Shown piece after piece: positions 1 to 64,000 of a DNA stretch of 64,000 nt; the first letter of the stretch is position 1, and each line of letters starts with the position of its first letter. The position numbers were made by a program, and so were the translations under genes. This stretch comes from Sandaracinus sp. (GTDB lineage: Bacteria > Myxococcota_A > Polyangia > Polyangiales > Houyiibacteriaceae): positions 1 to 64,000 of the forward strand of contig PABA01000154.1 in assembly GCA_002699025.1 (NCBI GenBank), in the 5' to 3' direction. Under the pieces are notes generated by a model. The model did not search any database. It was not told the origin of the DNA and was given only the letters and a program-made list of their open reading frames with translations.

Positions 1-81
1 CGAACGCGGCGAAGTCACGCTGCCGCGAAGGGGAGCGGCGGCCGCGAACGCGGCGAAGTCACGCTGCCGCGAAGGGGAGCG
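1..81. repeat. Two direct copies of a 37-nt repeat
   Basis: Positions 1-37 and 45-81 are identical and are separated by 7 nt. The unit starts CGAACGCGGC, which resembles a fragment of the dispersed intergenic element seen near 1860, 15830, 16950 and 59170. The first copy touches the window edge, so the array may extend to the left. Nothing else recognisable lies between 82 and 206. Confidence 0.85.
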
Positions 82-206
82 CACCAGCCTCTGCCCGGTG
101 GCTCGGCCCCACGGAGCCGCGTTCGTGTTCCGTCGAAGAACCGACCCGTGTGACGCCGCCGCAGGCGGCGCCGAGGGCCCTACGGGCCCGCTGGTAAGCC
201 CAATTG

Positions 207-230
207 AAAACGCCCGGCCGGAGCCGGGCG
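207..230 (-). terminator. Rho-independent terminator after the 253-573 gene
   Basis: On the minus strand an 8-bp GC stem (CGCCCGGC/GCCGGGCG) with a TCCG loop is followed directly by TTTTCAATT. It lies 23 nt past the stop codon of the minus-strand gene ending at 253. The stem plus U-tract is a classical intrinsic terminator. Confidence 0.8.
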
Positions 231-252
231 CTTCGAAGGGCCTCGCGGCGAG

Positions 253-573
253 TCAGCGCGAGGAGAAGGGGCAGCCGCCCTGGTCGGCTTCGGCCTCCGC
301 GCCGGCCTCGAGCGCGTCGACCTCCTCGGCCTCGATGGCCTCGACCTGCAGCGGCGCCGCCTGCTGCTGCCCGCCGTAGGGGCAGCCGGTGTCCTGCGCG
401 CAGCGGCTCATCGGGCAACCGCCCATGGCGCAGCGGAGGCTGAGCATCGCGCCGAGCCCGAAGAGGGCGAGCGCGACCAGGGTGAGCTTCCGACCGCCTG
501 GCGTCAGCTTCTGCCACTGCAGGCGGACGAGGCGCTTGGTGAGCCCGAAGATGCTGGAGGGACGACGATCCAT
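253..573 (-). CDS. Small Cys-rich single-pass membrane protein
   Basis: A 106-aa protein starting at ATG 573. A basic N-terminus (about residues 1-28) is followed by one hydrophobic segment (about 29-46). Then comes a cluster of four cysteines in RCAMGGCPMSRCAQDTGCP (about 47-66), an acidic Ala/Glu-rich stretch, and a final CPF motif. The membrane segment with extracytoplasmic or lumenal Cys pairs suggests disulfides or metal or heme-like ligation, but no known family is recognised. It is followed by a clear terminator (207-230) and is separated from the next minus-strand gene by 125 nt, so it is probably monocistronic. Function unknown. Confidence 0.6.
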   Translation of the reverse strand: MDRRPSSIFGLTKRLVRLQWQKLTPGGRKLTLVALALFGLGAMLSLRCAMGGCPMSRCAQDTGCPYGGQQQAAPLQVEAIEAEEVDALEAGAEAEADQGGCPFSSR

Positions 574-698
574 GCGCGACAGCCTAGAGCCCTTTCGCGC
601 CGCCGACCAGGGTCCCCGGAACCCACGCCCTCGTGCACGGGGCCGAGGGCCGGGGAGCGAGGGCGGAGCCGGGCCCGATGGCGAGCCGAGGTCGCCGG

Positions 699-1526
699 TC
701 AGCGGAGCGGGGCGGTCGGCGGGACGCCCCGCGCGAGGCGCCAGCCGATCAGGCGCTCGGTCGCGCGATCGAGCGAAGCGGGGTCGGCGCGGAGCTCGGC
801 GAGGAGGCGGCGGAAGTGGGCCTGGAGGCGCTGGCGCTCGCGGTCCTCCCGCTGGCGGATGCGGACCGGTGGCTCGTCCGGCGGGATGAAGTCGTAGGGC
901 TCCTGCACGGCGTCGAGCTCTTCGCGGGTGAGGCCGCTCTGGAGCATCCACTCGTGGAAGGCGCCCTGGCGGACGTCGCGGAAGCGGAGGCCGTTGTCGC
1001 GCCGAGCCGCGGCGCGGAGCGGGCCCTCGAGGCCGTCGAGGCGCATCAGGTGGGCGACGGCGCAGAAGCGATCCTCGTCGTCGATGAGCACGTTCTGGCG
1101 ACCGGGGCGGAGGTGGTTGTCGGGGAAGGCGCCGGCGGCGGCGTAGGCGGCGAGGCGGCGGAGGTTTCGGGCGCGGCGTGCGGCGAGCTGGGCGCGGAGG
1201 CGCGCGCGGGCGGCGGGCGTGACGCGCGGGGGCTGGACGATCACCGGCCGAACGACGGGCTGGACGACGGGGCGCACGACCGGCGTGGGCCGAGCGATGG
1301 GACGCACGACCGGGCGCAGGACGGGAGCGCGGAGGTCGACGCGGCGGGGCGGCGGGAGCTGGCTCGGGTGGGTGACGACGCCGCCGGGCGCGGCGGGCAT
1401 CGCCGGGAGGGCGGGCTGCACGATCGGGCGCCCGCCGCCGGGGTGCCAGACGTGGACCCCCTGCGCGGAGGCGGGGGCGGCGGCGCCCAGGGCGAGGAGG
1501 AGCGAAGCGAGGGAGGACCAGCGCAT
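699..1526 (-). CDS. Secreted protein with Pro-rich linker and CAVAHL-type C-terminal domain
   Basis: A 275-aa protein. The start at 1526 gives a good Sec signal peptide ([21 protein letters not shown], then Q); the open frame continues upstream only into low-complexity repeat DNA. Residues about 25-110 are a Pro/Val/Arg-rich linker with VVRP-type repeats. The C-terminal part (about 120-235) has the motifs FCAVAHLM, a later Asn, W and SGLTREEL. That pattern recalls a widespread uncharacterised secreted domain in which an invariant Cys-Ala-Val-Ala-His run precedes an SGLT..EL..IQ motif; I recognise it from memory only. Probably periplasmic. No operon partner. Confidence 0.7.
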
Positions 1527-1988
1527 GGGGATGGGGACGGGTGAGCGAGCGAAAAGGTCTTCGCGGTGGCGAGCTCGAACGGAGCCCGAGCCGAAGCGGG
1601 AGCCCGAGCCGAAGCGGGAGCCCGAGCCCGAGCAGCAGCAGAAGCCCAAGCCAGAACCCGAGCCCGAGCCGAAGCGGAAGCCGGAATGGGAGCAGGAGCC
1701 CGAGCCCGAGCAGCAGCAGAAGCCCAAGCCGGAACCCGAGCCGGAGCCGAAGCGGAAGCCGGAGCCGAAGCGGAAGCCCGAGCCGGAGCCGGAGCGGAAG
1801 CCCGAGCCCGAGCGCGCAAAGAGTCCGCCGGGGCGGGAGCCGTGGCCACCGCTGCCCGCCGACTCCGCGAAGCGGCATGGACCGCCGACGCGAGCGACAG
1901 CACGGAAAGCGGAGAGCGGACGGCGGATCGCATCGCGACCGCAGGTCGTGATCCCACTCGGTCGGAGCTCCCTGGCCCCCGCCCGCCG
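1527..1988. repeat. Hexamer-tract low-complexity region plus conserved dispersed block
   Basis: This intergenic stretch has two parts. About 1575-1815 is built of GAGCCC / GAGCCG / AAGCGG / CAGCAG units on the plus strand. About 1860-1955 is a non-repetitive block containing GCGGCATGGACCGC and CAGCACGGAAAGCGGA. The block reappears in inverted orientation at about 59100-59195, again beside GAGCNC-type hexamer tracts. The reading frames open through the tract give EPKREPEP- or SGSGFGS-like peptides with no domain, so I treat them as non-coding. Confidence 0.75.
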
Positions 1989-2678
1989 TCAGGCGGGCTC
2001 GTCGCCGGAGGCGGCGAAACCCTGGCCCCCCCGAGCGAAGCGAGGCACGTCGAGGCGGTCGGCGAGGGCGCGGAGCGCGGGGGGGAGCGGGGCCTCGAAG
2101 CGCTGGCCACCCGCCTCGAGGCGCGCGAGGTGGAGCGCCGGGCCCGGGTGGAGCGTGCAGGGCGGGTCCCGATGCAGGCGCTCGCCGACGAGCGGGTGAC
2201 CGACGTACGCGAGGTGCACGCGCACCTGATGGGTCCGCCCGGTCTCCGGCCGCGCCTCGACCCACGCATGCGCCGGCCCCGCGCCGAGCCGCGCGAGCCG
2301 CGTCCGCGCCCGCTTGCCGTCCTCCACCACCGCCGGCCGCCCGAGCCGCTTCACGTAGCGGAGCGGCGCGTCGACCTGCTCCGTCTCCCAGCCGGGCACG
2401 CCGTGCACGAGCGCGAGGTAGCGCTTCCGCCCCGCCCGCAGGTGCGCCTGCCAGACCTGCACCAGCGCCTTGCGCCGCACGAAGAGGCACACGCCGCTCG
2501 TGAAGCGATCGAGCTGATGCACGGCCCAGACCTTCCGCACGGGCCGCCGGAGCTGCGCGGCGAGCGCGTGCTGCACGCAGCCCGGGTCGCCGAGGTCGCG
2601 CCCGGTCGTCGGGAGCCCCGCGGGCTTGTCCACGACCACCAGCCCCTCCGCGTCGTGGAGGATGCGGAGCGCCTCCAC
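1989..2678 (-). CDS. RluA-family pseudouridine synthase
   Basis: A 229-aa enzyme predicted to isomerise uridine to pseudouridine in rRNA or tRNA. The catalytic motif is HQLDRFTSG (canonical HRLD..TSG, with the catalytic Asp present). The second family motif is [14 protein letters not shown] followed by GHPLVGE. No S4 domain precedes the catalytic domain, so it is of the short RluA/RluE-like architecture. The GTG at 2678 was chosen because everything upstream in this frame is an Arg-rich antisense-like translation of the preceding gene. There is no stop between this gene and the upstream lipoprotein frame (see the finding on the overlap). Exact target nucleotide cannot be told. Confidence 0.8.
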
Positions 2679-4201
2679 GCTCCCCCGCCGCAGGCGAAGT
2701 CGCCCGCGCAGTCCTCGTCGGCGCAGTCGACCCGGCCGTCGCCGTCGTCGTCCATGCCGTCGTCGCAGCGCGCCTCGAAGCACGGCGCCTGGAGCGCGCA
2801 GTCCGCGTCCATGCAGTCGGCCACGCCGTCGCCGTCCTCGTCGCCCTCCACGTCGCAGAGCTCGCGGCAGGCGTCGTCGAAGGCGCAGTCGAGGTCCGCG
2901 CAGTCCGTCTGCCCGTCTCCGTCGTCGTCCATGCCGTCGTCGCAGGCGTCCTCACACGCCCCGACGCAGATCGCGGCGAGCTCGGTCCGGGCCCGGCGCC
3001 GGCGGGGCAGCGTCTCGGCGATCTCCGCGACGAGCTCCCCCTCGACGAAGGCCTGCACCTCCACGGGCGTGAGCGACTCGCCGTCGAAGTTCAGCGCGAA
3101 GAAGTGGTAGCGCCCGGGCGGCGGCGTCATGAAGACCACGTTCTCGACCGTGCCCGGGCCGCCCGTGGTGTCGTCCCGATCCAGCATGCCGCCGTCGGCG
3201 TCGCGGTTCGCGTAGTAGATCTCGCTCCCCGCCGGCGTGAGCACGTGCAGGTCGATGTCGCCCGGGAGATCCCAGCGGAGCGTGAAGCGGAGCTCGCCGT
3301 CCGCGAGGCAGAAGCCGTCGATGCACTGGCGCCCCGCGTCGCAGTCCATGTCCTCCATGCACTCGTCGCCGCTGCCGGTCACGCAGTTCCCCATCGCGTC
3401 GCAGCGGCCGCCCGGGCAGACGGTCCCCTCGGGCGCGTAGGCGACGGCGGAGCAGGGCGCGTCGGGCGTGCAGGCGCGCAGGCCGATCCGGCAGACCTCC
3501 TCGGTCTCGCAGAGGCGGCGCGGGCAGTCGTCCACGTCGGGCTCGCAGCCGCGGATGGGGTGGCAGCGCTCGTCTCCCGCGCAGGAGGCCTCGCGCACCT
3601 CGTAGAGGCAGACGCCGCACTCGCACACGGGCGTCGCGCAGGCGGCGGCCGGCCCGCAGTCGGCGGCCGTCGCGCACTCGTCTCCGCCGCAGGCCTCGGG
3701 CGCGTCCGGGTGGCAGGCCGGGTCCACGCAGCGCTCGTTCTGGCAAGCGAGCACCTCGCCGTCGAGGCCGCGCGGGCAGCTCACGCCGCGGCAGGCGCGG
3801 GTGAGCACGACGGTGACGGCCCCGCCGCCGGCGCCCAGCTCGTACTCGACCGCCCGGTCGAGGATCACGCGCCCGGCGTCGTCGAGGGCGGCCGCGTAGA
3901 CGCGGTAGGTGCGCGGGGCGAGGCCCTCGAGCTCGGCGAGGGGGGCGCCGCGGAGCAGGTCGCCGGGGAGGTCGCGGGTGGCGACCCGATCGACGAAGCG
4001 GAGCGTGCCGAAGTCGGCGTCCTCGACCTCGACGAGCAGCTCGGTGAACTCGACGCCGGGGAGGGCGTCGGTCTTGAGGTCGACCTGGAGCGTGGGTCCG
4101 CTGGACTCGCCGGTGCAACCCGGGGCGAACCCGAGCGGCAGACCGAGGGCGAAGCCGAGGGCGAGGCCCGTCCGGAGGAAGGAAGAGCGCGCGTCGCTCA
4201 T
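2351..4201 (-). CDS. Cys-rich outer-surface lipoprotein with Asp-rich repeats (C-terminus uncertain)
   Basis: A predicted lipoprotein starting at ATG 4201, with a signal peptide ending near FAPGC. The N-terminal domain (VDLKTDALPGVEF...) and the CRGVSCPRG hinge match the preceding gene, so the two are tandem paralogs. It continues with many Cys pairs (residues about 130-270) and a DIDLHV/GRYHFFALNFDGES region that resembles an uncharacterised secreted beta-sandwich. Three MopE-like DDGMDDDGDG..DC.D.DC Asp/Cys repeats (about 400-500) probably bind calcium. The open frame runs on to 2351 through the RluA gene. Those last roughly 110 residues look like a shadow translation, so the true protein probably ends near 2690 and a stop may have been lost or hidden by a frame error. 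Confidence 0.7.
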   Translation of the reverse strand: MSDARSSFLRTGLALGFALGLPLGFAPGCTGESSGPTLQVDLKTDALPGVEFTELLVEVEDADFGTLRFVDRVATRDLPGDLLRGAPLAELEGLAPRTYRVYAAALDDAGRVILDRAVEYELGAGGGAVTVVLTRACRGVSCPRGLDGEVLACQNERCVDPACHPDAPEACGGDECATAADCGPAAACATPVCECGVCLYEVREASCAGDERCHPIRGCEPDVDDCPRRLCETEEVCRIGLRACTPDAPCSAVAYAPEGTVCPGGRCDAMGNCVTGSGDECMEDMDCDAGRQCIDGFCLADGELRFTLRWDLPGDIDLHVLTPAGSEIYYANRDADGGMLDRDDTTGGPGTVENVVFMTPPPGRYHFFALNFDGESLTPVEVQAFVEGELVAEIAETLPRRRRARTELAAICVGACEDACDDGMDDDGDGQTDCADLDCAFDDACRELCDVEGDEDGDGVADCMDADCALQAPCFEARCDDGMDDDGDGRVDCADEDCAGDFACGGGAWRRSASSTTRRGWWSWTSPRGSRRPGATSATRAACSTRSPRSSGGPCGRSGPCISSIASRAACASSCGARRWCRSGRRTCGRGGSATSRSCTACPAGRRSRSTRRSAT

Positions 4202-5010
4202 GGCGCCCCCGTCTCGCAGAGCCCGGCGCCGTCGCAGACGCCCTCGCGCCCGCGCTCCTCGCAGGGCGTGCCGTTCACCAGGAAGCCCGCCGGCTCGCAC
4301 GCCTCCGGGTCGTCGCAGCGGGTCAGGCCGAGCGTACAGGGCTCCCCCTCGAGGGGGCACTCGCTCCGCACGCAGAAGGTCGGGTCGACCACGCAGCCCC
4401 GGTCCGGGTCGCACCACTGGTCCGCCGCGCAGGCCGTCCGGTCGCCCCGCTCGAGGCAGGCGCCGGCGATGCAGCGCACGCTCGCGCAGCCGGCCACGGG
4501 CGCGGCGCAGTCGCCGACGGTGCCGCAGCCGGTCGCGCAGGCGTCGGGCTCCTCGGCGGTGCAGCGCGGGTTGCCACAGACGCCGTCGATGCAGGCCTGG
4601 TCCGGCGCGCAGGCGACGCCGCGGCAGGTGCGCGAGAGGACGATGGTGACGCGCTGGTCCTCGCGCACCTCCACGAAGGCCGGGCGCGAGACGAGCGGGC
4701 GACCGTCGGCCCCGAGGGCGGTCACGAAGAGCCAGGTGTCGCCGGGCGCGACGTTCGGGAAGGTCGCCGCCTCGATGGGGGCGTCCAGCCCGACGCCGCG
4801 GCGCACCGGGATCACCTCGCGGACGCGCTGCATGGGCGCGGCCGTGGGGAGGTCCTTCGAGAGATCGACCTGCAGCCCGTGGAGCTCGACGCCGGCGACG
4901 AGGTCCGTCTCGACGTCGACGTCGAGGCGATGGGTCGGGTCGCCGCAGCCAGGCGCGCTCAGGGCGAAGGGCGCGGCGAGGGCGATGAGCGCGATCGGAG
5001 GGGCTCGCAC
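4198..5010 (-). CDS. Cys-rich lipoprotein, paralog of the downstream gene
   Basis: A 270-aa predicted lipoprotein: VRAPPIALIALAAPFALSAPGC is a signal sequence with a lipid-attachment Cys. The N-terminal domain begins VDVETDLVAGVELHGLQVDL, parallel to VDLKTDALPGVEFTELLVEV in the next gene. Both share an (A/S)RTCRGVxC hinge followed by tandem Cys-rich segments. The GTG at 5010 is the preferred start; GTG 5025 is an alternative. Its stop overlaps the next start by 4 nt (ATGA), so the two are translationally coupled. Likely surface-exposed; no enzymatic motif. Function unknown. Confidence 0.7.
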   Translation of the reverse strand: MRAPPIALIALAAPFALSAPGCGDPTHRLDVDVETDLVAGVELHGLQVDLSKDLPTAAPMQRVREVIPVRRGVGLDAPIEAATFPNVAPGDTWLFVTALGADGRPLVSRPAFVEVREDQRVTIVLSRTCRGVACAPDQACIDGVCGNPRCTAEEPDACATGCGTVGDCAAPVAGCASVRCIAGACLERGDRTACAADQWCDPDRGCVVDPTFCVRSECPLEGEPCTLGLTRCDDPEACEPAGFLVNGTPCEERGREGVCDGAGLCETGAP

Positions 5011-5172
5011 GGCGCGAGCGTACACCGAACGGGGGCGGCCGGCCCGAGCTGCAGCGCGTGCAGCTCTTCGCTGAGCGAGGCGCAGTCGACGGGGAGGGGA
5101 CGCCTCCCCAGGATCGGGTCGATCGGGTCGATCAGGTCGAGCGCGTCCGCGCGACGCGGCGAGGAGGAGACG

Positions 5173-5904
5173 ATGGGACACGCGCTGGTGACGGGAGCCT
5201 CGCGAGGCATGGGGCTCGAGTGGTGCCGCCAGCTGGCACGCCGGGGGGATCGGGTCGTGCTCACGGCGCGGAGCGCGGGGAAGGCCGAGGCGGCGGCGGC
5301 GCGGCTCGCGGAGGAGGGGCTCGAGGTGCTCCCGCGGGTCCTCGACGTCGGGGACGAGGCGTCCATGGCGGCCCTCGCCGGGCGCCTCCGGGAGGAGCTC
5401 GGGCACCTCGACCTCGTCGTGAACAACGCCGGCATCAACCCCAAGGACGCGAAGGCGCCGGGGGTCTTCGAGAGCACCTTCCAGCTCGCGAAGCTCGACC
5501 CGGACGAGGTGCTCCGCTGCATCCGCCTCAACGGCGTGATGCCCGTCGTGCTGGTGAAGCACCTGCTGCCCTTGCTCGAGGCCGCCGAGCAGCCGCTCGT
5601 CCTGAGCATCTCGTCCTGGCTCGGCTCCATCGGCGCCAAGACCATGGGCGGGCACTACGGCTACGCGACGAGCAAGGCCGCGCTGAACATGATGAACCGC
5701 GCCATGGCCCTGCAGCTGAAGGAGAAGGGCGTGGCGGCGGTGGTGGTGAACCCGGGCTGGGTCCAGACCGACATGGGGGGCGCCAAGGCCGAGCTCACGC
5801 CGGAGCGAGCGATCGGCGGCATGATCGCGAACGTCGTGGAGAAGGTCGGCCTCGAAGAGACGGGGGAGTTCTTCCAGTGGGACGGGTCGCGCCACCCCTG
5901 GTGA
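5173..5904 (+). CDS. Short-chain dehydrogenase/reductase
   Basis: A 243-aa classical SDR. The NAD(P)-binding motif TGASRGMG lies at about residues 7-14, NNAG at about 88-91, the catalytic Ser in SISSW, and the active-site YATSK (YxxxK). The C-terminal PGWVQTDMGG is typical of SDRs related to the C-factor/CsgA group, which in myxobacteria includes the developmental signal protein. Sequence alone does not settle whether this is a metabolic reductase or CsgA-like. A strong ribosome-binding site (GAGGAGGAGA) precedes ATG 5173. It stands alone on the plus strand. Upstream, three copies of a 9-nt unit (GATCGGGTC, 5112-5138) could be an operator, but this is speculative. Confidence 0.88.
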   Translation: MGHALVTGASRGMGLEWCRQLARRGDRVVLTARSAGKAEAAAARLAEEGLEVLPRVLDVGDEASMAALAGRLREELGHLDLVVNNAGINPKDAKAPGVFESTFQLAKLDPDEVLRCIRLNGVMPVVLVKHLLPLLEAAEQPLVLSISSWLGSIGAKTMGGHYGYATSKAALNMMNRAMALQLKEKGVAAVVVNPGWVQTDMGGAKAELTPERAIGGMIANVVEKVGLEETGEFFQWDGSRHPW

Positions 5905-5925
5905 GCACGCGCGAGGGCGGGCGCG

Positions 5926-8900
5926 TCAGCGTCGGGCGGCGAAGGCCTCCTCGAAGGGACCGCCGCCGGGGCGGAGCGCGTCCTCGAGCGTGACCGGCCG
6001 GGTCGCCTCGCCGCGGCCCGAGGGGGAGGCGAAGACCAGCGCGCCGCGGGGCATCTCGCGGACGGGCGTCCGGCCGAGCGGGTGCGCGGTGCGCCCCCAG
6101 GCCACCGGCGCCCAGTGTTCTTCCGCGTGTCCTTCGGCGTGTCTCTCGGCGTGCCTCTCGGCGGTTCTCTGGAGGTCTTCCTCGTGTCGCAGCTCGAGGC
6201 GCGCGTCGGCCTCCTCGTCGGTCTGCCCCTCGACGCGAGCGAGGCGCGCGAGCTCGGTCATGCCCTCCGCCTCGAGCGCGAGGAGCAGGCCGCCGCGCGC
6301 GTCGTTGGCGAGGGAGGCCCGCTCGGTCGCGGGGAGGCCCCGGGCGAGCACCCGTGTCCTGCCGCTCGCCGCGTCCACGCGGAGCACGCTCGTGCCGCGC
6401 CCCTCGCGGACGAGCGCGTAGAGCGCGCCCTCGGCGAGGCGGTGCGTCAGCGCGAGCACGGCGCCGGGGTCGAGGTGCACGTCGAGGGCGGTGTCGGCGT
6501 CGGTGTCGGTGTCTTGGTCGACGTGCAGCGCGTGCCGGGTCGCGCCGCGCCCGTCGAGCGGGATCGTCCAGACGCGCGCCCCCCGCGCGCTCGCCTCGAT
6601 GGCGAAGAGCGCGTTCCGGCGGGACGACCAGGCGAGCGGAGCCTCGGCGAGGCCTTCCGGGAGCCGCAGCGCGTCGTCCCGGCGCGCCGCGAGGACGCGC
6701 CCCCCTGCGAGCCGGAGCGCACCGACCACGGCGCCGCCCTCGAGCACGAGCTGGCGCGGGCTCGAGGGCATCAGCTCGGCGTCGCCCTCGCTCGCGGCGA
6801 GGAGCTCCACCTCGGGTGCGCCCAGCCAGGCGCGGGCCCGCTCGTCGACGCGCTCGCTCAGGTCGACGGCGACGCCGCGCCGGTCGACGCCGACCACGCG
6901 CGGGCGTCCCTCGAGGATCCAGGGCGCGAGGAAGGGCAGCTCGAGCCAGCCGCAGACGGCGCAGTACTCCCACGGCCAGGGGGGGCGCTCGATGGGGAAG
7001 CGGTCGACGCTCACCTTCACGCGGTAGCGGAGGTCCTGGGCGCGGTAGACGTTCGCGAGGTCCGTCGGTGCTCGCGGGCCCTCGGCGGCCTGGGCGCCGA
7101 TCGGCTGCCCGTCGACCGTGACGACGCGCGACCAGAGGACGCCGTCGAGCCCCGCCGCGCCGTCGATGGCCCCGCCGTGGCGTCGCACGGCGAAGGGCGG
7201 GGCGATGGGCGCGGCGGAGAGGGCGAGCGCGTCGGCGACGAAGTCCCAGTCGATCGCCGTCGGCGCGCCGCCCCCCGGGGCGAGGGGCGCGGTCGAGAGC
7301 CCATCGGCGGGCGGCGCCGCGCCGGCGACGTGGAGGCGCGCCCAGGCCGGATCGCCGAGGGCGTAGCGCTCGCCGCCGAGGCCGCAGTCGAAGGCGGTGG
7401 ACGCGCCGCACCAGAGGCGCCGCTCGGCGGCCGTGCCCCGGGGCGCGTCGCAGGCGCAGAAGCGGAGGCCCACCTCACCGGTGGCGCTGGCGTCCGCGTG
7501 GCCGACCGCGTCGAAGCCGACCGGGCGCGCGTAGCTGCAGTACTCGAGGCCGTAGCCGCTCGCGCCGCAGAGGCCCCCCAGCGGCGTGACGACCTCGCCC
7601 GGCGCCGGCGGGCCGAGCACGGGCTCGACCTCCGCGGAGGGGACGGGGTCGCAGGCGTCTCCGCGCCGCCACGCGTGCCGCGCGCCGATCAGCGTGCCCG
7701 GGCAAGGCGTCTCGGCGACGTAGTCGAGGTAGTCCTCCATGGAGACGTGGGGCACGCCGCCGCTCCGCTCCCACCAGGGCTCGGCGGCGAGGAGCAGCGC
7801 GTCCTCGGCTTCCTGGTTGGTGTTCCGCTGGGCCGGGTCGTGCGTGCCCCCGGGCGCCGGCGGGCCGAGCTCGGTCAGGGGCCAGGGCGCGCCTCCGGGG
7901 GCGCAGACGTCGCAGACGTCCCCGACGCCGTCGTCGTCCCGGTCGAGCTGGTCCGGGTTCGCGTCGAGGGGGCAGTTGTCCGCCGGGTCGACGACCTGAT
8001 CCCCGTCCCCGTCCATCAGGGGGACGGCCGTGCCGAGCTCCGCGGCGAGGAAGGCCGCGTTGTCGCGGGTGAAGGTCGGGGCCGAGAGGTCGAGGGCGGC
8101 GCTCTCCTTCGTGCCCGAGTGCACGCCGATGACCTGCTCGACGCCGCCCACGGTCGCGAGCACGGGTCCGCCGGAGTCGCCGGGCTGGGTGGTCGCGCCG
8201 ACGCCGATGGGCGTCTGCAGCAGCCAGGGGCGCGTCGCGTCGTCCCAGGCGCCGCAGGCCCGATCCTCCACCTGGTTGAACCAGCGCGTGAGCGGGGCCG
8301 GGCCTTCGCGCATCGTCGCGGTGGTGCCCGTCTCGTCGAAGCCCCGCCCGGCGCGCGTCACCTGCGGCGTGTCCTGCACGGGCGCGAAGCCGTGGGGCGG
8401 CGTGAGCAGCGGCGTCGCGTGGGGGAGCTGGACCGCCCCGCCGAGGTCCACGACGGCCAGGTCGGCGCCGGCCGGGTAGTAGAGGAGGGGCCCGTGGGCC
8501 TCGCCCTGGAGGAGGAGCGCGCAGTAGGAGGGCTCGGCGGCGGCCGGGCGCGGGTGCAGGGAGAGGGCGGCGGGGCCGGCCGGGATGCTCGGGAGCGGCT
8601 TCGCGCCGGCGGGGAGGCCCGCGCCGAAGGCCATGGGCGAGACCTCGACGGAGGTCGCGCAGAGGACGCAGTGGGCCGCCGTGAGCACGTGGTGGGGGCC
8701 GACGAGCGTGCCGGTGCACTCGAGCTGCGCGCCATCGGCGCGGTGGATCCGGAGGAAGGCGAGGTAGGGGCGCGCGGCGTGAGCGACGGGCGTGCCGCCG
8801 AGGAGGGGCGCGCTCGAGCCGGCCGGAGCGACCTCGCCGGCGCAGCTCGCGCTCGCCAGCGCGAGGACGCCGGCGACGAACGCGACGGCCCCGCGCCCTC

Positions 8901-9084
8901 TCCGCGACCGCGGCCCGGAGCCGGACGTGGGGCGCCGCACCCTCGCGCTCGCCAGCGCGAGGACGCCGGCGACGAACGCGACGGCCCCGCGCCCTCTCCG
9001 CGACCGCGGCCCGGAGCCGGATGTGGGGCGCCGCACCCTCGCGCCCGCCCGGGCGGCGGCGCGCCGACGGTGGAGCGGGATCAT
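5926..9084 (-). CDS. Secreted trypsin-like serine protease with thrombospondin-3 and C-terminal domains (A)
   Basis: A 1052-aa protein. The S1 protease domain carries the triad in TAAHC (His138), GADLAVVD (Asp208) and GDSGGP (Ser304). TSP3 calcium-binding repeats follow (DGDGDQVVDPADNCP..DRDDDGVGDVCDVC, about 349-385). A long C-terminal part has Cys-containing [10 protein letters not shown] and beta-propeller-like segments. It is a full-length paralog of the 10610-13501 protein. The N-terminus is odd: a 32-aa block containing the hydrophobic signal region is present twice in tandem (96-bp DNA duplication), ending LASASCAGE, a probable lipobox. GTG codons at the head of each copy are alternative starts. 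Last gene of a three-gene overlapping operon. Confidence 0.85.
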   Translation of the reverse strand: MIPLHRRRAAARAGARVRRPTSGSGPRSRRGRGAVAFVAGVLALASARVRRPTSGSGPRSRRGRGAVAFVAGVLALASASCAGEVAPAGSSAPLLGGTPVAHAARPYLAFLRIHRADGAQLECTGTLVGPHHVLTAAHCVLCATSVEVSPMAFGAGLPAGAKPLPSIPAGPAALSLHPRPAAAEPSYCALLLQGEAHGPLLYYPAGADLAVVDLGGAVQLPHATPLLTPPHGFAPVQDTPQVTRAGRGFDETGTTATMREGPAPLTRWFNQVEDRACGAWDDATRPWLLQTPIGVGATTQPGDSGGPVLATVGGVEQVIGVHSGTKESAALDLSAPTFTRDNAAFLAAELGTAVPLMDGDGDQVVDPADNCPLDANPDQLDRDDDGVGDVCDVCAPGGAPWPLTELGPPAPGGTHDPAQRNTNQEAEDALLLAAEPWWERSGGVPHVSMEDYLDYVAETPCPGTLIGARHAWRRGDACDPVPSAEVEPVLGPPAPGEVVTPLGGLCGASGYGLEYCSYARPVGFDAVGHADASATGEVGLRFCACDAPRGTAAERRLWCGASTAFDCGLGGERYALGDPAWARLHVAGAAPPADGLSTAPLAPGGGAPTAIDWDFVADALALSAAPIAPPFAVRRHGGAIDGAAGLDGVLWSRVVTVDGQPIGAQAAEGPRAPTDLANVYRAQDLRYRVKVSVDRFPIERPPWPWEYCAVCGWLELPFLAPWILEGRPRVVGVDRRGVAVDLSERVDERARAWLGAPEVELLAASEGDAELMPSSPRQLVLEGGAVVGALRLAGGRVLAARRDDALRLPEGLAEAPLAWSSRRNALFAIEASARGARVWTIPLDGRGATRHALHVDQDTDTDADTALDVHLDPGAVLALTHRLAEGALYALVREGRGTSVLRVDAASGRTRVLARGLPATERASLANDARGGLLLALEAEGMTELARLARVEGQTDEEADARLELRHEEDLQRTAERHAERHAEGHAEEHWAPVAWGRTAHPLGRTPVREMPRGALVFASPSGRGEATRPVTLEDALRPGGGPFEEAFAARR
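8846..9037. repeat. 96-bp tandem duplication of the protease-A signal-peptide coding region
   Basis: Positions 8846-8941 and 8942-9037 are identical except one base (C8926 versus T9022). The duplication is in frame and repeats 32 codons including the hydrophobic core VAFVAGVLALAS. The near identity shows that it is recent, or a collapsed/expanded assembly artefact. Confidence 0.95.
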
Positions 9085-10613
9085 GGCGCCTCCGCGAGGG
9101 CGAAGCGGAAGAGGGCGCGGCCGTCGTTGGCTGGGCCGCCGGCGCGGGCGGCGCGGGCCCAGAGGGCACCGGCGCCGAGCGCGAGGGGCGTCCGGCCGCC
9201 GGCCCAGGCGAGCCCGGGGGGCGCCTCGAGCGTCGTGCGCCGGCCCGTCTGGAGCTCCACCAGGAGGAGCGCGCGCTCCGAGAGGCGGAGCGCGGCGTAC
9301 CCCTCGCCCAGGACGAGCGGCGCGGCCGGTCCGTCCCCGAGCTCGACGCGGCGGGCGTCCTCGAGCGGCGCGCCCGCCTCGTGGGTGACCAGCGTGCGCG
9401 CCTCGAAGCGCGCCGGGTCCTCCGTCGGCGTCGCCTCGATCCACGCGACCTGCGCGCCGCCGGTGGCGAGCCGGAGCCGCTGGCGACCGGCGGCCGGGGG
9501 CGGCAGCGGCGTGGCCCGCTCTCCGTCGACGCGGAAGAGGGTGCCGAAGCGCGCGCCGACGCCCTCGGCCCAGAGCGTTCCGTCCGCGGCGAAGGCCGGC
9601 CGGGCGAGCGCGTGCGAGCGCGCGGGCGCGTCTCCCCCCAGGGCCCGGACCACGAAGCCGGCGCCCGCGTGGAGCGCGACGCGCTCCGGGCCGAGCGTGG
9701 CCACGTCGTCCGCCATCACGTCGGTGAAGGGCAGGGAGTGAGGGCGAGTGGCGAGCGCGTCGGGGGTCGGCGCGACGAGCACCCGCGGCGCCGAGAGGGC
9801 CTCGGCGCGGCGCACGACCACGGCGGCCCCGTGGGGCGAGAGGTGCGGGCCGCCGACCATGCAGCGGCTCGCCGGGACCCGCACGCGGAGAGCGAAGGCG
9901 ACCTCGCCCTCGCGCTCCACGATCGACTCCCAGACCCGCGGCGCGGCGGCGCGGCTGTAGGCGAGCTCGGCCTGGCCGCCGGCGCCTCGGCGCACGGAGA
10001 GGAGGCCGCCGAAGCCCCACCCCGTGGCCTCGGCCCAGGCGGCGTCGGCGCGGGCGCAGCGGAGCGGCGCGTCGCCTTCGCAGGGGCGGAAGCGGAGCGG
10101 CGCGACGTCGGCAGGGGGCGGGGCCTCGAGCTGGCAGTCCGCGGGCGCGGCCGCCCAGCGGGGCGCCTCGGGGGCGGGGCGCTCCGGCGTGGAGCTCTCC
10201 GGGGGGAGAGGGGGCGCGCCCGTCGCGCTCGCCGGGCCGGTCTTCGCCGCCGTCGACCCCCCCGTCACGTTCCTGCCCCCCGTGCCGCTGGCCGTCGCGT
10301 CTTCGGTCGTGCGCTCGGCCCTCGGGTCTTCGGTCATCCGCACCCCCGTCGCGGGCTCGGCCGTGCGGTCTTCGACCGTCTGCTCCTCGCTCCTGCGCTC
10401 TTCGGCCGTGCGCTGTTCGGCCGTGCGCTCTTCGCTCGTGCGCTCGAGCCCCCGCGGGCTCCGAGCGAGCGCCTCGCCCGCCGAGCGCCTCTCGGGAGCG
10501 GAGGGCGGCGCGGCCGCTCGCGGGCGCACCCCCTCGGGCGCCTCGCCTCCCGCCGGCGGCCGGGCACAGCCCGCGACCGCCAGCGCGACGAGCAGCCGCG
10601 CCGCCGCCCTCAT
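9081..10613 (-). CDS. Lipoprotein with charged linker, encoded between the two proteases
   Basis: A 510-aa predicted lipoprotein ([16 protein letters not shown]). Residues about 30-110 form an Arg/Glu/Thr-rich repetitive linker ([16 protein letters not shown]-like). The rest is a beta-rich domain of WD/propeller-like strands containing scattered Trp-Gly motifs and only a few cysteines. Its start overlaps the stop of the upstream protease (10610-13501) by 4 nt, and its stop overlaps the start of the downstream protease by 4 nt. All three are therefore one translationally coupled operon. This position suggests an accessory, inhibitor or surface anchor for the proteases, but this is inference. 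No known family is recognised. Confidence 0.75.
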
Positions 10614-13501
10614 CGGAAGGTCCCCGCGAGCTCGCGCGGCTCCCCCCGGAAGGCGTCGGGCTCGACGGCCAGCGTCGTGTAGCCCCGGCGCGCGCTCCCC
10701 ACCATCAGGTGGACGCGCCCGCTCGCGCTCTCCCGCGCATCCGGCCCGCCGAGCGTCCCCTCGACGCGCGCCCGGTCCAGCGAGACCAGCCGCCCGCCGC
10801 GGCCGAAGCCGAGGTGCGAGAGCCGCGTCGTCCCGCGCTCGTCCGCGACCGTCACCAGTAGCCCGCCGCGCTCGTCGTTGCTGATCGCGGCCCTCTGCAC
10901 GCCCCAGGCGCCGAGGTCGCTCGCGAGCACCTCCCAGGTGCGCCCGTCGGGCGCGACGCGGAGGAGCTGCACGCCGGCCTCCTCGTTCCGGGCGAGCACG
11001 TAGAGCGCGCCCTCCTCGACCCGGTAGGTCATCGCGAGCGGCGCGCCGAGCTCGCCGTGCTCCCCGCGCGCCTCCCAGCGCCCGTCGCGCGTGCTCAGCG
11101 CGTGGAGCGTCGCGCCCCCGCGCCGCCCGCCGACGAGCGCGAAGAGCGTCCCCTCGGTCGCCGAGAAGGCCAGCGCCCGCGGCGCCCCCTCGCTCAGCTC
11201 GAGCCCCTCGCCTTCGAAGCGCTCCCCGGCGATGCGCCCCTCGCGGAGGTGCAGCGCGCCGAGCGGCGCCAGGGTCCGGGCGTCCACCCGCAGCTCGCGC
11301 GTCGTCACGCCGGCGAGCTGCGCCGTGCTCTCCACGGCGGGCAGGGCGAGCGCGTCCTCCGCGCCGAGCAGCACCCAGGCGCCGTCCTCGACGATCTCGC
11401 TCACCTCGAGCCCCTCCTGCTCGGCGCCGACGGCGACCAGCCAGTCCCGCACGAGGTGGAGGAAGGGCAGCTCGAGGAGCCCGCAGACCGCGCAGTACTC
11501 CCAGGGCCAGGCCGGCTCGTACTCGGGGAAGGGGTCGAAGCCGATCGACACCGTGTAGCGGAGGTCGCCCTCGTCGTAGGTGCTCGCCAGGTCCTCGGGC
11601 ATGCGCAGGCCATCGGCCGGCTCGCTGGCGATGGGCGCGGCGTCGAGGGTCGGCGCGTGGGCCCAGAGGATGCCGTCGAGGCCCGAGGCGCCGACGATGG
11701 CGCCTTCCGAGTCGAGGTCGAAGGGCGGCGAGACCGGCGCCCCGGAGAGGGCGGCGACGTCGGCCGGGAAGTCCCAGCCCACGATCGGGCTCGGCTGGTC
11801 CACGCCGTAGCTCAGGCCGACCGGCGCGTCGCTCGTGGTGCTGCCGCCGTTCACGTGCAGCGCGCGCCAGCTCGCGTCGCCGAGGGCATAGCGGCTCCCG
11901 TCGATGGCGCAGCCGGCGCCGTTCCCCGACGCGCAGTAGAGCGCGCGCTCGGCCGGCGTGGCGTGGGGATCGTCGCAGGCGCAGAAGCGCACCCCGGCCT
12001 CACCGGAGCGGGCGCCCGAGCCGTCGCCGAGGACGCCCTCGAGCTGGATGTCCGTGGGCCGGCGGTAGCGGCACCAGGCGATGCCCAGGTTCGAGGCCTG
12101 GCAGATCGGGTGGAGCGGCCCGGTGACGATCTCGCCGGCGGGCACCTTGCCCCGCCGCACGTGGGCGACGGGCGCGGGGATCGGATCGCAGACGTCGCCG
12201 CGCCGGTGCTCGGCCCAGTCCGCGAGCAGGCCGTCGGTCGTGCAGGGGATGCCGAGCACGCTCTCGAAGAGCCTCGCGTAGCTATCGCCCCCCAGGCGCA
12301 CGTCCGGCGCGCGCCCGGCTTCGGCGGCCTCGGCCTCGGCGTTCACGTTCTCCTGGGCCGGGTCGTGCAGGTCGGCGAAGGCCGACGCGGGCGTGCCGTC
12401 GAAGCGGTCGAGCTCGAGGTCCGGGATGATGGTCCCGGCCTGGAGGAGCGGGCTGCAGACGTCGCAGAGGTCGCCGACGGAGTCCTCGTCGTAGTCGAGC
12501 TGGTCCGGGTTGTAGTCGAGCGGGCAGTTGTCCCGCGAGTCGGGCACGTGGTCGCCATCGGCGTCGGCCGGGCTGGCCAGGCCGACCCCGACGCTCTGGA
12601 GCCAGGTCGCGTTGCCGCGCGCGAAGGTGGTCGTGTGGATCGACGCGAGCGGCTCCTCCGTCTCGGTGTCGTACGTCAGCGCCGAGGCGACGCCGAGCAC
12701 GCGCGTCTGCGGCCCCACCTTCGCGATGATCGGCCCCCCCGAGTCGCCCCGGAGCACGGTCGTCTCGGGCGCCTCCGGGTCGCGGAAGACCTGCAGGACG
12801 AAGGGGTCGTTCGGGTCGATCTCGTTGCACCAGGGCTCGCCCATGAAGAGCCCCTCGGGCGCGAAGCCGTAGCGCCCGAGCGTGTTCGTGCCGACGCGCA
12901 TCAGGTCCGCGTCGCCGCCGAAGAGGGTGGTCTCGCCCCGCCCCACGAGCGTCACCGCCTGGCCGTCGAGATCCTGCATCGGGCTGAAGCCGTGCGGGGG
13001 CAGCGTGAGCGCGGGCACGTGCGGGTGCGAGACCGGGGAGGCGAGCTGGACGACGGCGAGGTCGTGGGTGCGGTCCACGTCCTCGAGCTCGTTCGCGATC
13101 AGCTCGTCGTTCCACACGCCGCAGTGGAGCGTGCCGTAGGCCTCCGGGTGCACCTGCACGGCGCTCCCGGGGAGCGTGGTCGTCGAGAGGGGCGCCGAGC
13201 CGTCGGGCAGCCAGGAGGGCGTGTCGCCGTAGAAGCCGACCTCGACGGCGGCCGCGCAGGCGCCGCAGTGGGCGGCCGTCAGCACGCGATCCGGCGCGAC
13301 GAGCGTGCCGGTGCAGCGGCGCGGCGTCCCGCCCGGGAGGACGAAGCGCAGGAAGACCGCGTAGGGGTGCTGGCCGTGGGGCACGGGGCCCGCCTCCGTC
13401 AGCGCCTCGCCCCGCTCGCCGACCGGCGCCGGCCCCGCGCAGCCGGTGAGGGCCGCCAGGAGGAGGGCGGGAAGGATTCGTCGTGTCCTCGTCGTTCGCA
13501 T
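10610..13501 (-). CDS. Secreted trypsin-like serine protease with thrombospondin-3 repeats (B)
   Basis: A 963-aa lipoprotein protease (signal [21 protein letters not shown]). The S1 triad is His78 in TAAHC, Asp147 in THDLAVV and Ser254 in RGDSGGP. TSP3 repeats occupy about 313-350 ([29 protein letters not shown]). The C-terminal region shares [17 protein letters not shown] and the FCACDDP Cys segment with protease A, so the pair arose by gene duplication with an unrelated lipoprotein gene left between them. It is the first gene of the operon. The divergent neighbour starts at 13792, so 13502-13791 should hold both promoters; I see no clear -35/-10 there. Confidence 0.87.
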
Positions 13502-13791
13502 GGTCGTCTCCCCGGCGCGCTCGGGCGCCGTCGGGGATCCCTACGCGTCGCCCTCGCCGCATCTGACAGGGGCGCGGCGCGAACGGCGGGAGCGGGCTCT
13601 ACGCGAGCCGGCGCGCCCCGCGATCGGAGGCCGACGGCGCCGATCCGAGGGGGGAACGGCCTGCGAACGGGCGGCGCGGGTCGCCTCGCGTTGCACCTGG
13701 GGCCCCGCCGGCACTAGGTTCCGGCGGACACCGGGGGTGCCCGCGCGACGGCGCGCGAGGACCTCACCTCCGGTCCCGAGCCGGAGGAACC

Positions 13792-14706
13792 ATGGCCAGA
13801 CCCACCCCCCGCGGACCGCGTCGCGTCGTCCGCCCCACCCCCCAGGTGCCCAAGGCGCTCCGAGGCGTGGGCGTGCTGCTCGTCCTCGCGATGGCGGGCG
13901 GCCTCGTCCACGTGCTGGGCGGCACCAACGCCTACACGCCCGCCGGGCACGAGGGCTACGTCTACCACCAGCCCCTCGCCTTCGGTCAGCGCGAGTTCAA
14001 GGAGACGCAGACCGGGCCCGTGTCGACCGGCTGGCGCTGGCGCCAGTACGTCACGAACATCGACATGCGCGTGAACACCTTCTCGGAGGAGATGCAGATC
14101 TTCAGCTCCGACAACCTCGAGGTCACCTTCGAGGCCCACGCGCGCATCCGCCTCAAGGCGGGCTCCGTGCAGGACGTCGTCGAGGAGTACAGCGGCAGCG
14201 ACTGGTACGCGAACAACGTGCGGCGCCCCTACCGCACCGCCGTCCGCGAGACGGTCCGGCGCAAGCTCGCCTTCGAGATCAAGGACGAGTCCGAGAGCCT
14301 CGCCGACGAGATCCTCGAGCGGCTCCGCGAGGAGTACTCGGACACGCCCTTCGAGTTCCTCTCCATGAGCATCGGCAACATCAACTACCCGCCGAGCGTC
14401 GAGGAGCGCGTCATCGCCAACCTCGCCGCCGAGCAGCGGCGCCAGCGCATGGAGGTGCAGCGGCAGATCGCCGAGGCCCAGGCGAGCATCCGGGAGATCC
14501 GCGCCGGCGGTGACGCCCGGGCGCAGCAGATCCAGCAGGAGACGCTGACCCCGCTCTTCGTGCAGCACGAGGCGGCCGAGCTCTACCGGGCCCTGGCCGA
14601 CGACACCGACGACGACGACGGCGTGGCCCAGGCCCGCGTCATGGTCGTCGTCCCCACCCGCGCCGACCGCGCGGGCGTTCCCTTCATCTACGCGGAGGAC
14701 CGCTGA
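13792..14706 (+). CDS. SPFH/band-7 (prohibitin-like) membrane protein
   Basis: A 304-aa protein with one N-terminal transmembrane segment (about 25-42). An SPFH domain (about 50-215) follows, with the characteristic RYRTAVRET and DEILERLREEYSDTPFEFLSMSIGNINYP motifs, then a charged coiled-coil (about 210-255). SPFH proteins oligomerise into membrane-bound rings that scaffold membrane domains or regulate proteases. A good ribosome-binding site (CCGGAGGAAC) lies just before ATG 13792. The stop and the next ATG share one base (TGATG), so it is coupled to a second SPFH protein. The pair probably forms a hetero-oligomer, as HflK-HflC do. Confidence 0.85.
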   Translation: MARPTPRGPRRVVRPTPQVPKALRGVGVLLVLAMAGGLVHVLGGTNAYTPAGHEGYVYHQPLAFGQREFKETQTGPVSTGWRWRQYVTNIDMRVNTFSEEMQIFSSDNLEVTFEAHARIRLKAGSVQDVVEEYSGSDWYANNVRRPYRTAVRETVRRKLAFEIKDESESLADEILERLREEYSDTPFEFLSMSIGNINYPPSVEERVIANLAAEQRRQRMEVQRQIAEAQASIREIRAGGDARAQQIQQETLTPLFVQHEAAELYRALADDTDDDDGVAQARVMVVVPTRADRAGVPFIYAEDR

Positions 14707-15593
14707 TGACCCGCTCGACCCTTCGCCCGGCGCGCACCCGCCGCACCCTCCGTCGCGCGCCCAGCCTGCTCGCCCTGCTCGCGCTCGCCCTCGGCGTCGG
14801 CGCGTGCACCAACGAGACCACCGAGGAGGGCCAGGTGGGCTACATCTACCACGTGCCCCTCATCTTCGGAGAGGCCGAGTTCATGGGGACGCAGCGGGGC
14901 CCGACCTCGACCGGCGTCGTCTGGCGCCAGTACGTGATGAACGTCGACGTGCGCCCGAAGAACTACACCGAGGAGTTCCACATCCTCAGCCGCGACAACC
15001 TCAACGTCGGCTTCCACGCCCACGCCCGGATCAGCATCCGCGCCGAGGCCGTGCAGCAGCTCGTCGAGGAGTACGGCCCCTCGGACGCCCTCGGCGAGGC
15101 GGGCCACCCCGAGTGGTACCTCCGCGCCGTGCGCCAGCCCTTCCGTACCGCCGTGCGGGACGTCGTCCACAAGTTCGACGCCTACGACATCCAGGCGCGC
15201 ACGCCGGAGATCGGCGCGCAGATCCTCGACCGGCTGCGCGAGCAGTACGCCGACACGCCCGTCCGCTTCGAGACCATGAGCATCGGCAACCTCACCTACC
15301 CCGAGGTCATCAACCAGGAGATCCAGCGCAAGCTGGCCGCCGAGCAGGACCTCGAGCGCATGGAGCGCGAGCGGCGCATCGCCGAGCAGGAGGCCGAGAT
15401 CACGGTCACCCGCGCGCGCGGTCGGGCGGCGGCGCAGCGCATCGTCAACGAGACGCTGACCCCGCTCTACGTGCAGTACGAGATGCTCGAGAGCTTCAAG
15501 GCGCTCTCGCGATCGAACCGCGTGACCATCGTCGCCGCGCCAGCGTCCGAGAGCGGGGGCGGCTCGCCGGTGCTGCTCAACCTCGGGCGCTGA
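14706..15593 (+). CDS. SPFH/band-7 protein with lipoprotein-type signal
   Basis: A 295-aa paralog of the preceding gene (shared WRQYVxNxDxR, AHARIxIxA, RTAVRDVV, EQYADTPVRFETMSIGNLTYP). Instead of a simple transmembrane anchor it has SLLALLALALGVGACT, a good lipobox. The SPFH domain would therefore be lipid-anchored on the periplasmic side, which is unusual for this family. A coiled-coil (RKLAAEQDLERMERERR...) follows the domain. It overlaps the upstream stop by one base and is the last gene of the pair. Partner choice is inferred from the tandem, coupled arrangement. Confidence 0.83.
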   Translation: MTRSTLRPARTRRTLRRAPSLLALLALALGVGACTNETTEEGQVGYIYHVPLIFGEAEFMGTQRGPTSTGVVWRQYVMNVDVRPKNYTEEFHILSRDNLNVGFHAHARISIRAEAVQQLVEEYGPSDALGEAGHPEWYLRAVRQPFRTAVRDVVHKFDAYDIQARTPEIGAQILDRLREQYADTPVRFETMSIGNLTYPEVINQEIQRKLAAEQDLERMERERRIAEQEAEITVTRARGRAAAQRIVNETLTPLYVQYEMLESFKALSRSNRVTIVAAPASESGGGSPVLLNLGR

Positions 15594-16046
15594 CGCGCTC
15601 GCTCGTTCGTGCCGAGACGGCCGGTCGCTCTTCGCGGCCGGCCGTCGACGCGTCACGCGACGTTCGCGCGCTCCCTGCCATCGCGAGGCCGTCCGCCGTC
15701 CGCGGGGGCGCCGGCCGTCACGCTCCTCGCCGCGCCTGCGGAGCAGGCGACGGGGCGACGCGGCGTGGGTCACGGTCCACTCGCCGCGAGGCGTCCCCCC
15801 TCCGTGCGCCTGCTGGACGTCACGGTCCAATCCGCGTTCGCGGAGCAGCGGCCGCTGCCCGGGCAGCCGGCTGCCCCGGGCGGACGGCGAAGAGCGGCTG
15901 GCGGAGAGCGGACGGCGGACGGCCGAGCGAGCGACGTCGCGCGCCTCCGCGTACGCGGCCACCGCCCGCGCAGCGGTCTGCCCGGGGCGGCCGGCGGAGA
16001 GCGGACGGCGGACGGCCTCGCGAGCGCAGCGAGCGAGCGCGAGCCC
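15594..16046. repeat. Intergenic region with fragments of the dispersed repeat
   Basis: No convincing gene. About 15829-15856 (CGGTCCAATCCGCGTTCGCG followed by GAGCAGCG) nearly matches the dispersed block at about 59168-59195. A 25-nt unit beginning GGCGGAGAGCGGACGGC occurs twice (15900-15924 and 15992-16016). Several imperfect GGCAGCCGGCTGCC-type palindromes are present, and one (about 15861-15880) could terminate the SPFH transcript. Confidence 0.6.
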
Positions 16047-16853
16047 TCAGAGCCCGAAGACGCGCTGGGCGTTCTCCGCCAGGAAGAGGCGCGTCGTCTC
16101 CTCGTCGAGCTCGAGCTCGGTGAGCTGCTTCAGCGCCACCCCCGGGAAGATCATCGGGAAGTTCGAGCCGAAGAGGCACTTCTTCCGGCCGTGGCCCTTC
16201 AGGAAGCGCACGAAGCTCTCGGGGTAGCGGCGCGGCTTGTAGGCGGAGGTGTCGATGTAGACGTTCGGGTACTTCGTCGCGAGCGCGATCATCTCGTCCG
16301 TCCACGGGTAGCCGATGTGGCCGGCGACGATGACGAGCTCGGGGAAGTCGAGCGCGACGTGGTCGAGGTAGGGGATGGGGCGGCCCGGGTCCGAGGGGCG
16401 GAGTGGGCCGGCGTGGCCGACCTGGAGGCAGAAGGGGACGCCGAGCTCGACGCAGGTCGCGTAGAGCGGGTAGTAGCGGCGGTCGTCGGGCGGCAGCTCC
16501 CAGAGCCAGGGCAAGAGGCGGAGCGCGACGAAGCCGAGCTCCTCCACCGCGCGCCGCAGCTCGCGCACGGCCTCCATGGGGCGGCGGAGGTCGACCGAGG
16601 CGACGCCGACGAGCGTCTCCGGGGCGGCGGCCACCATCTCGGCGACCTCGTCGTTCGACGCGAGCGCCCCCTGCGGGCCGTGCCAGGCGGTGATCAGCGC
16701 CTTGTCGACCTTCGCCGCGGCGAGCGCCTGGAGCGTCATGTCGAGCGGGAGCGCGTCGGGGATCGAGGCGCCCGTCCAGCGCCGCAGCGTGTCGAACATG
16801 GGGTCGCGGAGCATCCGCGGGGTGGGGTGCTGGATCCAGGCGTCGACGATCAT
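16047..16853 (-). CDS. Amidohydrolase-2 family metal-dependent hydrolase
   Basis: A 268-aa TIM-barrel hydrolase. It has the family features MIVDAWIQHPTPRM at the N-terminus, FCLQVGHAG and IVAGHIGYPWTDEM for central metal-site histidines, and GSNFPM (the GSDFP-type Asp position is Asn here) near the C-terminus. ATG 16853 was chosen because it begins with the barrel's first strand; the open frame upstream is low-complexity. The first metal motif has one His (IQHP) instead of HxH, so the metal set is reduced, as in several members of this superfamily. Substrate unknown. It ends next to the repeat-rich 15594-16046 interval and is divergent from riboflavin synthase. Confidence 0.75.
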   Translation of the reverse strand: MIVDAWIQHPTPRMLRDPMFDTLRRWTGASIPDALPLDMTLQALAAAKVDKALITAWHGPQGALASNDEVAEMVAAAPETLVGVASVDLRRPMEAVRELRRAVEELGFVALRLLPWLWELPPDDRRYYPLYATCVELGVPFCLQVGHAGPLRPSDPGRPIPYLDHVALDFPELVIVAGHIGYPWTDEMIALATKYPNVYIDTSAYKPRRYPESFVRFLKGHGRKKCLFGSNFPMIFPGVALKQLTELELDEETTRLFLAENAQRVFGL

Positions 16854-17046
16854 GCCGGGCAGCCTACCTGCTCGCACCGCCGCGGGGGTCGACGACCGAG
16901 CTCGCCCGCTTCCTCCCCCGACGCGTCCGCCGTGTCCTCGGCGCCCTCTCGGCGTTCCACGAACGCGGCGTGGACCGCGAAGGCTCGCGCTCGTCGGCCG
17001 GCGACGCGCGTCGACGGGAGCGCGCCGCGGCGCCATGATCCGGCGC

Positions 17047-17664
17047 ATGTTCACCGGCATCACCCGCGGCACCTTCCCCGTCGTCTCCGTCGTCCGCGAG
17101 CCCGCCCTGCTCCGCTACGCCGTCGACCTCGGCGAGTACGGCGCCGGCCTCGAGCTCGGCGCGAGCGTGAGCATCGACGGCGTCTGCCAGACCGTGGCGA
17201 AGCTCGAGGGGGCGCGCGTCTGGTTCGACGCGATCCAGGAGACCCTCGACAAGACGACCCTCGGCGCGCTCGAGGAGGGCGCGGAGGTGAGCGTCGAGCG
17301 GAGCGCCAAGGTCGGCGACGAGATCGGCGGCCACGACGTCTCGGGGCACGTCGTCGGCACGGGGGAGATCGCCGCCGTGCAGAAGGACGGGCACGAGGTC
17401 GTGCTCACCGTGCGCGTGCCGCCCGCCTGGATGAAGTACGTCATGCCGAAGGGCTTCATCGCCATCGACGGCTCGAGCCTGACCGTCGGCGAGACCGACG
17501 ACGCGGCCGGCACCTTTCGGCTCTACCTGATCCCCGAGACCCTGCGCCTGACGAACCTCGGCGCGAAGGGCGCCGGCGCGAAGGTGAACGTCGAGCTGGA
17601 CCCGCGCACGGTCGCGATCGTCGACACGGTCGAGCGCGTGCTCGCCCAGCGCGGCCTCGGCTGA
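17047..17664 (+). CDS. ribE: Riboflavin synthase alpha chain
   Basis: A 205-aa enzyme converting two 6,7-dimethyl-8-ribityllumazine molecules to riboflavin plus a pyrimidine product. Two lumazine-binding repeats are clear: MFTGI...SIDGVCQTV...(1-95) and KVGDEIGGHDVSGHVVGTG...GFIAIDGSSLTVGE...IPETLRLTNLG (about 95-190). The C-terminus is VDTVERVLAQ. The match to the E. coli-type enzyme is strong. MFTGI is the invariant N-terminus, so ATG 17047 is preferred over ATG 17035. It stands alone here, without lumazine synthase or other rib genes, and I see no FMN riboswitch upstream. Confidence 0.95.
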   Translation: MFTGITRGTFPVVSVVREPALLRYAVDLGEYGAGLELGASVSIDGVCQTVAKLEGARVWFDAIQETLDKTTLGALEEGAEVSVERSAKVGDEIGGHDVSGHVVGTGEIAAVQKDGHEVVLTVRVPPAWMKYVMPKGFIAIDGSSLTVGETDDAAGTFRLYLIPETLRLTNLGAKGAGAKVNVELDPRTVAIVDTVERVLAQRGLG

Positions 17665-17803
17665 GCCCGCGCCGGCCTCCGCCGCTGCTCCGCCCGGCCG
17701 CTCGCTCGCCCGCGCGGCCCCGTCGCCCGTGCGCGCGGTCGCGGTCACGGCCGCGTTTCCGTGGAGGGGGCGGTGCCCGGAGAACCGGCGCCGAGTGCGG
17801 CGC

Positions 17804-18799
17804 TCAGCCCGGCGGTGGGCCCTCGATGCCGAGGTGCAGGATGCGGCTCCCGGTCCGCGCCACCGGGTTCGTGCTCTTGCCGACGACCCAGCCCGGCTCC
17901 GGGGCGCGGTAGACGCGGAGGAGCTGGCCCCAGGGATCGACGAGCGTCGCGATGCGATCGCCCGCCTCGACCTTCGCGCCGAGCGGCGCCGTCACCTCGA
18001 GCAGGCCGCCCGCGTCCGTGTAGAGCCAGTAGCTCCGCGCGCACTCCACCGCGTTCGGCGTCGCCTGCTGGGCGTCCGCCGTGACCACCCCGAGCGACTC
18101 GAGCGCGTCGCGGATGCCGATGCGCGAGGTGCGCACCTTCGCCCGATCGATCACCTGCGGGTCGCCGATCTCCACGGTGATCGCCGGCACCCCGCGCCCG
18201 GCCGCCGTCGCGCGCACCGTGCCGTCGGCGCCGGCGTTGTGCACGAGGATCTGCGCGCCGATGGCCCGCGCCAGCCGCGCCGTCGCCGGGTCGCGGAGGT
18301 CGGCGCGCACGTAGAGCGTGTTGACGCGCCCGAAGCTCGCCGTGTGCAGGTCGATCAGCACCTCGAAGACGTCGAGGACCCGCTCGCGGAGGCGCGCCGC
18401 GTAGACCGCGGACTCGTCGCCGTCGCCCCGCCCCGGCATGACGCGGTTCAGGTCCTTCCCGTCCGGGTAGAGGCGATCGTGGCGCACGTAGCCGGGCACG
18501 TTCGCGATGGTCACGCCGAAGACCGTGCCGCGGAGGTCGGCCGGGTCGAAGGTGCGGAAGAGGCGGTGGATCGTCGGGATGCCGTTCAGCTCGTTGCCGT
18601 GGACGGCGGCGGTGATGCCGACGACCGGGCCCGGGTGCGCGCCGCGGGCGACGAGCGCGGGGGCGAGGAGCGGGCGCGCGGTGGCGTCGTCGACCAGGTG
18701 CACGCCGACGCGGTGGAAGCCGGGCGCGAAGTCGTCCGGGTCGAGGCGCTCGACGACGGTGTGGGGCCCCGGGGCGTGGGGCTCGATCCAGTCGGCCAT
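17804..18799 (-). CDS. Succinylglutamate desuccinylase/aspartoacylase-like zinc deacylase
   Basis: A 331-aa M14-like hydrolase. AVHGNELNG (Zn His and Glu), [23 protein letters not shown] and DLHTASFG (second Zn His) are the hallmarks of the AstE/AspA-like family, which removes acyl groups from amino acids. The C-terminal half has TVEIGDP and a beta-domain with [23 protein letters not shown], a biotinyl/lipoyl-like fold common in the periplasmic or ectoine-related branch. No signal peptide, hence cytoplasmic. ATG 18799 was chosen because it precedes the first conserved segment. Substrate not predictable. It is divergent from the cytochrome gene at 19036. Confidence 0.8.
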
Positions 18800-19035
18800 G
18801 CCCCCATTTGGACGCGACGCGCGGAGCGCGGAAAGGGAATTCGGCAGGGAGCCGCACGAGGGAAGCGGGAGCGGGGCGGTGAACGCGAAAATGAAAACCG
18901 GCATCGGCGTTTCGGAGCCGCGCAAGAGAGGTCTCCTGCGGCCGCTCCTGGCGCAGCAAATGCGTCCGGAGGGGCCTGTCTCTGCGCGTCGCCCGTTCGG
19001 GGGGAGGAGGAACACATCTTGCGAAACGTTCCAGC

Positions 19036-20907
19036 GTGTACGGAACGAGATGGAGCGCGCCGCTCTTGGTGGCGCTGGTAGGGGTGCTGACCGCTGCGTG
19101 CGACGACGGCGGAGAGGGCGCCACAGCCGACGCGAGCCCGCTCGGTCGGCGCGACGCCGGGTCCCGGGACGCCGGGGGCGGCGCCGAGGACGCGGGCGAC
19201 GCCGACGGCGGCAGTGCTGCCGAAGATGGCGGCACCGACACGGATGGCGGCACCTTCGACGCCGGGACCGACGCGGGCCGCGCGCCGGACGGGGGCATCG
19301 AGCTGCCGCCGCTCCCCGACCCGCTCGGGGCGCTCCCCATGCACGAGGCCGCCGAGCACGACCGCTTCCAGACGCGCGACAGCTGCACGAGCTGCCACAG
19401 CTCCGACGGCACGGCGCTCACCGACGACGACGGGCGCGACGTCTCCATGTCGACCCTCTGGCGCGCCTCGATGATGAGCTTCGCTGGCCGCGACCCCTAC
19501 TTCCTCGCCGCCTTCAGCCACGAGATCGAGGAGCACCCGGCGGCCGCCGAGGTCATCGAGGCCACCTGCACGCGTTGCCATTCCCCGGCAGGCCACGAGG
19601 GGCTCCGCCCGAGCGGCGCGCACATCTCCTTCGAGGACCTCACGACCGGCACCGACCCGGTGGACCACGTCGCGCGGGACGGGGTGACCTGCACCGCCTG
19701 CCACCAGATCGACCCCGCGAACCTGGGCACGCCCGAGAGCTTCTCCGGCGGCTGGGTCATCGACGACTCGCGCCGCATCTACGGGCCGCACAACGACCCG
19801 TTCCAGACGAACATGATCAACTCGACCGGCTACACGCCGGTGTACTCGATGCACATGCGCGACAGCGCCCAGTGCGCGACCTGCCACACGCTCTTCACGC
19901 AGGCCCTCGACGACAGCGGCGCCGTGGTCGGCCCGACCTTCCCCGAGCAGACGCCCTTCCTCGAGTGGCGCAACTCCGACTACCGCATCGACGGCGACGA
20001 GCTCGGCCCGCGGGCGGCGAGCTGCCAGAGCTGCCACGTGCCCACCGTGGACGAGGACGGCGACCCGATCCGTGCGCCGATCTCCACGCGCCCCGGCTGG
20101 CTCGGGAGCCGCTCGCCGATCGGCCGGCACGTCTTCGTCGGCGCGAACGCCTACATGCTCGACGTGATCGCCGACCAGCGGGCGTGGATCGGCACGCCCG
20201 TCTCCGAGGCCGAGATCCGCGACCGGGCCGACCTGACCGAGCGCAACCTCCGCACGGCGGCGGCGCTCGAGGTCGAGACGCATCGCGAGGATGGCGCCCT
20301 CGTCATCGACGTGGAGGTCGAGAACCTCACCGGCCACAAGCTCCCGACCGCGTACCCCTCGCGGCGCGCCTGGCTCCAGGTGGAGGTGCTCGACGCGGGC
20401 GGCGCCGTGCTCTGGGCCTCGGGGCGGACCGACGCGAGCGGCGCGCTGGTCGACCAGGCGGGTCGGCGCCTCGACTGGGCCGACGCGCTCCTGCCGCACC
20501 TCGACGAGATCACCCGCGAGGACCAGGTGCAGGTCTACGAGTCGGTCATGGGCGACGCGAGCGGCGCGCCGACCAGCGTCCTGCTCGCGGCGACCCAGTA
20601 CGTGAAGGACGACCGGCTCCTGCCGCACGGCTGGGAGGCGGACGACGAGGACGCCGAGTGGACCGCGCCCGTGGGCGTGGAGGGGGACGACGACTTCGTC
20701 GCCGGCTCGGACGAGGTGACCTACCGCCTGCCCGCGCTCCCCGGCGCGGCCCGGGTGCGGGTGCGCTTCCTCTACCAGTCCGTGCCCCCGGCGGCCGTCG
20801 AGGGTCTCCGCGACCACCCGACCCCGGCGACGGCTCGCTTCGTCGACATGACGACGACCCGCCCGCCGGCGCCCGAGCTCCTCGCGGAGGCCGAGGAGTC
20901 CCTCTGA
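19036..20907 (+). CDS. Pentaheme c-type cytochrome lipoprotein
   Basis: A 623-aa predicted lipoprotein (signal ending LTAAC) with an Asp/Gly/Ala linker (about 22-90). Five CXXCH heme-binding motifs are visible: CTSCH, CTRCH, CTACH, CATCH and CQSCH (first at about 117, last at about 332). The C-terminal portion (about 380-620) has no heme motifs and looks beta-rich, with [18 protein letters not shown] typical of cytochrome proteins fused to a C-terminal beta domain. It may take part in periplasmic or outer-surface electron transfer. GTG 19036 is the only start in frame near the signal peptide. The purine-rich GGGGGAGGAGG lies far (about 25 nt) upstream, so the start is not fully certain. Confidence 0.85.
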
Positions 20908-20914
20908 CGCGCTC

Positions 20915-20942
20915 CGACCGCCCTCGAGAGCGAGGGCGGTCG
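20915..20942. terminator. 12-bp perfect hairpin between convergent genes
   Basis: CGACCGCCCTCG - AGAG - CGAGGGCGGTCG, a perfect 12-bp stem, begins 8 nt after the cytochrome stop and 50 nt before the end of the convergent metalloprotease gene. No U-tract is present, but the placement suggests a bidirectional transcription end. Confidence 0.65.
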
Positions 20943-20991
20943 CCCGCCGCCCCCGGAGCGGCCGCTCGCCCCGAGGCGGACGCGGCGCCCC

Positions 20992-21825
20992 TCAGCGTCC
21001 GGCCGCCGTCGCGAGGTCCGCGAGGGACGCTTCGCAGAACTGGAGCGGCTCCGGCTCGCTCCCACCCCCGAGCACGTCGAGGGCGCCGCCGACCCCGTCG
21101 CCGCTCTCGTAGGCCCAGTACATGACGCAATTCGGATCGACGTCGTGGCCCGGGTGCTCCGGATCCTCGTGGTCGCTTTGCATGGGCAGTCCTGCGTTGA
21201 CCAGCCCGAGCACGTGTCCGGTCTCGTGGAGGAGAACGGTCCCTTCCGCGACCCGGCAGGCCGCGTCCGCGCCGAGCAGCCCGCCTCGGCCCTCGCAGAC
21301 GGCCTGCACCGTCTCCCGGAAGACCACCAGGCTGCGCCGGCTCAGCGCGACGCCGAGCACCCCGTCCACCCGGAAGCGACCGTCCACGTAGAGCAGCTGC
21401 AGGGTGGCGGGCCCCGCGCCGTCGAAGCGCTCGACGCCCAGGGTCCGGAGCTCGTCCAGCGTCCAGGGTGCCTCGCCGCGGGGCGGAAGCACGTCACTCT
21501 CCACCACCCGGATGCCCCCCGGCTTGTCGACGATCGCTCCGAGGCTGCTCATGAAGTCGGCGAGCACGGCCTCGGTCGGCCCGGCGCCCTCCGCCGCGTC
21601 GACCTCGAGGACGAGCTCGTCGGCCAGATCGGCGCGCAGGTAAGCCAGCGTCTGCGGGTCGACGGCTGGCCCCGCGTCCGGAGCGGGGCCGGCGTCGACG
21701 TCGGGGCGGCCGGCGTCGTCCAGGGGCGCCGCTCCGTCGTCGTCCCCGCAGCCGACGAGGCCCAGCAGCAAGAGCGCCCCGAGCGCCAGGGAGCTCGCTT
21801 TTCGTGTCGTCTTCGTCGCTCGCAT
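20992..21825 (-). CDS. Zinc metalloprotease lipoprotein
   Basis: A 277-aa predicted lipoprotein: SLALGALLLLGLVGC, then an Asp/Gly/Ala linker (about 30-55). The active site is HETGHVLGLVN, a HExxHxxGxx(N/H/D) zinc motif, followed by CVMYWAYES, a Met-turn-like segment. This puts it in the metzincin-like group with Asn or a later residue at the third ligand position. The His-rich stretch HEDPEHPGHDVDPN between the motifs may contribute the ligand. ATG 21825 is used; upstream Met codons lie in Arg/Thr-rich low-complexity sequence. Likely periplasmic or surface protease, substrate unknown. Confidence 0.8.
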   Translation of the reverse strand: MRATKTTRKASSLALGALLLLGLVGCGDDDGAAPLDDAGRPDVDAGPAPDAGPAVDPQTLAYLRADLADELVLEVDAAEGAGPTEAVLADFMSSLGAIVDKPGGIRVVESDVLPPRGEAPWTLDELRTLGVERFDGAGPATLQLLYVDGRFRVDGVLGVALSRRSLVVFRETVQAVCEGRGGLLGADAACRVAEGTVLLHETGHVLGLVNAGLPMQSDHEDPEHPGHDVDPNCVMYWAYESGDGVGGALDVLGGGSEPEPLQFCEASLADLATAAGR

Positions 21826-22032
21826 CGTCGCTTCCGTCCTCGCTCGAGTCGTCGTTCGCGTCGTCGTCCGTGCCACCACTCGCATCCTCCTCCGTATCGC
21901 CACTCTCGTCAGGGGGAGCCGGGGCGATGGGGACCGGAGCCGGGGAGCTCGGGCGCGTCGTGAGCGATCGAACCGCGAGTCGTGGTGGGCAGCCGGGCCG
22001 AGCGTGGGAGCCGGGGCGTGGGCGTGCTCCCT

Positions 22033-22151
22033 GCGTCCTGCGGACGCCGCCCCGCGTCCTGCGGACGCCGCCCCGCGTCCTGCGGACGCCGCCCCGCGTC
22101 CTGCGGACGTCGCCCCGCGTCCTGCGGACGCCGCCCCGCGTCCTGCGGACG
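22033..22151. repeat. 21-bp tandem repeat, about six copies
   Basis: The unit GCGTCCTGCGGACGCCGCCCC starts at 22033, 22054, 22075, 22096, 22117 and 22138, with one substitution in copy 4. Each unit holds a small palindrome (CGTCCTGCGGACG). The whole interval 21826-22403 has no convincing gene: it contains this array, a long hairpin (22272-22323) and Ser/Ala/Arg-rich open frames without domain features. Confidence 0.9.
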
Positions 22152-22271
22152 CGGGGGGGCTTCTCGGGCGTGCCGGCGGTGTGGGCGGGGGGCTCGCGAG
22201 GTGGCGGAATGCGCCATGATGACGGTTGCTTGCGTGGGGGTGGGGGGGGCACCGGCGGGGAACTGGGAGGA

Positions 22272-22323
22272 CGACGCCTTCCAAAACTGAACTTGACGTC
22301 GAGTTCAGTTTTGGAAGGCGTCG
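22272..22323. terminator. 52-nt near-perfect AT-rich hairpin
   Basis: Two 22-nt arms (CGACGCCTTCCAAAACTGAACT and its exact complement) flank an 8-nt loop TGACGTCG. It lies 80 nt beyond the stop codon of the minus-strand Ig-repeat lipoprotein and reads the same from either strand. The inner part of the stem is AT-rich, unlike its surroundings. Terminator is the simplest reading; a protein-binding palindrome or a mobile-element relic is also possible. Confidence 0.7.
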
Positions 22324-22403
22324 CTCGGCCCTCGTCGCCGACGTACGGCGGCGACGCCCCCGCGGATCGGAGGCGCCGCCGCCGCGCCGGGGAGGGCTCG
22401 CCC

Positions 22404-24659
22404 TCAGTCGCCGACCGCGATCTCCGTCGCCTCGCTCGCGTTGCCGGCCGCGTCCATGACCGTCAGCGAGAGCAAGTCGCCGTCGCAGGCGGGGACGCTC
22501 CCGGAGAAGCTCCCTTCGCCATCGGCGCTCGCCGTCCGACCGGTCTCGGCGGTGACGTTCTCGATACGGACGCGCCCCTGCGCCTCGACGGCGCCCGCGC
22601 CCCCGGTGACGTTCACCGAGCCGCGGAGCAGGCAGCCGAGCCCGCCCGGCGAGCCGACGCTGATGGCGCCCGCGTCCGGGGCGTCCGGCGCGATGTCGTC
22701 GTGCACGATGGACACGAAGGCCGGCGCGCTCTCCAGCGCCCCCTCGAGGACGACGACCTCGAGGACGTTCTCCGTGTTCGCCGCGAGCGCGACGTCCACG
22801 GAGAAGGCGCCGGTCTCCGCGCTCACCTCCGCCATGGCCGTCTCGGCGCCGCCGCGCACCTCGACCGAGAGGCCCGCGCGCGCCTCCGCGACCGAGCCGC
22901 TGACGACGTGGGCAGCGACGTTCGTCGGCGCGGGGGCCGGATCGTCGACGCTCGGCGCCGCCGGCACGCTCGAGGAGTGTGCGATGGCCAGCTCCAGCGG
23001 CGCCGAGGCGTTCCCCGCCCGGTCGCTGGCCACGAGCGTCAGCGTCGTCTCCGCGTCTTCGGCGATGCGCACGGGCACCACCCAGCGCCCGCTCTCGCCC
23101 ACGTCACCGGCGGCCGCCGCTTCGCCGCCGCTCACGTTCACCCGCGCGCCCGGCTCGGCGCTGCCGGTCAGCGTGACGTCCCGGCTGCCCGTCGGGCTCG
23201 CGACCGGATCCACGACCGGCGCGTCCGGCGCGAGGTCGTCGTGCACGACGACGATCACCGTCTCCACCTCGCTGCCGACGCGCGCCACCCGGAGCTCGCT
23301 CCGCGCGTTCGCCTCGAGCGTCACCTCCGCCGTGAAGCGTCCCTCTCCGTCGGCCACGACCTCCACCGGCGTCGCGCCGCCGCTCACCTGCAGCGTCGCG
23401 TCCGCCTCGGTCCTCCCGCGGAGGGTGATCGGGTTGGTCGCCGTCGGGCTGGGCACGGGCTCCACCTCGACCGGCGTCGGGAGCGAGCCGTCCTGCTCCA
23501 CCTCCACCACCGTGGGCTCGGAGGCGTTCCCTGCGGCGTCCCGCGCCACGAAGGCGAGCGTGTTCACCCTGTCCGCCACCAGCGGCACGAGCACGCGGAA
23601 GGCGCCCGCCTCGTCCGCCGTGCCGAGGGCGTCGGCCTCGCCGCCGCTCACCTCGATCGCCGCGCCGGGCTCGCTCGCCCCCGCCGCGAGCGCGCTCTCG
23701 GCCCCGGTCGGCGACGCGAGCGGGTCGACGTTCGGCGGCTCGGGCGCGATGTCGTCGTGCACCACGCTCCGCATGGCCGCCGGGCTCGCCACGCCCGTCT
23801 CCGGGTGCCGCGCGATCACCCGCAGCGTATGCGCGGTGTTCGGGCGGAGCGTCACCTCGACCAGGAAGCGCCCGGTCTCGTCGGCGCGCCCTTCCGTCGC
23901 CTCGGCGCCCCCGTCCACGAGCACCTCCGCGCCCGGCTCCGTGTCGCCGCGGAGCGTCAGCGTGCGCTCGCGCGTCGCCGCCGGCGTCTCGTCGAGGGTC
24001 GGCGCCTCGAGGGGCAGGTTGGGGTTGTGCACGACCGTCACCATGGCCGCCGCGCTCGCGTTGCCCGCCGCGTCCACGGCCACCACCTCGAGCTCGTTCT
24101 GCGTCAGCATGGCCAGCTCGGTCCGCAGGCGGACGGCCAGCTCGAAGCGGCCCTCCGCGTCGACGCCCCCCGTGGCGACCTCGTCGGCGCCGCCGCGCAC
24201 CTCGATCGTGGCGCCCGCCTCCGCGGCGCCCGCGAGCATGAGCGCGTCGCGCCGCGTGGGGGTCGCCGGGGGGTCGACCTCCGGCGCCTCGGGGGCCGTG
24301 CCGTCGTGCACGACGTCGAGCTCCGTCGCCGGGCTCTCCTCGCCGCCCGCCCGTTGCGAGATCAGCAGCGTCTGCCGTGCGTCCGCCCGGAGGGCCACGT
24401 CCACGGCGAAGCGCCCGGTGTCGTCGACCACCGCCGACGCCACCGCGTCCGCACCGCCGCGCACCTCCACCGTCGCCCCCGCGAGAGCGCTCCCCTCGAG
24501 CGTCAGCGGGTCGGCGTTGGTCGGCGAGTCGACCGCGTCCACCTCCGGCGCCGCCAGCGCGCCGCTCCCCTCGTCTCCGCAGCCCACGCCAAGCGCGACC
24601 GTCAGAAGCGCGCCCCAGACGGCGCCCGAACCGATTCCTCGTCTCATCGTACGACCCAT
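22404..24659 (-). CDS. Lipoprotein with about eight bacterial Ig-like repeats
   Basis: A 751-aa predicted lipoprotein (GALLTVALGVGC). It is followed by about eight tandem repeats of roughly 80-90 residues, each with SPT....LTL.G.AE.GA.VEV.GG, then D..GRF.V.V.L, then AGNAS and VVHDD.AP.AP.VDP. This is the Ig-like/adhesion-repeat architecture of secreted bacterial surface proteins; no catalytic domain is seen. ATG 24659 is preferred over ATG 24647 because GGAGG lies 8 nt upstream on the minus strand. The final segment contains a Cys pair (GCLLRG...PACDG). Probably a structural or adhesive surface protein. Confidence 0.8.
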   Translation of the reverse strand: MGRTMRRGIGSGAVWGALLTVALGVGCGDEGSGALAAPEVDAVDSPTNADPLTLEGSALAGATVEVRGGADAVASAVVDDTGRFAVDVALRADARQTLLISQRAGGEESPATELDVVHDGTAPEAPEVDPPATPTRRDALMLAGAAEAGATIEVRGGADEVATGGVDAEGRFELAVRLRTELAMLTQNELEVVAVDAAGNASAAAMVTVVHNPNLPLEAPTLDETPAATRERTLTLRGDTEPGAEVLVDGGAEATEGRADETGRFLVEVTLRPNTAHTLRVIARHPETGVASPAAMRSVVHDDIAPEPPNVDPLASPTGAESALAAGASEPGAAIEVSGGEADALGTADEAGAFRVLVPLVADRVNTLAFVARDAAGNASEPTVVEVEQDGSLPTPVEVEPVPSPTATNPITLRGRTEADATLQVSGGATPVEVVADGEGRFTAEVTLEANARSELRVARVGSEVETVIVVVHDDLAPDAPVVDPVASPTGSRDVTLTGSAEPGARVNVSGGEAAAAGDVGESGRWVVPVRIAEDAETTLTLVASDRAGNASAPLELAIAHSSSVPAAPSVDDPAPAPTNVAAHVVSGSVAEARAGLSVEVRGGAETAMAEVSAETGAFSVDVALAANTENVLEVVVLEGALESAPAFVSIVHDDIAPDAPDAGAISVGSPGGLGCLLRGSVNVTGGAGAVEAQGRVRIENVTAETGRTASADGEGSFSGSVPACDGDLLSLTVMDAAGNASEATEIAVGD

Positions 24660-24820
24660 TCCAAGAACCTCCGGTCCCGGGTAGAGCGAGGGACGTGCCA
24701 CGACGAGATCCCCCGCGATCTCCGGGGCGCGGACGCGATGGGCGGCGACTCCGTGGGCTCGATCCCGCAGCCTGGTCGCGTGGTGTGGGAAAAATCCAAC
24801 GACCCGTCTAGGGTGAGGCG

Positions 24821-26140
<1,320 letters not shown>

Positions 26141-26177
26141 GGCCCGGCCGGCCCGTCGGTGCGCGAGCCCGAGCGTG

Positions 26178-26393
26178 CCGGGATCCGAGCGCGTCGAGGC
26201 GGGCCCGGATCCGCCCGGCGTCCGCAGCGCGCCGGGATCCGAGCGCGTCGAGGCGGGCCCGGATCCGCCCGGCGTCCGCAGCGCGCCGGGATTCGAGCGG
26301 GTCGAGGCGGGCCCGGATCCGCCCGGCGTCCGCGGCGCGCGGCGATCAGAGCGCGTCGAGGCGGGCCCGGATCCGCCCGGCGTCCGCGGCGCG
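26178..26393. repeat. 54-bp tandem array copied from the 3' end of the kinase gene
   Basis: Four units start at 26178, 26232, 26286 and 26340. The rightmost unit (26340-26393) is the real last codons plus stop of the minus-strand kinase gene. The other three lie beyond the stop. They differ by a few bases, including loss of the stop triplet (ATCCGAG/ATTCGAG in place of ATCAGAG). Confidence 0.92.
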
Positions 26394-28523
26394 CGGCGCC
26401 AGCCGGAGGTAGCGCCGGTAGGCGCGCGCGGCCTCCGCGTCGTGCCCGAGGCGTTCGTGCGTGATGCCGGCGCCGCGCCAGGCGGGCGCGTAGCGCGGGT
26501 CAGCGAGCGTGGCCTGCCGGTAGGCGTCCAGGGCCTGCGGGAGGAGCCCTCGGAGCGCCATGCGGTTCGCCTCCGCCGTGCGCTCGGCGGCGCGCTCCCG
26601 ATCGGCCTCCGCCGCCTGCGGGGTCGGCGGCGGCTCCGCGGCTGGCAACTCCCTCGCCTCGGGGGGCTCGGCCGCCTCCGCCGCCTCCGCCGTCGGCGCC
26701 GCGGCTTCGCCCCCTTCGGCCGGCGTGGCCTCCGTGGGCGCCTCCGCGCGCTGGCTCGGTCGCCGCGGGCGTCGCGCACGCCCCTCCAGCGCCTCGCCCT
26801 CGTCCGCGCTCGCGGCCGCTGCGCGAGCCCGTGCTTCCCCGGTGGGCTCGAGGTCGCCACCGGAGCCGTTCTCCGCCCCGCCCTCGATTCCGCCGCCCTC
26901 GACGCCGCCGCCCCCGACCTCGCCCGGAGCGATCGCCTCCGGCGCCGGAGTCTCTTCCGCGCCGGGCGGTGGCGCCTCTTCCTCGGACCGCGCCACCGCG
27001 TCCTTCGGGCTCTCCCGACCGAGCCCCCACCACGCCACGGGCGCCGCGATCAGCGCTAGGAGCAGCGCGAGCATCGGCCCGCGCGCCCGCCTCCGCGGGA
27101 GCACGTACGTGTCCTGCCGCGCCACCCGAGCGCGCTCCTCGCGCGCGGCGTCCCCCGCGGCCCCTGCGCCGGGCGACGCGCTCCCGTCGCCCGCTGCCGG
27201 CCCCGCGAGCCCGTGCCCCCCGGGGCCTCCCGGAGCCGCGTCGAAGCTCGGGGGCAGCTCCTCGATCGCGCCCCCGCCGGGCGCTCCGTCGCGCGCCTCC
27301 GCGCCTCCGGGGTCGACGTCGAAGCGGAGAGGCAGCTCGTCGGTCGCACCTCCGCCGGGGGCTGCGCCGCGCGCCTCCGCGCCGCCGGGGCCGACGTCGA
27401 AGCTCGGGGGGAGATCGTCGACCGCACCTGCGCCGGGCGCACCTGCGCCGGGTGCTCCGCCGACCGCATCGGTGCCGGGCGCACCTGCGCCGGGTGTTCC
27501 GCCGAACGCATCGGTGCCGGGCGCACCTGCGCCGGGTGTTCCGCCGAACGTCTCCGTGCCCGGGCCGACGTCGAAGCTCAGGGGCAGCTCGTCGGTTCCA
27601 TCGCGCCGCGCGCGGCTCGTCGCCGACCCCGCCACCCCGAGCGTGCCGAGCTCCTCGACGAACGCCGCGCAGCTCGAGGGCCGCGCCTCCGGCTCGCGCG
27701 AGAGCACCCGCGCGAAGAGCGCGTCCGTCTCCGGGGGCAGCGGCCCCTTCGCCCGCGCGCTCGGCGCCGGCGCGTCGCGGTGCATCTTCGTCGCCAGCAG
27801 CCGCAGCGGCTCATCATCGTCGAAGGGTGTCCGCCCGACGAGCAGCTCGTAGGCGACCACGCCGAGCGCGTAGAGGTCCCCCCGGATGCCCGCCTTCTGC
27901 CCCGTCGCGTTCTCCGGCGGCAGGTAGTGCGGCGTCCCGAGGACCGTGTCCTCCCGCGTCAGCCGCGAGCCCACCCCCGCCACCGCCGCCAGCCCGAAGT
28001 CCATCAGCAGCACCCGCTCGGGCACTCCCGGCTGCCGCTCGACGAAGAGGTTCTCGAGCTTCACGTCCCGGTGCACGAGCCCCTGCGCGTGGAGCGCATC
28101 GAGCGCCGCCGCCGGCCCGGCCAGGAGCTCGGCCACGCGCGGCGCCGGCTGCGGCCCCTCCTCCCGGAGGAAGCGCTCGAGGTCCATCCCGCGGAGCCGC
28201 GGCATCACCATGTAGGGCCGCCCGTCGGGGAGCCGCCCGAGGTCGAAGACGTCGACGATGTTCGGGTGGCCGAGCTGGCTCGCCGTGCGCGCCTCGAGCT
28301 GGAAGCGCTCGATCGCCTTCTCGTGCGTCAGCACGCGCCGCCGGATCACCTTGATCGCCACCGGCCGCGCCAGCTCGAGGTGGCGCCCCGCGTAGACGAC
28401 CGCCATGCCGCCCTCGCCGAGCTTCCCCTCCACGGCGTAGCGCCCGTCGAGCGTCTCCCCGGCCAGCTCTCCCGTGTCGGCGTCGCGCCGCCCCGCCGCG
28501 GCCTCTGGGTGCGCCTCGCTCAC
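26346..28523 (-). CDS. Membrane-anchored bacterial Ser/Thr protein kinase with TPR-like C-terminus
   Basis: A 725-aa kinase. Domain positions: GKLGEGGMAVVY (P-loop, about 33-44), VAIK (Lys58), HRDVKLEN (Asp153), MDFG (Asp175), LGTPHYLPPE activation segment, kinase domain to about residue 290. A Gly/Pro-rich linker follows (several PGAGAPGTDAFGG-like repeats and LPxSFDVGPGG motifs), then one transmembrane helix (about 475-495), an Ala/Glu-rich linker and a short TPR-like end (PQALDAYRQATLADPRYAPAW). GTG 28523 overlaps the upstream stop (GTGA). Last gene of an overlapping four-gene operon whose other members are extracytoplasmic or unknown. It probably senses the lipoproteins encoded upstream (inference). 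Confidence 0.9.
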   Translation of the reverse strand: MSEAHPEAAAGRRDADTGELAGETLDGRYAVEGKLGEGGMAVVYAGRHLELARPVAIKVIRRRVLTHEKAIERFQLEARTASQLGHPNIVDVFDLGRLPDGRPYMVMPRLRGMDLERFLREEGPQPAPRVAELLAGPAAALDALHAQGLVHRDVKLENLFVERQPGVPERVLLMDFGLAAVAGVGSRLTREDTVLGTPHYLPPENATGQKAGIRGDLYALGVVAYELLVGRTPFDDDEPLRLLATKMHRDAPAPSARAKGPLPPETDALFARVLSREPEARPSSCAAFVEELGTLGVAGSATSRARRDGTDELPLSFDVGPGTETFGGTPGAGAPGTDAFGGTPGAGAPGTDAVGGAPGAGAPGAGAVDDLPPSFDVGPGGAEARGAAPGGGATDELPLRFDVDPGGAEARDGAPGGGAIEELPPSFDAAPGGPGGHGLAGPAAGDGSASPGAGAAGDAAREERARVARQDTYVLPRRRARGPMLALLLALIAAPVAWWGLGRESPKDAVARSEEEAPPPGAEETPAPEAIAPGEVGGGGVEGGGIEGGAENGSGGDLEPTGEARARAAAASADEGEALEGRARRPRRPSQRAEAPTEATPAEGGEAAAPTAEAAEAAEPPEARELPAAEPPPTPQAAEADRERAAERTAEANRMALRGLLPQALDAYRQATLADPRYAPAWRGAGITHERLGHDAEAARAYRRYLRLAPRAADAGRIRARLDAL

Positions 28524-30433
28524 GTGGGCTCGCAGCTCCCCATCACGCACTCCTCGCGGCCGAGCCCGATGAGCCCGTCCTGGCACTCCCGCCCGCAGCG
28601 ACCGCAGTTGTCCCGGTCGGTCTGCAGGTCCGTGCAGCTCTCGCCGCCGCAGTAGGTCTCCCCCGCCGCGCAGCAGACGCCGTTGCTGCACACGTCTCCG
28701 CTCGGGCAGTCGACCCCGCAGCCGCCGCAGTTGGCCACGTCCGTGTCGGTGTTCACGCAGGCCCCGCCGTGCATGCCGTCGTCGCAGCAGGTCGCCCCGC
28801 AGCCGCCGTCGCAGCTCCCGCAGCGCTCCGGCCCCTGCGCCACGCAGGCGCCATCGCAGCAGAGCTCGGCTCCATCGCAGGTGGCGCAGGCGTCCCCGCA
28901 GTGGTCCGGGTCGCTGCCGACGCAGGTCCCGCCGCAGCAGACCTGCCCGTCTCCGCAGGCGACGCCGCAGCCGCCGCAGTTCAGCTCGTCGGTCTCCGTG
29001 TCGACGCAGGTCGCACTGCAGCAGGTGCGCCCGTCCGCCGCGCAGTCCTCCGCGCAGCCCGCGCACTCGCTCGGCGTCCGGCAGGTGCCCCCGCAGCACT
29101 CCTCCCCGTCCCCGCAGGCTTCGCCGCAGGCCCCGCAGTGCGCCTCGTCGAAGCGCACGTCCGTGCAGCCTCCGTCGCAGCAGTCCGCCGCGCAGCCGTT
29201 GCCGCAGGCGCCGCAGTTCGCCGGATCCGTGCTCAGGTCGAAGGCCTCGTCCACCGAACCGTCGCAGTCGTCGTCGGCGAGGTCACAGGCCTCCATGGGC
29301 GCCGGCGCCCGCGTCGCGCAGACGAGCACGCCGTCCGCGCAGGCCCGCTCGCCCATGGCGCAGACGCCCACGTTCTCCGGCTCTTCGCAGGCCTCGCCGA
29401 GCCCGGGCACATCGTCCATGACGCCGTCGCAGTCGTCGTCCACGCCCTCGTTCGCGCAGGTCTCGGCCGCGGGCAGCACGGCGCCCTCGCACGCTCCGAA
29501 GCGCCCGCCCTCGCAGGTCTGCGTGCCGCGCATGCACGGGCCCACCCCCGCCGTCGCGTCGGGCCCGCCGTAGCAGGGCTGCGACTCGCCCTCCTCGCAG
29601 GCGCAGTCCTCGTCGATGGCGCCGTCGCAGTCGTCGTCGCGCGCCGGTCCCTCGCCGGCCGTGCAGCCGTCCATGGCCGCCGGGAGGATCGCGCCGACGC
29701 AGGCCGGCTCGTCCTCGCCGACGCAGGTCGTCGTCCCCGGCGCGCAGGTGCCCATGCACACGTGCGATCCGTCGCCCATCGCGACGCAGCCGTCCGTGTC
29801 CATCGGGTAGCACTCGTCGCCTTCGAGCGCCTCGTCGACGCCCTCGTCGCAGTCGTCGTCGCGGCCGTTGCAGAGCTCCTCGCTCGGCTCCACGAGCGGC
29901 GCGCAGCTCGCCCCGCCCTCGGTGCACGTGAGCTCACCGGCGCCGCACGCGCCGGGCATGCCCGTGTCGCATTGGGTGCCCGCGATCTCGTCCGTGCGCC
30001 CGTCGCAGTCGTCGTCGTCGCCGTTGCACTCCTCGGCGCGCGGGAGGACCTGACCGAGGCAGGCCCCGAAGAGGCCATCCATGCCGCAGGTCTGCTCGCC
30101 CTGCCGGCAGACGCCGAGGCCGATCTGCTCCGCGTCGCCATCGAAGCAAGGCTGCACCTCGTCCACGGCGCAGCCCTGGGCCACGCAGAAGCCGCGCACG
30201 CAGGTCTCGCCGCTTGCGCACGGGGCCGCGTCGTCGCAGGTCCGCTCGGGGTGCTCGGCCACCCCGCAGGCGGCCGCCAGCGCGAGGAGCATCACGCTCA
30301 CTCGGAGCCCCACCGCGGGGGCCCCGTTCGGGGGGACCGCTCTCGTGCCGACCCCGATCGCGGTGCCCTCCATCGCGGTGTCCTCCATCGCGGTGTCCTC
30401 CATCGCGGTGTCCTCCATCGCGGTGCTCTCCAT
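28520..30433 (-). CDS. Cys-rich MopE-like lipoprotein with repeated start region
   Basis: A 637-aa protein from ATG 30433. The mature part carries many Cys pairs in two classes. The first (about 85-400) has NGDDDDCDG.TDE / DDDCDEGVDEA repeats, as in MopE and other calcium-binding myxobacterial surface proteins. The second (about 400-620) has NCGACG..C...CCGGTC.D repeats. A lipoprotein signal (VSVMLLALAAAC) sits only about 50 residues in. The first 25 codons are five in-frame copies of a 15-nt ATG-GAG-GAC-ACC-GCG unit, so GTG 30313 (VGLRVSVMLLALAAAC) may be the real start. It is coupled to neighbours on both sides. Confidence 0.78.
   Translation of the reverse strand: MESTAMEDTAMEDTAMEDTAMEGTAIGVGTRAVPPNGAPAVGLRVSVMLLALAAACGVAEHPERTCDDAAPCASGETCVRGFCVAQGCAVDEVQPCFDGDAEQIGLGVCRQGEQTCGMDGLFGACLGQVLPRAEECNGDDDDCDGRTDEIAGTQCDTGMPGACGAGELTCTEGGASCAPLVEPSEELCNGRDDDCDEGVDEALEGDECYPMDTDGCVAMGDGSHVCMGTCAPGTTTCVGEDEPACVGAILPAAMDGCTAGEGPARDDDCDGAIDEDCACEEGESQPCYGGPDATAGVGPCMRGTQTCEGGRFGACEGAVLPAAETCANEGVDDDCDGVMDDVPGLGEACEEPENVGVCAMGERACADGVLVCATRAPAPMEACDLADDDCDGSVDEAFDLSTDPANCGACGNGCAADCCDGGCTDVRFDEAHCGACGEACGDGEECCGGTCRTPSECAGCAEDCAADGRTCCSATCVDTETDELNCGGCGVACGDGQVCCGGTCVGSDPDHCGDACATCDGAELCCDGACVAQGPERCGSCDGGCGATCCDDGMHGGACVNTDTDVANCGGCGVDCPSGDVCSNGVCCAAGETYCGGESCTDLQTDRDNCGRCGRECQDGLIGLGREECVMGSCEPT
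30365..30433 (-). repeat. 15-bp tandem array of SD-plus-ATG units
   Basis: On the minus strand ATG occurs every 15 nt, at 30433, 30418, 30403, 30388 and 30373. Within each unit GGAGG sits 8 nt before the next ATG. The array begins exactly at the TGATG junction with the upstream gene. Confidence 0.9.
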
Positions 30434-31389
30434 CAGAGCGACCCCCGGAGCTGCAGGCCCAAACCGCGGGGACCGACCGCCGGCGCCAGCGTCGCCCGCG
30501 TTTCGTCGTCGTCCCCGCGGAGCAAGAAGAGGAGCGCCGCGCCGGTCGCGAGCGTCAGGCCTCCGACGACGAAGAGCGTGTTCGCGGTCGTGGCGCGCCG
30601 CTGCGCCTCGTCCCGCAGCCCGAGCGCTTCTTGCACCTCCTCGCGGGTCCCCGGGCTCGTGGCCAGCCAGTCGTCCTCCGAGGCCTGCGCGGCGAGCCCC
30701 ACGCCGAGCCCGGCGCCGAGCACGGCGGCCCCCGCGGCCAGGGTGACGACGCCCGGGACCCACGCCCGCTCGCTCTCCCGCCGCGGCGGCGCTTCCCCGT
30801 CGGCGCCCCTCGACGTCGACGTCGACGCCGTGCCGGTCACCGTGCCCGTCGCGCCCCCGGCGTCCAGGTCGGTCACCACCGGCCCCGCCGCCTCCTCCGG
30901 TGGCAAGCCGAACAGCTCCCGCAGCATGCCGCCGAGCCCCCCGACCAGGTTCTCCTCGACCTGCTCCTCGCTCGCCTGCCGCGTCACCTCGTGCACCTCC
31001 GCGCCGTCGAAGAAGACCAGCGAGACCACGTAGGCGTCGCCCGCCCGCGCCAGGCTCGGCAGCAGCAGCGCCTCCACCTCGAGCTGCGCCGCGAAGGCCT
31101 CGAAGCACTCGGGCGTGTCGCTGAGGCAGCCGACCATCAGGCGGATGTCCTCGAGCCCGAGCGCCGGCGTGCCGGCGATGTCGACCACCTCGAGGCTCCG
31201 GAGCTCGGCGCGGAGCACGCGCTGGAGCGCCGCCCCGAAGTCCGCGAGGGCCGGCTCGGGCACCTCCGTCTGGAGGATCGCCGTGAGCGGCTCGCCTGGC
31301 TCGCGGGTCTCCTCCGGGGCCTGCGCTCCGGTCGCGGAGGCGTGGGAGATCACGAGGGCGGCGAGAGCGAAGGAGAGCGATCGGGTCAT
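30433..31389 (-). CDS. Secreted/membrane protein with two C-terminal hydrophobic segments
   Basis: A 318-aa protein with a signal peptide (MTRSLSFALAALVISHASATGA). An N-terminal periplasmic domain (about 25-170) contains LRAELRSLEVVDI and GCLSDTPECFEAFAAQLEVEALLLPSL. This resembles the TolB-N-like PEGA-associated module used by many myxobacterial proteins to assess a set of signals; the resemblance is weak. A linker with a TSTSR stretch leads to two hydrophobic segments (about 215-240 and 270-290), a domain style often found beside Ser/Thr kinases. Coupled upstream by a 4-nt overlap (ATGA) and downstream by a TGATG overlap. Function unknown. Confidence 0.7.
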   Translation of the reverse strand: MTRSLSFALAALVISHASATGAQAPEETREPGEPLTAILQTEVPEPALADFGAALQRVLRAELRSLEVVDIAGTPALGLEDIRLMVGCLSDTPECFEAFAAQLEVEALLLPSLARAGDAYVVSLVFFDGAEVHEVTRQASEEQVEENLVGGLGGMLRELFGLPPEEAAGPVVTDLDAGGATGTVTGTASTSTSRGADGEAPPRRESERAWVPGVVTLAAGAAVLGAGLGVGLAAQASEDDWLATSPGTREEVQEALGLRDEAQRRATTANTLFVVGGLTLATGAALLFLLRGDDDETRATLAPAVGPRGLGLQLRGSL

Positions 31390-31742
31390 CGTGGCTCGTC
31401 GAGGCCGAAGCGCCGAAGGACCTCGGACCAGGGGGTGGGAATGCGAAGGACCTCGGGGAAGAGCCCGAGCCGCGCCAGCTCGGCGCGCGTCGTCCGCGGC
31501 TGGTCGCTCAGGACGAGCACCTGCAGGGGGGGCTCGTGCCGCTGAGCTCGCCTCACAAGCGTGGCATATCCGCGCGCGGGAAGGGCGATCACCAGGCCGC
31601 GCGTGGCGTCGAGGGTGGCGTCCCCGATCTCCGCGGCGTCCGGAACGACCGGGAGCGGCCACTGCTGCCTCGGGGAGCCGACGACGACCACGGGGGGTCG
31701 CAAGCGGGGGCTGGAGCGGGTCACGACGGACCCTCTTTGCAT
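31386..31742 (-). CDS. Small protein, possible degenerate receiver-like domain
   Basis: A 118-aa protein and the first gene of the kinase operon. The pattern PPVVVVGSP, LVIALPARGYATLVRRA and LQVLVLSDQPRTT alternates strands and helices as in a Rossmann/receiver-like fold, but without the conserved Asp and Lys of true response regulators. ATG 31742 is used; GTG a few codons later is also possible. It overlaps the next start by 4 nt. No family is recognised. The operon context suggests a regulatory role with the kinase, which is inference. Confidence 0.6.
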   Translation of the reverse strand: MQRGSVVTRSSPRLRPPVVVVGSPRQQWPLPVVPDAAEIGDATLDATRGLVIALPARGYATLVRRAQRHEPPLQVLVLSDQPRTTRAELARLGLFPEVLRIPTPWSEVLRRFGLDEPR

Positions 31743-31849
31743 CTTCGGGGCCAGCGACGCGCCAGGGCGGATCTCCCCCGGGGGTGCGTCGAACGGGCGC
31801 CCGTCGTCGTGTTCTTCCCTCGGTCGGGGGAGCCGATGTGGGCTGGATC

Positions 31850-32827
31850 CTACGCGTCGCGTCGTTTCGCCGCGCGCCAGGCGGTGGGCGGCTCCCCGCC
31901 CAGTTGCCGCAGCGTCGCCAGGAAGTCCTCTGGCGGCGGGAGCATGAAGCGCATCGGCGCGCCGGTGGCCGGGTGCTCGAAGCCGAGCTCGATCGCGTGG
32001 AGCATCGGCCGGGGCGCGTCGACGCGCGGTCCCTCGTAGTCGCGGATGTAGACGTGCTCACCGACGAGCGGGTGGCCCGCCTCCGCGAGGTGGATGCGGA
32101 TCTGGTGCTGCCGCCCGGTCTCGAGCCGGCAGGTGACGAGGCTCGAGCGCGGCTGCCCGGCGGCGGTCATGCCGCGCGCCTCGAGCACGTGCGTGATCGC
32201 CCGCCGCGCGTCCTTGGGCCGCTTGCCCGTCGGCGCGCGGAAGACGCCCCAGCTTCCCCGGAGCCCGTCCCCGCGGTTCGCGATGAGCCAGCTATCGTGC
32301 TTGCCCGTGCTCGCGTGGCCGTAGGTGAGCGCCACGTAGCGCCGGTGGATGCTGCGCTCGCGGAACTGCTGCTGGAGGTGCCGCTTGGCGGCCACCGTCC
32401 GCGTGAAGACGAGCAAGCCCGAGGTGCCCTTGTCGAGCCGGTGCACGACGCCGACCTCCGGGTCGTAGCGGCGGCCCTTGCGCTTCTTCGCCTGGCGCCG
32501 GAGCTGCGCCCGGAGCTGGTCGGCGAGCGTGTCCTTGTCCTGCCGGTCGTAGGGCACGGTGAGCACGCCCGGCTCCTTCGCGACCACGGCGACGTGCGCG
32601 TCCACGTGGAGCAGCGCCTCCGGCGCCAGGACGCCCGCGCGCATCTTCGGCGCCGTCGGGTCCACCTCGACCTCCGCCGGGTCCACGCGCGTCGCCGGGT
32701 CGGTCTCCCGCTCCCCGCCGACCGTCGCCCGCCCCGTCCGGCAGAGCTTCCGCGCCTCTTTCCAGGACACGCCGAGGCGCTCGCGCACGACCGCGGCGAG
32801 CGTAGGCTGATCGGGCCGGCTTCCCAT
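31850..32827 (-). CDS. RluD-like pseudouridine synthase with S4 domain
   Basis: A 325-aa enzyme. An N-terminal S4 RNA-binding domain (about 1-60) carries GVSWKEARKLCRTGRATVGG. The catalytic domain has HRLDKGTSGLLVFTR (catalytic Asp) and RLETGRQHQIRIHLAEAGHPLVGE. Predicted to modify uridines of large-subunit rRNA, as RluC/RluD do; the exact sites are unknown. A second RluA-type gene lies at 1989-2678, and this one is longer and has the S4 module. ATG 32827 begins the S4 domain. It is divergent from the DUF1015 gene at 32895 with a 67-nt gap. Confidence 0.9.
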   Translation of the reverse strand: MGSRPDQPTLAAVVRERLGVSWKEARKLCRTGRATVGGERETDPATRVDPAEVEVDPTAPKMRAGVLAPEALLHVDAHVAVVAKEPGVLTVPYDRQDKDTLADQLRAQLRRQAKKRKGRRYDPEVGVVHRLDKGTSGLLVFTRTVAAKRHLQQQFRERSIHRRYVALTYGHASTGKHDSWLIANRGDGLRGSWGVFRAPTGKRPKDARRAITHVLEARGMTAAGQPRSSLVTCRLETGRQHQIRIHLAEAGHPLVGEHVYIRDYEGPRVDAPRPMLHAIELGFEHPATGAPMRFMLPPPEDFLATLRQLGGEPPTAWRAAKRRDA

Positions 32828-32894
32828 CGCCTCCCCATAGCGCGCCCCGGCCCCCGGAGCGAAGCGCCGCGCTCGGTGCTAGCTTGCCGCCACC

Positions 32895-34046
32895 ATGGTC
32901 GCCATCGCCGGACTCGTGGGGCTGCGCCCCGCCCCCGAACACGTCGCGCGCGTCGTCAGCCCGCCCTACGACGTCATCAAGCCGGGGAGCCCCCTCGAGG
33001 CGCGCCTCGAGGCCGAGCCGGCCTCCGCCTTCCACGTCATCCTCGGCGCCGACCCGGCCGCCGCCATCGCCCGCCTCCGCGATCAGGGCTTCCTCGCCCC
33101 CGACGACGAGCCCGCCTACTACGTCTACGAGCAGCGCTGGGCCGACGGCAGCCGCACCGGCGTCTTCCTCGCCGTCGAGGTCAGCGACTACGCCGAGCGC
33201 CAGATCATCCGCCACGAGAAGACCTTCGACGAGAAGGTGAAGGGCCGCATCGCCCTCGCGAAGCAGACCGGGTTCAACACCGGCCCGGTCTTCCTCCTCG
33301 CCAAGGACGAGCTCGGCCGCACCCTCTCCGAGGCCAAGCAGGACGAGCCGCTTTACGCCTTCCGGAGCGAGTACGGCGGTGGCACGGATCTGCACGGCAT
33401 CGAGAGCCGCGTCTGGCGCGTCCCGGCCGAGAGCCCGCGCGGCAAGGCCATCGCCGCCGCCCTCGCACCCCAGCGCCTCTACATCGCCGACGGGCACCAC
33501 CGCTACCACGCGGCGTTGAAGGGCGGGCAGACCCACGCGCTCGCCTACGTCACCGACGAGGCCGCCATCCTCGCCTACGACCGCGTGGTCAACGGTGTCG
33601 TCTCCTTCGAGGAGGCGAAGGCGAAGCTCGACCTCGCGCCGGCTTCCTCCTTCCACACGCCGCCGAAGCACGTCTTCCGCCTCTACCATCGGAGCGGCGT
33701 CTTCGACCTCGCGGCGAAGCAGGTCCCGGACGACGTCGTCGGGCGCCTCGACTGCGCGATCCTCGAGCGCGAGCTCTACCCGCAGCTCGGCCTCACGCAC
33801 GACCACATCGTCGACCCGAAGCACTTCGACTACTACCCGGAGTCGGCCCTCGGCGAGATGAAGGCGGCCGTCGACCGGGGGGATTACGAGCTCGCCATCG
33901 CGCTCCATCCGGTCGCCCGCGAGGAGCTCATGGCGGTGGCCGATGCGGGCCTCGAGGACCCGGACGTGGTGATGCCGGAGAAGAGCACCTTCTTCAGCCC
34001 GAAGATCCACACGGGCCTCTTCCTCTACCGTCACACCTACGCCTGA
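32895..34046 (+). CDS. DUF1015 family protein
   Basis: A 383-aa conserved protein with the hallmarks of DUF1015: VSPPYDVI near the N-terminus, IRHEKT in the first third and IADGHHRYHAAL (about 190-201) in the centre. Members are widespread in bacteria and frequently annotated only as hypothetical or as possible SpoU-associated; no reaction is established. Length is typical. No close operon partner here. It is divergent from the RluD-like gene and convergent with the 34176-35255 gene. Confidence 0.88.
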   Translation: MVAIAGLVGLRPAPEHVARVVSPPYDVIKPGSPLEARLEAEPASAFHVILGADPAAAIARLRDQGFLAPDDEPAYYVYEQRWADGSRTGVFLAVEVSDYAERQIIRHEKTFDEKVKGRIALAKQTGFNTGPVFLLAKDELGRTLSEAKQDEPLYAFRSEYGGGTDLHGIESRVWRVPAESPRGKAIAAALAPQRLYIADGHHRYHAALKGGQTHALAYVTDEAAILAYDRVVNGVVSFEEAKAKLDLAPASSFHTPPKHVFRLYHRSGVFDLAAKQVPDDVVGRLDCAILERELYPQLGLTHDHIVDPKHFDYYPESALGEMKAAVDRGDYELAIALHPVAREELMAVADAGLEDPDVVMPEKSTFFSPKIHTGLFLYRHTYA

Positions 34047-34175
34047 GAGCGCCTGAGAAGGGGCCGCGCGCGCCGTGCCGACCGCGCTTGCGGCGAGCGC
34101 CAGGACCCCCGAAACGAGCGCGACCGACGCCCTCGAAAGGACGCCGGTCGCCTCGGCTTCATGCTGGGCGTCGCC

Positions 34176-35255
34176 TCAGGCGGCTTCCGCCTCGGCCTTC
34201 TCCTCGGCCGAGGGCGGCGTCGCCATCGCCTGCGCCTTGATCCGCTCCTGCCGCATCTGCTTGATGCGCTTGCGGCCCGCGGGCTTGAGCGTGATGTACA
34301 TGAAGTCGCGCACGTCGAGGTAGTCGCGGGGCTCGAGACCCTTCTCCTCGAGGCGCTCGCGCGTCGCCTTCGCCATCGCCATGAGGCGCTCGTAGAGCAG
34401 GCCCATGGGGCGGTCCGAGCAGCGCAGGCCGGGGGCCATCCACTTCGCCTGACGCTCGTACACGTCCGGCTCGACGACCACGTACTCGTTGGGCATCACC
34501 GTCCCGAGGAAGACCGTCACCAGGCCCCAGCTCGGGGTCATGTCGATCGCCTCCTCGAGGACGCGCGTGTAGGCGTCCATGCGGCCGGTCAGCTTCGACT
34601 CGCCGTAGAGCAGCGCCTTGAGCGAGCTGAGCACGTTCTCGTAGTGCTTCGGGTCCATCTTCGCGAACGCCCGGCGCTCCTTGGCGGGGACGAGGTCCGT
34701 CAGCTTCAGGACCTTGCTCACGGCCTTGTGCATCTCCTCGAGCTCGCCGTCGCGGAGCGCCTTGGAGAGGGCCTTCTTCGTGAGGACCGCCTGCGCCTTC
34801 TCGACGATCGCGTCGCGGTGGCGCTTCAGCGGGCGCTTGCGGCCGTCCCCGCGGTGCGTCTCCTCGTAGTCCACCGCCGCGAAGCCGCCGTCGAAGAGCT
34901 CGTGCAGGTAGGCGATCTGCTCGTCGAGCTTGATGGGCTGCTTCCGCGGGTCGTTCGTGAGCTTCGGCTTCTCGTCGTCGTCGACCATGCTCTGCAGGGC
35001 CTCGACCAGATCCATGGTCACGTCGTAGGGGCGGTCGACGGGGTCCAAGAGCTCGTAGTAGTCGTGGTGGAAGGTGCGTCGGCGGCCGTCCTGGAAGATC
35101 ATGTCCGACCGGTCATCGAGCTTCTTCACGACCAAGGCGAGGCCCCAACGCTCGCGCTTGGTGTGGCGGTAGAGCGTCGGCAGGTGCGCCGTCGGATCGA
35201 TGTCGTCGGTGTCGGTTTCGGTGGTGTCGGTCGAGGTCTGGGGCGAGGTGGTCAA
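34176..35255 (-). CDS. Uncharacterised 359-aa cytosolic protein, TTG start
   Basis: A TTG codon at 35255 is taken as start because a strong AGGAGGA lies about 4 nt upstream on the minus strand and the coding signal begins there. The N-terminal region has GLALVVKKLDDRSDMIFQDG (a small beta-barrel/SH3-like look). A helical, Lys/Glu-rich body follows (TKKALSKALRDGELEEMHKAVSKVLKL). A MTPSWGLVTVFLGTVMPNEYVVVEPDVYERQAKWM segment precedes a basic helical end. No family is recognised. The body is unlike the secreted proteins around it and could bind nucleic acid, which is a guess. Confidence 0.65.
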   Translation of the reverse strand: MTTSPQTSTDTTETDTDDIDPTAHLPTLYRHTKRERWGLALVVKKLDDRSDMIFQDGRRRTFHHDYYELLDPVDRPYDVTMDLVEALQSMVDDDEKPKLTNDPRKQPIKLDEQIAYLHELFDGGFAAVDYEETHRGDGRKRPLKRHRDAIVEKAQAVLTKKALSKALRDGELEEMHKAVSKVLKLTDLVPAKERRAFAKMDPKHYENVLSSLKALLYGESKLTGRMDAYTRVLEEAIDMTPSWGLVTVFLGTVMPNEYVVVEPDVYERQAKWMAPGLRCSDRPMGLLYERLMAMAKATRERLEEKGLEPRDYLDVRDFMYITLKPAGRKRIKQMRQERIKAQAMATPPSAEEKAEAEAA

Positions 35256-35655
35256 ACGTCCTCCTGGGGTACGAGTCGGCGGACCCGAGGCGTGCGCCGG
35301 CACGCCCACGCGGCGGCTGGGCCGCGCGAGGTCCAATGAACGGGTGAGAGCCTGGCCGCGGTTCCGAGAACCGGAACGCGAGCGTCCCTGCGGGGCGTTG
35401 CCTGCGAGGGCGAGGGCGGCTGGGCACGGGCCACGGCGTCTCCGCTTGGCCCGGAAGCGCTCGGTGCTCGCTGAAATGCTCGTTCCAACAAGTATCGGCG
35501 AGATGCCGATAGGCCGAGAAAAAACCCGGTGTCGGCGGATGAGGCCGACGACCGGCGCTTCAACTACACTGTAACCACTCTGGCCCGAGAGATCAAGGGG
35601 GTGCGAAAAAGCAGGGGAATTTGACGTTCGGGGGTGGCCGACGCAGTGTGGACGC
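35256..35655. promoter_or_regulatory. Divergent intergenic region with 7-bp palindrome and -35-like hexamer
   Basis: No gene seen. It contains TATCGGC-GAGAT-GCCGATA (35493-35511), a perfect inverted repeat that may be an operator. A TTGACG (35621-35626) lies 30 nt before the L,D-transpeptidase start, with only a weak -10 after it. Base composition is lower in GC than its surroundings (35480-35620). Confidence 0.4.
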
Positions 35656-37032
35656 ATGTCGTTGCGAGCGTGGGCCACGGTGGCGTGGGTCGCGGCGCTC
35701 GTAGGGGTGTCGTCCTCCACCGCGTTCTCGGACGCGTCGGAAGAGGCGGCGGGCGGGATCGCGGATGTCGATCGGGACCTGCCCACGCTCCTGCAGGCGC
35801 CGTCGGGTGAGACTCCGAGCTGGGCGCTGCTGCCGATCCCCCGGCAGCCGGCCGACCGCGACGGTCAGGTCTGGGTGCAGGCTCGCTGGCACGACGCCCC
35901 GATCTTCTCGTCGCGCACGGCCCGCTACGGCCACGGCGTGATGCGCGCCGGGACGGTGATCCGCGCTGCGGCCCTCGGGCGTGGCCCCGGCTGCTCCGGC
36001 CGCTGGTTCCGGCTCCAGCCCTTCGGCTACGTCTGCACGACCCGCGGCTTCCGTGGGCGAAACCACGAGCTCGAGCCGCCGGCCGTTCCCCGCGCGGCCA
36101 CGCCGGACCAGGTGCTGCCCTACCGCTACGCCGCCGTGAGCGACCGGAGCGCCTACCGCTACGACCGGCTCCCGAGCGAGAGCGAGTACGAGCGCGTCCA
36201 CGACGGGCGCCTCGGCGGCCTCGCGAGCCAGCTCGACGGCGACTACTTCGTGACCGTCGACGGCGAGGTGGAGCACGAGGGGCGGACCTGGGTCCGCACG
36301 GCGCAGGAGCGCTACGTGCGCCGCGACGCCGTCGAGATGGTCGAGGCCTCCGAGCTCCACGGCGAGCTCGACCCGGACGGGCTCGAGCTCCCGATGGCCT
36401 TCGTCTTCGGCGAGGAGCGGCCGGTCTACCGGCTCGGCGAGGGGCGCGCCCGCGAGGTGGGCGTGGCGGACGTCTACGCGCGCTTCCACGTGGAGCGCGA
36501 GGTGGAGGTCGGCGGCGAGCGCTACGTGGTCGGCCCCGGCGGGCTGGCGCTGAAGCGCGACGCCGTGCGGGTGGCGACCCAGAGCGAGCGGCCGGACGAC
36601 ATCCCCGAGGGGGATCGCTGGGTGCACGTCGACCTCGCCCAGCAGGTGCTGATGGCCTACGAGGGCGACACGCCGATCTTCGCGACCCTCGTGTCGAGCG
36701 GCAAGGAGGGCTACGACACGCCGACGGGCGTCTTCCGGGTCCGCCACAAGTACGTCTCGACGACCATGAGCGGCGACGACCCGACGGACGGGGTCTACGA
36801 CGTCGCCGAGGTGCCCTGGACCCAGTACTACTACCGGAGCTACGCGCTCCACGGCGCCTACTGGCACGACGCCTTCGGAGCGGTGCGCAGCCACGGATGC
36901 ACGAACATCGCGCCCGCCGACGCCCGCTGGCTCTTCCTCTGGACGACGCCCGTCCTCCCCGAGGGCTGGCACGGCATCCGCGAGGAGGGCGTCTGGGTCG
37001 TGAACACGAACGAGGAGCCCGAGCCCGCCTGA
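35656..37032 (+). CDS. L,D-transpeptidase (YkuD domain)
   Basis: A 458-aa secreted protein with a signal peptide (about 1-25). The C-terminal YkuD domain has the catalytic signature HGAYWHDAFGAVRSHGCTNI (His and Cys), with VDLAQQVLMAYEGD at its start. YkuD enzymes make 3-3 peptidoglycan cross-links or attach proteins to peptidoglycan. The long N-terminal region (about 30-300) has a repeated ..RYVRRDAVE / LALKRDAVR motif resembling SH3-like peptidoglycan-binding units. Stand-alone gene; the 14-bp repeat array follows it at 37161. Confidence 0.88.
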   Translation: MSLRAWATVAWVAALVGVSSSTAFSDASEEAAGGIADVDRDLPTLLQAPSGETPSWALLPIPRQPADRDGQVWVQARWHDAPIFSSRTARYGHGVMRAGTVIRAAALGRGPGCSGRWFRLQPFGYVCTTRGFRGRNHELEPPAVPRAATPDQVLPYRYAAVSDRSAYRYDRLPSESEYERVHDGRLGGLASQLDGDYFVTVDGEVEHEGRTWVRTAQERYVRRDAVEMVEASELHGELDPDGLELPMAFVFGEERPVYRLGEGRAREVGVADVYARFHVEREVEVGGERYVVGPGGLALKRDAVRVATQSERPDDIPEGDRWVHVDLAQQVLMAYEGDTPIFATLVSSGKEGYDTPTGVFRVRHKYVSTTMSGDDPTDGVYDVAEVPWTQYYYRSYALHGAYWHDAFGAVRSHGCTNIAPADARWLFLWTTPVLPEGWHGIREEGVWVVNTNEEPEPA

Positions 37033-37160
37033 GCGGGCGGTCACGATCTGCGCGGTCACGATCCGCGCGGTACGACGGGGTGCTTCGGGCCGCGCCGTCG
37101 CCAGCTTCCCGGCTGGAGTCCCGCTCCGCCGCGCCGCTGCCCGGTCGCGTTCTCCGCGCC

Positions 37161-37258
37161 ATGATCTGCGCGCCATGACCTGCGCGCCATGACCTGCGCG
37201 CCATGACCTGCGCGCCATGACCTGCGCGCCATGACCTGCGCGCCGTGACCTCGGCGCC
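37161..37258. repeat. 14-bp tandem repeat, seven units
   Basis: Unit ATGACCTGCGCGCC at 37161 (ATGATCTG..), 37175, 37189, 37203, 37217, 37231 and 37245 (GTGACC..). Related GCGGTCACGATC units occur at 37036-37070. The array lies between the transpeptidase stop and the cyclic-nucleotide-binding gene. It would frameshift any reading through it, so it is non-coding. Confidence 0.93.
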
Positions 37259-37298
37259 GTCGACGGGCGCCCCGGCGGCGATCTATGCTCGCCGACCC

Positions 37299-38612
37299 AT
37301 GGCTTCGAGCCCCCGATCTCCGCTGGACGAGGCGCACGGCAAGCGTCTCCAGGGCGACCTCGAAGGCGCCGCGCGCCTCGCCCTCGCCCTCCTCGAGCGC
37401 GACCCCGCGCAGCTCGGCGCCGCGTCGCTCCTCGCGAGCATGCTGGCTGCCGAGGAGAAGGGCCTCGTCGCCGGCGAAGCGGCCGTGCGGCTCGTGGACG
37501 CCTTCGTGCGTCGCGGGGACCTGCCGGAGGCCGTGGTCGCGGCGCGCACGGCGCGGGTGGCCGGTGAGGACGGCGACGCGGCCCTCGAGCGGATCGCGGA
37601 GGCCTTCGGCGAGGGCTCGGAGCGCCTCGGCGACGCGCCCCCGACCCCGCCGCCGCTCCCCTCGGAGATCGAGGTGCCGAAGGACCTCGCGAAGCGGAAG
37701 GGGCAGGCGCTCTGGGAGCGCGCGGACGAGGCGCTCCAGGCGCTCCTCGGCTGGGACGACCCGGTCGACGCGGAGAGCGAGCTGCCGCGCTTGCCGCTCT
37801 TCTCCGAGCTCGAGCCGGAGCCCCTCTCGGAGCTCCTGGCGGCCTTCGAGGTCCGGGAGCTGGACGGCGGGCAGAAGGCCATCGAGCAGGGGCGCGAGGG
37901 CAACGAGGCCTTCGTGGTCGTGCGCGGCGTGCTCGAGGTCGTGCGCGAGGGGGACGAGCGGACGGTGCTCGCGGCCCTCGGGCCGGGGGCGATCTTCGGC
38001 GAGATGGCGCTCGTGAGCGACGCGCCGCGGGCGGCTTCGGTCGAGGCGGCCGAGCCGGTGACGCTCCTGGTGGTGTCGCGGGAGAAGCTCGAGGGCGTCG
38101 CGGAGAAGGCGCCGGCCGTGGCGCAGGAGCTGAGCGCGTTCTGCCGGGGGCGCATGCTCGCGAACCTGATGCGGCACAGCGCCATCCTCGGCGCGGTGCA
38201 CGCGCAGGAGCGCCAGGCGCTGATGGAGCGCTTCGCGCCGCACCACTTCGAGGCCGGCGAGGCGCTGGTCGAGGAGGGGAGCGAGGGGCAGGGGCTCTTC
38301 CTGATCGCGTCGGGGGGCGTCGAGGTCGTCGGGAAGGACGCGGACGGGGACGAGCTCCGCATCGCCGAGCTGGGCCCGGGCGACGTGGTGGGCGAGATCA
38401 GCCTGGTGCTGCGGCGGCCGGCGAACGCGACCGTGCGCGCGCTGCACCGGACGGTGGCCCTCGAGCTGACGCGCGAGGAGTTCCAGAAGGCGATCAAGGA
38501 GCACCCGACGCTGCTCGGGGAGCTCTACGAGATGGCGACCCAGCGCGAGGAGGAGACGCGCACGGTCGTGGCGCAGGAGGCGCTGGACGTCGAGGACGTG
38601 GTGCTGCTTTGA
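37299..38612 (+). CDS. Protein with TPR-like N-terminus and two cyclic-nucleotide-binding domains
   Basis: A 437-aa protein. The N-terminal part (about 1-105) is helical with a TPR-like look (DLEGAARLALALLERDPAQLGAASLLASML). Two cNMP-binding (CRP/FNR-like) domains follow: about 165-280 (IEQGREGNEAFVVVRGVLEVV...LGPGAIFGEMALVSDAPRAASV) and about 295-410 (FEAGEALVEEGSEGQGLFLIASGGVEVV...GDVVGEISLVLRRPANATV). No DNA-binding or enzymatic domain is present, so it would be a cAMP/cGMP-responsive scaffold or regulator. It stands alone; the next genes are the RiPP-like locus. Confidence 0.87.
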   Translation: MASSPRSPLDEAHGKRLQGDLEGAARLALALLERDPAQLGAASLLASMLAAEEKGLVAGEAAVRLVDAFVRRGDLPEAVVAARTARVAGEDGDAALERIAEAFGEGSERLGDAPPTPPPLPSEIEVPKDLAKRKGQALWERADEALQALLGWDDPVDAESELPRLPLFSELEPEPLSELLAAFEVRELDGGQKAIEQGREGNEAFVVVRGVLEVVREGDERTVLAALGPGAIFGEMALVSDAPRAASVEAAEPVTLLVVSREKLEGVAEKAPAVAQELSAFCRGRMLANLMRHSAILGAVHAQERQALMERFAPHHFEAGEALVEEGSEGQGLFLIASGGVEVVGKDADGDELRIAELGPGDVVGEISLVLRRPANATVRALHRTVALELTREEFQKAIKEHPTLLGELYEMATQREEETRTVVAQEALDVEDVVLL

Positions 38613-38691
38613 GGCGCGGTGCGGCCTCGAGACGTCGTGCGGCCGGCCGATCCGCGGGCGCGCCGCCGAGTCACCACATCGGGCGAACCCC

Positions 38692-38720
38692 TTGCCCGGG
38701 TGAATCCCCCGTTCTATGGC
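38692..38720 (+). promoter_or_regulatory. Candidate promoter of the RiPP-like locus
   Basis: TTGCCC (38692-38697), a 17-nt gap, then TATGGC (38715-38720). A start of transcription a few nt downstream would leave only a very short leader before ATG 38737, which supports that start over ATG 38716. Weak evidence; one of several possible readings. Confidence 0.3.
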
Positions 38721-38736
38721 TGCAACGGAGGGGATG

Positions 38737-39561
38737 ATGCCGAGTGAGCGGTTCGTGCACGCGGGGCTCGATTTCGAGCTGCTGCGCCCGTCGCCCCGGG
38801 GCGACGCGAGGTCCGGAGCGCGGCTCGAGGGGCGCCTCGCCAAGAGCGTGCTCCACGGGTCCTCGGCCGAAGGGCGGGCTCCGAGCGCGGCGCGGATCTT
38901 CTGCTCGCTCCACCGCACGCGGGCGCACGGGCCCCAGGGCGGCGCGCCGGTGCGCGTGCGCTGGAAGGGTGACGTGGCCCGGGCCGAGGCCGGCTCGACG
39001 CGGGCGCGGCTGCGGCTCCTGAGCGGCGGCGCGCTGGCGGCGAGCGTCGAGGCGCCGACCGACGAGCAGGCCGTGGAGGTCGTGACCGCGGCGGCGCTCG
39101 AGCGGGTCGGCGGCTTCTTGGTGCACGCCTCGGGCGTGCTAGAGGGCGGCGAGGTGATGCTCTTCGTCGGTCCCTCCGGCGCGGGCAAGAGCACCGCCGT
39201 GGAGCTCTCCGGCAAGCGCTTCTTCACCGTGGACCGGGCGGCGCTCGTGCCCGTCGGGGATCGCTGGTGGGCCTGGCGCGTGCCGGGCGGCAAGCCCGAC
39301 GAGTGGGAGCGCCTCGAGGAAGGCAGCTGCGGCGCGCCGCTCCGGGGGGTCTACCGCGTGGTGCACGGCGAGCCCGGCTTCGAGGCCGCGGGCGGCGCCG
39401 AGGCGCTGACGATCCTCCGGCAGGCCTGCTACGGGCAGCCCGGCGGCCCCGAGGAGGAGCTGGAGCGGTTGGCTCGGCTCGAGGGGCTGGCGCGGGCCAT
39501 CGAGGTCGGCCGCGTGCGCACGCGGCTCGGGGCGCCGCTCGAGCTCCGGGGGTCGGCGTGA
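38737..39561 (+). CDS. HprK-like serine kinase family protein (RiPP-associated)
   Basis: A 274-aa protein with the P-loop FVGPSGAGKST (about 143-153) inside a domain resembling the C-terminal kinase/phosphatase part of HPr kinase (GVLEGGEVMLFVGPSGAGKST..FFTVDRAAL). Such HprK-like proteins occur beside PqqD and radical SAM genes in RiPP-like clusters, where their role is not established. ATG 38737 was chosen because GGAGG lies 5 nt upstream; ATG 38716 is also in frame. It overlaps the PqqD-like gene by 4 nt (GTGA). Confidence 0.75.
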   Translation: MPSERFVHAGLDFELLRPSPRGDARSGARLEGRLAKSVLHGSSAEGRAPSAARIFCSLHRTRAHGPQGGAPVRVRWKGDVARAEAGSTRARLRLLSGGALAASVEAPTDEQAVEVVTAAALERVGGFLVHASGVLEGGEVMLFVGPSGAGKSTAVELSGKRFFTVDRAALVPVGDRWWAWRVPGGKPDEWERLEEGSCGAPLRGVYRVVHGEPGFEAAGGAEALTILRQACYGQPGGPEEELERLARLEGLARAIEVGRVRTRLGAPLELRGSA

Positions 39562-39848
39562 GCCTGGCCGGGAGCGCGCGGGTGCGGCACGCGGAGCGGA
39601 TCGCCGCGCGGGTGATCGAGGGCAAGGCCGTCGTGATCGTGATCGACGACCAGAAGGTGCACTCGCTGAACGAGGTCGGCTCGTTCATCTGGGAGCAGGC
39701 CGAGGAGGTCCGCACCGTGGACGAGATCGTCGACGCGATCGTGAGCGAGTTCGAGGTCGAGCGCGAGGTGGCCGAGGCCGACGCGGCGGCCTTCATCGAG
39801 CAGCTGCGGGGGCTCGGCGCCCTCGAGATCGAGAGCCAGGCAGGATGA
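39558..39848 (+). CDS. PqqD-like RiPP recognition protein
   Basis: A 96-aa protein with the PqqD domain features VHSLNEVGSFIWEQAEEVRTVDEIVDAIVSEF and a C-terminal helix FIEQLRGLGALEI. PqqD-like RREs bind the leader of a precursor peptide and present it to the partner radical SAM enzyme. The GTG start at 39558 overlaps the HprK-like stop, and its own stop overlaps the radical SAM start by 4 nt. The three products are therefore made in a fixed ratio. Confidence 0.85.
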   Translation: MSLAGSARVRHAERIAARVIEGKAVVIVIDDQKVHSLNEVGSFIWEQAEEVRTVDEIVDAIVSEFEVEREVAEADAAAFIEQLRGLGALEIESQAG

Positions 39849-41110
39849 GCGTACCGTTCAAGGGCAAGACCAGCGTGGCCGCGCTCGTGAGCAAGCTGGC
39901 GGGGGAAGAGACGCCGCTGAGCGCGATGATCGAGATCGCCGACCGCTGCAACGAGAAGTGCGTGCACTGCTACCAGGTGCAGGGCCAGAAGGGCGAGATG
40001 ACGACCGAGGAGATCTTCGGCGTCCTCGACGAGCTCGCCGAGATGGGGGTGCTCTTTCTGACCATCAGCGGCGGCGAGGCCACGCTGCGGAAGGACTTCC
40101 TCGACATCGTCGCCTACGCCCGAAAGAAGAAGTTCGCCGTCAAGCTCTTCACGAACGGCTTGAAGGTCACGCGCGAGCTCGCGTCGAAGCTCGGCGAGCT
40201 CGCCGTGCAGGAAGTCCAGATCAGCCTCTACAGCAGCCACGCCAACGTCCACGACTGGGTGACGAACGTCCCCGGTAGCTGGGAAAAGACCACGGCAGCC
40301 GCTCGCTACCTCGTCGACGCAGGCGTGAAGGTCGTCCTCAAGACGCCGGTGATGCGCATCAACGAAGACGACACCGACGAGTTCATCGCGCTTTGTGAGG
40401 AGATCGGCACGGACTACATGTTCGACCCTGGAGAGCTCATGCCGCGAGAGGACGGCGCTCGCGCTCCGCAGGCGTTGAGCCGAAGCGCGGTGGCTTCGAT
40501 GCGGCTTCGGAAGAATCCGCGCCTGGTTCCCAACGCGAAGGCCGAGTTCCGAGCCCCTCGGCTGGAGGCATCTCCCTGTGGGGCCTGCAAGTCGATTCAC
40601 ATCGAGGCCAACGGCGAGTTGCGCCCCTGCACCGCGTTGACCCTACCGATCGGGCACGCGCGAGACGGTGTGCAGAAGAGCTGGCGCGACAACGAGGAGG
40701 CGGTGTTCATCCGCTCTTTGCGCTGGAAGGACATCCTCGGCTGCCGCGACTGCGACCTCCACCCCTACTGCGTGCGATGCCACCAGACGTCGCGCGTCGA
40801 GGGGGGGGACGCGCTTGCTCCGTATCCCAGCGCCTGTCGCGGGGCTCTCCAGCGGTACGCTCGCGCCCTTGGGTACGACCCCGAGTCAGCAGGCGTCTTG
40901 GGTCCTTTCCGCGAGGTGCAGCGAGGCCGACTCGAGATGCTGCCGGTCCGGGAGACCGAGCGGGATCGCGAGCTGAGGCGGCGGCACGCTTGGATTCGCG
41001 CCACACCATCGGAAGCCACCGAGCCCGTCGTTCCAGGGTCGACTGCCACCCTCGTGAGACCAGGTGGTATCCAGCGTTCGGAGAAGGTCCCGCTCCCGGT
41101 CGTGCCGTGA
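39845..41110 (+). CDS. Radical SAM/SPASM peptide-modifying enzyme
   Basis: A 421-aa enzyme. The radical SAM cluster motif CNEKCVHC (CxxxCxxC, about 35-42) is followed by GGEATLRKDFLDI and FTNGLKV. The SPASM auxiliary-cluster region has CGACKSIHIEANGELRPC and CRDCDLHPYCVRCH, which would bind one or two more Fe-S clusters. This domain layout is typical of peptide-maturing radical SAM enzymes that form C-C, C-S or related crosslinks in RiPPs. Directly coupled to a PqqD-like protein. From about 40300 codon usage is visibly less GC-rich than in the flanking genes. Confidence 0.92.
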   Translation: MSVPFKGKTSVAALVSKLAGEETPLSAMIEIADRCNEKCVHCYQVQGQKGEMTTEEIFGVLDELAEMGVLFLTISGGEATLRKDFLDIVAYARKKKFAVKLFTNGLKVTRELASKLGELAVQEVQISLYSSHANVHDWVTNVPGSWEKTTAAARYLVDAGVKVVLKTPVMRINEDDTDEFIALCEEIGTDYMFDPGELMPREDGARAPQALSRSAVASMRLRKNPRLVPNAKAEFRAPRLEASPCGACKSIHIEANGELRPCTALTLPIGHARDGVQKSWRDNEEAVFIRSLRWKDILGCRDCDLHPYCVRCHQTSRVEGGDALAPYPSACRGALQRYARALGYDPESAGVLGPFREVQRGRLEMLPVRETERDRELRRRHAWIRATPSEATEPVVPGSTATLVRPGGIQRSEKVPLPVVP

Positions 41111-41117
41111 AGGCGTA

Positions 41118-41160
41118 CCATATATGGGGCCCGGCCAGCGCCAAGTCCCTCTGCTATGAT
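41118..41160 (+). promoter_or_regulatory. Palindrome CCATATATGG and extended -10 promoter
   Basis: CCATATATGG (41118-41127) is a perfect 10-bp AT-rich palindrome just after the radical SAM stop. TGCTATGAT (41152-41160) is an extended -10 hexamer 24 nt before the FG-GAP gene start at 41184. Likely an internal promoter with an operator-like site. No clear -35. Confidence 0.4.
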
Positions 41161-41183
41161 TCCTCCGCTTGGAGGGTTGGAGA

Positions 41184-44100
41184 ATGACCATGTCGACGGA
41201 TCGCCTGCGGTCCACGCTTTCGCTTCTCTTCTGTGCTTCGCTCGTCGCTGCGGCGGGGTGCAAGGACGATCCGAAGGGTCTCGTCATCGTGTCGCCCGAA
41301 TCGGGGAGCACTTTGACGGAGGCCGATGACGAGGATCCGGCGACCGACGGGATTCAGTTCACCGTCCGTGTCGTCGCCGAGAACGTCCCGGATGGAGACA
41401 CGCTCGGTCTCTTCTACGACGGGAGCGAGGAGCCGCTCGGGACGCCGGACGACACCGCCGTGGTGATGGACGAGTCCGCCGAGTTCGTCGTGACCGGTAC
41501 GGGCTCCCAGAGCTTCGACCTCCTCGTGGCCACCGAGTCGCTCGGTGACCTGAGCAACCGTGTTCAGGTCGACGTCATCGAGGGCTGCGGCGCCAGCGTC
41601 GAGTTCGTCTCGCCCGCGCCCACCGGCGGCTCCGTGACGTTGGGGCCGAACGACGACACGACCGGCCCGGGGACCTGCGACGAGGACTTCACCATCGACG
41701 TCGAGGTCTCGACGGACGCGGGCGAAGGGGCGATGGGCCAGCTCTTCGTCAACGGCGCTCCGGCCGCTACGGGCATGGTCTCCGGGACCGTCCTTCGGTT
41801 CACGGGCGTCCTGCTCCCGGACGGCGCCAACGAGCTCCGCGTCGCGGTCACCAACGCCACGGGCACCTGCGACGATCCGTCGCTCTCCACGAGTGTCACG
41901 GTCGATTGCGACCGGCCGAGCTGCGCGTTCGAGGTTCCCATGACGGGGACGGCGTTCCTGAGCTCGGCCGACGACGTCTCCGGCGACGCCGGGCTGCAGA
42001 CGCCCTTCGAGATCCGCAGTGACGTCGACGTGAGCGGCGAAGAGGTCGAGCTGGTCGTCGACGGCGACGTGCTCACGGCCACGGCCATGACCGATGGGGA
42101 CGGGTCGCTGGCGCGCTTCGACGCGGTGAGCCTCGAGGAGGGTCTGCGGCGGGTGCGCGCGGTCTGTCGGGACCCGCTCGGCAACGCGACCGCCGTCACG
42201 GCGGAGTGGACCGTCGACACGGTCGCCTGTGGCGTCACCGTCACAGACCCCGCCGCGGACACGACGTTCATCGATGGCGACGACGTCGACGACTCGACGG
42301 ACGGCGTCCAGGTGAACATCGCCGCGACGGTCAGCGGCTCCGACTGCGTGTCCGCCTCCGTGGGCATCTGCGACTCCGCGCTCAGCGCCGGGACCCTGGA
42401 CTCGGGGTCGGCCTCGGGCGTGGTCACGCTCTCGAGCTCCCCCTCGCAGGAGCTCTGCGTCGAGGTCGAGGACGAGGCCGGCAACGTCGGCGAGGGGCGG
42501 GTCGCGGTGCGCGTACAGACCGACGCGCCGCAGCTCGAGGTCACGACGCCGACGGCGGGCACGCAGTACAACGTGGAGGGGGGTGACGGCGCGATCGCCG
42601 ACCTGGACGTCCTCACCACGGACTTCTGCGAGGCGAACGTCGAGGTCCGTTGCTCCGAGGTCGGGGCCGAGGTGGAGCTGGTGCGCGCGGACACCGCGGG
42701 CGTGCTCGGCACCGCCACCTGCACCGAGATGGCCGGTCTGCCCGCGCCGTTCACGGGCGTCGCCACTTTCTCGAGCGTCGGGCTCCCGACCGTCGGGGGC
42801 GGCGTGTCCTACAACATCTTCGCGCGCGCGACGGTGGATCGGCTGACGGGGACGTCGTCTCCCGTGGAGATCTTCTCCGACTGCGACCCGCCCGTCTTCG
42901 AGATCTTCGCCCCGGAGTGCGGCTCGGTGCTGCGCCCCTCGGTCGACGACAGCAGCCCCGATCCGGGCTTCCAGTTCGACGTCTCGGTGTCGAACGCCAA
43001 CGTTCCTCCGCCTGATGTGGAGCTGGTCATCCGGGACGCGGATAGCGGCATGGTCGTCTACACGGCCACCAGCACCATGCGCACCGGTGCCCTGAACATC
43101 TTCCCGGACGCCGACTTCGGTGCTGGCGGGGAGCGCACCGTGGTCGCCTCCGGCACCGACGCGGCCGGCAACCTCGGGTTCTCGGAGCCTTCCTGCACCA
43201 TGAACGTCGTCGATCTTCCCTCCGTCGACATCGTCGAGCCGGCGGACGGCAGCGTGCTCAGCACCGGCGACGACTGCGACGGTGGGACGGCTGGCCTCCA
43301 GATTCGCGTCCGGGCGTCCACCGACGCGGCTGATGGCTCCACCGCCCGCGTCACGGTGGGAGCGCTGCCGACGACCACGACCAGCGTGAGCGGTGGCGAG
43401 GTCGACGTCTGCGTCGACGCCGATGACGGCCGGCCCATGGTGACCGTCGAGGTCGAGGATGGGCGCGGCACCGGGACCGCGAGCGCGACCATCACCGTGG
43501 ACACGCAGCCGCCGACGTCCTCCATCGACGACCTCGCGGCGACCGTGGTGGATCGGCGGGGTGGCACCGTGCGCTTCACGTGGACGGCGGTGGCCGACGA
43601 GGGTGGCGCGCCGCTGGAGGCCTATGAGCTTCGGTGCAGCGAGAGCCCGATCACGAACGAGACCGAGTGGGACGCGGCGCGCGTGATCCCGGTCACCGCG
43701 ACCCCCATGGGTGGCGGTGCGACCGAGACCCTCGACCTCTCCGAGTTCCGCGTCGGCGATGACCTCCAGTGTGTGGTGCGCGGAGAAGACATCGCTGGGG
43801 CGTTGACGCCGATCGGGCCGGCGGCGAGCTTCGCGATCGACTTCGAGCAGCTGGTCGTCCCTTCGGCGACTCAGGGTCGCCGGCTCGCGGCCATCGGCGA
43901 CGTGAACGGCGACGGAGTCGACGACTTCATCTCGGGCGGGACGCTCTTCTCCGGCGGCACCGACAGCGCCCAGCTCTACTTCGGCTCGGCCACGGCCCTG
44001 CCGACGACGATGCCGACGACGCTGACGGGCACCTCGACCGGCTTCTTCGGGGTCGCGGTGGCCGGCATCGGCGACTTCAACGGAGACGGTCGTCCTGACT

Positions 44101-45119
44101 TCGCGATCGCCGACCCCGGCGTCACCTCGTTCACGGGCGCGGTCTACATCTACTTCGGCCGAGCGAGCACGGACCCCTGGCCCGCCACGGTGACGACCGC
44201 CTCCGCCGACGTGGTCATCGGTGGCTTGACGGGTTCCGGGCTCGGTGTGTCGCTGGCGGCGGCCGGTGATGTGAATGGTGACGGGAACATGGACCTCGCG
44301 ATCGGAGCCCAGCTCGAGGCCTCGGAGGGTCGCGTTCATGTGGTCTTCGGGGGCAGCGCCACCGGCGCCCTCACTGTCGCGTCCGACACCGACGGCTTCA
44401 CCATCACGCCTGGCGCGGAGACCGCCGCCAGCTTCGGCTACGCGGTTACCGGGCTCGGCAACGGTAGTGCGGGGGACAGCAGAGTCGATCTCGCCGTGGG
44501 TGCTCTCGGGTCAGCCTCCATGTCGATTGACTCGAAGCTCTTCACGATCGCCTACCCGGAGTACTCGGTCGGGATGGGCATGCAGACCGTTTCGGCGTCT
44601 CTTCTGGACGCCACGGCGCCGCAGGGGGCTCCGGTCGACCGTACCCTCTTCGCGGCGGGCGATCTGGACGGCGACGGTTTCGGTGAGCTCGTGTCGTGTT
44701 TCGTGGGAAGCAACGACACGCGCCCACGGATCTACTTCGGGAGCCCGACCGGCTACAGCGCTGGCTCGACGCTCACGATCAACAACCTGGGAGCCGATCG
44801 GCTCGGCGATTTCTTCGCTTCCCGAGGGGCGCTGGGACATCACCCTGCCTTTGGGCTCCTCGGCGACATCGACGGAGACGACGTCGCGGACCTTGCTGTC
44901 GGGTCGTCGGAGGACCGGGCGTTGGATGGGAGCGTGGACATCTTCTTCGACATCACGCGTTCCTCGCCGACCAGCCGGGATGAGAGAGATTTGGTCTATC
45001 GCGGGGCTGGTGGCACCGACCCGAAGAACGTCGCCTACGTCGGCGATGTAAACGGGGATGGATACATCGATCTCGCGTTCGAGGATCCAGGCGCCAGCGG
45101 CGTGACCCTTCTCTATTGA
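41184..45119 (+). CDS. Giant lipoprotein with Ig-like and FG-GAP/VCBS repeats
   Basis: A 1311-aa predicted lipoprotein (SLLFCASLVAAAGC). Residues about 30-890 are Ig-like domains with repeating DG.QF.V.V.V. and Cys-containing strands. The C-terminal 400 residues carry FG-GAP/VCBS-type calcium-binding loops: GDVNGDGVDDF, GDFNGDGRPDFAI, GDVNGDGNMDLAIG, GDLDGDGFGELV, GDIDGDDVADLAVG and GDVNGDGYIDLAF, a beta-propeller arrangement. ATG 41184 is chosen for its GGAGGG ribosome-binding site. It ends 13 nt before the precursor-like gene, so the two are probably co-transcribed. Its link to a modified peptide is unexplained: it may be a surface partner or receptor. Less GC-rich than the window average. 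Confidence 0.82.
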   Translation: MTMSTDRLRSTLSLLFCASLVAAAGCKDDPKGLVIVSPESGSTLTEADDEDPATDGIQFTVRVVAENVPDGDTLGLFYDGSEEPLGTPDDTAVVMDESAEFVVTGTGSQSFDLLVATESLGDLSNRVQVDVIEGCGASVEFVSPAPTGGSVTLGPNDDTTGPGTCDEDFTIDVEVSTDAGEGAMGQLFVNGAPAATGMVSGTVLRFTGVLLPDGANELRVAVTNATGTCDDPSLSTSVTVDCDRPSCAFEVPMTGTAFLSSADDVSGDAGLQTPFEIRSDVDVSGEEVELVVDGDVLTATAMTDGDGSLARFDAVSLEEGLRRVRAVCRDPLGNATAVTAEWTVDTVACGVTVTDPAADTTFIDGDDVDDSTDGVQVNIAATVSGSDCVSASVGICDSALSAGTLDSGSASGVVTLSSSPSQELCVEVEDEAGNVGEGRVAVRVQTDAPQLEVTTPTAGTQYNVEGGDGAIADLDVLTTDFCEANVEVRCSEVGAEVELVRADTAGVLGTATCTEMAGLPAPFTGVATFSSVGLPTVGGGVSYNIFARATVDRLTGTSSPVEIFSDCDPPVFEIFAPECGSVLRPSVDDSSPDPGFQFDVSVSNANVPPPDVELVIRDADSGMVVYTATSTMRTGALNIFPDADFGAGGERTVVASGTDAAGNLGFSEPSCTMNVVDLPSVDIVEPADGSVLSTGDDCDGGTAGLQIRVRASTDAADGSTARVTVGALPTTTTSVSGGEVDVCVDADDGRPMVTVEVEDGRGTGTASATITVDTQPPTSSIDDLAATVVDRRGGTVRFTWTAVADEGGAPLEAYELRCSESPITNETEWDAARVIPVTATPMGGGATETLDLSEFRVGDDLQCVVRGEDIAGALTPIGPAASFAIDFEQLVVPSATQGRRLAAIGDVNGDGVDDFISGGTLFSGGTDSAQLYFGSATALPTTMPTTLTGTSTGFFGVAVAGIGDFNGDGRPDFAIADPGVTSFTGAVYIYFGRASTDPWPATVTTASADVVIGGLTGSGLGVSLAAAGDVNGDGNMDLAIGAQLEASEGRVHVVFGGSATGALTVASDTDGFTITPGAETAASFGYAVTGLGNGSAGDSRVDLAVGALGSASMSIDSKLFTIAYPEYSVGMGMQTVSASLLDATAPQGAPVDRTLFAAGDLDGDGFGELVSCFVGSNDTRPRIYFGSPTGYSAGSTLTINNLGADRLGDFFASRGALGHHPAFGLLGDIDGDDVADLAVGSSEDRALDGSVDIFFDITRSSPTSRDERDLVYRGAGGTDPKNVAYVGDVNGDGYIDLAFEDPGASGVTLLY

Positions 45120-45132
45120 GGAAGACCTTCCA

Positions 45133-45306
45133 ATGACGAATCATGAAGAAGAGCAGGTGGCGGCGCCCGAGATGCGGCGTCGCCCCTATGAGCGGCCCGA
45201 GTTGGCGTCGGAGTCGTTCGACACGGTGGCGCTTGCCTGTGTGCAGGGGCCCGGGAACCCTCCTTTCGAGGAGCCATGCGACCCCGAGGGGGCATCTGCG
45301 AGCTGA
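45133..45306 (+). CDS. Candidate RiPP precursor peptide (57 aa)
   Basis: ATG 45133 to TGA 45306 encodes 57 residues. A ribosome-binding site (GAGGAAG) is 8 nt upstream and the gap after the FG-GAP gene is 13 nt. The N-terminal half is charged and contains RPYERPEL followed by ASESFDTVALAC, close to the leader pattern (YxxPxL...ALAC) I associate with PqqD/radical-SAM-linked precursor peptides. The remaining 21 residues after Cys36 are Gly/Pro-rich with PPFEEPC and a second Cys (49), and could be the modified core. The radical SAM enzyme could act on the core residues; no cleavage motif is obvious. The assignment rests on context and pattern, not on a family match. Confidence 0.72.
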   Translation: MTNHEEEQVAAPEMRRRPYERPELASESFDTVALACVQGPGNPPFEEPCDPEGASAS

Positions 45307-45372
45307 GCCATGACCGGTACGGGGGGCTCTCCGCGGCTGTCGGCGTTCGTTGGTAGCCGTTGCCTCTGCCTT

Positions 45373-46347
45373 TCAGGCGACAACTCTTGCCCACACTCGC
45401 CAGCGGGCGCAGGAGGCAGGTTGGGACGCGAGGTTGTCGCCGACGTGTATCACTCGGCCAGCAATGACCCGTCGCACTCGGTGAACGAGCAGGCTGTCTG
45501 GCGTGACGATCAAGACGAGCTCGCCGCGGGGGGGAGTGTGGGTGAGCTTCTCCACCTGCACGACCTCACCCATCGGGATCGTCGATTCCATCGAGGTTCC
45601 CGCCACCACCACGCGTGCTCGGCCGCGCGCCAGCTTTCGTTCGAGGTCCCGCAGACGGTGAGCGTGAGACCGCTTCATGCGATGGCCCAGGAGCACAGCG
45701 TGGGAGCCGAGCATCCATAGCTTGCGTGGGACCGGGACGAAGCCCGCCTGGGTGCCACGCCAAACATGCGATCGCTCGAGCCAGAGGCCATGCTCGAACA
45801 TTCGTCGCTGCTCTTCCTCGAAGCCGCCCACGTCGTCGGGGAGTCGGCGCGAGACGAGAGGCCGAAGGCCGAGGCGTACGCGCGTGAAGCCGTGCAGCCC
45901 GAACGTGCCTCGGTCGCGAAGCACTCGGGCCATCTCGGCGTAGACCTCGTCGAGGCGGGCGCCTCGGTAGCCTCCATACCCCGAAACGACGGAGTCGAAA
46001 GCCTCATCGGCAAAGGGCAGGCGACGGTTCGATGCCTGGACCGTTCGGACGCAGGCTGGAGCTTTCAGGCCCAGTGTTCGCGAGAGGTCCACGCTCACCC
46101 GCCTGCGAGCTGGGATCTGTTCGATGAGGCGGCCGGTGCCTCCCCCGAGCTCGAGGCAGCTCTCTGGTGAGCCGACGTGGTCGATGATGCATCGGTCCGC
46201 GATCGCGAGCCTCCGACGCAGGCCGGGCTTTGCGAGCCGCTCGACGTATCGCTCTCCGCTCGGCCCCTCGTACGCGGGGCGTAGGCTCAGCTCGTCCAGG
46301 TCATCGTTTCCCACGTCGGCCTCGTTGGTACTCTGTCGCGTGGACAT
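45373..46347 (-). CDS. Methyltransferase fused to an S24/S26-type peptidase domain
   Basis: A 324-aa protein. The N-terminal SAM methyltransferase (about 45-180) has ESCLELGGGTGRLIEQI (motif I) and FDSVVSGYGGYRG. The C-terminal region (about 245-324) has VVVAGTSMESTIPMGEVVQVEK and LLVHRVRRVIAGRVIHVGDN, the GxSMxPTI and HRV/GDN pattern of signal-peptidase-like S24/S26 enzymes with the Ser present. Convergent with the precursor-like gene (66-nt gap). Such a peptidase could cleave the leader (inference). ATG 46347 overlaps the ATG of the divergent MoxR-like gene; GTG 46314 would be a later start. Confidence 0.75.
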   Translation of the reverse strand: MSTRQSTNEADVGNDDLDELSLRPAYEGPSGERYVERLAKPGLRRRLAIADRCIIDHVGSPESCLELGGGTGRLIEQIPARRRVSVDLSRTLGLKAPACVRTVQASNRRLPFADEAFDSVVSGYGGYRGARLDEVYAEMARVLRDRGTFGLHGFTRVRLGLRPLVSRRLPDDVGGFEEEQRRMFEHGLWLERSHVWRGTQAGFVPVPRKLWMLGSHAVLLGHRMKRSHAHRLRDLERKLARGRARVVVAGTSMESTIPMGEVVQVEKLTHTPPRGELVLIVTPDSLLVHRVRRVIAGRVIHVGDNLASQPASCARWRVWARVVA

Positions 46348-47275
46348 GAAGTCGAGCCAGGTCGCGTCGTCGCTCGTGGAGCGGGTCGGAGACGTCCTTC
46401 AGGGGAAGGAGGAGGTGGTGCGGCTCGTGGTGGTCGCGCTCTTGGCGCGGGGGCACGTGCTGGTGGAGGACGTGCCGGGGGTGGGGAAGACGACGTTGGC
46501 GCGGGCGCTGGCCGCGAGCCTGGGGCTCTCGTTCCGGCGGCTCCAGTTCACCTCGGACTTGATGCCAGCGGACGTGCTCGGGGGCAACGTCTTCGACCGG
46601 GAGACGGGGGCGTTCCGCTTCCGGAAGGGGCCGGTCTTCACGCAGGTGCTGCTCGCGGACGAGATCAACCGGACGACGCCGAAGACCCAGTCGGCGCTGC
46701 TCGAGGCGATGGACGAGAAGCAGGTCTCCATCGACGGCGAGACGCACGCGCTCGACGAGCCCTTCTTCGTGCTCGCCACGCAGAACCCGCAGGACTTCTA
46801 CGGCACCTTCCCGCTCCCGGAGTCGCAGCTCGACCGCTTCCTCGTGCGCCTGCGCATCGGCTACCCGCCGCCGGAGATCGAGCGGCGCGTGCTCGAGACC
46901 CGGCGCGCGGCGGACCCGGTGGCGGAGCTCGAGCCGGTGGTCACGGCGGAGGCCCTGCGGGAGGCGCAGGCGGCGGTGGACGGCGTGAAGGTGGACGGCG
47001 CGGTGCTCGACTACCTGCACGGCATCGTGCTGGCGACGCGGGAGCACGCGCTGGTCGAGGTCGGCGCGTCGACGCGGGCGGCGCTCGCCTTCGCGCGGGC
47101 GGTGCGGGCCCACGCGCTGGTGGACGGGCGCGACTACGTGCTCCCGGACGACGTGAAGGCGCTGGTGCTGCCGGTGCTCAGCCACCGCATCCGCACGCGG
47201 GGCGGCGACGGGGCGCGGGCGGACGCGGAGGCGGTGCTGCGCGAGATCCGCGAGCAGGCGGCCGTCCCCGTCTGA
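46346..47275 (+). CDS. MoxR-type AAA+ ATPase
   Basis: A 309-aa ATPase: Walker A VEDVPGVGKTTLARA (about 35-50), Walker B LLADEINRTTPKTQSALLEAMDE, sensor ATQNPQDFYGTFPLPESQLDRF. MoxR AAA+ proteins act as chaperones for the assembly or activation of partner complexes. The following genes encode DUF58 and transglutaminase proteins, the classical partners. ATG 46346 overlaps the divergent ATG of the methyltransferase-peptidase gene. GTG 46340 is just upstream. Confidence 0.92.
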   Translation: MKSSQVASSLVERVGDVLQGKEEVVRLVVVALLARGHVLVEDVPGVGKTTLARALAASLGLSFRRLQFTSDLMPADVLGGNVFDRETGAFRFRKGPVFTQVLLADEINRTTPKTQSALLEAMDEKQVSIDGETHALDEPFFVLATQNPQDFYGTFPLPESQLDRFLVRLRIGYPPPEIERRVLETRRAADPVAELEPVVTAEALREAQAAVDGVKVDGAVLDYLHGIVLATREHALVEVGASTRAALAFARAVRAHALVDGRDYVLPDDVKALVLPVLSHRIRTRGGDGARADAEAVLREIREQAAVPV

Positions 47276-47671
47276 CGCACGCCGGGGGCCGCTCTTCCGT
47301 CGGCGCTCCCGGTCTCTCGGGTGTCGGCGTGGGCGCTCGAGCGGGGCTGCCCTCGTCGAGCGTGCGGAGCGGCGGCGCCCGATCCGCCCGAGAGCGCGCG
47401 GATCGGTGGAGGAGGTGGCCACCGCCCGACCAGGAGCTCTCGGGGACCTCGAACGCCTCGAGGTCAGGAAGGAGCGCGCGCCCCGCGTCACGCTCGGCCC
47501 CCCGGCGCGACTCTTCGGAAGCGCCCGGCGACCCGGCGGCGTTCCCCTCTCGCGCGCGAGAAAGCTGGTCGCGCCGAGGCGTTTGGCGCCATGCTTCCAG
47601 GGCGGTTGACTGAACGGGACGAGAGCGGGCGCGCCGCGGATTCGAGCCGCGTGCGGCGACCGGAGCGGACG
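47276..47671. other. Intergenic region without a recognised gene
   Basis: A 396-nt gap between the MoxR ATPase and DUF58 genes. Both strands have open frames, but they are Arg/Ser/Ala-rich and lack domain features. No clear promoter or terminator is visible. The start of the DUF58 gene at 47672 was chosen from its own N-terminal sequence. Confidence 0.5.
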
Positions 47672-48760
47672 ATGTCGCGCGCGCAGCGGAAGGCGCGGCG
47701 GCGGGCGACGCGCCGGCGGAGCTTCCGCTTCACCCGCGAGGGGAAGGTGTTCGTCTCGGTCACCCTCGGCGTCGGCCTCGCCGCCGTCAACACCGGCAAC
47801 AACCTCCTCTACCTCGTGCTGGGCCTGATGCTCAGCCTCCTCCTCGTCAGCGGCGCCCTCAGCGACGTCGCCCTCTGGAAGCTCCGCTTCCGCCGTCGCC
47901 TCCCCCGCCGCCTCTTCGCGGGCGCCCCGGCCCTGGTGGAGCTCGCCGTCACCAACGGGAAGGGGCGCCTCCCCTCCTACGCCCTCGAGGTGCGCGAGGT
48001 CTTCGCCGATCCCCTCCCGGACCCGGAGGAGGCCGCTCCGCCCCGCGCCTTCTTCCTGAAGATCGAGCCCGCCTCCACGGCCCACGCCACCTACCGCTGG
48101 ACCCCGCCCCGCCGCGGCCGCCACGGGCTCCGCGGGCTCCAGATCCTCACCCGCTACCCCTTCGGCCTCATCGAGAAGGGCCGCTTCCTCCCGGCCGAGG
48201 CCGAGCTCGTCGTCTACCCGGCCCGCACCCCCGTCGACGTCCGCTCCGTGCTCGGCGCCTCCCCCGGCGACCGCGCCGCCCCCCGCCGCCTCGGCCACGG
48301 CGGCGAGGTCACGGGCCTCCGCGAGTACCGCGACGGCGACGACGCCCGCGCCATCCACTGGCGCCGCAGCGCCGCCCTCGACCGCCTGGTGGTCCGGGAG
48401 CGCGCCGCCGACGTCAACGCCCGCCTCGCCATCCTCCTCGACGACGCCGAGCCGGCCCACGCGAGCGACGCGGACCGCGCCCTCTGGCGCGCCGCCTTCG
48501 AGGTCGCCGTCTCCGAGGCCGCCTCCCTCGCCGAGGCCGCCCTCGCCCTCGAGGCCGCCGTCGAGGTGCGCACCCGCGCCGGCGCCTCCCCCCTCGCGCT
48601 CCCCGGCGCCCCACCCGACGCGATCTGGCGCTGGCTCGCCCTCCTCGAGACCGTCCCCGCCGACGGCGCCCCGCCCCTCGAGGCCCCCCGCGGCGGCCTG
48701 GTCCACCGCGTCGCCGTGGTCCGCCAAGGCGAGGACGAAGGCGAAGGCGAGGCCGCATGA
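47672..48760 (+). CDS. DUF58 family protein
   Basis: A 362-aa protein with a basic N-terminus and two hydrophobic segments (about 30-65), then a beta-sandwich and a VWA-like region. The DUF58 signature GHGGEVTGLREYRDGDDARAIHWRRSAALDRLVVRE is clear. DUF58 proteins are membrane-associated partners of MoxR ATPases in an uncharacterised assembly. It overlaps the next gene by 4 nt (ATGA), so translation is coupled. ATG 47672 begins the basic N-terminus; the open frame upstream is low-complexity. Confidence 0.88.
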   Translation: MSRAQRKARRRATRRRSFRFTREGKVFVSVTLGVGLAAVNTGNNLLYLVLGLMLSLLLVSGALSDVALWKLRFRRRLPRRLFAGAPALVELAVTNGKGRLPSYALEVREVFADPLPDPEEAAPPRAFFLKIEPASTAHATYRWTPPRRGRHGLRGLQILTRYPFGLIEKGRFLPAEAELVVYPARTPVDVRSVLGASPGDRAAPRRLGHGGEVTGLREYRDGDDARAIHWRRSAALDRLVVRERAADVNARLAILLDDAEPAHASDADRALWRAAFEVAVSEAASLAEAALALEAAVEVRTRAGASPLALPGAPPDAIWRWLALLETVPADGAPPLEAPRGGLVHRVAVVRQGEDEGEGEAA

Positions 48761-50901
48761 GCTTCGGCCGCCTCCACACGCTCGTCACCTATCTCATGGC
48801 GGGCGTCGGTCTCTTCGCCCTATCCCTCGGAGGCGAGCTCTCCCCCGGCGCGCTGGCGCTCCTCTTCCTCGGCTACGCGCTCAGCCTCCCCATCGGCCCG
48901 CGCCTCTGGGCCCGCCCCGCCTACACCTCCTTCTGGAACGGCGCCGTCCTCGCCGTCCTCGGCCTCCAGCTCGTCCGCGGCTTCACCGGCGCGCCCATCC
49001 TCCCGCTCCTCCTCGAGTACGCCGGCTTCCTCCAGCTCGCCAAGCTCTTCCACCGCCGCACCGCCAAGGACCACCAGCACGTCCAAGCCCTCGCCTTCCT
49101 CCACCTCATCGCGGCCACCGTGCTCACCACCGGCATGGAGTACGCGCTCGCCTTCCTCGGCTACGTCCTCCTCACGCCGTGGATGTTCGCGCTCACCCAC
49201 CTCCGCGCCGAGATCGAGATCCAGCACGACCACGACCCGGAGGCCGTCGCCCGCGCCCTCCGGAGCCGCCGCCTCGCCGGCTGGCGCTTCCTCTTCGGCA
49301 CGGCCGCCCTCGCGCTCCCCCTCTTCGTCGTCACCGCCGCCTTCTTCATCCTCTTCCCGCGCGTCGGCATGGGCTTCCTCTCCTTCGGCGCCGGGCACGG
49401 GCGCCAGGTCGCCGGCTTCGGCTCCAACGTGGAGCTCGGCGGCTTCGGGACCATCCGCGACGATCCCACCGTCGTGCTCCGCGTCGTCCCCGACGACCTC
49501 GGCGCGAGCCCGCCCGCGCGCCGCGCCTTTCGCCTGCGCGGCACCAGCTTCGACCTCTACCGGGACGCCGCCTGGAGCCGCAGCGGCTCGACGCCCCGCC
49601 GCCTCCGCCCGCGCTTCGATCACCACGTCCTCGTCCGCGAGCCCCGGGGCGTCGGCGACGAGCGCACCTGGGAGCTGATCCTCGACCCGCTCGACGAGCC
49701 CGTGCTCTTCCTCCCCGAGGGGACCATCGCGCTGAAGATCCCCCCGAAGGTCCAGCGCGGCATGGACGTGCAGCGGCGCATCACCATCGACCGCGGCCTC
49801 GACGTCCGCTACGGCGATCCGAACGGGCTCGCGTTCCGCTACGAGGCGATCCTCGACCCGGGCCTCGAGGGCCTCCCCGCCGAGCTCGACGAGGAGGCGC
49901 GGGACCGCTACCTCTCGCTGCCCCCCGGGCAGGAGCGCATCGCCGCGCTCGCGTCCCGCGTGGCGGGCAGCGGCGACGACCGGGCCCGCGCGGCGCGCCT
50001 GCTCCGCTGGCTCCGCGACTCGGGCGAGTACACCTACTCGCTCGAGCAGCCCGACACGCGCGGCCGCGACCCGCTCGAGGTCTTCCTCTTCGACGCGAAG
50101 CGCGGGCACTGCGAGTACTTCTCGACGGCGCTCGCCGTCTCGCTCCGCACCCAGGGCATCCCCGCGCGCAACGTCACGGGCTTCGTGGGCGGCGTCTACA
50201 ACCCCTACGGGCGCTACTACGCCATCCGCCAGGGCGACGCGCACAGCTGGGTCGAGGCCTACCTCGACGGCGCGTGGGTGCCCCTCGACCCGACGCCGCC
50301 CTCGCGCGAGGCGGCGGCGCCGGCGTCGGAGGGCTTCTTCGCAGACGTGCGCGCCTTCCTCGACGCGATGCGCACGCGCTGGTCGCGGGACGTCGTCGGC
50401 TACGACCTCCGGCAGCAGGTCTCGGGGCTCCGCGGCTTCTTCCGCTGGCTGCGCTCCTTCCGCTCGGAGGAGCGGCGAGGCGCCGAGCGCGAGCGCGGGG
50501 AGGGCGAGGAGCGCGAGCGAAGCGAAGGGGCGGCGCTGCCCTGGAAGGGCATCGTCGGAGGCGTCCTGATCCTCTTCGGGGTGGGGGCGCTCGGGCGCTG
50601 GTGGTGGCGGCGGCGTAGGCGGAAGGGAGAGGGGCCGCCCCCGGCGTCGCGCGAGGCGAGCCAGCTCTATCGGCGCCTCGAGAAGGCCCTGGCTCGGGCG
50701 GGCCGGCCGCGACCGCCGGCCGTGACGCCGCGGGAGCATGCGCGGGCGCTCGAGGACGAGGGCTTCCCGGAGAGCGAGGCCGTGCAGCAGGTCACGGACG
50801 CCTACGAGGCGGCGCGCTTCGGCGGCGAGGCGCTCGATCCAGCGCAGCGCGAGGCGCTGAAGGCGCGCATCCGCGAGGTGGCGCGGGTGCGAGTGCGGTA
50901 G
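48757..50901 (+). CDS. Multi-pass membrane transglutaminase-like protein
   Basis: A 714-aa protein. Six or so transmembrane segments (about 10-205; DUF3488-like) precede a periplasmic transglutaminase-like domain with the catalytic triad: KRGHCEYFSTALA (Cys), GDAHSWVEAY (His) and VPLDPTP (Asp), about 430-510. A final transmembrane segment (about 590-610) and a C-terminal DUF4129-like helical tail follow (PPAVTPREHARALEDEGFPESEA). Third member of the MoxR / DUF58 / transglutaminase triad. It overlaps the DUF58 stop by 4 nt. A copy of its last 87 nt lies just beyond the stop. Confidence 0.9.
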   Translation: MSFGRLHTLVTYLMAGVGLFALSLGGELSPGALALLFLGYALSLPIGPRLWARPAYTSFWNGAVLAVLGLQLVRGFTGAPILPLLLEYAGFLQLAKLFHRRTAKDHQHVQALAFLHLIAATVLTTGMEYALAFLGYVLLTPWMFALTHLRAEIEIQHDHDPEAVARALRSRRLAGWRFLFGTAALALPLFVVTAAFFILFPRVGMGFLSFGAGHGRQVAGFGSNVELGGFGTIRDDPTVVLRVVPDDLGASPPARRAFRLRGTSFDLYRDAAWSRSGSTPRRLRPRFDHHVLVREPRGVGDERTWELILDPLDEPVLFLPEGTIALKIPPKVQRGMDVQRRITIDRGLDVRYGDPNGLAFRYEAILDPGLEGLPAELDEEARDRYLSLPPGQERIAALASRVAGSGDDRARAARLLRWLRDSGEYTYSLEQPDTRGRDPLEVFLFDAKRGHCEYFSTALAVSLRTQGIPARNVTGFVGGVYNPYGRYYAIRQGDAHSWVEAYLDGAWVPLDPTPPSREAAAPASEGFFADVRAFLDAMRTRWSRDVVGYDLRQQVSGLRGFFRWLRSFRSEERRGAERERGEGEERERSEGAALPWKGIVGGVLILFGVGALGRWWWRRRRRKGEGPPPASREASQLYRRLEKALARAGRPRPPAVTPREHARALEDEGFPESEAVQQVTDAYEAARFGGEALDPAQREALKARIREVARVRVR

Positions 50902-50992
50902 AGGGGGCGCGCTTCGGCGGCGTGGCGCTCGATCCAGCGCGGCGCGAGGTGCCGAAGGCGCGCATCCGCGAGGTGGCGCGGGTGCGAGTGCG
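50811..50992. repeat. Duplicated 3' end of the transglutaminase gene
   Basis: Positions 50811-50897 (inside the gene) recur at 50906-50992 with a 95-nt offset and a few substitutions. The stop codon (TAG 50899-50901) lies between the copies. The second copy is untranslated 3' sequence. Confidence 0.92.
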
Positions 50993-51063
50993 AGAGGCGT
51001 CGACGGCGCCATGGAGGTCGAGCGAGGGGACCGTTCCGCCCGCGCCCTCCGAGTGCCTGCCGC

Positions 51064-52245
51064 TCAGCCGGCGGGGGCCTCGTGGGCGCGCGCCGTGCGC
51101 ACCCACTCCTGCTCCTCGCGCGCCGCCTTCAGCACCTTCGGCATCACGCCCGCCTTCCAGGCGATGTAGAGGGGCACCTTCGCGAGCGCCTTCAGGTCGT
51201 CCACGTCGGCGCCGCCCACCTTCAGCGCCGCGGCCACGTGCGCGGCGACCACGCCGAGCCCGACGCCGGCGTAGATCTGCGTCGGCGCGAACGGGATGAA
51301 GAGGAGCACGCCGAGCCCGGCCACGTGCATGGCGAGCGGCAGGAGCAGCAGCTCGAGCAGCGGCTCGGCGAGGCGGAGGTCGCCCCCGAGCACCTCCCGC
51401 GCGAGCGGGGGCGCGTGCTCGCGGAGCATGCGGAAGCGGCCCCCCTCCCAGCGCGCGCGCTGCGTGTCCGAGCCGGCCTCGCCGACCGGGAAGTCGGCCT
51501 TCACCTCGGTCTCGTCCATGAACTCGACCTTGAAGCCGGCGCGCACCAGCTCGAGGTGGTGCTCCAGATCCTCGACCACCGAGCGCGCCGTGTAGGGCAC
51601 GGCCTCGAGGGAGCGGCGGCTCAGGCCGAAGCCGTTGCCGAAGATGCCCGCGCTCAGGCCGAGGCGCGCCCGGCCGCGTGGGCGGAGCACGTTGAAGGCC
51701 GTGAAGGCGATGTTCATGAGGCGCGTGCGCTGCGAGGCGCCGGCGTTCTTCACCGTGTAGCGGCTCTGGACCGCGTCGGCGCCGGCGGCGAACCAGCGCT
51801 CGCTCGCGACCAGGAAGTTCGGCGCGACGGCCGTGTCGGCGTCGACGACCAGCACCGCGTCGAGGTCCGGGAAGCGCTCGAAGAGGTGGTCGAAGGCGTA
51901 CTCGAGGGCCCAGCCCTTGCCGCGGCGCGTGTCGTCGACGCGCTCGAGGACGGTGGCCCCCGCCGCGCGGGCGGCCTCGGCGGTGCCGTCCGAGCAGTTG
52001 TCGGCCACGACGAGGATCTCGACGGCGCCCTTCGGCGCGTCGCATGCGCGGAGGCTCGCGACGCAGTCGGCGATGCCCGCCTCCTCGTCGTGCGCGGGGA
52101 CGACGACGGCGAGCCGGCGGAGGCCCCCGTCGGGCGTGGGCGGGCGGCGCGCGGGGAAGAGGCCGGCGGTCGTGAGGAGGCCGAGCTCGACCGTGCCGGG
52201 GAGCGTGAGGGCGGCGCCGCCGAGGCCGAGGAGGGAGGCGAGCAT
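51064..52245 (-). CDS. Family-2 glycosyltransferase with membrane segments
   Basis: A 393-aa protein. The GT-A domain (about 40-270) has LAVVVPAHDEEAGIADCVASL at its start, the DXD motif as VVDADT, DNCSDGT, and VVEDLEHHLELVRAG (the ED catalytic base region). Hydrophobic segments at the N-terminus (about 5-25) and near 300-350 anchor it in the membrane. The cluster of these features fits polysaccharide- or glycolipid-producing GT2 enzymes with donors such as UDP-sugars. Donor and acceptor are unknown. ATG 52245 is preferred. Stand-alone; divergent from the 52319 gene. Confidence 0.87.
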   Translation of the reverse strand: MLASLLGLGGAALTLPGTVELGLLTTAGLFPARRPPTPDGGLRRLAVVVPAHDEEAGIADCVASLRACDAPKGAVEILVVADNCSDGTAEAARAAGATVLERVDDTRRGKGWALEYAFDHLFERFPDLDAVLVVDADTAVAPNFLVASERWFAAGADAVQSRYTVKNAGASQRTRLMNIAFTAFNVLRPRGRARLGLSAGIFGNGFGLSRRSLEAVPYTARSVVEDLEHHLELVRAGFKVEFMDETEVKADFPVGEAGSDTQRARWEGGRFRMLREHAPPLAREVLGGDLRLAEPLLELLLLPLAMHVAGLGVLLFIPFAPTQIYAGVGLGVVAAHVAAALKVGGADVDDLKALAKVPLYIAWKAGVMPKVLKAAREEQEWVRTARAHEAPAG

Positions 52246-52318
52246 GGGGCGTTGATAGCACGGGCGGCGCGCCGGAGGCGTCCCTCCCGCGCGCCGGTCG
52301 GCCGATCCCCCCGGGTCC

Positions 52319-52912
52319 GTGGCCGACCCCGCACCCGTCGCCGAGCACGCGCGCTCGGGCTGCGCCCATGGCCCCCGCGAGCCATGGTCCCGGGGCGCCG
52401 TGTTCTCGCCGACCATCCGCTGGCTCCTCGTGGCCGTCTCCCTGGGCTTCGGCTTCCACCACCTCTCCGGGGGTCGCTGGCTCGGCCTGCTCTTCGTCGC
52501 GGGCGGCCTGCTCCTCGGCGCCGGCCACTTCCTCTACGGCTCCGTGCGCGCGGCCTTCGGGGCGCTCCGCCGCGGCGACCTCCAGCGCGCCGCGGCCCTC
52601 CTCGAGCGGACGCCCACGCGCTGGCTCACGCCCGAGACGCGCGCCTACCACGCCTGGGTCGAGGCGGCCCTCGCCGAGGCCCGGGGCCGGCTCCCGGAGG
52701 CCCGCGACGCCCTCGGCCGCGCCCTCGAGCTGCCCCTCCGCTCGGACCGCGACCGCGTCCTCGCGCTCGGCACGCTGGCGGCGATCCACGCGAAGCTGGG
52801 CGAGCGCGAGGCCGGCCTCGAGCGCCTCGCCGAGGCAGAAGCCCTCGACCCCGCTCCGCGCGTCCGGCCTCTCCTCGACCGCGTTCGGGGACAGCTCGAG
52901 AAGCGCTCCTGA
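52319..52912 (+). CDS. Small membrane protein with TPR-like domain
   Basis: A 197-aa protein. Two hydrophobic segments (about 33-50 and 54-72) are followed by a helical TPR-like region (RRGDLQRAAALLERTP ... ARGRLPEARDALGRALELP ... LGEREAGLERLAEAEALDP). The start is uncertain: GTG 52319 gives a soluble N-terminal tail, while GTG 52400 would begin just before the membrane part. No ribosome-binding site supports either. Function unknown; TPR modules usually bind partner proteins. Confidence 0.6.
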   Translation: MADPAPVAEHARSGCAHGPREPWSRGAVFSPTIRWLLVAVSLGFGFHHLSGGRWLGLLFVAGGLLLGAGHFLYGSVRAAFGALRRGDLQRAAALLERTPTRWLTPETRAYHAWVEAALAEARGRLPEARDALGRALELPLRSDRDRVLALGTLAAIHAKLGEREAGLERLAEAEALDPAPRVRPLLDRVRGQLEKRS

Positions 52913-53078
52913 GCGTGGCGTGACGCCCCGAATCGGGCTCGGGTGTGACAACCGCGTCGGGCCTCGAGGGCGCTCCGCCGTCGTGTCACCCGTTCGTCAC
53001 GCGCCGGCACGGAGCCTGCGTTGACCGCCTCCGGGTCGAGTGACACTTTGGCACGAACCTCACAGGGAGAGCATACGT

Positions 53079-55334
53079 ATGCGCACTTTCTACCGACTGA
53101 TGCTTGCCAGCGCGCTCGCGCTGGGCGCGGTCGCCTGCGGCGATGACGACGGCATGGACGTCGACGCGGGCACCGACGCTGGCGGCGGCGAGATGGACTC
53201 CGGCTCCGGCGAGATGGACGCCGGCACGGACGCCGGCGACGTCATGATGGACGCCTCCATGATGGACGATGCCTCCATGATGGACGACGGCGGCACGGAC
53301 ATGGACGCCGCCATGGACGACGGCGGCACGGACATGGACGCCGCCATGGACGACGCCGGCATGGACGCCGCCATGGACGACGCGGGCACGGACGCCGGCA
53401 TGACCATGGGCGGCGGGGCCGCCACCACGGCGCAGATCGAGGCCGTGCGCACCGCGGCCGCCTCGGCCGATGCGCACGACCCGGCCCTCGAGATCGACGA
53501 CGCCGTCGTCACCTACGTGCGCCCGGCGCTCGGGAGCGACCCGGCGGGCTTCTTCGTGCAGGCCGAGCAGGCGGGCCCGGCGCTCTTCGTGGCCGTCGAT
53601 CCGACCGGCCTCACGCCCGTGCCCATGCCCGGCGACGTCGTGGACTTCGACGTGAGCGCGACCGAGGTCGACACCGACGAGATCGTGCGCGCGACCACCA
53701 TCACCGGCTGGAACGTCGACGCGAGCGGCGTGGACCTGACCTTCCTGGTGCAGGACCTCTCGGCGGCGGCCGACGCCAACGACCCGAGCGTCTACGAGAG
53801 CGAGCTCATCGAGATCGACGGCACGCTCAGCGGTGATTCGAGCTTCGCGGGCACGGACCACCGGTCCTTCCGCCTCGTGACGAGCGCGCTGGACGACGAG
53901 AACCTCCTCTTCCGCACGACCACCGCCATCATCGACGCCCTCGGCCTCGAGGACGGCTGCGCGCTCGAGATCGGCCCCTCGCCCATGTGGCGCTTCCAGG
54001 CGCGCTCGCAGGTGATGGGCTACCGGGACACGGACTTCACGGCGACCTGCGCGGCGCCGACCGTCACCGGCGCGGCGGCCGCGGACAACGTCACCGTGGT
54101 CGTCCAGTTCAGCCGCCCGCTCGACCCGGCCACCGTCGCCGTGGGCGACTTCATGTTCACCGGCGGCACGTCGATGCTCATGGCCACCGACGTCGTGGTC
54201 GCGGCCGACGGCCTCAGCGCCACGCTCACGACGAGCTCCCAGGAGGACGGCGCCGAGTACACGGTCACCGTCACCGGCGTGGACGACGTCCTCGGCACCG
54301 CCATCGACGACACCATGAACACGGCGATGTTCACGGGCGTCCCCCCGGCCGCGACCCCGGGCGCGGAGGGCGACATCGTGATCACGGAGATCCTCTACAA
54401 CGCCGCCGGCGACGAGGGGGACCGCGAGTGGGTCGAGCTCCACAACCCGAGCACGGACACGACCTACAGCTTGTTCGAGTGCGTGTTCTCCGATGGGTCG
54501 ACCGATACGTCGATCTCCGCTCTGATTCTGCGTCCCGGCGAGTACGCGGTTCTCGGCGGGCCCCTCTCGGAGGCCGATCCCGTTCAGGACTTCGACTTCG
54601 CCCTGTCGAACGGCGGCGAAGATCTGACGCTCAGCTGCGGTGGCACGACCATCGACGCCGTCAGCTACACGGGGTCGACGCCCTGGCCCAGCAGCACCAA
54701 CGGCGCGAGCATCCAGCTCGAAGACGTGGCTGCAGACAACAACGTCGGCGTCAACTGGTGCCTCGCGCCCGAGGTCGTGACCTTCGGCACGGAGGGTCAG
54801 CGCGGCACGCCGGGGGCGCCCAGCAACTGTGGTGCTCCCGAAGGACCGTCGCTCATCTTCTCCGAGTACATCGAGTCGGGGAGCGCGAAGGCCATCGAGA
54901 TCACCAACATGGGCGGAATGGCTCAGGCGCTTCCGGACTGCGAGGTTCGCCTCTACTCCAACGCGAACACGACGGCCGGCTCGACCTATGCGTTCGTCGG
55001 CGAGGGCTCGTTGATGCCCGGCGAGTCGTTCGTCATCTGCAGCAGTGGTGTCCCGGCCGAGCATTGCGATGTCACGAACAGTGTTGCCAACTACAACGGC
55101 AACGACGCGCTCGAGGTCGTCTGCGGCGGCTCGCTGATGGACTCCATCGGCACGCTGGGCGGCAACACCGTGTACGAGGATCCGAGTGGGACGCTGAGCA
55201 CCGAGGATCACACGCTCACGCGCGAGTGCTCGGTCTTCGTGGGCGACCGCGACAGCATGGACGCCTATCAGCTGATCGACTGGACCGGCATGGCATCGAT
55301 CGACTTCACGGGCCTCGGAGAGCACTGCCCCTGA
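53079..55334 (+). CDS. Lipoprotein with Asp/Met-rich repeats and two lamin-tail (LTD) domains
   Basis: A 751-aa predicted lipoprotein (LASALALGAVAC). Residues about 22-110 are Asp/Met/Ala/Gly-rich repeats (DAAMDDGGTDM-like, encoded by tandem DNA repeats at about 53240-53400). Next come a beta-rich region with bacterial Ig-like features (about 115-440, ending in VVVQFSRPLDPATVAVGDFMF, the SbsA Ig-like type) and two LTD domains: IVITEILYNAAGDEGDREWVELHN (about 428-560) and LIFSEYIESGSAKAIEITN (about 588-745). LTD domains occur in many secreted bacterial proteins, often with nucleases, but no nuclease motif is visible. A clear terminator follows. Confidence 0.85.
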   Translation: MRTFYRLMLASALALGAVACGDDDGMDVDAGTDAGGGEMDSGSGEMDAGTDAGDVMMDASMMDDASMMDDGGTDMDAAMDDGGTDMDAAMDDAGMDAAMDDAGTDAGMTMGGGAATTAQIEAVRTAAASADAHDPALEIDDAVVTYVRPALGSDPAGFFVQAEQAGPALFVAVDPTGLTPVPMPGDVVDFDVSATEVDTDEIVRATTITGWNVDASGVDLTFLVQDLSAAADANDPSVYESELIEIDGTLSGDSSFAGTDHRSFRLVTSALDDENLLFRTTTAIIDALGLEDGCALEIGPSPMWRFQARSQVMGYRDTDFTATCAAPTVTGAAAADNVTVVVQFSRPLDPATVAVGDFMFTGGTSMLMATDVVVAADGLSATLTTSSQEDGAEYTVTVTGVDDVLGTAIDDTMNTAMFTGVPPAATPGAEGDIVITEILYNAAGDEGDREWVELHNPSTDTTYSLFECVFSDGSTDTSISALILRPGEYAVLGGPLSEADPVQDFDFALSNGGEDLTLSCGGTTIDAVSYTGSTPWPSSTNGASIQLEDVAADNNVGVNWCLAPEVVTFGTEGQRGTPGAPSNCGAPEGPSLIFSEYIESGSAKAIEITNMGGMAQALPDCEVRLYSNANTTAGSTYAFVGEGSLMPGESFVICSSGVPAEHCDVTNSVANYNGNDALEVVCGGSLMDSIGTLGGNTVYEDPSGTLSTEDHTLTRECSVFVGDRDSMDAYQLIDWTGMASIDFTGLGEHCP

Positions 55335-55354
55335 GTCCGCCTCGCTGACCACGT

Positions 55355-55392
55355 GAAGACGCCGGCGCGCCCTCGGGCCCGCCGGCGTCTTC
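55355..55392 (+). terminator. 13-bp stem terminator after the LTD lipoprotein
   Basis: Perfect 13-bp arms GAAGACGCCGGCG / CGCCGGCGTCTTC flank a 12-nt loop, 20 nt after the stop codon. CGTTTCGG follows. This matches a typical intrinsic terminator apart from the weak U-run. Confidence 0.75.
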
Positions 55393-55433
55393 CGTTTCGG
55401 AAGGTCGGCGCGGAGCTCGGCGTACCCTGGCGC

Positions 55434-55769
55434 GTGCTCTTCCTCGTGGCCGGGGTGGTCGGGCTGGGGGTCATGACCGCGGGGGTCGTGGCCTGGGCGC
55501 GTTGGGTGTGGCGGCACCCGCGGGCGTGCCGGGTGTGGCGTGGGGTCGCCGGGGTCGCGGTGCTCGGCGTCGCGCTGCCGGCGGGGCTCGGCGGCTACGG
55601 CGTCGTGATGGGGCGGCGCGCGCTCCGGTTGGAGACGGCGACCGTGGTCGGGCGCGGCCTCGCGGAGGCGATGCGCTGCCTCGCGTCGGGCGGGCTGCTC
55701 TTCCTCGTCCTGGCGGCGCTCCTCGGCGTCGCCACGGCCGGCGTCTCCCTCCGCCCCGCCCGCCGCTGA
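55434..55769 (+). CDS. Small membrane protein, hypothetical
   Basis: A 111-aa open frame with GTG 55434 and three hydrophobic segments (about 1-20, 38-60 and 85-105). The overall shape vaguely recalls the membrane core of MotA/TolQ/ExbB-like proteins, but no signature is present. An earlier GTG at 55353 would read through the terminator hairpin and is not preferred. It may be a real small membrane protein or just GC-rich coding-like sequence. Confidence 0.4.
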   Translation: MLFLVAGVVGLGVMTAGVVAWARWVWRHPRACRVWRGVAGVAVLGVALPAGLGGYGVVMGRRALRLETATVVGRGLAEAMRCLASGGLLFLVLAALLGVATAGVSLRPARR

Positions 55770-55918
55770 CGCGCTGGCGTTCCCGCCTCCCGTCATCCCC
55801 GACGGTGGCGACTCCTCCCCGACCGAGGCGACGACCCGCCCGAGCTCCCGAACCCCCGCGGCCCAACGCCGCCCGTCGCCGAGAGGCGACGAAGCTCGCC
55901 CCCGCCCGAAGGACGTGC

Positions 55919-56611
55919 TCAGACGCCTCGGCGGTCGCCCCAGAGGCTCACGTGGAGGCGCCAGCCGAGGCGCCAGCCCTCCTGCACGCAGACCTCGGAC
56001 AGGGCCCGGCCGCGCTCGGCGAGGGTGGCGGCGTCGGTGCCCTCGGGCATGAGCCAGACGCGCTCGGGCGGGAGCGCGAGCTCGCTCACCCGCGCGCGGA
56101 GCTCCTCGAGGTCGGCCTCGCTGGCGATGACGAACTTGAAGACGGCGTCCTCGCGCCGGGCGAAGGCGCGGAGCACGTCGGGGCGCCAGCGCTTGTCGAG
56201 CGGGTTGCCGCTGCTGGCGAGCTTGGGGGAGACGTTCCACTGGGCGACGCCCTCAAGCTCGGGCGGGAGCGTGCCGGCGGTCTCGACCTCGACGCGCTTG
56301 CCGAGGCGCGGGAGGAGCGCGGCGAGGGCGTCGCGCTGGAGGAGCGGCTCGCCGCCGGTGACGACGAGGTTCTGCGGAGCGCGCGCGACGAGGTCGGCGG
56401 CGAGCGCGTCGAGGTCCCAGGCGCGGAGCTCGTCCTCGAGGCGGTGGCGCTCCCAGTCCCAGGTGTAGGGCGTGTCGCACCAGGCGCAGCGGAGGTTGCA
56501 GTGGCCGAGGCGCAGGAAGGTGCTCGGCGTCCCGGCGCTCGGCCCCTCGCCCTGCACGGAGTCGAAGATCTCCGAGACCAGCAGCCGGTCCTTCGCGATG
56601 CGGAGCTTCAC
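55919..56611 (-). CDS. queE: 7-carboxy-7-deazaguanine synthase
   Basis: A 230-aa radical SAM enzyme that converts 6-carboxytetrahydropterin to 7-carboxy-7-deazaguanine for queuosine and other 7-deazapurines. Signatures: IFDSVQGEGPSAGTPSTFLRLGHCNLRCAWCDTPYTW (CxxxCxxC at about 38-45), TGGEPLL, VETAGTLPPE and SPKL.SSGNPLDKRW. Length and motifs match the QueE family fully. Its partners QueC and QueD are not in this window. Confidence 0.94.
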   Translation of the reverse strand: MKLRIAKDRLLVSEIFDSVQGEGPSAGTPSTFLRLGHCNLRCAWCDTPYTWDWERHRLEDELRAWDLDALAADLVARAPQNLVVTGGEPLLQRDALAALLPRLGKRVEVETAGTLPPELEGVAQWNVSPKLASSGNPLDKRWRPDVLRAFARREDAVFKFVIASEADLEELRARVSELALPPERVWLMPEGTDAATLAERGRALSEVCVQEGWRLGWRLHVSLWGDRRGV

Positions 56612-56741
56612 GAGGCACAGCTTGCGGGGGGTGGCCCGGTTGTCGAGTCGGCGCCGCCTCGCCTACCGTGGGGGCCATCGCCCGACGAGGAGCGGCCGCG
56701 CGGGGTGTGCGGCGCGACGACGCCTGGGTGAGGGGGTTGGA

Positions 56742-57140
56742 ATGAAGAGCTTCTTTCCGTTCTTCGCCGCGGCCGGGCTGATGCTCGCGCAGGCGTGCTG
56801 CGATTGTCCCTGCGCCGAGCCGCCGCCGATTGCGCCCGAGAGCGAGACCGCGGGCGGCGAGTCCACCGAGCCGGCGGCGGGGGGCACGACCACGAGCGCG
56901 GCGCCCGCGACGGCCAGCGCCGCCGAGGTGAACGAGGCGCGGGCCGTCGAGATCGCCTTCCAGCTCGCCGAGCAGGAGGGCTACGACCCGATGGAGTACA
57001 GCGACGTCGTGGTCCACCCCGACGGCGATACCCACTGGGAGGTGCAGCTTCGCAAGCCGCGCATCCTCCGCTTCCTGCAGGTGCGGGTCGACCGCCAAAG
57101 CGGCGCGGCCGAGCTCCGGGTGCTCACGAACACGCAGTGA
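56742..57140 (+). CDS. Small lipoprotein
   Basis: A 132-aa predicted lipoprotein (SFFPFFAAAGLMLAQACC) with an unusual cluster of Cys after the lipidated Cys (CCDCPC). A Ser/Thr/Ala/Glu linker (about 25-60) follows, then a compact folded domain (NEARAVEIAFQLAEQEGYDPMEYSDVVV...HWEVQLR) with an alpha/beta pattern. The HWEVQL segment recalls small periplasmic ligand-binding folds, but no family is recognised. It is divergent from queE and convergent with the ThiF-like gene. Confidence 0.72.
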   Translation: MKSFFPFFAAAGLMLAQACCDCPCAEPPPIAPESETAGGESTEPAAGGTTTSAAPATASAAEVNEARAVEIAFQLAEQEGYDPMEYSDVVVHPDGDTHWEVQLRKPRILRFLQVRVDRQSGAAELRVLTNTQ

Positions 57141-57162
57141 GCGTGGCCTCGGGCCGCCGGGG

Positions 57163-57795
57163 TCAGGCGTCGTGGAGCCGAAGGTCGCCGAAGGTGAGCT
57201 GGAGCCCGCGCTGCTCGCCGGTCGCGAGGAAGCGGAGCGCCAGCTCGGCGGCGAGCGCGGCGGTCACGAGCGCGAGGTTCCGGGCGAGCGGGTAGTCGCA
57301 GACGTCGTCGCCGGCCGCGCTCGGCACCCGGTAGCCTGGATCCCAGACGAGCTCGGCGTAGTCCGCGGCGAGCCCTGCGTGGAGGCAGGGCAGGCCGAGC
57401 TCGGCGGCGCCGGCCTGGACCGCGGCGCGCCCGACGCTGTTGTCGAAGGCGTCGATCACCAGGTCGCTCCCGCGCAGGAGGGCGCGCGCGTTCCGCGGGA
57501 CCAGCTCCTTCACCCGGGCGTCGACCTGCGTACCGACGGCGCGGAACACGAGGTGCGCGAGGAGCTTGGCCTTGGGGGCGCCCACGTCCGCGCGCGTCCA
57601 GACCTGCGTGGAGAGGTTGCGCTCCTCGACGCGGTCCCGGTCGACGACGCGCAGGCCGCCCACGCCGGCCCGCGCGAGCGAGTCGACCAGGTGCGAGCCG
57701 AGGGCGCCGGCGCCGCAGACGGTCACCGTCGCCGCCTTCAGGCGACGCATGGCGTCGGGGCCGCGGAAGAGCTGCTCGTGGTGGAGGAAGGACAT
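57163..57795 (-). CDS. ThiF/E1-like adenylating enzyme
   Basis: A 210-aa E1-like protein. CGAGALGSH (about 27-35) is the ATP-binding loop. DRDRVEERNLSTQ (about 52-64), with the conserved Asp and Asn, then KAKLLA (Lys75 region) and LVIDAFDNSVGR (Asp116) complete the adenylation signature. A single Cys after the core (DDVCDYPLARN, Cys166) could be catalytic, but this is uncertain. E1-like proteins adenylate the C-terminal Gly of a ubiquitin-like partner. Last gene of the block 57163-63638, which also has the 66-aa protein at 63264 that ends in Gly. Convergent with the small lipoprotein gene (22-nt gap). Confidence 0.83.
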   Translation of the reverse strand: MSFLHHEQLFRGPDAMRRLKAATVTVCGAGALGSHLVDSLARAGVGGLRVVDRDRVEERNLSTQVWTRADVGAPKAKLLAHLVFRAVGTQVDARVKELVPRNARALLRGSDLVIDAFDNSVGRAAVQAGAAELGLPCLHAGLAADYAELVWDPGYRVPSAAGDDVCDYPLARNLALVTAALAAELALRFLATGEQRGLQLTFGDLRLHDA

Positions 57796-58116
57796 GGGGG
57801 GCCTCGAGTGGAACAGGGGGGGAAGGAATCGGCCTCGGGTCGTCTGCGCGGCGGCCGATGGGATGCGCTGGGGGGTCGTTCTCGGCGTGTGCCGCGTGTC
57901 GAACCGCGTCCGTCGGAACGCCTCGCGTGGTCGGGGGCGGGCTCGCCCACGACGTGCGCTCCGTGGCGGATGGCTCGCGCCCGTCGGGATGCGTGGCGAG
58001 GTCGGAGGCCGAGCCACCGTCCGCCGCCCGCCATCCGCCCGCCGTCCGCCGCGCCGACGCGCGCACCGTCGACCGCACCGTCGACCGGCGGACGACGGGG
58101 GGGGGGCGAGCCGGGC
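57796..58116. other. Intergenic region of the TROVE block, no gene recognised
   Basis: A 321-nt interval between the ThiF-like gene and the 58117-58992 gene. Short repeats are present: CCGTCCGCCGCCCGCC-type units about 58010-58050 and CGCACCGTCGACCG-type units about 58064-58092. I see no tRNA-like arm comparable to those upstream of the TROVE gene. Both could carry internal promoters. Confidence 0.45.
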
Positions 58117-58992
58117 TCAGACCCCGCCGAGGTCGTCCTCGTAGTAGTAGCCCTCGGGCGCCGTGCTCATGACGCCGACCAGGGACGCGAGGTCGAAGTC
58201 GGCGTCGCGACCCTGGAGGCAGATGGCGCCGGCCGTGCGCACGTCGAAGGCGCTCTTGGAGAGCGAGGAGACGTGGCGCCGGCCCAGCCGGTCGCGCCAC
58301 TCGACGACCAGGTCGCCGTCGCGCTCGCGGTAGGTGTCGAGCTTCCCGCCGCCGACCTCGAGCGCCTGCCCGAGCCGCCCCTCGAGCGAAGCCCGCGCCT
58401 TCGCCACGCGCTTCGCCTCCTCGACCGCGTGCCGCCAGGCGTAGGCGTCGCGGAGCTCGGGCGTGAGCCCCGGCGCGCGCAGCTCCTCGGCGCTCGCGCC
58501 GGCCGCCCGCGCCTCGCGCAGCTGCTCCGGCAGCACCGGGTCGGCGAAGCGCTCGAGGCCCTCGAACCAGAAAGACGCGCCATCGAAGCGCGCGCGCAGC
58601 GTCTCGAAGGGCGCGAGCCCCTTCGTCAGGTGCACGGGCAGCGGACCACGACGCCGGAAGCGCGCGCCGAAGCCCTCCTCGCTCACCGGCCAGGCCCACC
58701 ACGCCTTGCCCTTGGCGGGCATCAGCGCGTGCAGGCGCGCGAGGGGGAGCGAGCCGAGGTAGCGCTCGAGGTCGCGGGGCTCGGGCCGGGCGACGAGCTG
58801 GGCGCGCGCCGCGTCGATGGGCTGGAAGAGCCCCCAGCCCGCGAAGCCCGGCGGGTTCGGCCGGAAGGCGTGGACCAGCCCCTCGACGCGCACGCGCAGC
58901 GTCGCGCCCGGCACGCAGGGCGCCAGGAACCGCCGATCCCGGAGGTCGGCTTCCGCCGCCGCCAGGCGGCGCATGAGGTCACGGATCGTCAT
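58117..58992 (-). CDS. Uncharacterised protein of the TROVE/E1 block
   Basis: A 291-aa soluble protein. The N-terminal 80 residues have a short beta-rich region (TLRVRVEGLVHAFRPNPPGFAGWGLFQPID). The middle is mixed (HLTKGLAPFETLRARFDGASFWFEGLERFADPVLPEQLREAR). An alpha-rich part with a basic helix follows (EEAKRVAKARASLEGRLGQALEV), and the C-terminus resembles a compact beta domain (YRERDGDLVVEWRDRLGRRHVSSLS). It ends acidic (GYYYEDDLGGV). No family is recognised. Same strand as, and probably part of the same transcription unit as, the TROVE gene. Confidence 0.7.
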   Translation of the reverse strand: MTIRDLMRRLAAAEADLRDRRFLAPCVPGATLRVRVEGLVHAFRPNPPGFAGWGLFQPIDAARAQLVARPEPRDLERYLGSLPLARLHALMPAKGKAWWAWPVSEEGFGARFRRRGPLPVHLTKGLAPFETLRARFDGASFWFEGLERFADPVLPEQLREARAAGASAEELRAPGLTPELRDAYAWRHAVEEAKRVAKARASLEGRLGQALEVGGGKLDTYRERDGDLVVEWRDRLGRRHVSSLSKSAFDVRTAGAICLQGRDADFDLASLVGVMSTAPEGYYYEDDLGGV

Positions 58993-59584
<592 letters not shown>

Positions 59585-60397
59585 TCAGCTCGCGACCAGC
59601 CGCGCGACTAGCTCGGTCGAGGTCGCCGCGCTCTGCACGGTCGCGAAGCTCAGCGCGTTCGGGTCCACGCCGGACGCCTTCGCCGCCGCCCGGATCGCCT
59701 CGTCCCCGAGGCGCATGCCGTCCCGGAGGAAGGCCGCGCCCGGCTCGCCGTGGCGGCGCCCGCCAGCGCGGGTCCGCTTCAGCCAGAAGTGGCTCATCAC
59801 GTGGAAGACGCGACCGCACCCCCACGGGAAGCTCACGGCCACCGCGGGCGCGCCGTACTTGGCGAGGCACTCGTGGCTCGACGCCTCGACACAGACCTTC
59901 GCCTCGTCCAGCACCTCGATGGGCTCGCTCGAGCCCTCGAGCCACCACTGCGGGTCCGCACCCAGGACGACGACCTCGGACCAGAGCCCGTCCATCGTCG
60001 GCTCCACGCCGACGACCTCGTCGCCGGTCGACTTGGTCGCGCGCCGGACCATGCCCGGGAACGCGCGCTGCACCAGGCGGCTGAGCGCCCAGTCGGAGGT
60101 GACCAGGAGCGCGCCCGCGCGCACGTGCGCCTCGAGCTCCTTCAGGCGCCCGGCCGGGTAGCTGCCCGCGCAGTTCGCGAAGACGATCCGCTGCCGGAGG
60201 CGCTTCGGGTCCAGCGTGTGGGGCACGCCGAGGGCCTTCAGCACGTTCTGCACGGAGTCGTAGGTGCCCGTGTAGACGGCGACGTCCGCCTGGCGCAGCC
60301 CGTCGAGGGCCTGGAGCGTCTCCGGGCGCTGTTCGGCGTAGCGGCGGCGGACGGCCGCCGCGGAGAGCCGGTAGGCGTGCTGCATGGTGTTCTGCAT
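59585..60397 (-). CDS. Uncharacterised protein with GATase-like look, TROVE block
   Basis: A 270-aa protein. VAVYTGTYDSVQNVLKALGV, RIVFANCAGSYPAGRLKELEAHVRAGALLVTSDWALSRLV and FPWGCGRVFHVMSHFW alternate strands and helices in the way of class-I glutamine-amidotransferase-like folds (ThuA/trimerisation-type), but no catalytic triad is evident. I infer a Rossmann-like regulatory or binding protein. ATG 60397 (GAGG nearby) is the chosen start; ATG 60385 is possible. Between it and the TROVE gene lies a long hairpin (60447-60517). Confidence 0.65.
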   Translation of the reverse strand: MQNTMQHAYRLSAAAVRRRYAEQRPETLQALDGLRQADVAVYTGTYDSVQNVLKALGVPHTLDPKRLRQRIVFANCAGSYPAGRLKELEAHVRAGALLVTSDWALSRLVQRAFPGMVRRATKSTGDEVVGVEPTMDGLWSEVVVLGADPQWWLEGSSEPIEVLDEAKVCVEASSHECLAKYGAPAVAVSFPWGCGRVFHVMSHFWLKRTRAGGRRHGEPGAAFLRDGMRLGDEAIRAAAKASGVDPNALSFATVQSAATSTELVARLVAS

Positions 60398-60740
60398 GGG
60401 GGCCTCGCTTCCTTCGGCCGGGGCCGAGGGAGGGGAAGGGGTCGGGTTCCGTCTCGCGTCCGGCGGTGCGTTCGCCATCGAGCGCGCACGAACGTCGCCG
60501 CCGGACGCGAGACGGAAGAGAGAGGTGGCCGTGCTCCGTCTCGGGAGACGGAGCGCGGCCGGATGCGGTGTGATGCGCTCCGAGGCGCGCGACCTTCTCG
60601 GGCGGCGCGCGACCTTCTCGGGCGTGGCGACGACGGACTCGCCCCGGTCGCGGCGCCCATTCGGTCGCGCGGTTCTCGTCGCGCGGTTGTCGTCGCGCGG
60701 CGCGCCGCCCCCATGGAGGGGACGGCGCACCGCGGACGCC
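60398..60740. other. Intergenic region with a 20-bp perfect hairpin and direct repeats
   Basis: The arms TTCCGTCTCGCGTCCGGCGG (60447-60466) and CCGCCGGACGCGAGACGGAA (60498-60517) pair perfectly, and the 31-nt loop has a further GCGTTCG/CGAACG pairing. A GCGCGCGACCTTCTCGGGC unit is duplicated near 60585-60625, and GTCGCGCGGTT units repeat near 60660-60700. It may be a further structured RNA of the TROVE block, a terminator or an attenuator. It does not share the GCTTCC/GAAGC motifs of the RNA array. Confidence 0.6.
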
Positions 60741-62204
<1,464 letters not shown>

Positions 62205-62294
62205 TCACCTCGAGGGTGGGGAAGCGCCCGCGGACGCACCGATGCGTCGGGGCCCGCCGGAGGCGGGCGTGGGCGCGAAAGAGAGAGCCCCGTG

Positions 62295-62375
62295 GAAGCC
62301 GGCGCGGCGGTGTGGAACACGCGGGGACCGAACCTGCGACGTTCGGCTCACGAGGCCGACGTGTGGGCCGCGCAG
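62295..62375 (-). ncRNA. Degenerate tRNA-like fragment of the RNA array (element 6)
   Basis: On the minus strand, TCGGC-CTCGTGA-GCCGA makes a 5-bp anticodon-like arm (CGU, Thr-like). A T-arm-like GCAGGTTCGGTCCCCGC with one A.C mismatch follows, then CGGCTTCC as in the L motif. No acceptor partner or D arm is found. Probably a remnant of the element family. Confidence 0.35.
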
Positions 62376-62428
62376 GTCGGGCCAGGGGGCCGAAAGAGAT
62401 GGGGCGGATCGAAGCTGGGGTCGCGAGG

Positions 62429-62541
62429 ACCGCGCGAGTTCCGGGGACGGTGTACGGCCTCGGATCAGAACCGAGGCGAACGGTGTTTCAGACCGTCACG
62501 AACCCTATTCGTGTGTGTAGGTCCCTGGGGTGGGGGCGCGG
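62429..62541 (-). ncRNA. Y-stem RNA with covarying stem (element 5)
   Basis: The minus strand has GGGACCTACACAC (R side) and GTCCCCGGAACTCGCGCG (L side). GGGAC pairs with GTCCC, replacing GGAAGC/GCTTCC of the sister elements. Between them three hairpins are readable: CGAA-TAGGG-TTCG, ACGGT-CTGAAAC-ACCGT (7-nt loop with GAA, Phe-like) and GCCTCGG-TTCTGAT-CCGAGGC (T-arm-like). No 7-bp acceptor stem is seen. Confidence 0.6.
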
Positions 62542-62586
62542 TGTCGCGTCGAAGCGCGCCGCGAGGGCGCGCGAAGAGAGGGCGCT

Positions 62587-62757
62587 CGTGCGAGGGGAGG
62601 AAGCGGGCCGCGAACGGCCGAACTGGCTTTTCCATTTGCCTACCGCCCGGGTGCGCACCGGAGGTGCGCGAGCGCTCGCGAGCGCGGTCGGGCGGGAAGG
62701 ATTCGAACCTCCAAGTCCTGAAAGGGACGTGTGTACGCTTCTTCTATCGGGGCACGA
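62587..62757 (-). ncRNA. Circularly permuted tRNA-like RNA, Glu UUC-like (element 4)
   Basis: Minus-strand order: R motif GAAGCGTACACAC, an anticodon-like arm GTCC-CTTTCA-GGAC (6-nt loop with UUC), T arm GGAGG-TTCGAAT-CCTTC and the acceptor 3' strand CCGCCCG. A 39-nt hairpin-containing loop comes next, then the acceptor 5' strand CGGGCGG (7 of 7 pairs), TA, D arm GGC-AAATGGAAAA-GCC, and L motif GCTTCC. The 3' half precedes the 5' half, and the RNA ends pair through GAAGC/GCTTC. This is the topology of YrlA-type Y RNAs. Confidence 0.7.
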
Positions 62758-62763
62758 TGGCGC

Positions 62764-62910
62764 TGGGGCTGCTGGTAGGATTCGAACCTACGACCTCCGG
62801 GTGATGAACCCGATTGTGTGTGTACGCTTCGGCCATCGGGGCGCGGTCGAGCCGCGCGAGTCACGGAAGCGATGCATTCACGGCGCTCTACCCACTGAGC
62901 TACAGCAGCC
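62764..62910 (-). tRNA. tRNA-Met (CAU)-like with a roughly 70-nt hairpin inserted after the D arm (element 3)
   Basis: Acceptor GCTGCTG/CAGCAGC (7 bp, plus an extra G-1:C73 pair), TA, D arm GCTC-AGTGGGTA-GAGC. The anticodon arm is TCGGG-TTCATCA-CCCGG (anticodon CAU), variable AGGTC, T arm GTAGG-TTCGAAT-CCTAC, CCA encoded at 62764-62766. Between the D arm and anticodon arm lies an insert that folds as GCTTC...GAAGC plus GCGCGG-CTCGA-CCGCGC. Position 37 is C, which is unusual. Mature tRNA would need the insert removed. Confidence 0.75.
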
Positions 62911-62934
62911 TATGTCGAAGGGGGTGACCCTCGG

Positions 62935-64000: not shown

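Follow-up and report, generated by a model that had tools for sequence, protein, structure and literature searches.

Y RNAs that mimic tRNA are already known, and why the bacterial ones do so is an open question. In YrlA and other bacterial Y RNAs, a basal stem with an internal loop carries a permuted tRNA-like domain, and the neighbouring gene encodes a protein with the fold of Ro60/Rsr, which combines a TROVE with a vWA domain. A further parallel is provided by SPFH/Band-7 and TROVE RNA-repair systems with tRNA-like RNAs, which Burroughs and Aravind reportedly described in 2016; by description only, these are alike in their stress or RNA-repair setting and in combining a tRNA-like RNA with a scaffold protein. 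The locus analysed here, part of a 64,000-nucleotide stretch of DNA (the window), shares the traits of bacterial Y RNAs: it lies beside a gene for a Ro60-fold protein, its units have a basal stem that is formed by their ends and interrupted by an internal loop, and they carry a tRNA-like domain. It is a Y-RNA-like array beside a divergent Ro60 and falls outside the Rfam YrlA family. The YrlA model (RF02553, gathering cut-off 69 bits) scores 35.1 bits in the window, at the frame 62853..63012, and at most 40.2 in relatives, and all Rfam Y RNA models stay below threshold in both. Compared with YrlA, the stem sequence differs, several units occur per array, the graft point is variable, many modules retain anticodon arms or mimic 23S rRNA, and the operon has a ThiF protein and a 66-aa protein where YrlA has rtcBA. 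Grafted rRNA active sites in Y-type RNAs, variable-graft arrays and an E1-like link are, to our knowledge, unreported; a literature search for such Y RNAs, whose range did not extend to key older papers, returned none.

Table 1. Features of the array and its operon, with positions in the window.
Feature	Position	Strand	Evidence or distribution
66-aa protein ending ...VRPEAVYG, ubiquitin-like candidate	63264..63464	(-)	found in 50/75 loci
Unit 1, permuted tRNA ring within stem GGAAGC/GCUUCC	63085..63218	(-)	sequence, fold, ARAGORN
Linear tRNA-Asn(GUU)-like element	62935..63076	(-)	ARAGORN, partial RF00005
Y5'...Y3' frame	62853..63012	(-)	spans Asn-like 3' half and Met-like 5' half
Linear tRNA-Met(CAU)-like element, Y hairpin inserted	62767..62910	(-)	RF00005, ARAGORN
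Permuted unit, Glu UUC-like anticodon arm (by eye)	62587..62756	(-)	sequence, fold
Element 5, complete Y-like unit	62431..62540	(-)	sequence, MFE fold, stem scan, covariation
Element 5, helix 2 5' strand, GGGAC	62521..62525	(-)	sequence, fold, covariation
Element 5, helix 2 3' strand, GUCCC (compensatory)	62444..62448	(-)	sequence, fold, covariation
Degenerate further unit (probable)	62283..62391	(-)	sequence and fold only, z -1.3, weak
Divergent Ro60-like protein, 486 aa, HEAT-like ring and vWA (DxSxS)	60744..62201	(-)	predicted fold
P269, protein of unknown function	59585..60394	(-)	6 loci
P277, conserved partner protein	58120..58992	(-)	47/75 loci
ThiF/E1-like protein	57163..58017	(-)	PF00899 101.8 bits; 43/75 loci

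The array sits between the 66-aa ORF, which ends in Gly, and the gene of the 486-aa protein (Table 1). The preliminary description of this DNA had counted five units; they are not identical, and comprise four complete Y5'/Y3' frames (63218-63085, 63012-62853, 62756-62587 and 62540-62431) and a further, degenerate frame (~62391-62283). To these are added two tRNA-like elements, 63076-62935 and 62910-62767, whose Y stem forms a hairpin inside a linear tRNA. Acceptor complementarity shows two permuted and two linear putative tRNA elements, and a scheme that made every unit a permuted tRNA of the same type was abandoned because acceptor pairing places linear and permuted elements in the same array. 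Unit 1 runs from a T-arm half through a closed acceptor (UGCGUG/CACGCA) to a D-arm half, and its ring is called as a tRNA by ARAGORN once circularised. The other permuted unit closes its acceptor with CCGCCCG/CGGGCGG, and its outer helix, CGUGC/GCACG, has changed on both strands relative to CGCGC/GCGCG. Both linear elements carry the Y hairpin between the D arm and the anticodon arm. The Asn-like element (acceptor GGGAUCG/CGAUCCC) is called tRNA-Asn by ARAGORN with a 69-nt insert and gives a partial RF00005 match of 26 bits, and the Met-like element (acceptor GGCUGCUG/CAGCAGCC) is called tRNA-Met with a 70-nt insert and scores 51.8 bits. By inspection, the same linear topology and Asn isotype recur at 5460-5600 of L008 which, together with L009, is closest to the window locus. 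The degenerate unit has an outer GCCCC/GGGGC, an inner GCGCGGC/GCCGCGC and a T-arm-like GCAGGUUCGGUCC.

Element 5 contains the first compensatory change to be recognised. Read on the minus strand, its 5' side consists of CGCGC (62540-62536, within CGCGCCCCCACCCCA), GGGAC (62525-62521) and then CUACACAC, and its 3' side of CCGUACACC, GUCCC (62448-62444) and CGGAACUCGCGCG, which ends at 62431. The MFE fold of 62431-62541 (-42.0 kcal/mol, z -2.6) pairs CGCGC with GCGCG and, past an internal loop, CC with GG and GGGAC with GUCCC, enclosing three hairpins. The counterpart of this second helix in unit 1 is GGGAAGC/GCUUCCU, of which GGAAGC/GCUUCC is paired. Three adjacent pairs differ on both strands, in register, between unit 1 and element 5: 62522/62447 goes from G-C to A-U, and both 62523/62446 and 62524/62445 go from A-U to G-C, with C62521-G62448 and G62525-C62444 the same in both units. 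The description of GGGAC/GTCCC as a replacement of the sisters' GGAAGC/GCTTCC that keeps the helix is borne out, coordinates included, as is its remark that the distal outer pairing is kept, since the CGCGC/GCGCG helix is present in element 5. It had also taken the stem for a real RNA helix with covariation inside the window; this holds, with the window alone supplying one compensatory case and the homologues being decisive.

These homologues come from 75 loci of relatives of the 486-aa protein. Stem candidates were chosen by single-strand motifs only, with no demand for pairing, which yielded 124 stems, 99 of them distinct; a scan based on pairing was kept out of the main covariation count because it demands the very pairing at issue. 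Position by position, the fixed register of helix 2 pairs in 98, 100, 99, 96, 92, 87 and 68% of stems, and other registers do not pair likewise along the helix. The covariation test called for in the preliminary description, carried out on the distinct stems as an R-scape-like APC-corrected G-test, gives the eight variable stem pairs the top eight ranks among 780 column pairs. The stem sequences are related rather than independent, and non-stem columns of the same history score far lower, with the stem pairs at 10.7-35.5 and the best non-stem pair at 10.4. In a set of 62 stems that includes phage, 94.1% of cells are paired versus 78.8 +/- 0.8% after shuffling and 26-56% when partners are slid out of register, and both sides have changed in 145 cells versus 43.7 in shuffles. 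Some helix 1 pairs are partly fixed by the search pattern and were left out of the covariation evidence; one helix 1 pair does covary as well, since the phage, which was found separately, has CGUCC/GGACG. Covariation of the stem is strong, keeps to the exact register and extends over homologues from several phyla and a phage.

The 486-aa protein next to the array was identified by its fold alone, as Pfam, NCBIfam and PDB sequence searches left it without a name. Its AlphaFold model (pLDDT 87, pTM 0.82) matches Ro60/Rsr in Foldseek with E ~1e-11, and VIA gives Z 19.0-23.4 over 417-439 residues; the human, frog and Deinococcus Ro60 structures are matched end to end (Z 20-23 over ~436 residues), whereas matches to non-Ro structures cover essentially the vWA part only (Z at most 14.3). 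The model points to a divergent protein with the full-length Ro60 fold. Like Ro60/Rsr, it has the MIDAS DxSxS motif, with D301, S303 and S305 invariant in alignment A1. It differs from them in its identity of ~15% and in being missed by both Pfam TROVE and NCBIfam models; PF05731 matches neither this protein nor any of the 23 family members. The predicted fold thereby reveals a Ro60 family that escapes the Pfam TROVE model and has links with an E1-like protein and, among the cyanobacterial loci, with the TrcR operator. The source genome has no classical TROVE gene and encodes RtcB on another contig. Because the array adjoins a Ro60-fold protein, its stem most likely serves as the handle by which bacterial Y RNAs bind Ro60, and gene linkage and the predicted fold together suggest that the adjacent protein would be the one to bind it. 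The "Y" in the original name of the stem was apt, and we consider it very probable that the array RNAs are partners of Ro60. The preliminary description had recognised neither the Ro60 character of the neighbour, nor the permuted tRNAs among the inserts, nor the rRNA mimics of homologues.

What the handles carry is more varied. ARAGORN calls a tRNA in 96 of the 201 units, 42 directly and 54 only after the insert is circularised; three sets of shuffled inserts gave no calls. The tRNA rings are opened and grafted at varying points, namely the acceptor, near or at the anticodon side, and the D loop, and permuted units retain the elbow and the T and D arms. Element 5 itself receives no tRNA call. 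Its insert consists of three hairpins with no acceptor stem, one of them, by inspection, anticodon-arm-like (ACGGU-CUGAAAC-ACCGU, with a Phe-like GAA) and another T-arm-like (GCCUCGG-UUCUGAU-CCGAGGC). By eye, the unit resembles an acceptor-grafted tRNA mimic with putative D-, anticodon- (GAA) and T-arm-like hairpins.

Several cyanobacterial inserts appear, from their sequences, to mimic parts of 23S rRNA instead: the sarcin-ricin loop (SRL) with the GTPase centre (GAC), or H69-H71. The 12-nt SRL core occurs in 20 loci, always sense and never antisense, and is followed ~70-75 nt later by the GAC motif in 17. Y-type units with an SRL lie downstream of the Ro60 gene at L013 5486, L018 10174, L029 10279, L031 7464 and in 16 other loci. 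Other cyanobacterial units carry 23S H69-H71, with the H69 loop opened and grafted onto the stem. The rRNA modules were matched to genuine cyanobacterial 23S rRNA by BLAST and alignment, and one GTPase-centre segment exceeds the Rfam LSU cut-off at 59.4 bits. The SRL/GAC unit folds with an MFE that does not improve on that of shuffles, which lends no support to rRNA-like folding there. A search of all loci for 16S decoding-site, 530-loop, anti-Shine-Dalgarno, PTC and 4.5S motifs found none in the units; one stray 4.5S-like string is present in L067. The three myxobacterial loci have neither rRNA mimics nor a TrcR site.

The gene order 66-aa protein, array, Ro60, P277 and ThiF is kept across phyla; neighbours were counted over 75 loci, several of which end at contig ends. 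The 66-aa protein terminates in RPEA(V/I/L)(Y/F)G in the copies listed, and within the family of the window organism it is found in the same three genomes as the Ro60-like gene. A small Gly-ended protein and a linked ThiF/E1 are thus both present, as for a ubiquitin-like modifier with its E1. P277 has an invariant Cys within a GICLxGxDxxFDL motif; its predicted structure finds no confident match in the PDB, where weak rows are to OB-fold and proteasomal-ATPase chains at E 0.02 or worse. A ribosomal L7/L12 paralogue is found inside the operon at L028 3214-3591 and in 16 other loci; in the Nostoc loci it is of interest that this paralogue lies beside a GTPase-centre mimic.

Stress regulation is indicated for the cyanobacterial members. 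According to the available part of PMC10272220, Anabaena TrcR represses rtcB and a 26-gene trn operon until translational stress, and its operator, TGTAGTAT, was footprinted on the -10 box of the trn operon; that part of the paper names neither the arrays nor the Ro60-like gene. Of 29 cyanobacterial loci, 26 have the same 8-mer upstream of the operon at a distance of 650 nt or less, versus 1.7 expected, and inspection of L048 and L031 places it at the -10 position. Y units lie beside or within a long tRNA array in four cyanobacterial loci, three of which have the operator upstream of the tRNA array. None of nine non-cyanobacterial loci checked has it, and TrcR regulation is claimed for the cyanobacterial members only; the claim does not extend to the window organism, a myxobacterium as judged from L008 and L009, its nearest relatives. 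In stressed cyanobacterial cocultures, a TROVE-domain gene, not necessarily the array-linked one, and rtcB were among the top-induced genes (PMC11423583).

Viruses carry relatives of the system as well. L123, a 595-kb uncultured phage (LR756511.1), encodes a Ro60-like protein of its own (46% identity) and, with it, about eight Y-like units whose tRNA mimics are of Ser and Thr type, at ~1804-5288 and 6001-7503; its outer helix is the CGUCC/GGACG noted above. An array owned by a phage likewise goes beyond the Y RNAs known so far. A second viral contig, L124 (IMGVR_UViG_3300045107_000413), has a Ro60-like gene with 49% identity, and no Y array is visible just upstream of it.

Taken as a whole, we judge it moderately probable that the locus encodes a Y-RNA-like array with a Ro60-bound handle and modules that serve as baits or sensors. 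Each unit joins a handle of two covarying helices (CGCGC/GCGCG, internal loop, variable helix 2, UACANAC) to a grafted module. Most of the modules recognised are tRNA rings whose opening lies at the acceptor, close to the anticodon arm or within the D loop, and some cyanobacterial ones are 23S SRL with GTPase centre, or H69-H71. With the handle held by the adjacent Ro60-like protein, the modules would, under translational stress, expose parts of the translation machinery to agents that cleave RNA or block translation, or else to repair enzymes. The stem, its covariation, the operon and the mimics are read from the sequences and the Ro60 fold is predicted, whereas binding of the stem by Ro60 and the bait or sensor role are inferences. 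In favour of this overall reading are also the covariation in register, the kept gene order, the ARAGORN calls that shuffles lack, and the L7/L12 paralogue and KptA/Tpt1 genes of some loci; the sub-threshold Rfam Y RNA scores, the MFE of the SRL/GAC unit and the myxobacterial loci that lack rRNA mimics and TrcR sites weigh against it. The specific role of the modules as displayed baits or sensors is plausible if not quite probable. It is favoured by the kinds of target mimicked (anticodon arms, SRL, GTPase centre, H69), by the stress operator and by the occurrence of a copy in phage. On the other side, an intact anticodon loop is missing from many permuted units, and the many units whose graft is at or near the anticodon arm cannot be decoys for anticodon nucleases; it also counts against baits that Salmonella YrlA was left uncut by a nuclease that cleaved tRNAs (PMC7790460). 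The broadest version, in which Ro60 holds, in bacteria of several phyla and in at least one huge phage, a library of tRNA mimics as bait or sensor for attackers of translation, extended by ribosome active sites and stress induction in cyanobacteria and coupled to a ubiquitin-like-E1 pair, can be put forward only tentatively. That the E1-like ThiF and the Gly-terminated 66-aa protein might mark Ro60 or its clients by conjugation is rather doubtful.

The main rival of the bait model holds that the RNAs are RYPER-type adaptors: Ro60 would bind the handle, the modules would recruit PNPase, modification enzymes or RtcB by docking rather than decoying, and Ro60 would direct decay, refolding or repair of structured RNA. 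There is precedent, which PMC8394870 and PMC7790460 summarise, in that a Deinococcus Y RNA tethers Rsr to PNPase and the YrlA tRNA domain is a substrate of tRNA-modifying enzymes, and the retained elbow and T/D arms fit as well. However, PNPase docking needs no isotype variety, intact anticodon loops, SRL/GAC or H69 mimics, and we regard this alternative as somewhat unlikely; the two models could coexist if graft points expose different faces. Many natural variants are found here on one handle, and since graft points and isotypes vary and cyanobacteria add 23S pieces, the bait, adaptor and competitor hypotheses can be separated directly. Quite improbable is the proposal that these are functional tRNA genes, in which linear Asn and Met elements would lose the Y stem and permuted elements would be processed through circles. 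Full acceptor pairing, canonical anticodon arms and the recurrence of the linear Asn topology in L008 agree with it, but the insert sits between the D arm and the anticodon arm rather than within the anticodon loop, 67 RF00005 matches above cut-off are already present in the genome, and many of the other units have rRNA in them or no acceptor stem. That the array is tRNA pseudogene debris and GC-rich hairpins whose stem is not under selection, as high GC and neighbouring tRNA halves that are not all matching partners might suggest, is refuted by stem covariation across phyla and phage, with the conserved operon and the lack of ARAGORN calls in shuffles also against it, and has a negligible chance of being correct.

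A few further features were seen. Five loci have a KptA/Tpt1 RNA 2'-phosphotransferase near the array, including L033 at 9123-9677. Elsewhere in the source genome (G000), contig C214 bears more than 20 tRNA genes in dense order at ~52475-59694, resembling cyanobacterial trn arrays, and the window itself has a 14-bp tandem repeat, CTGCGCGCCATGAC, in six or more copies at 37138-37258.
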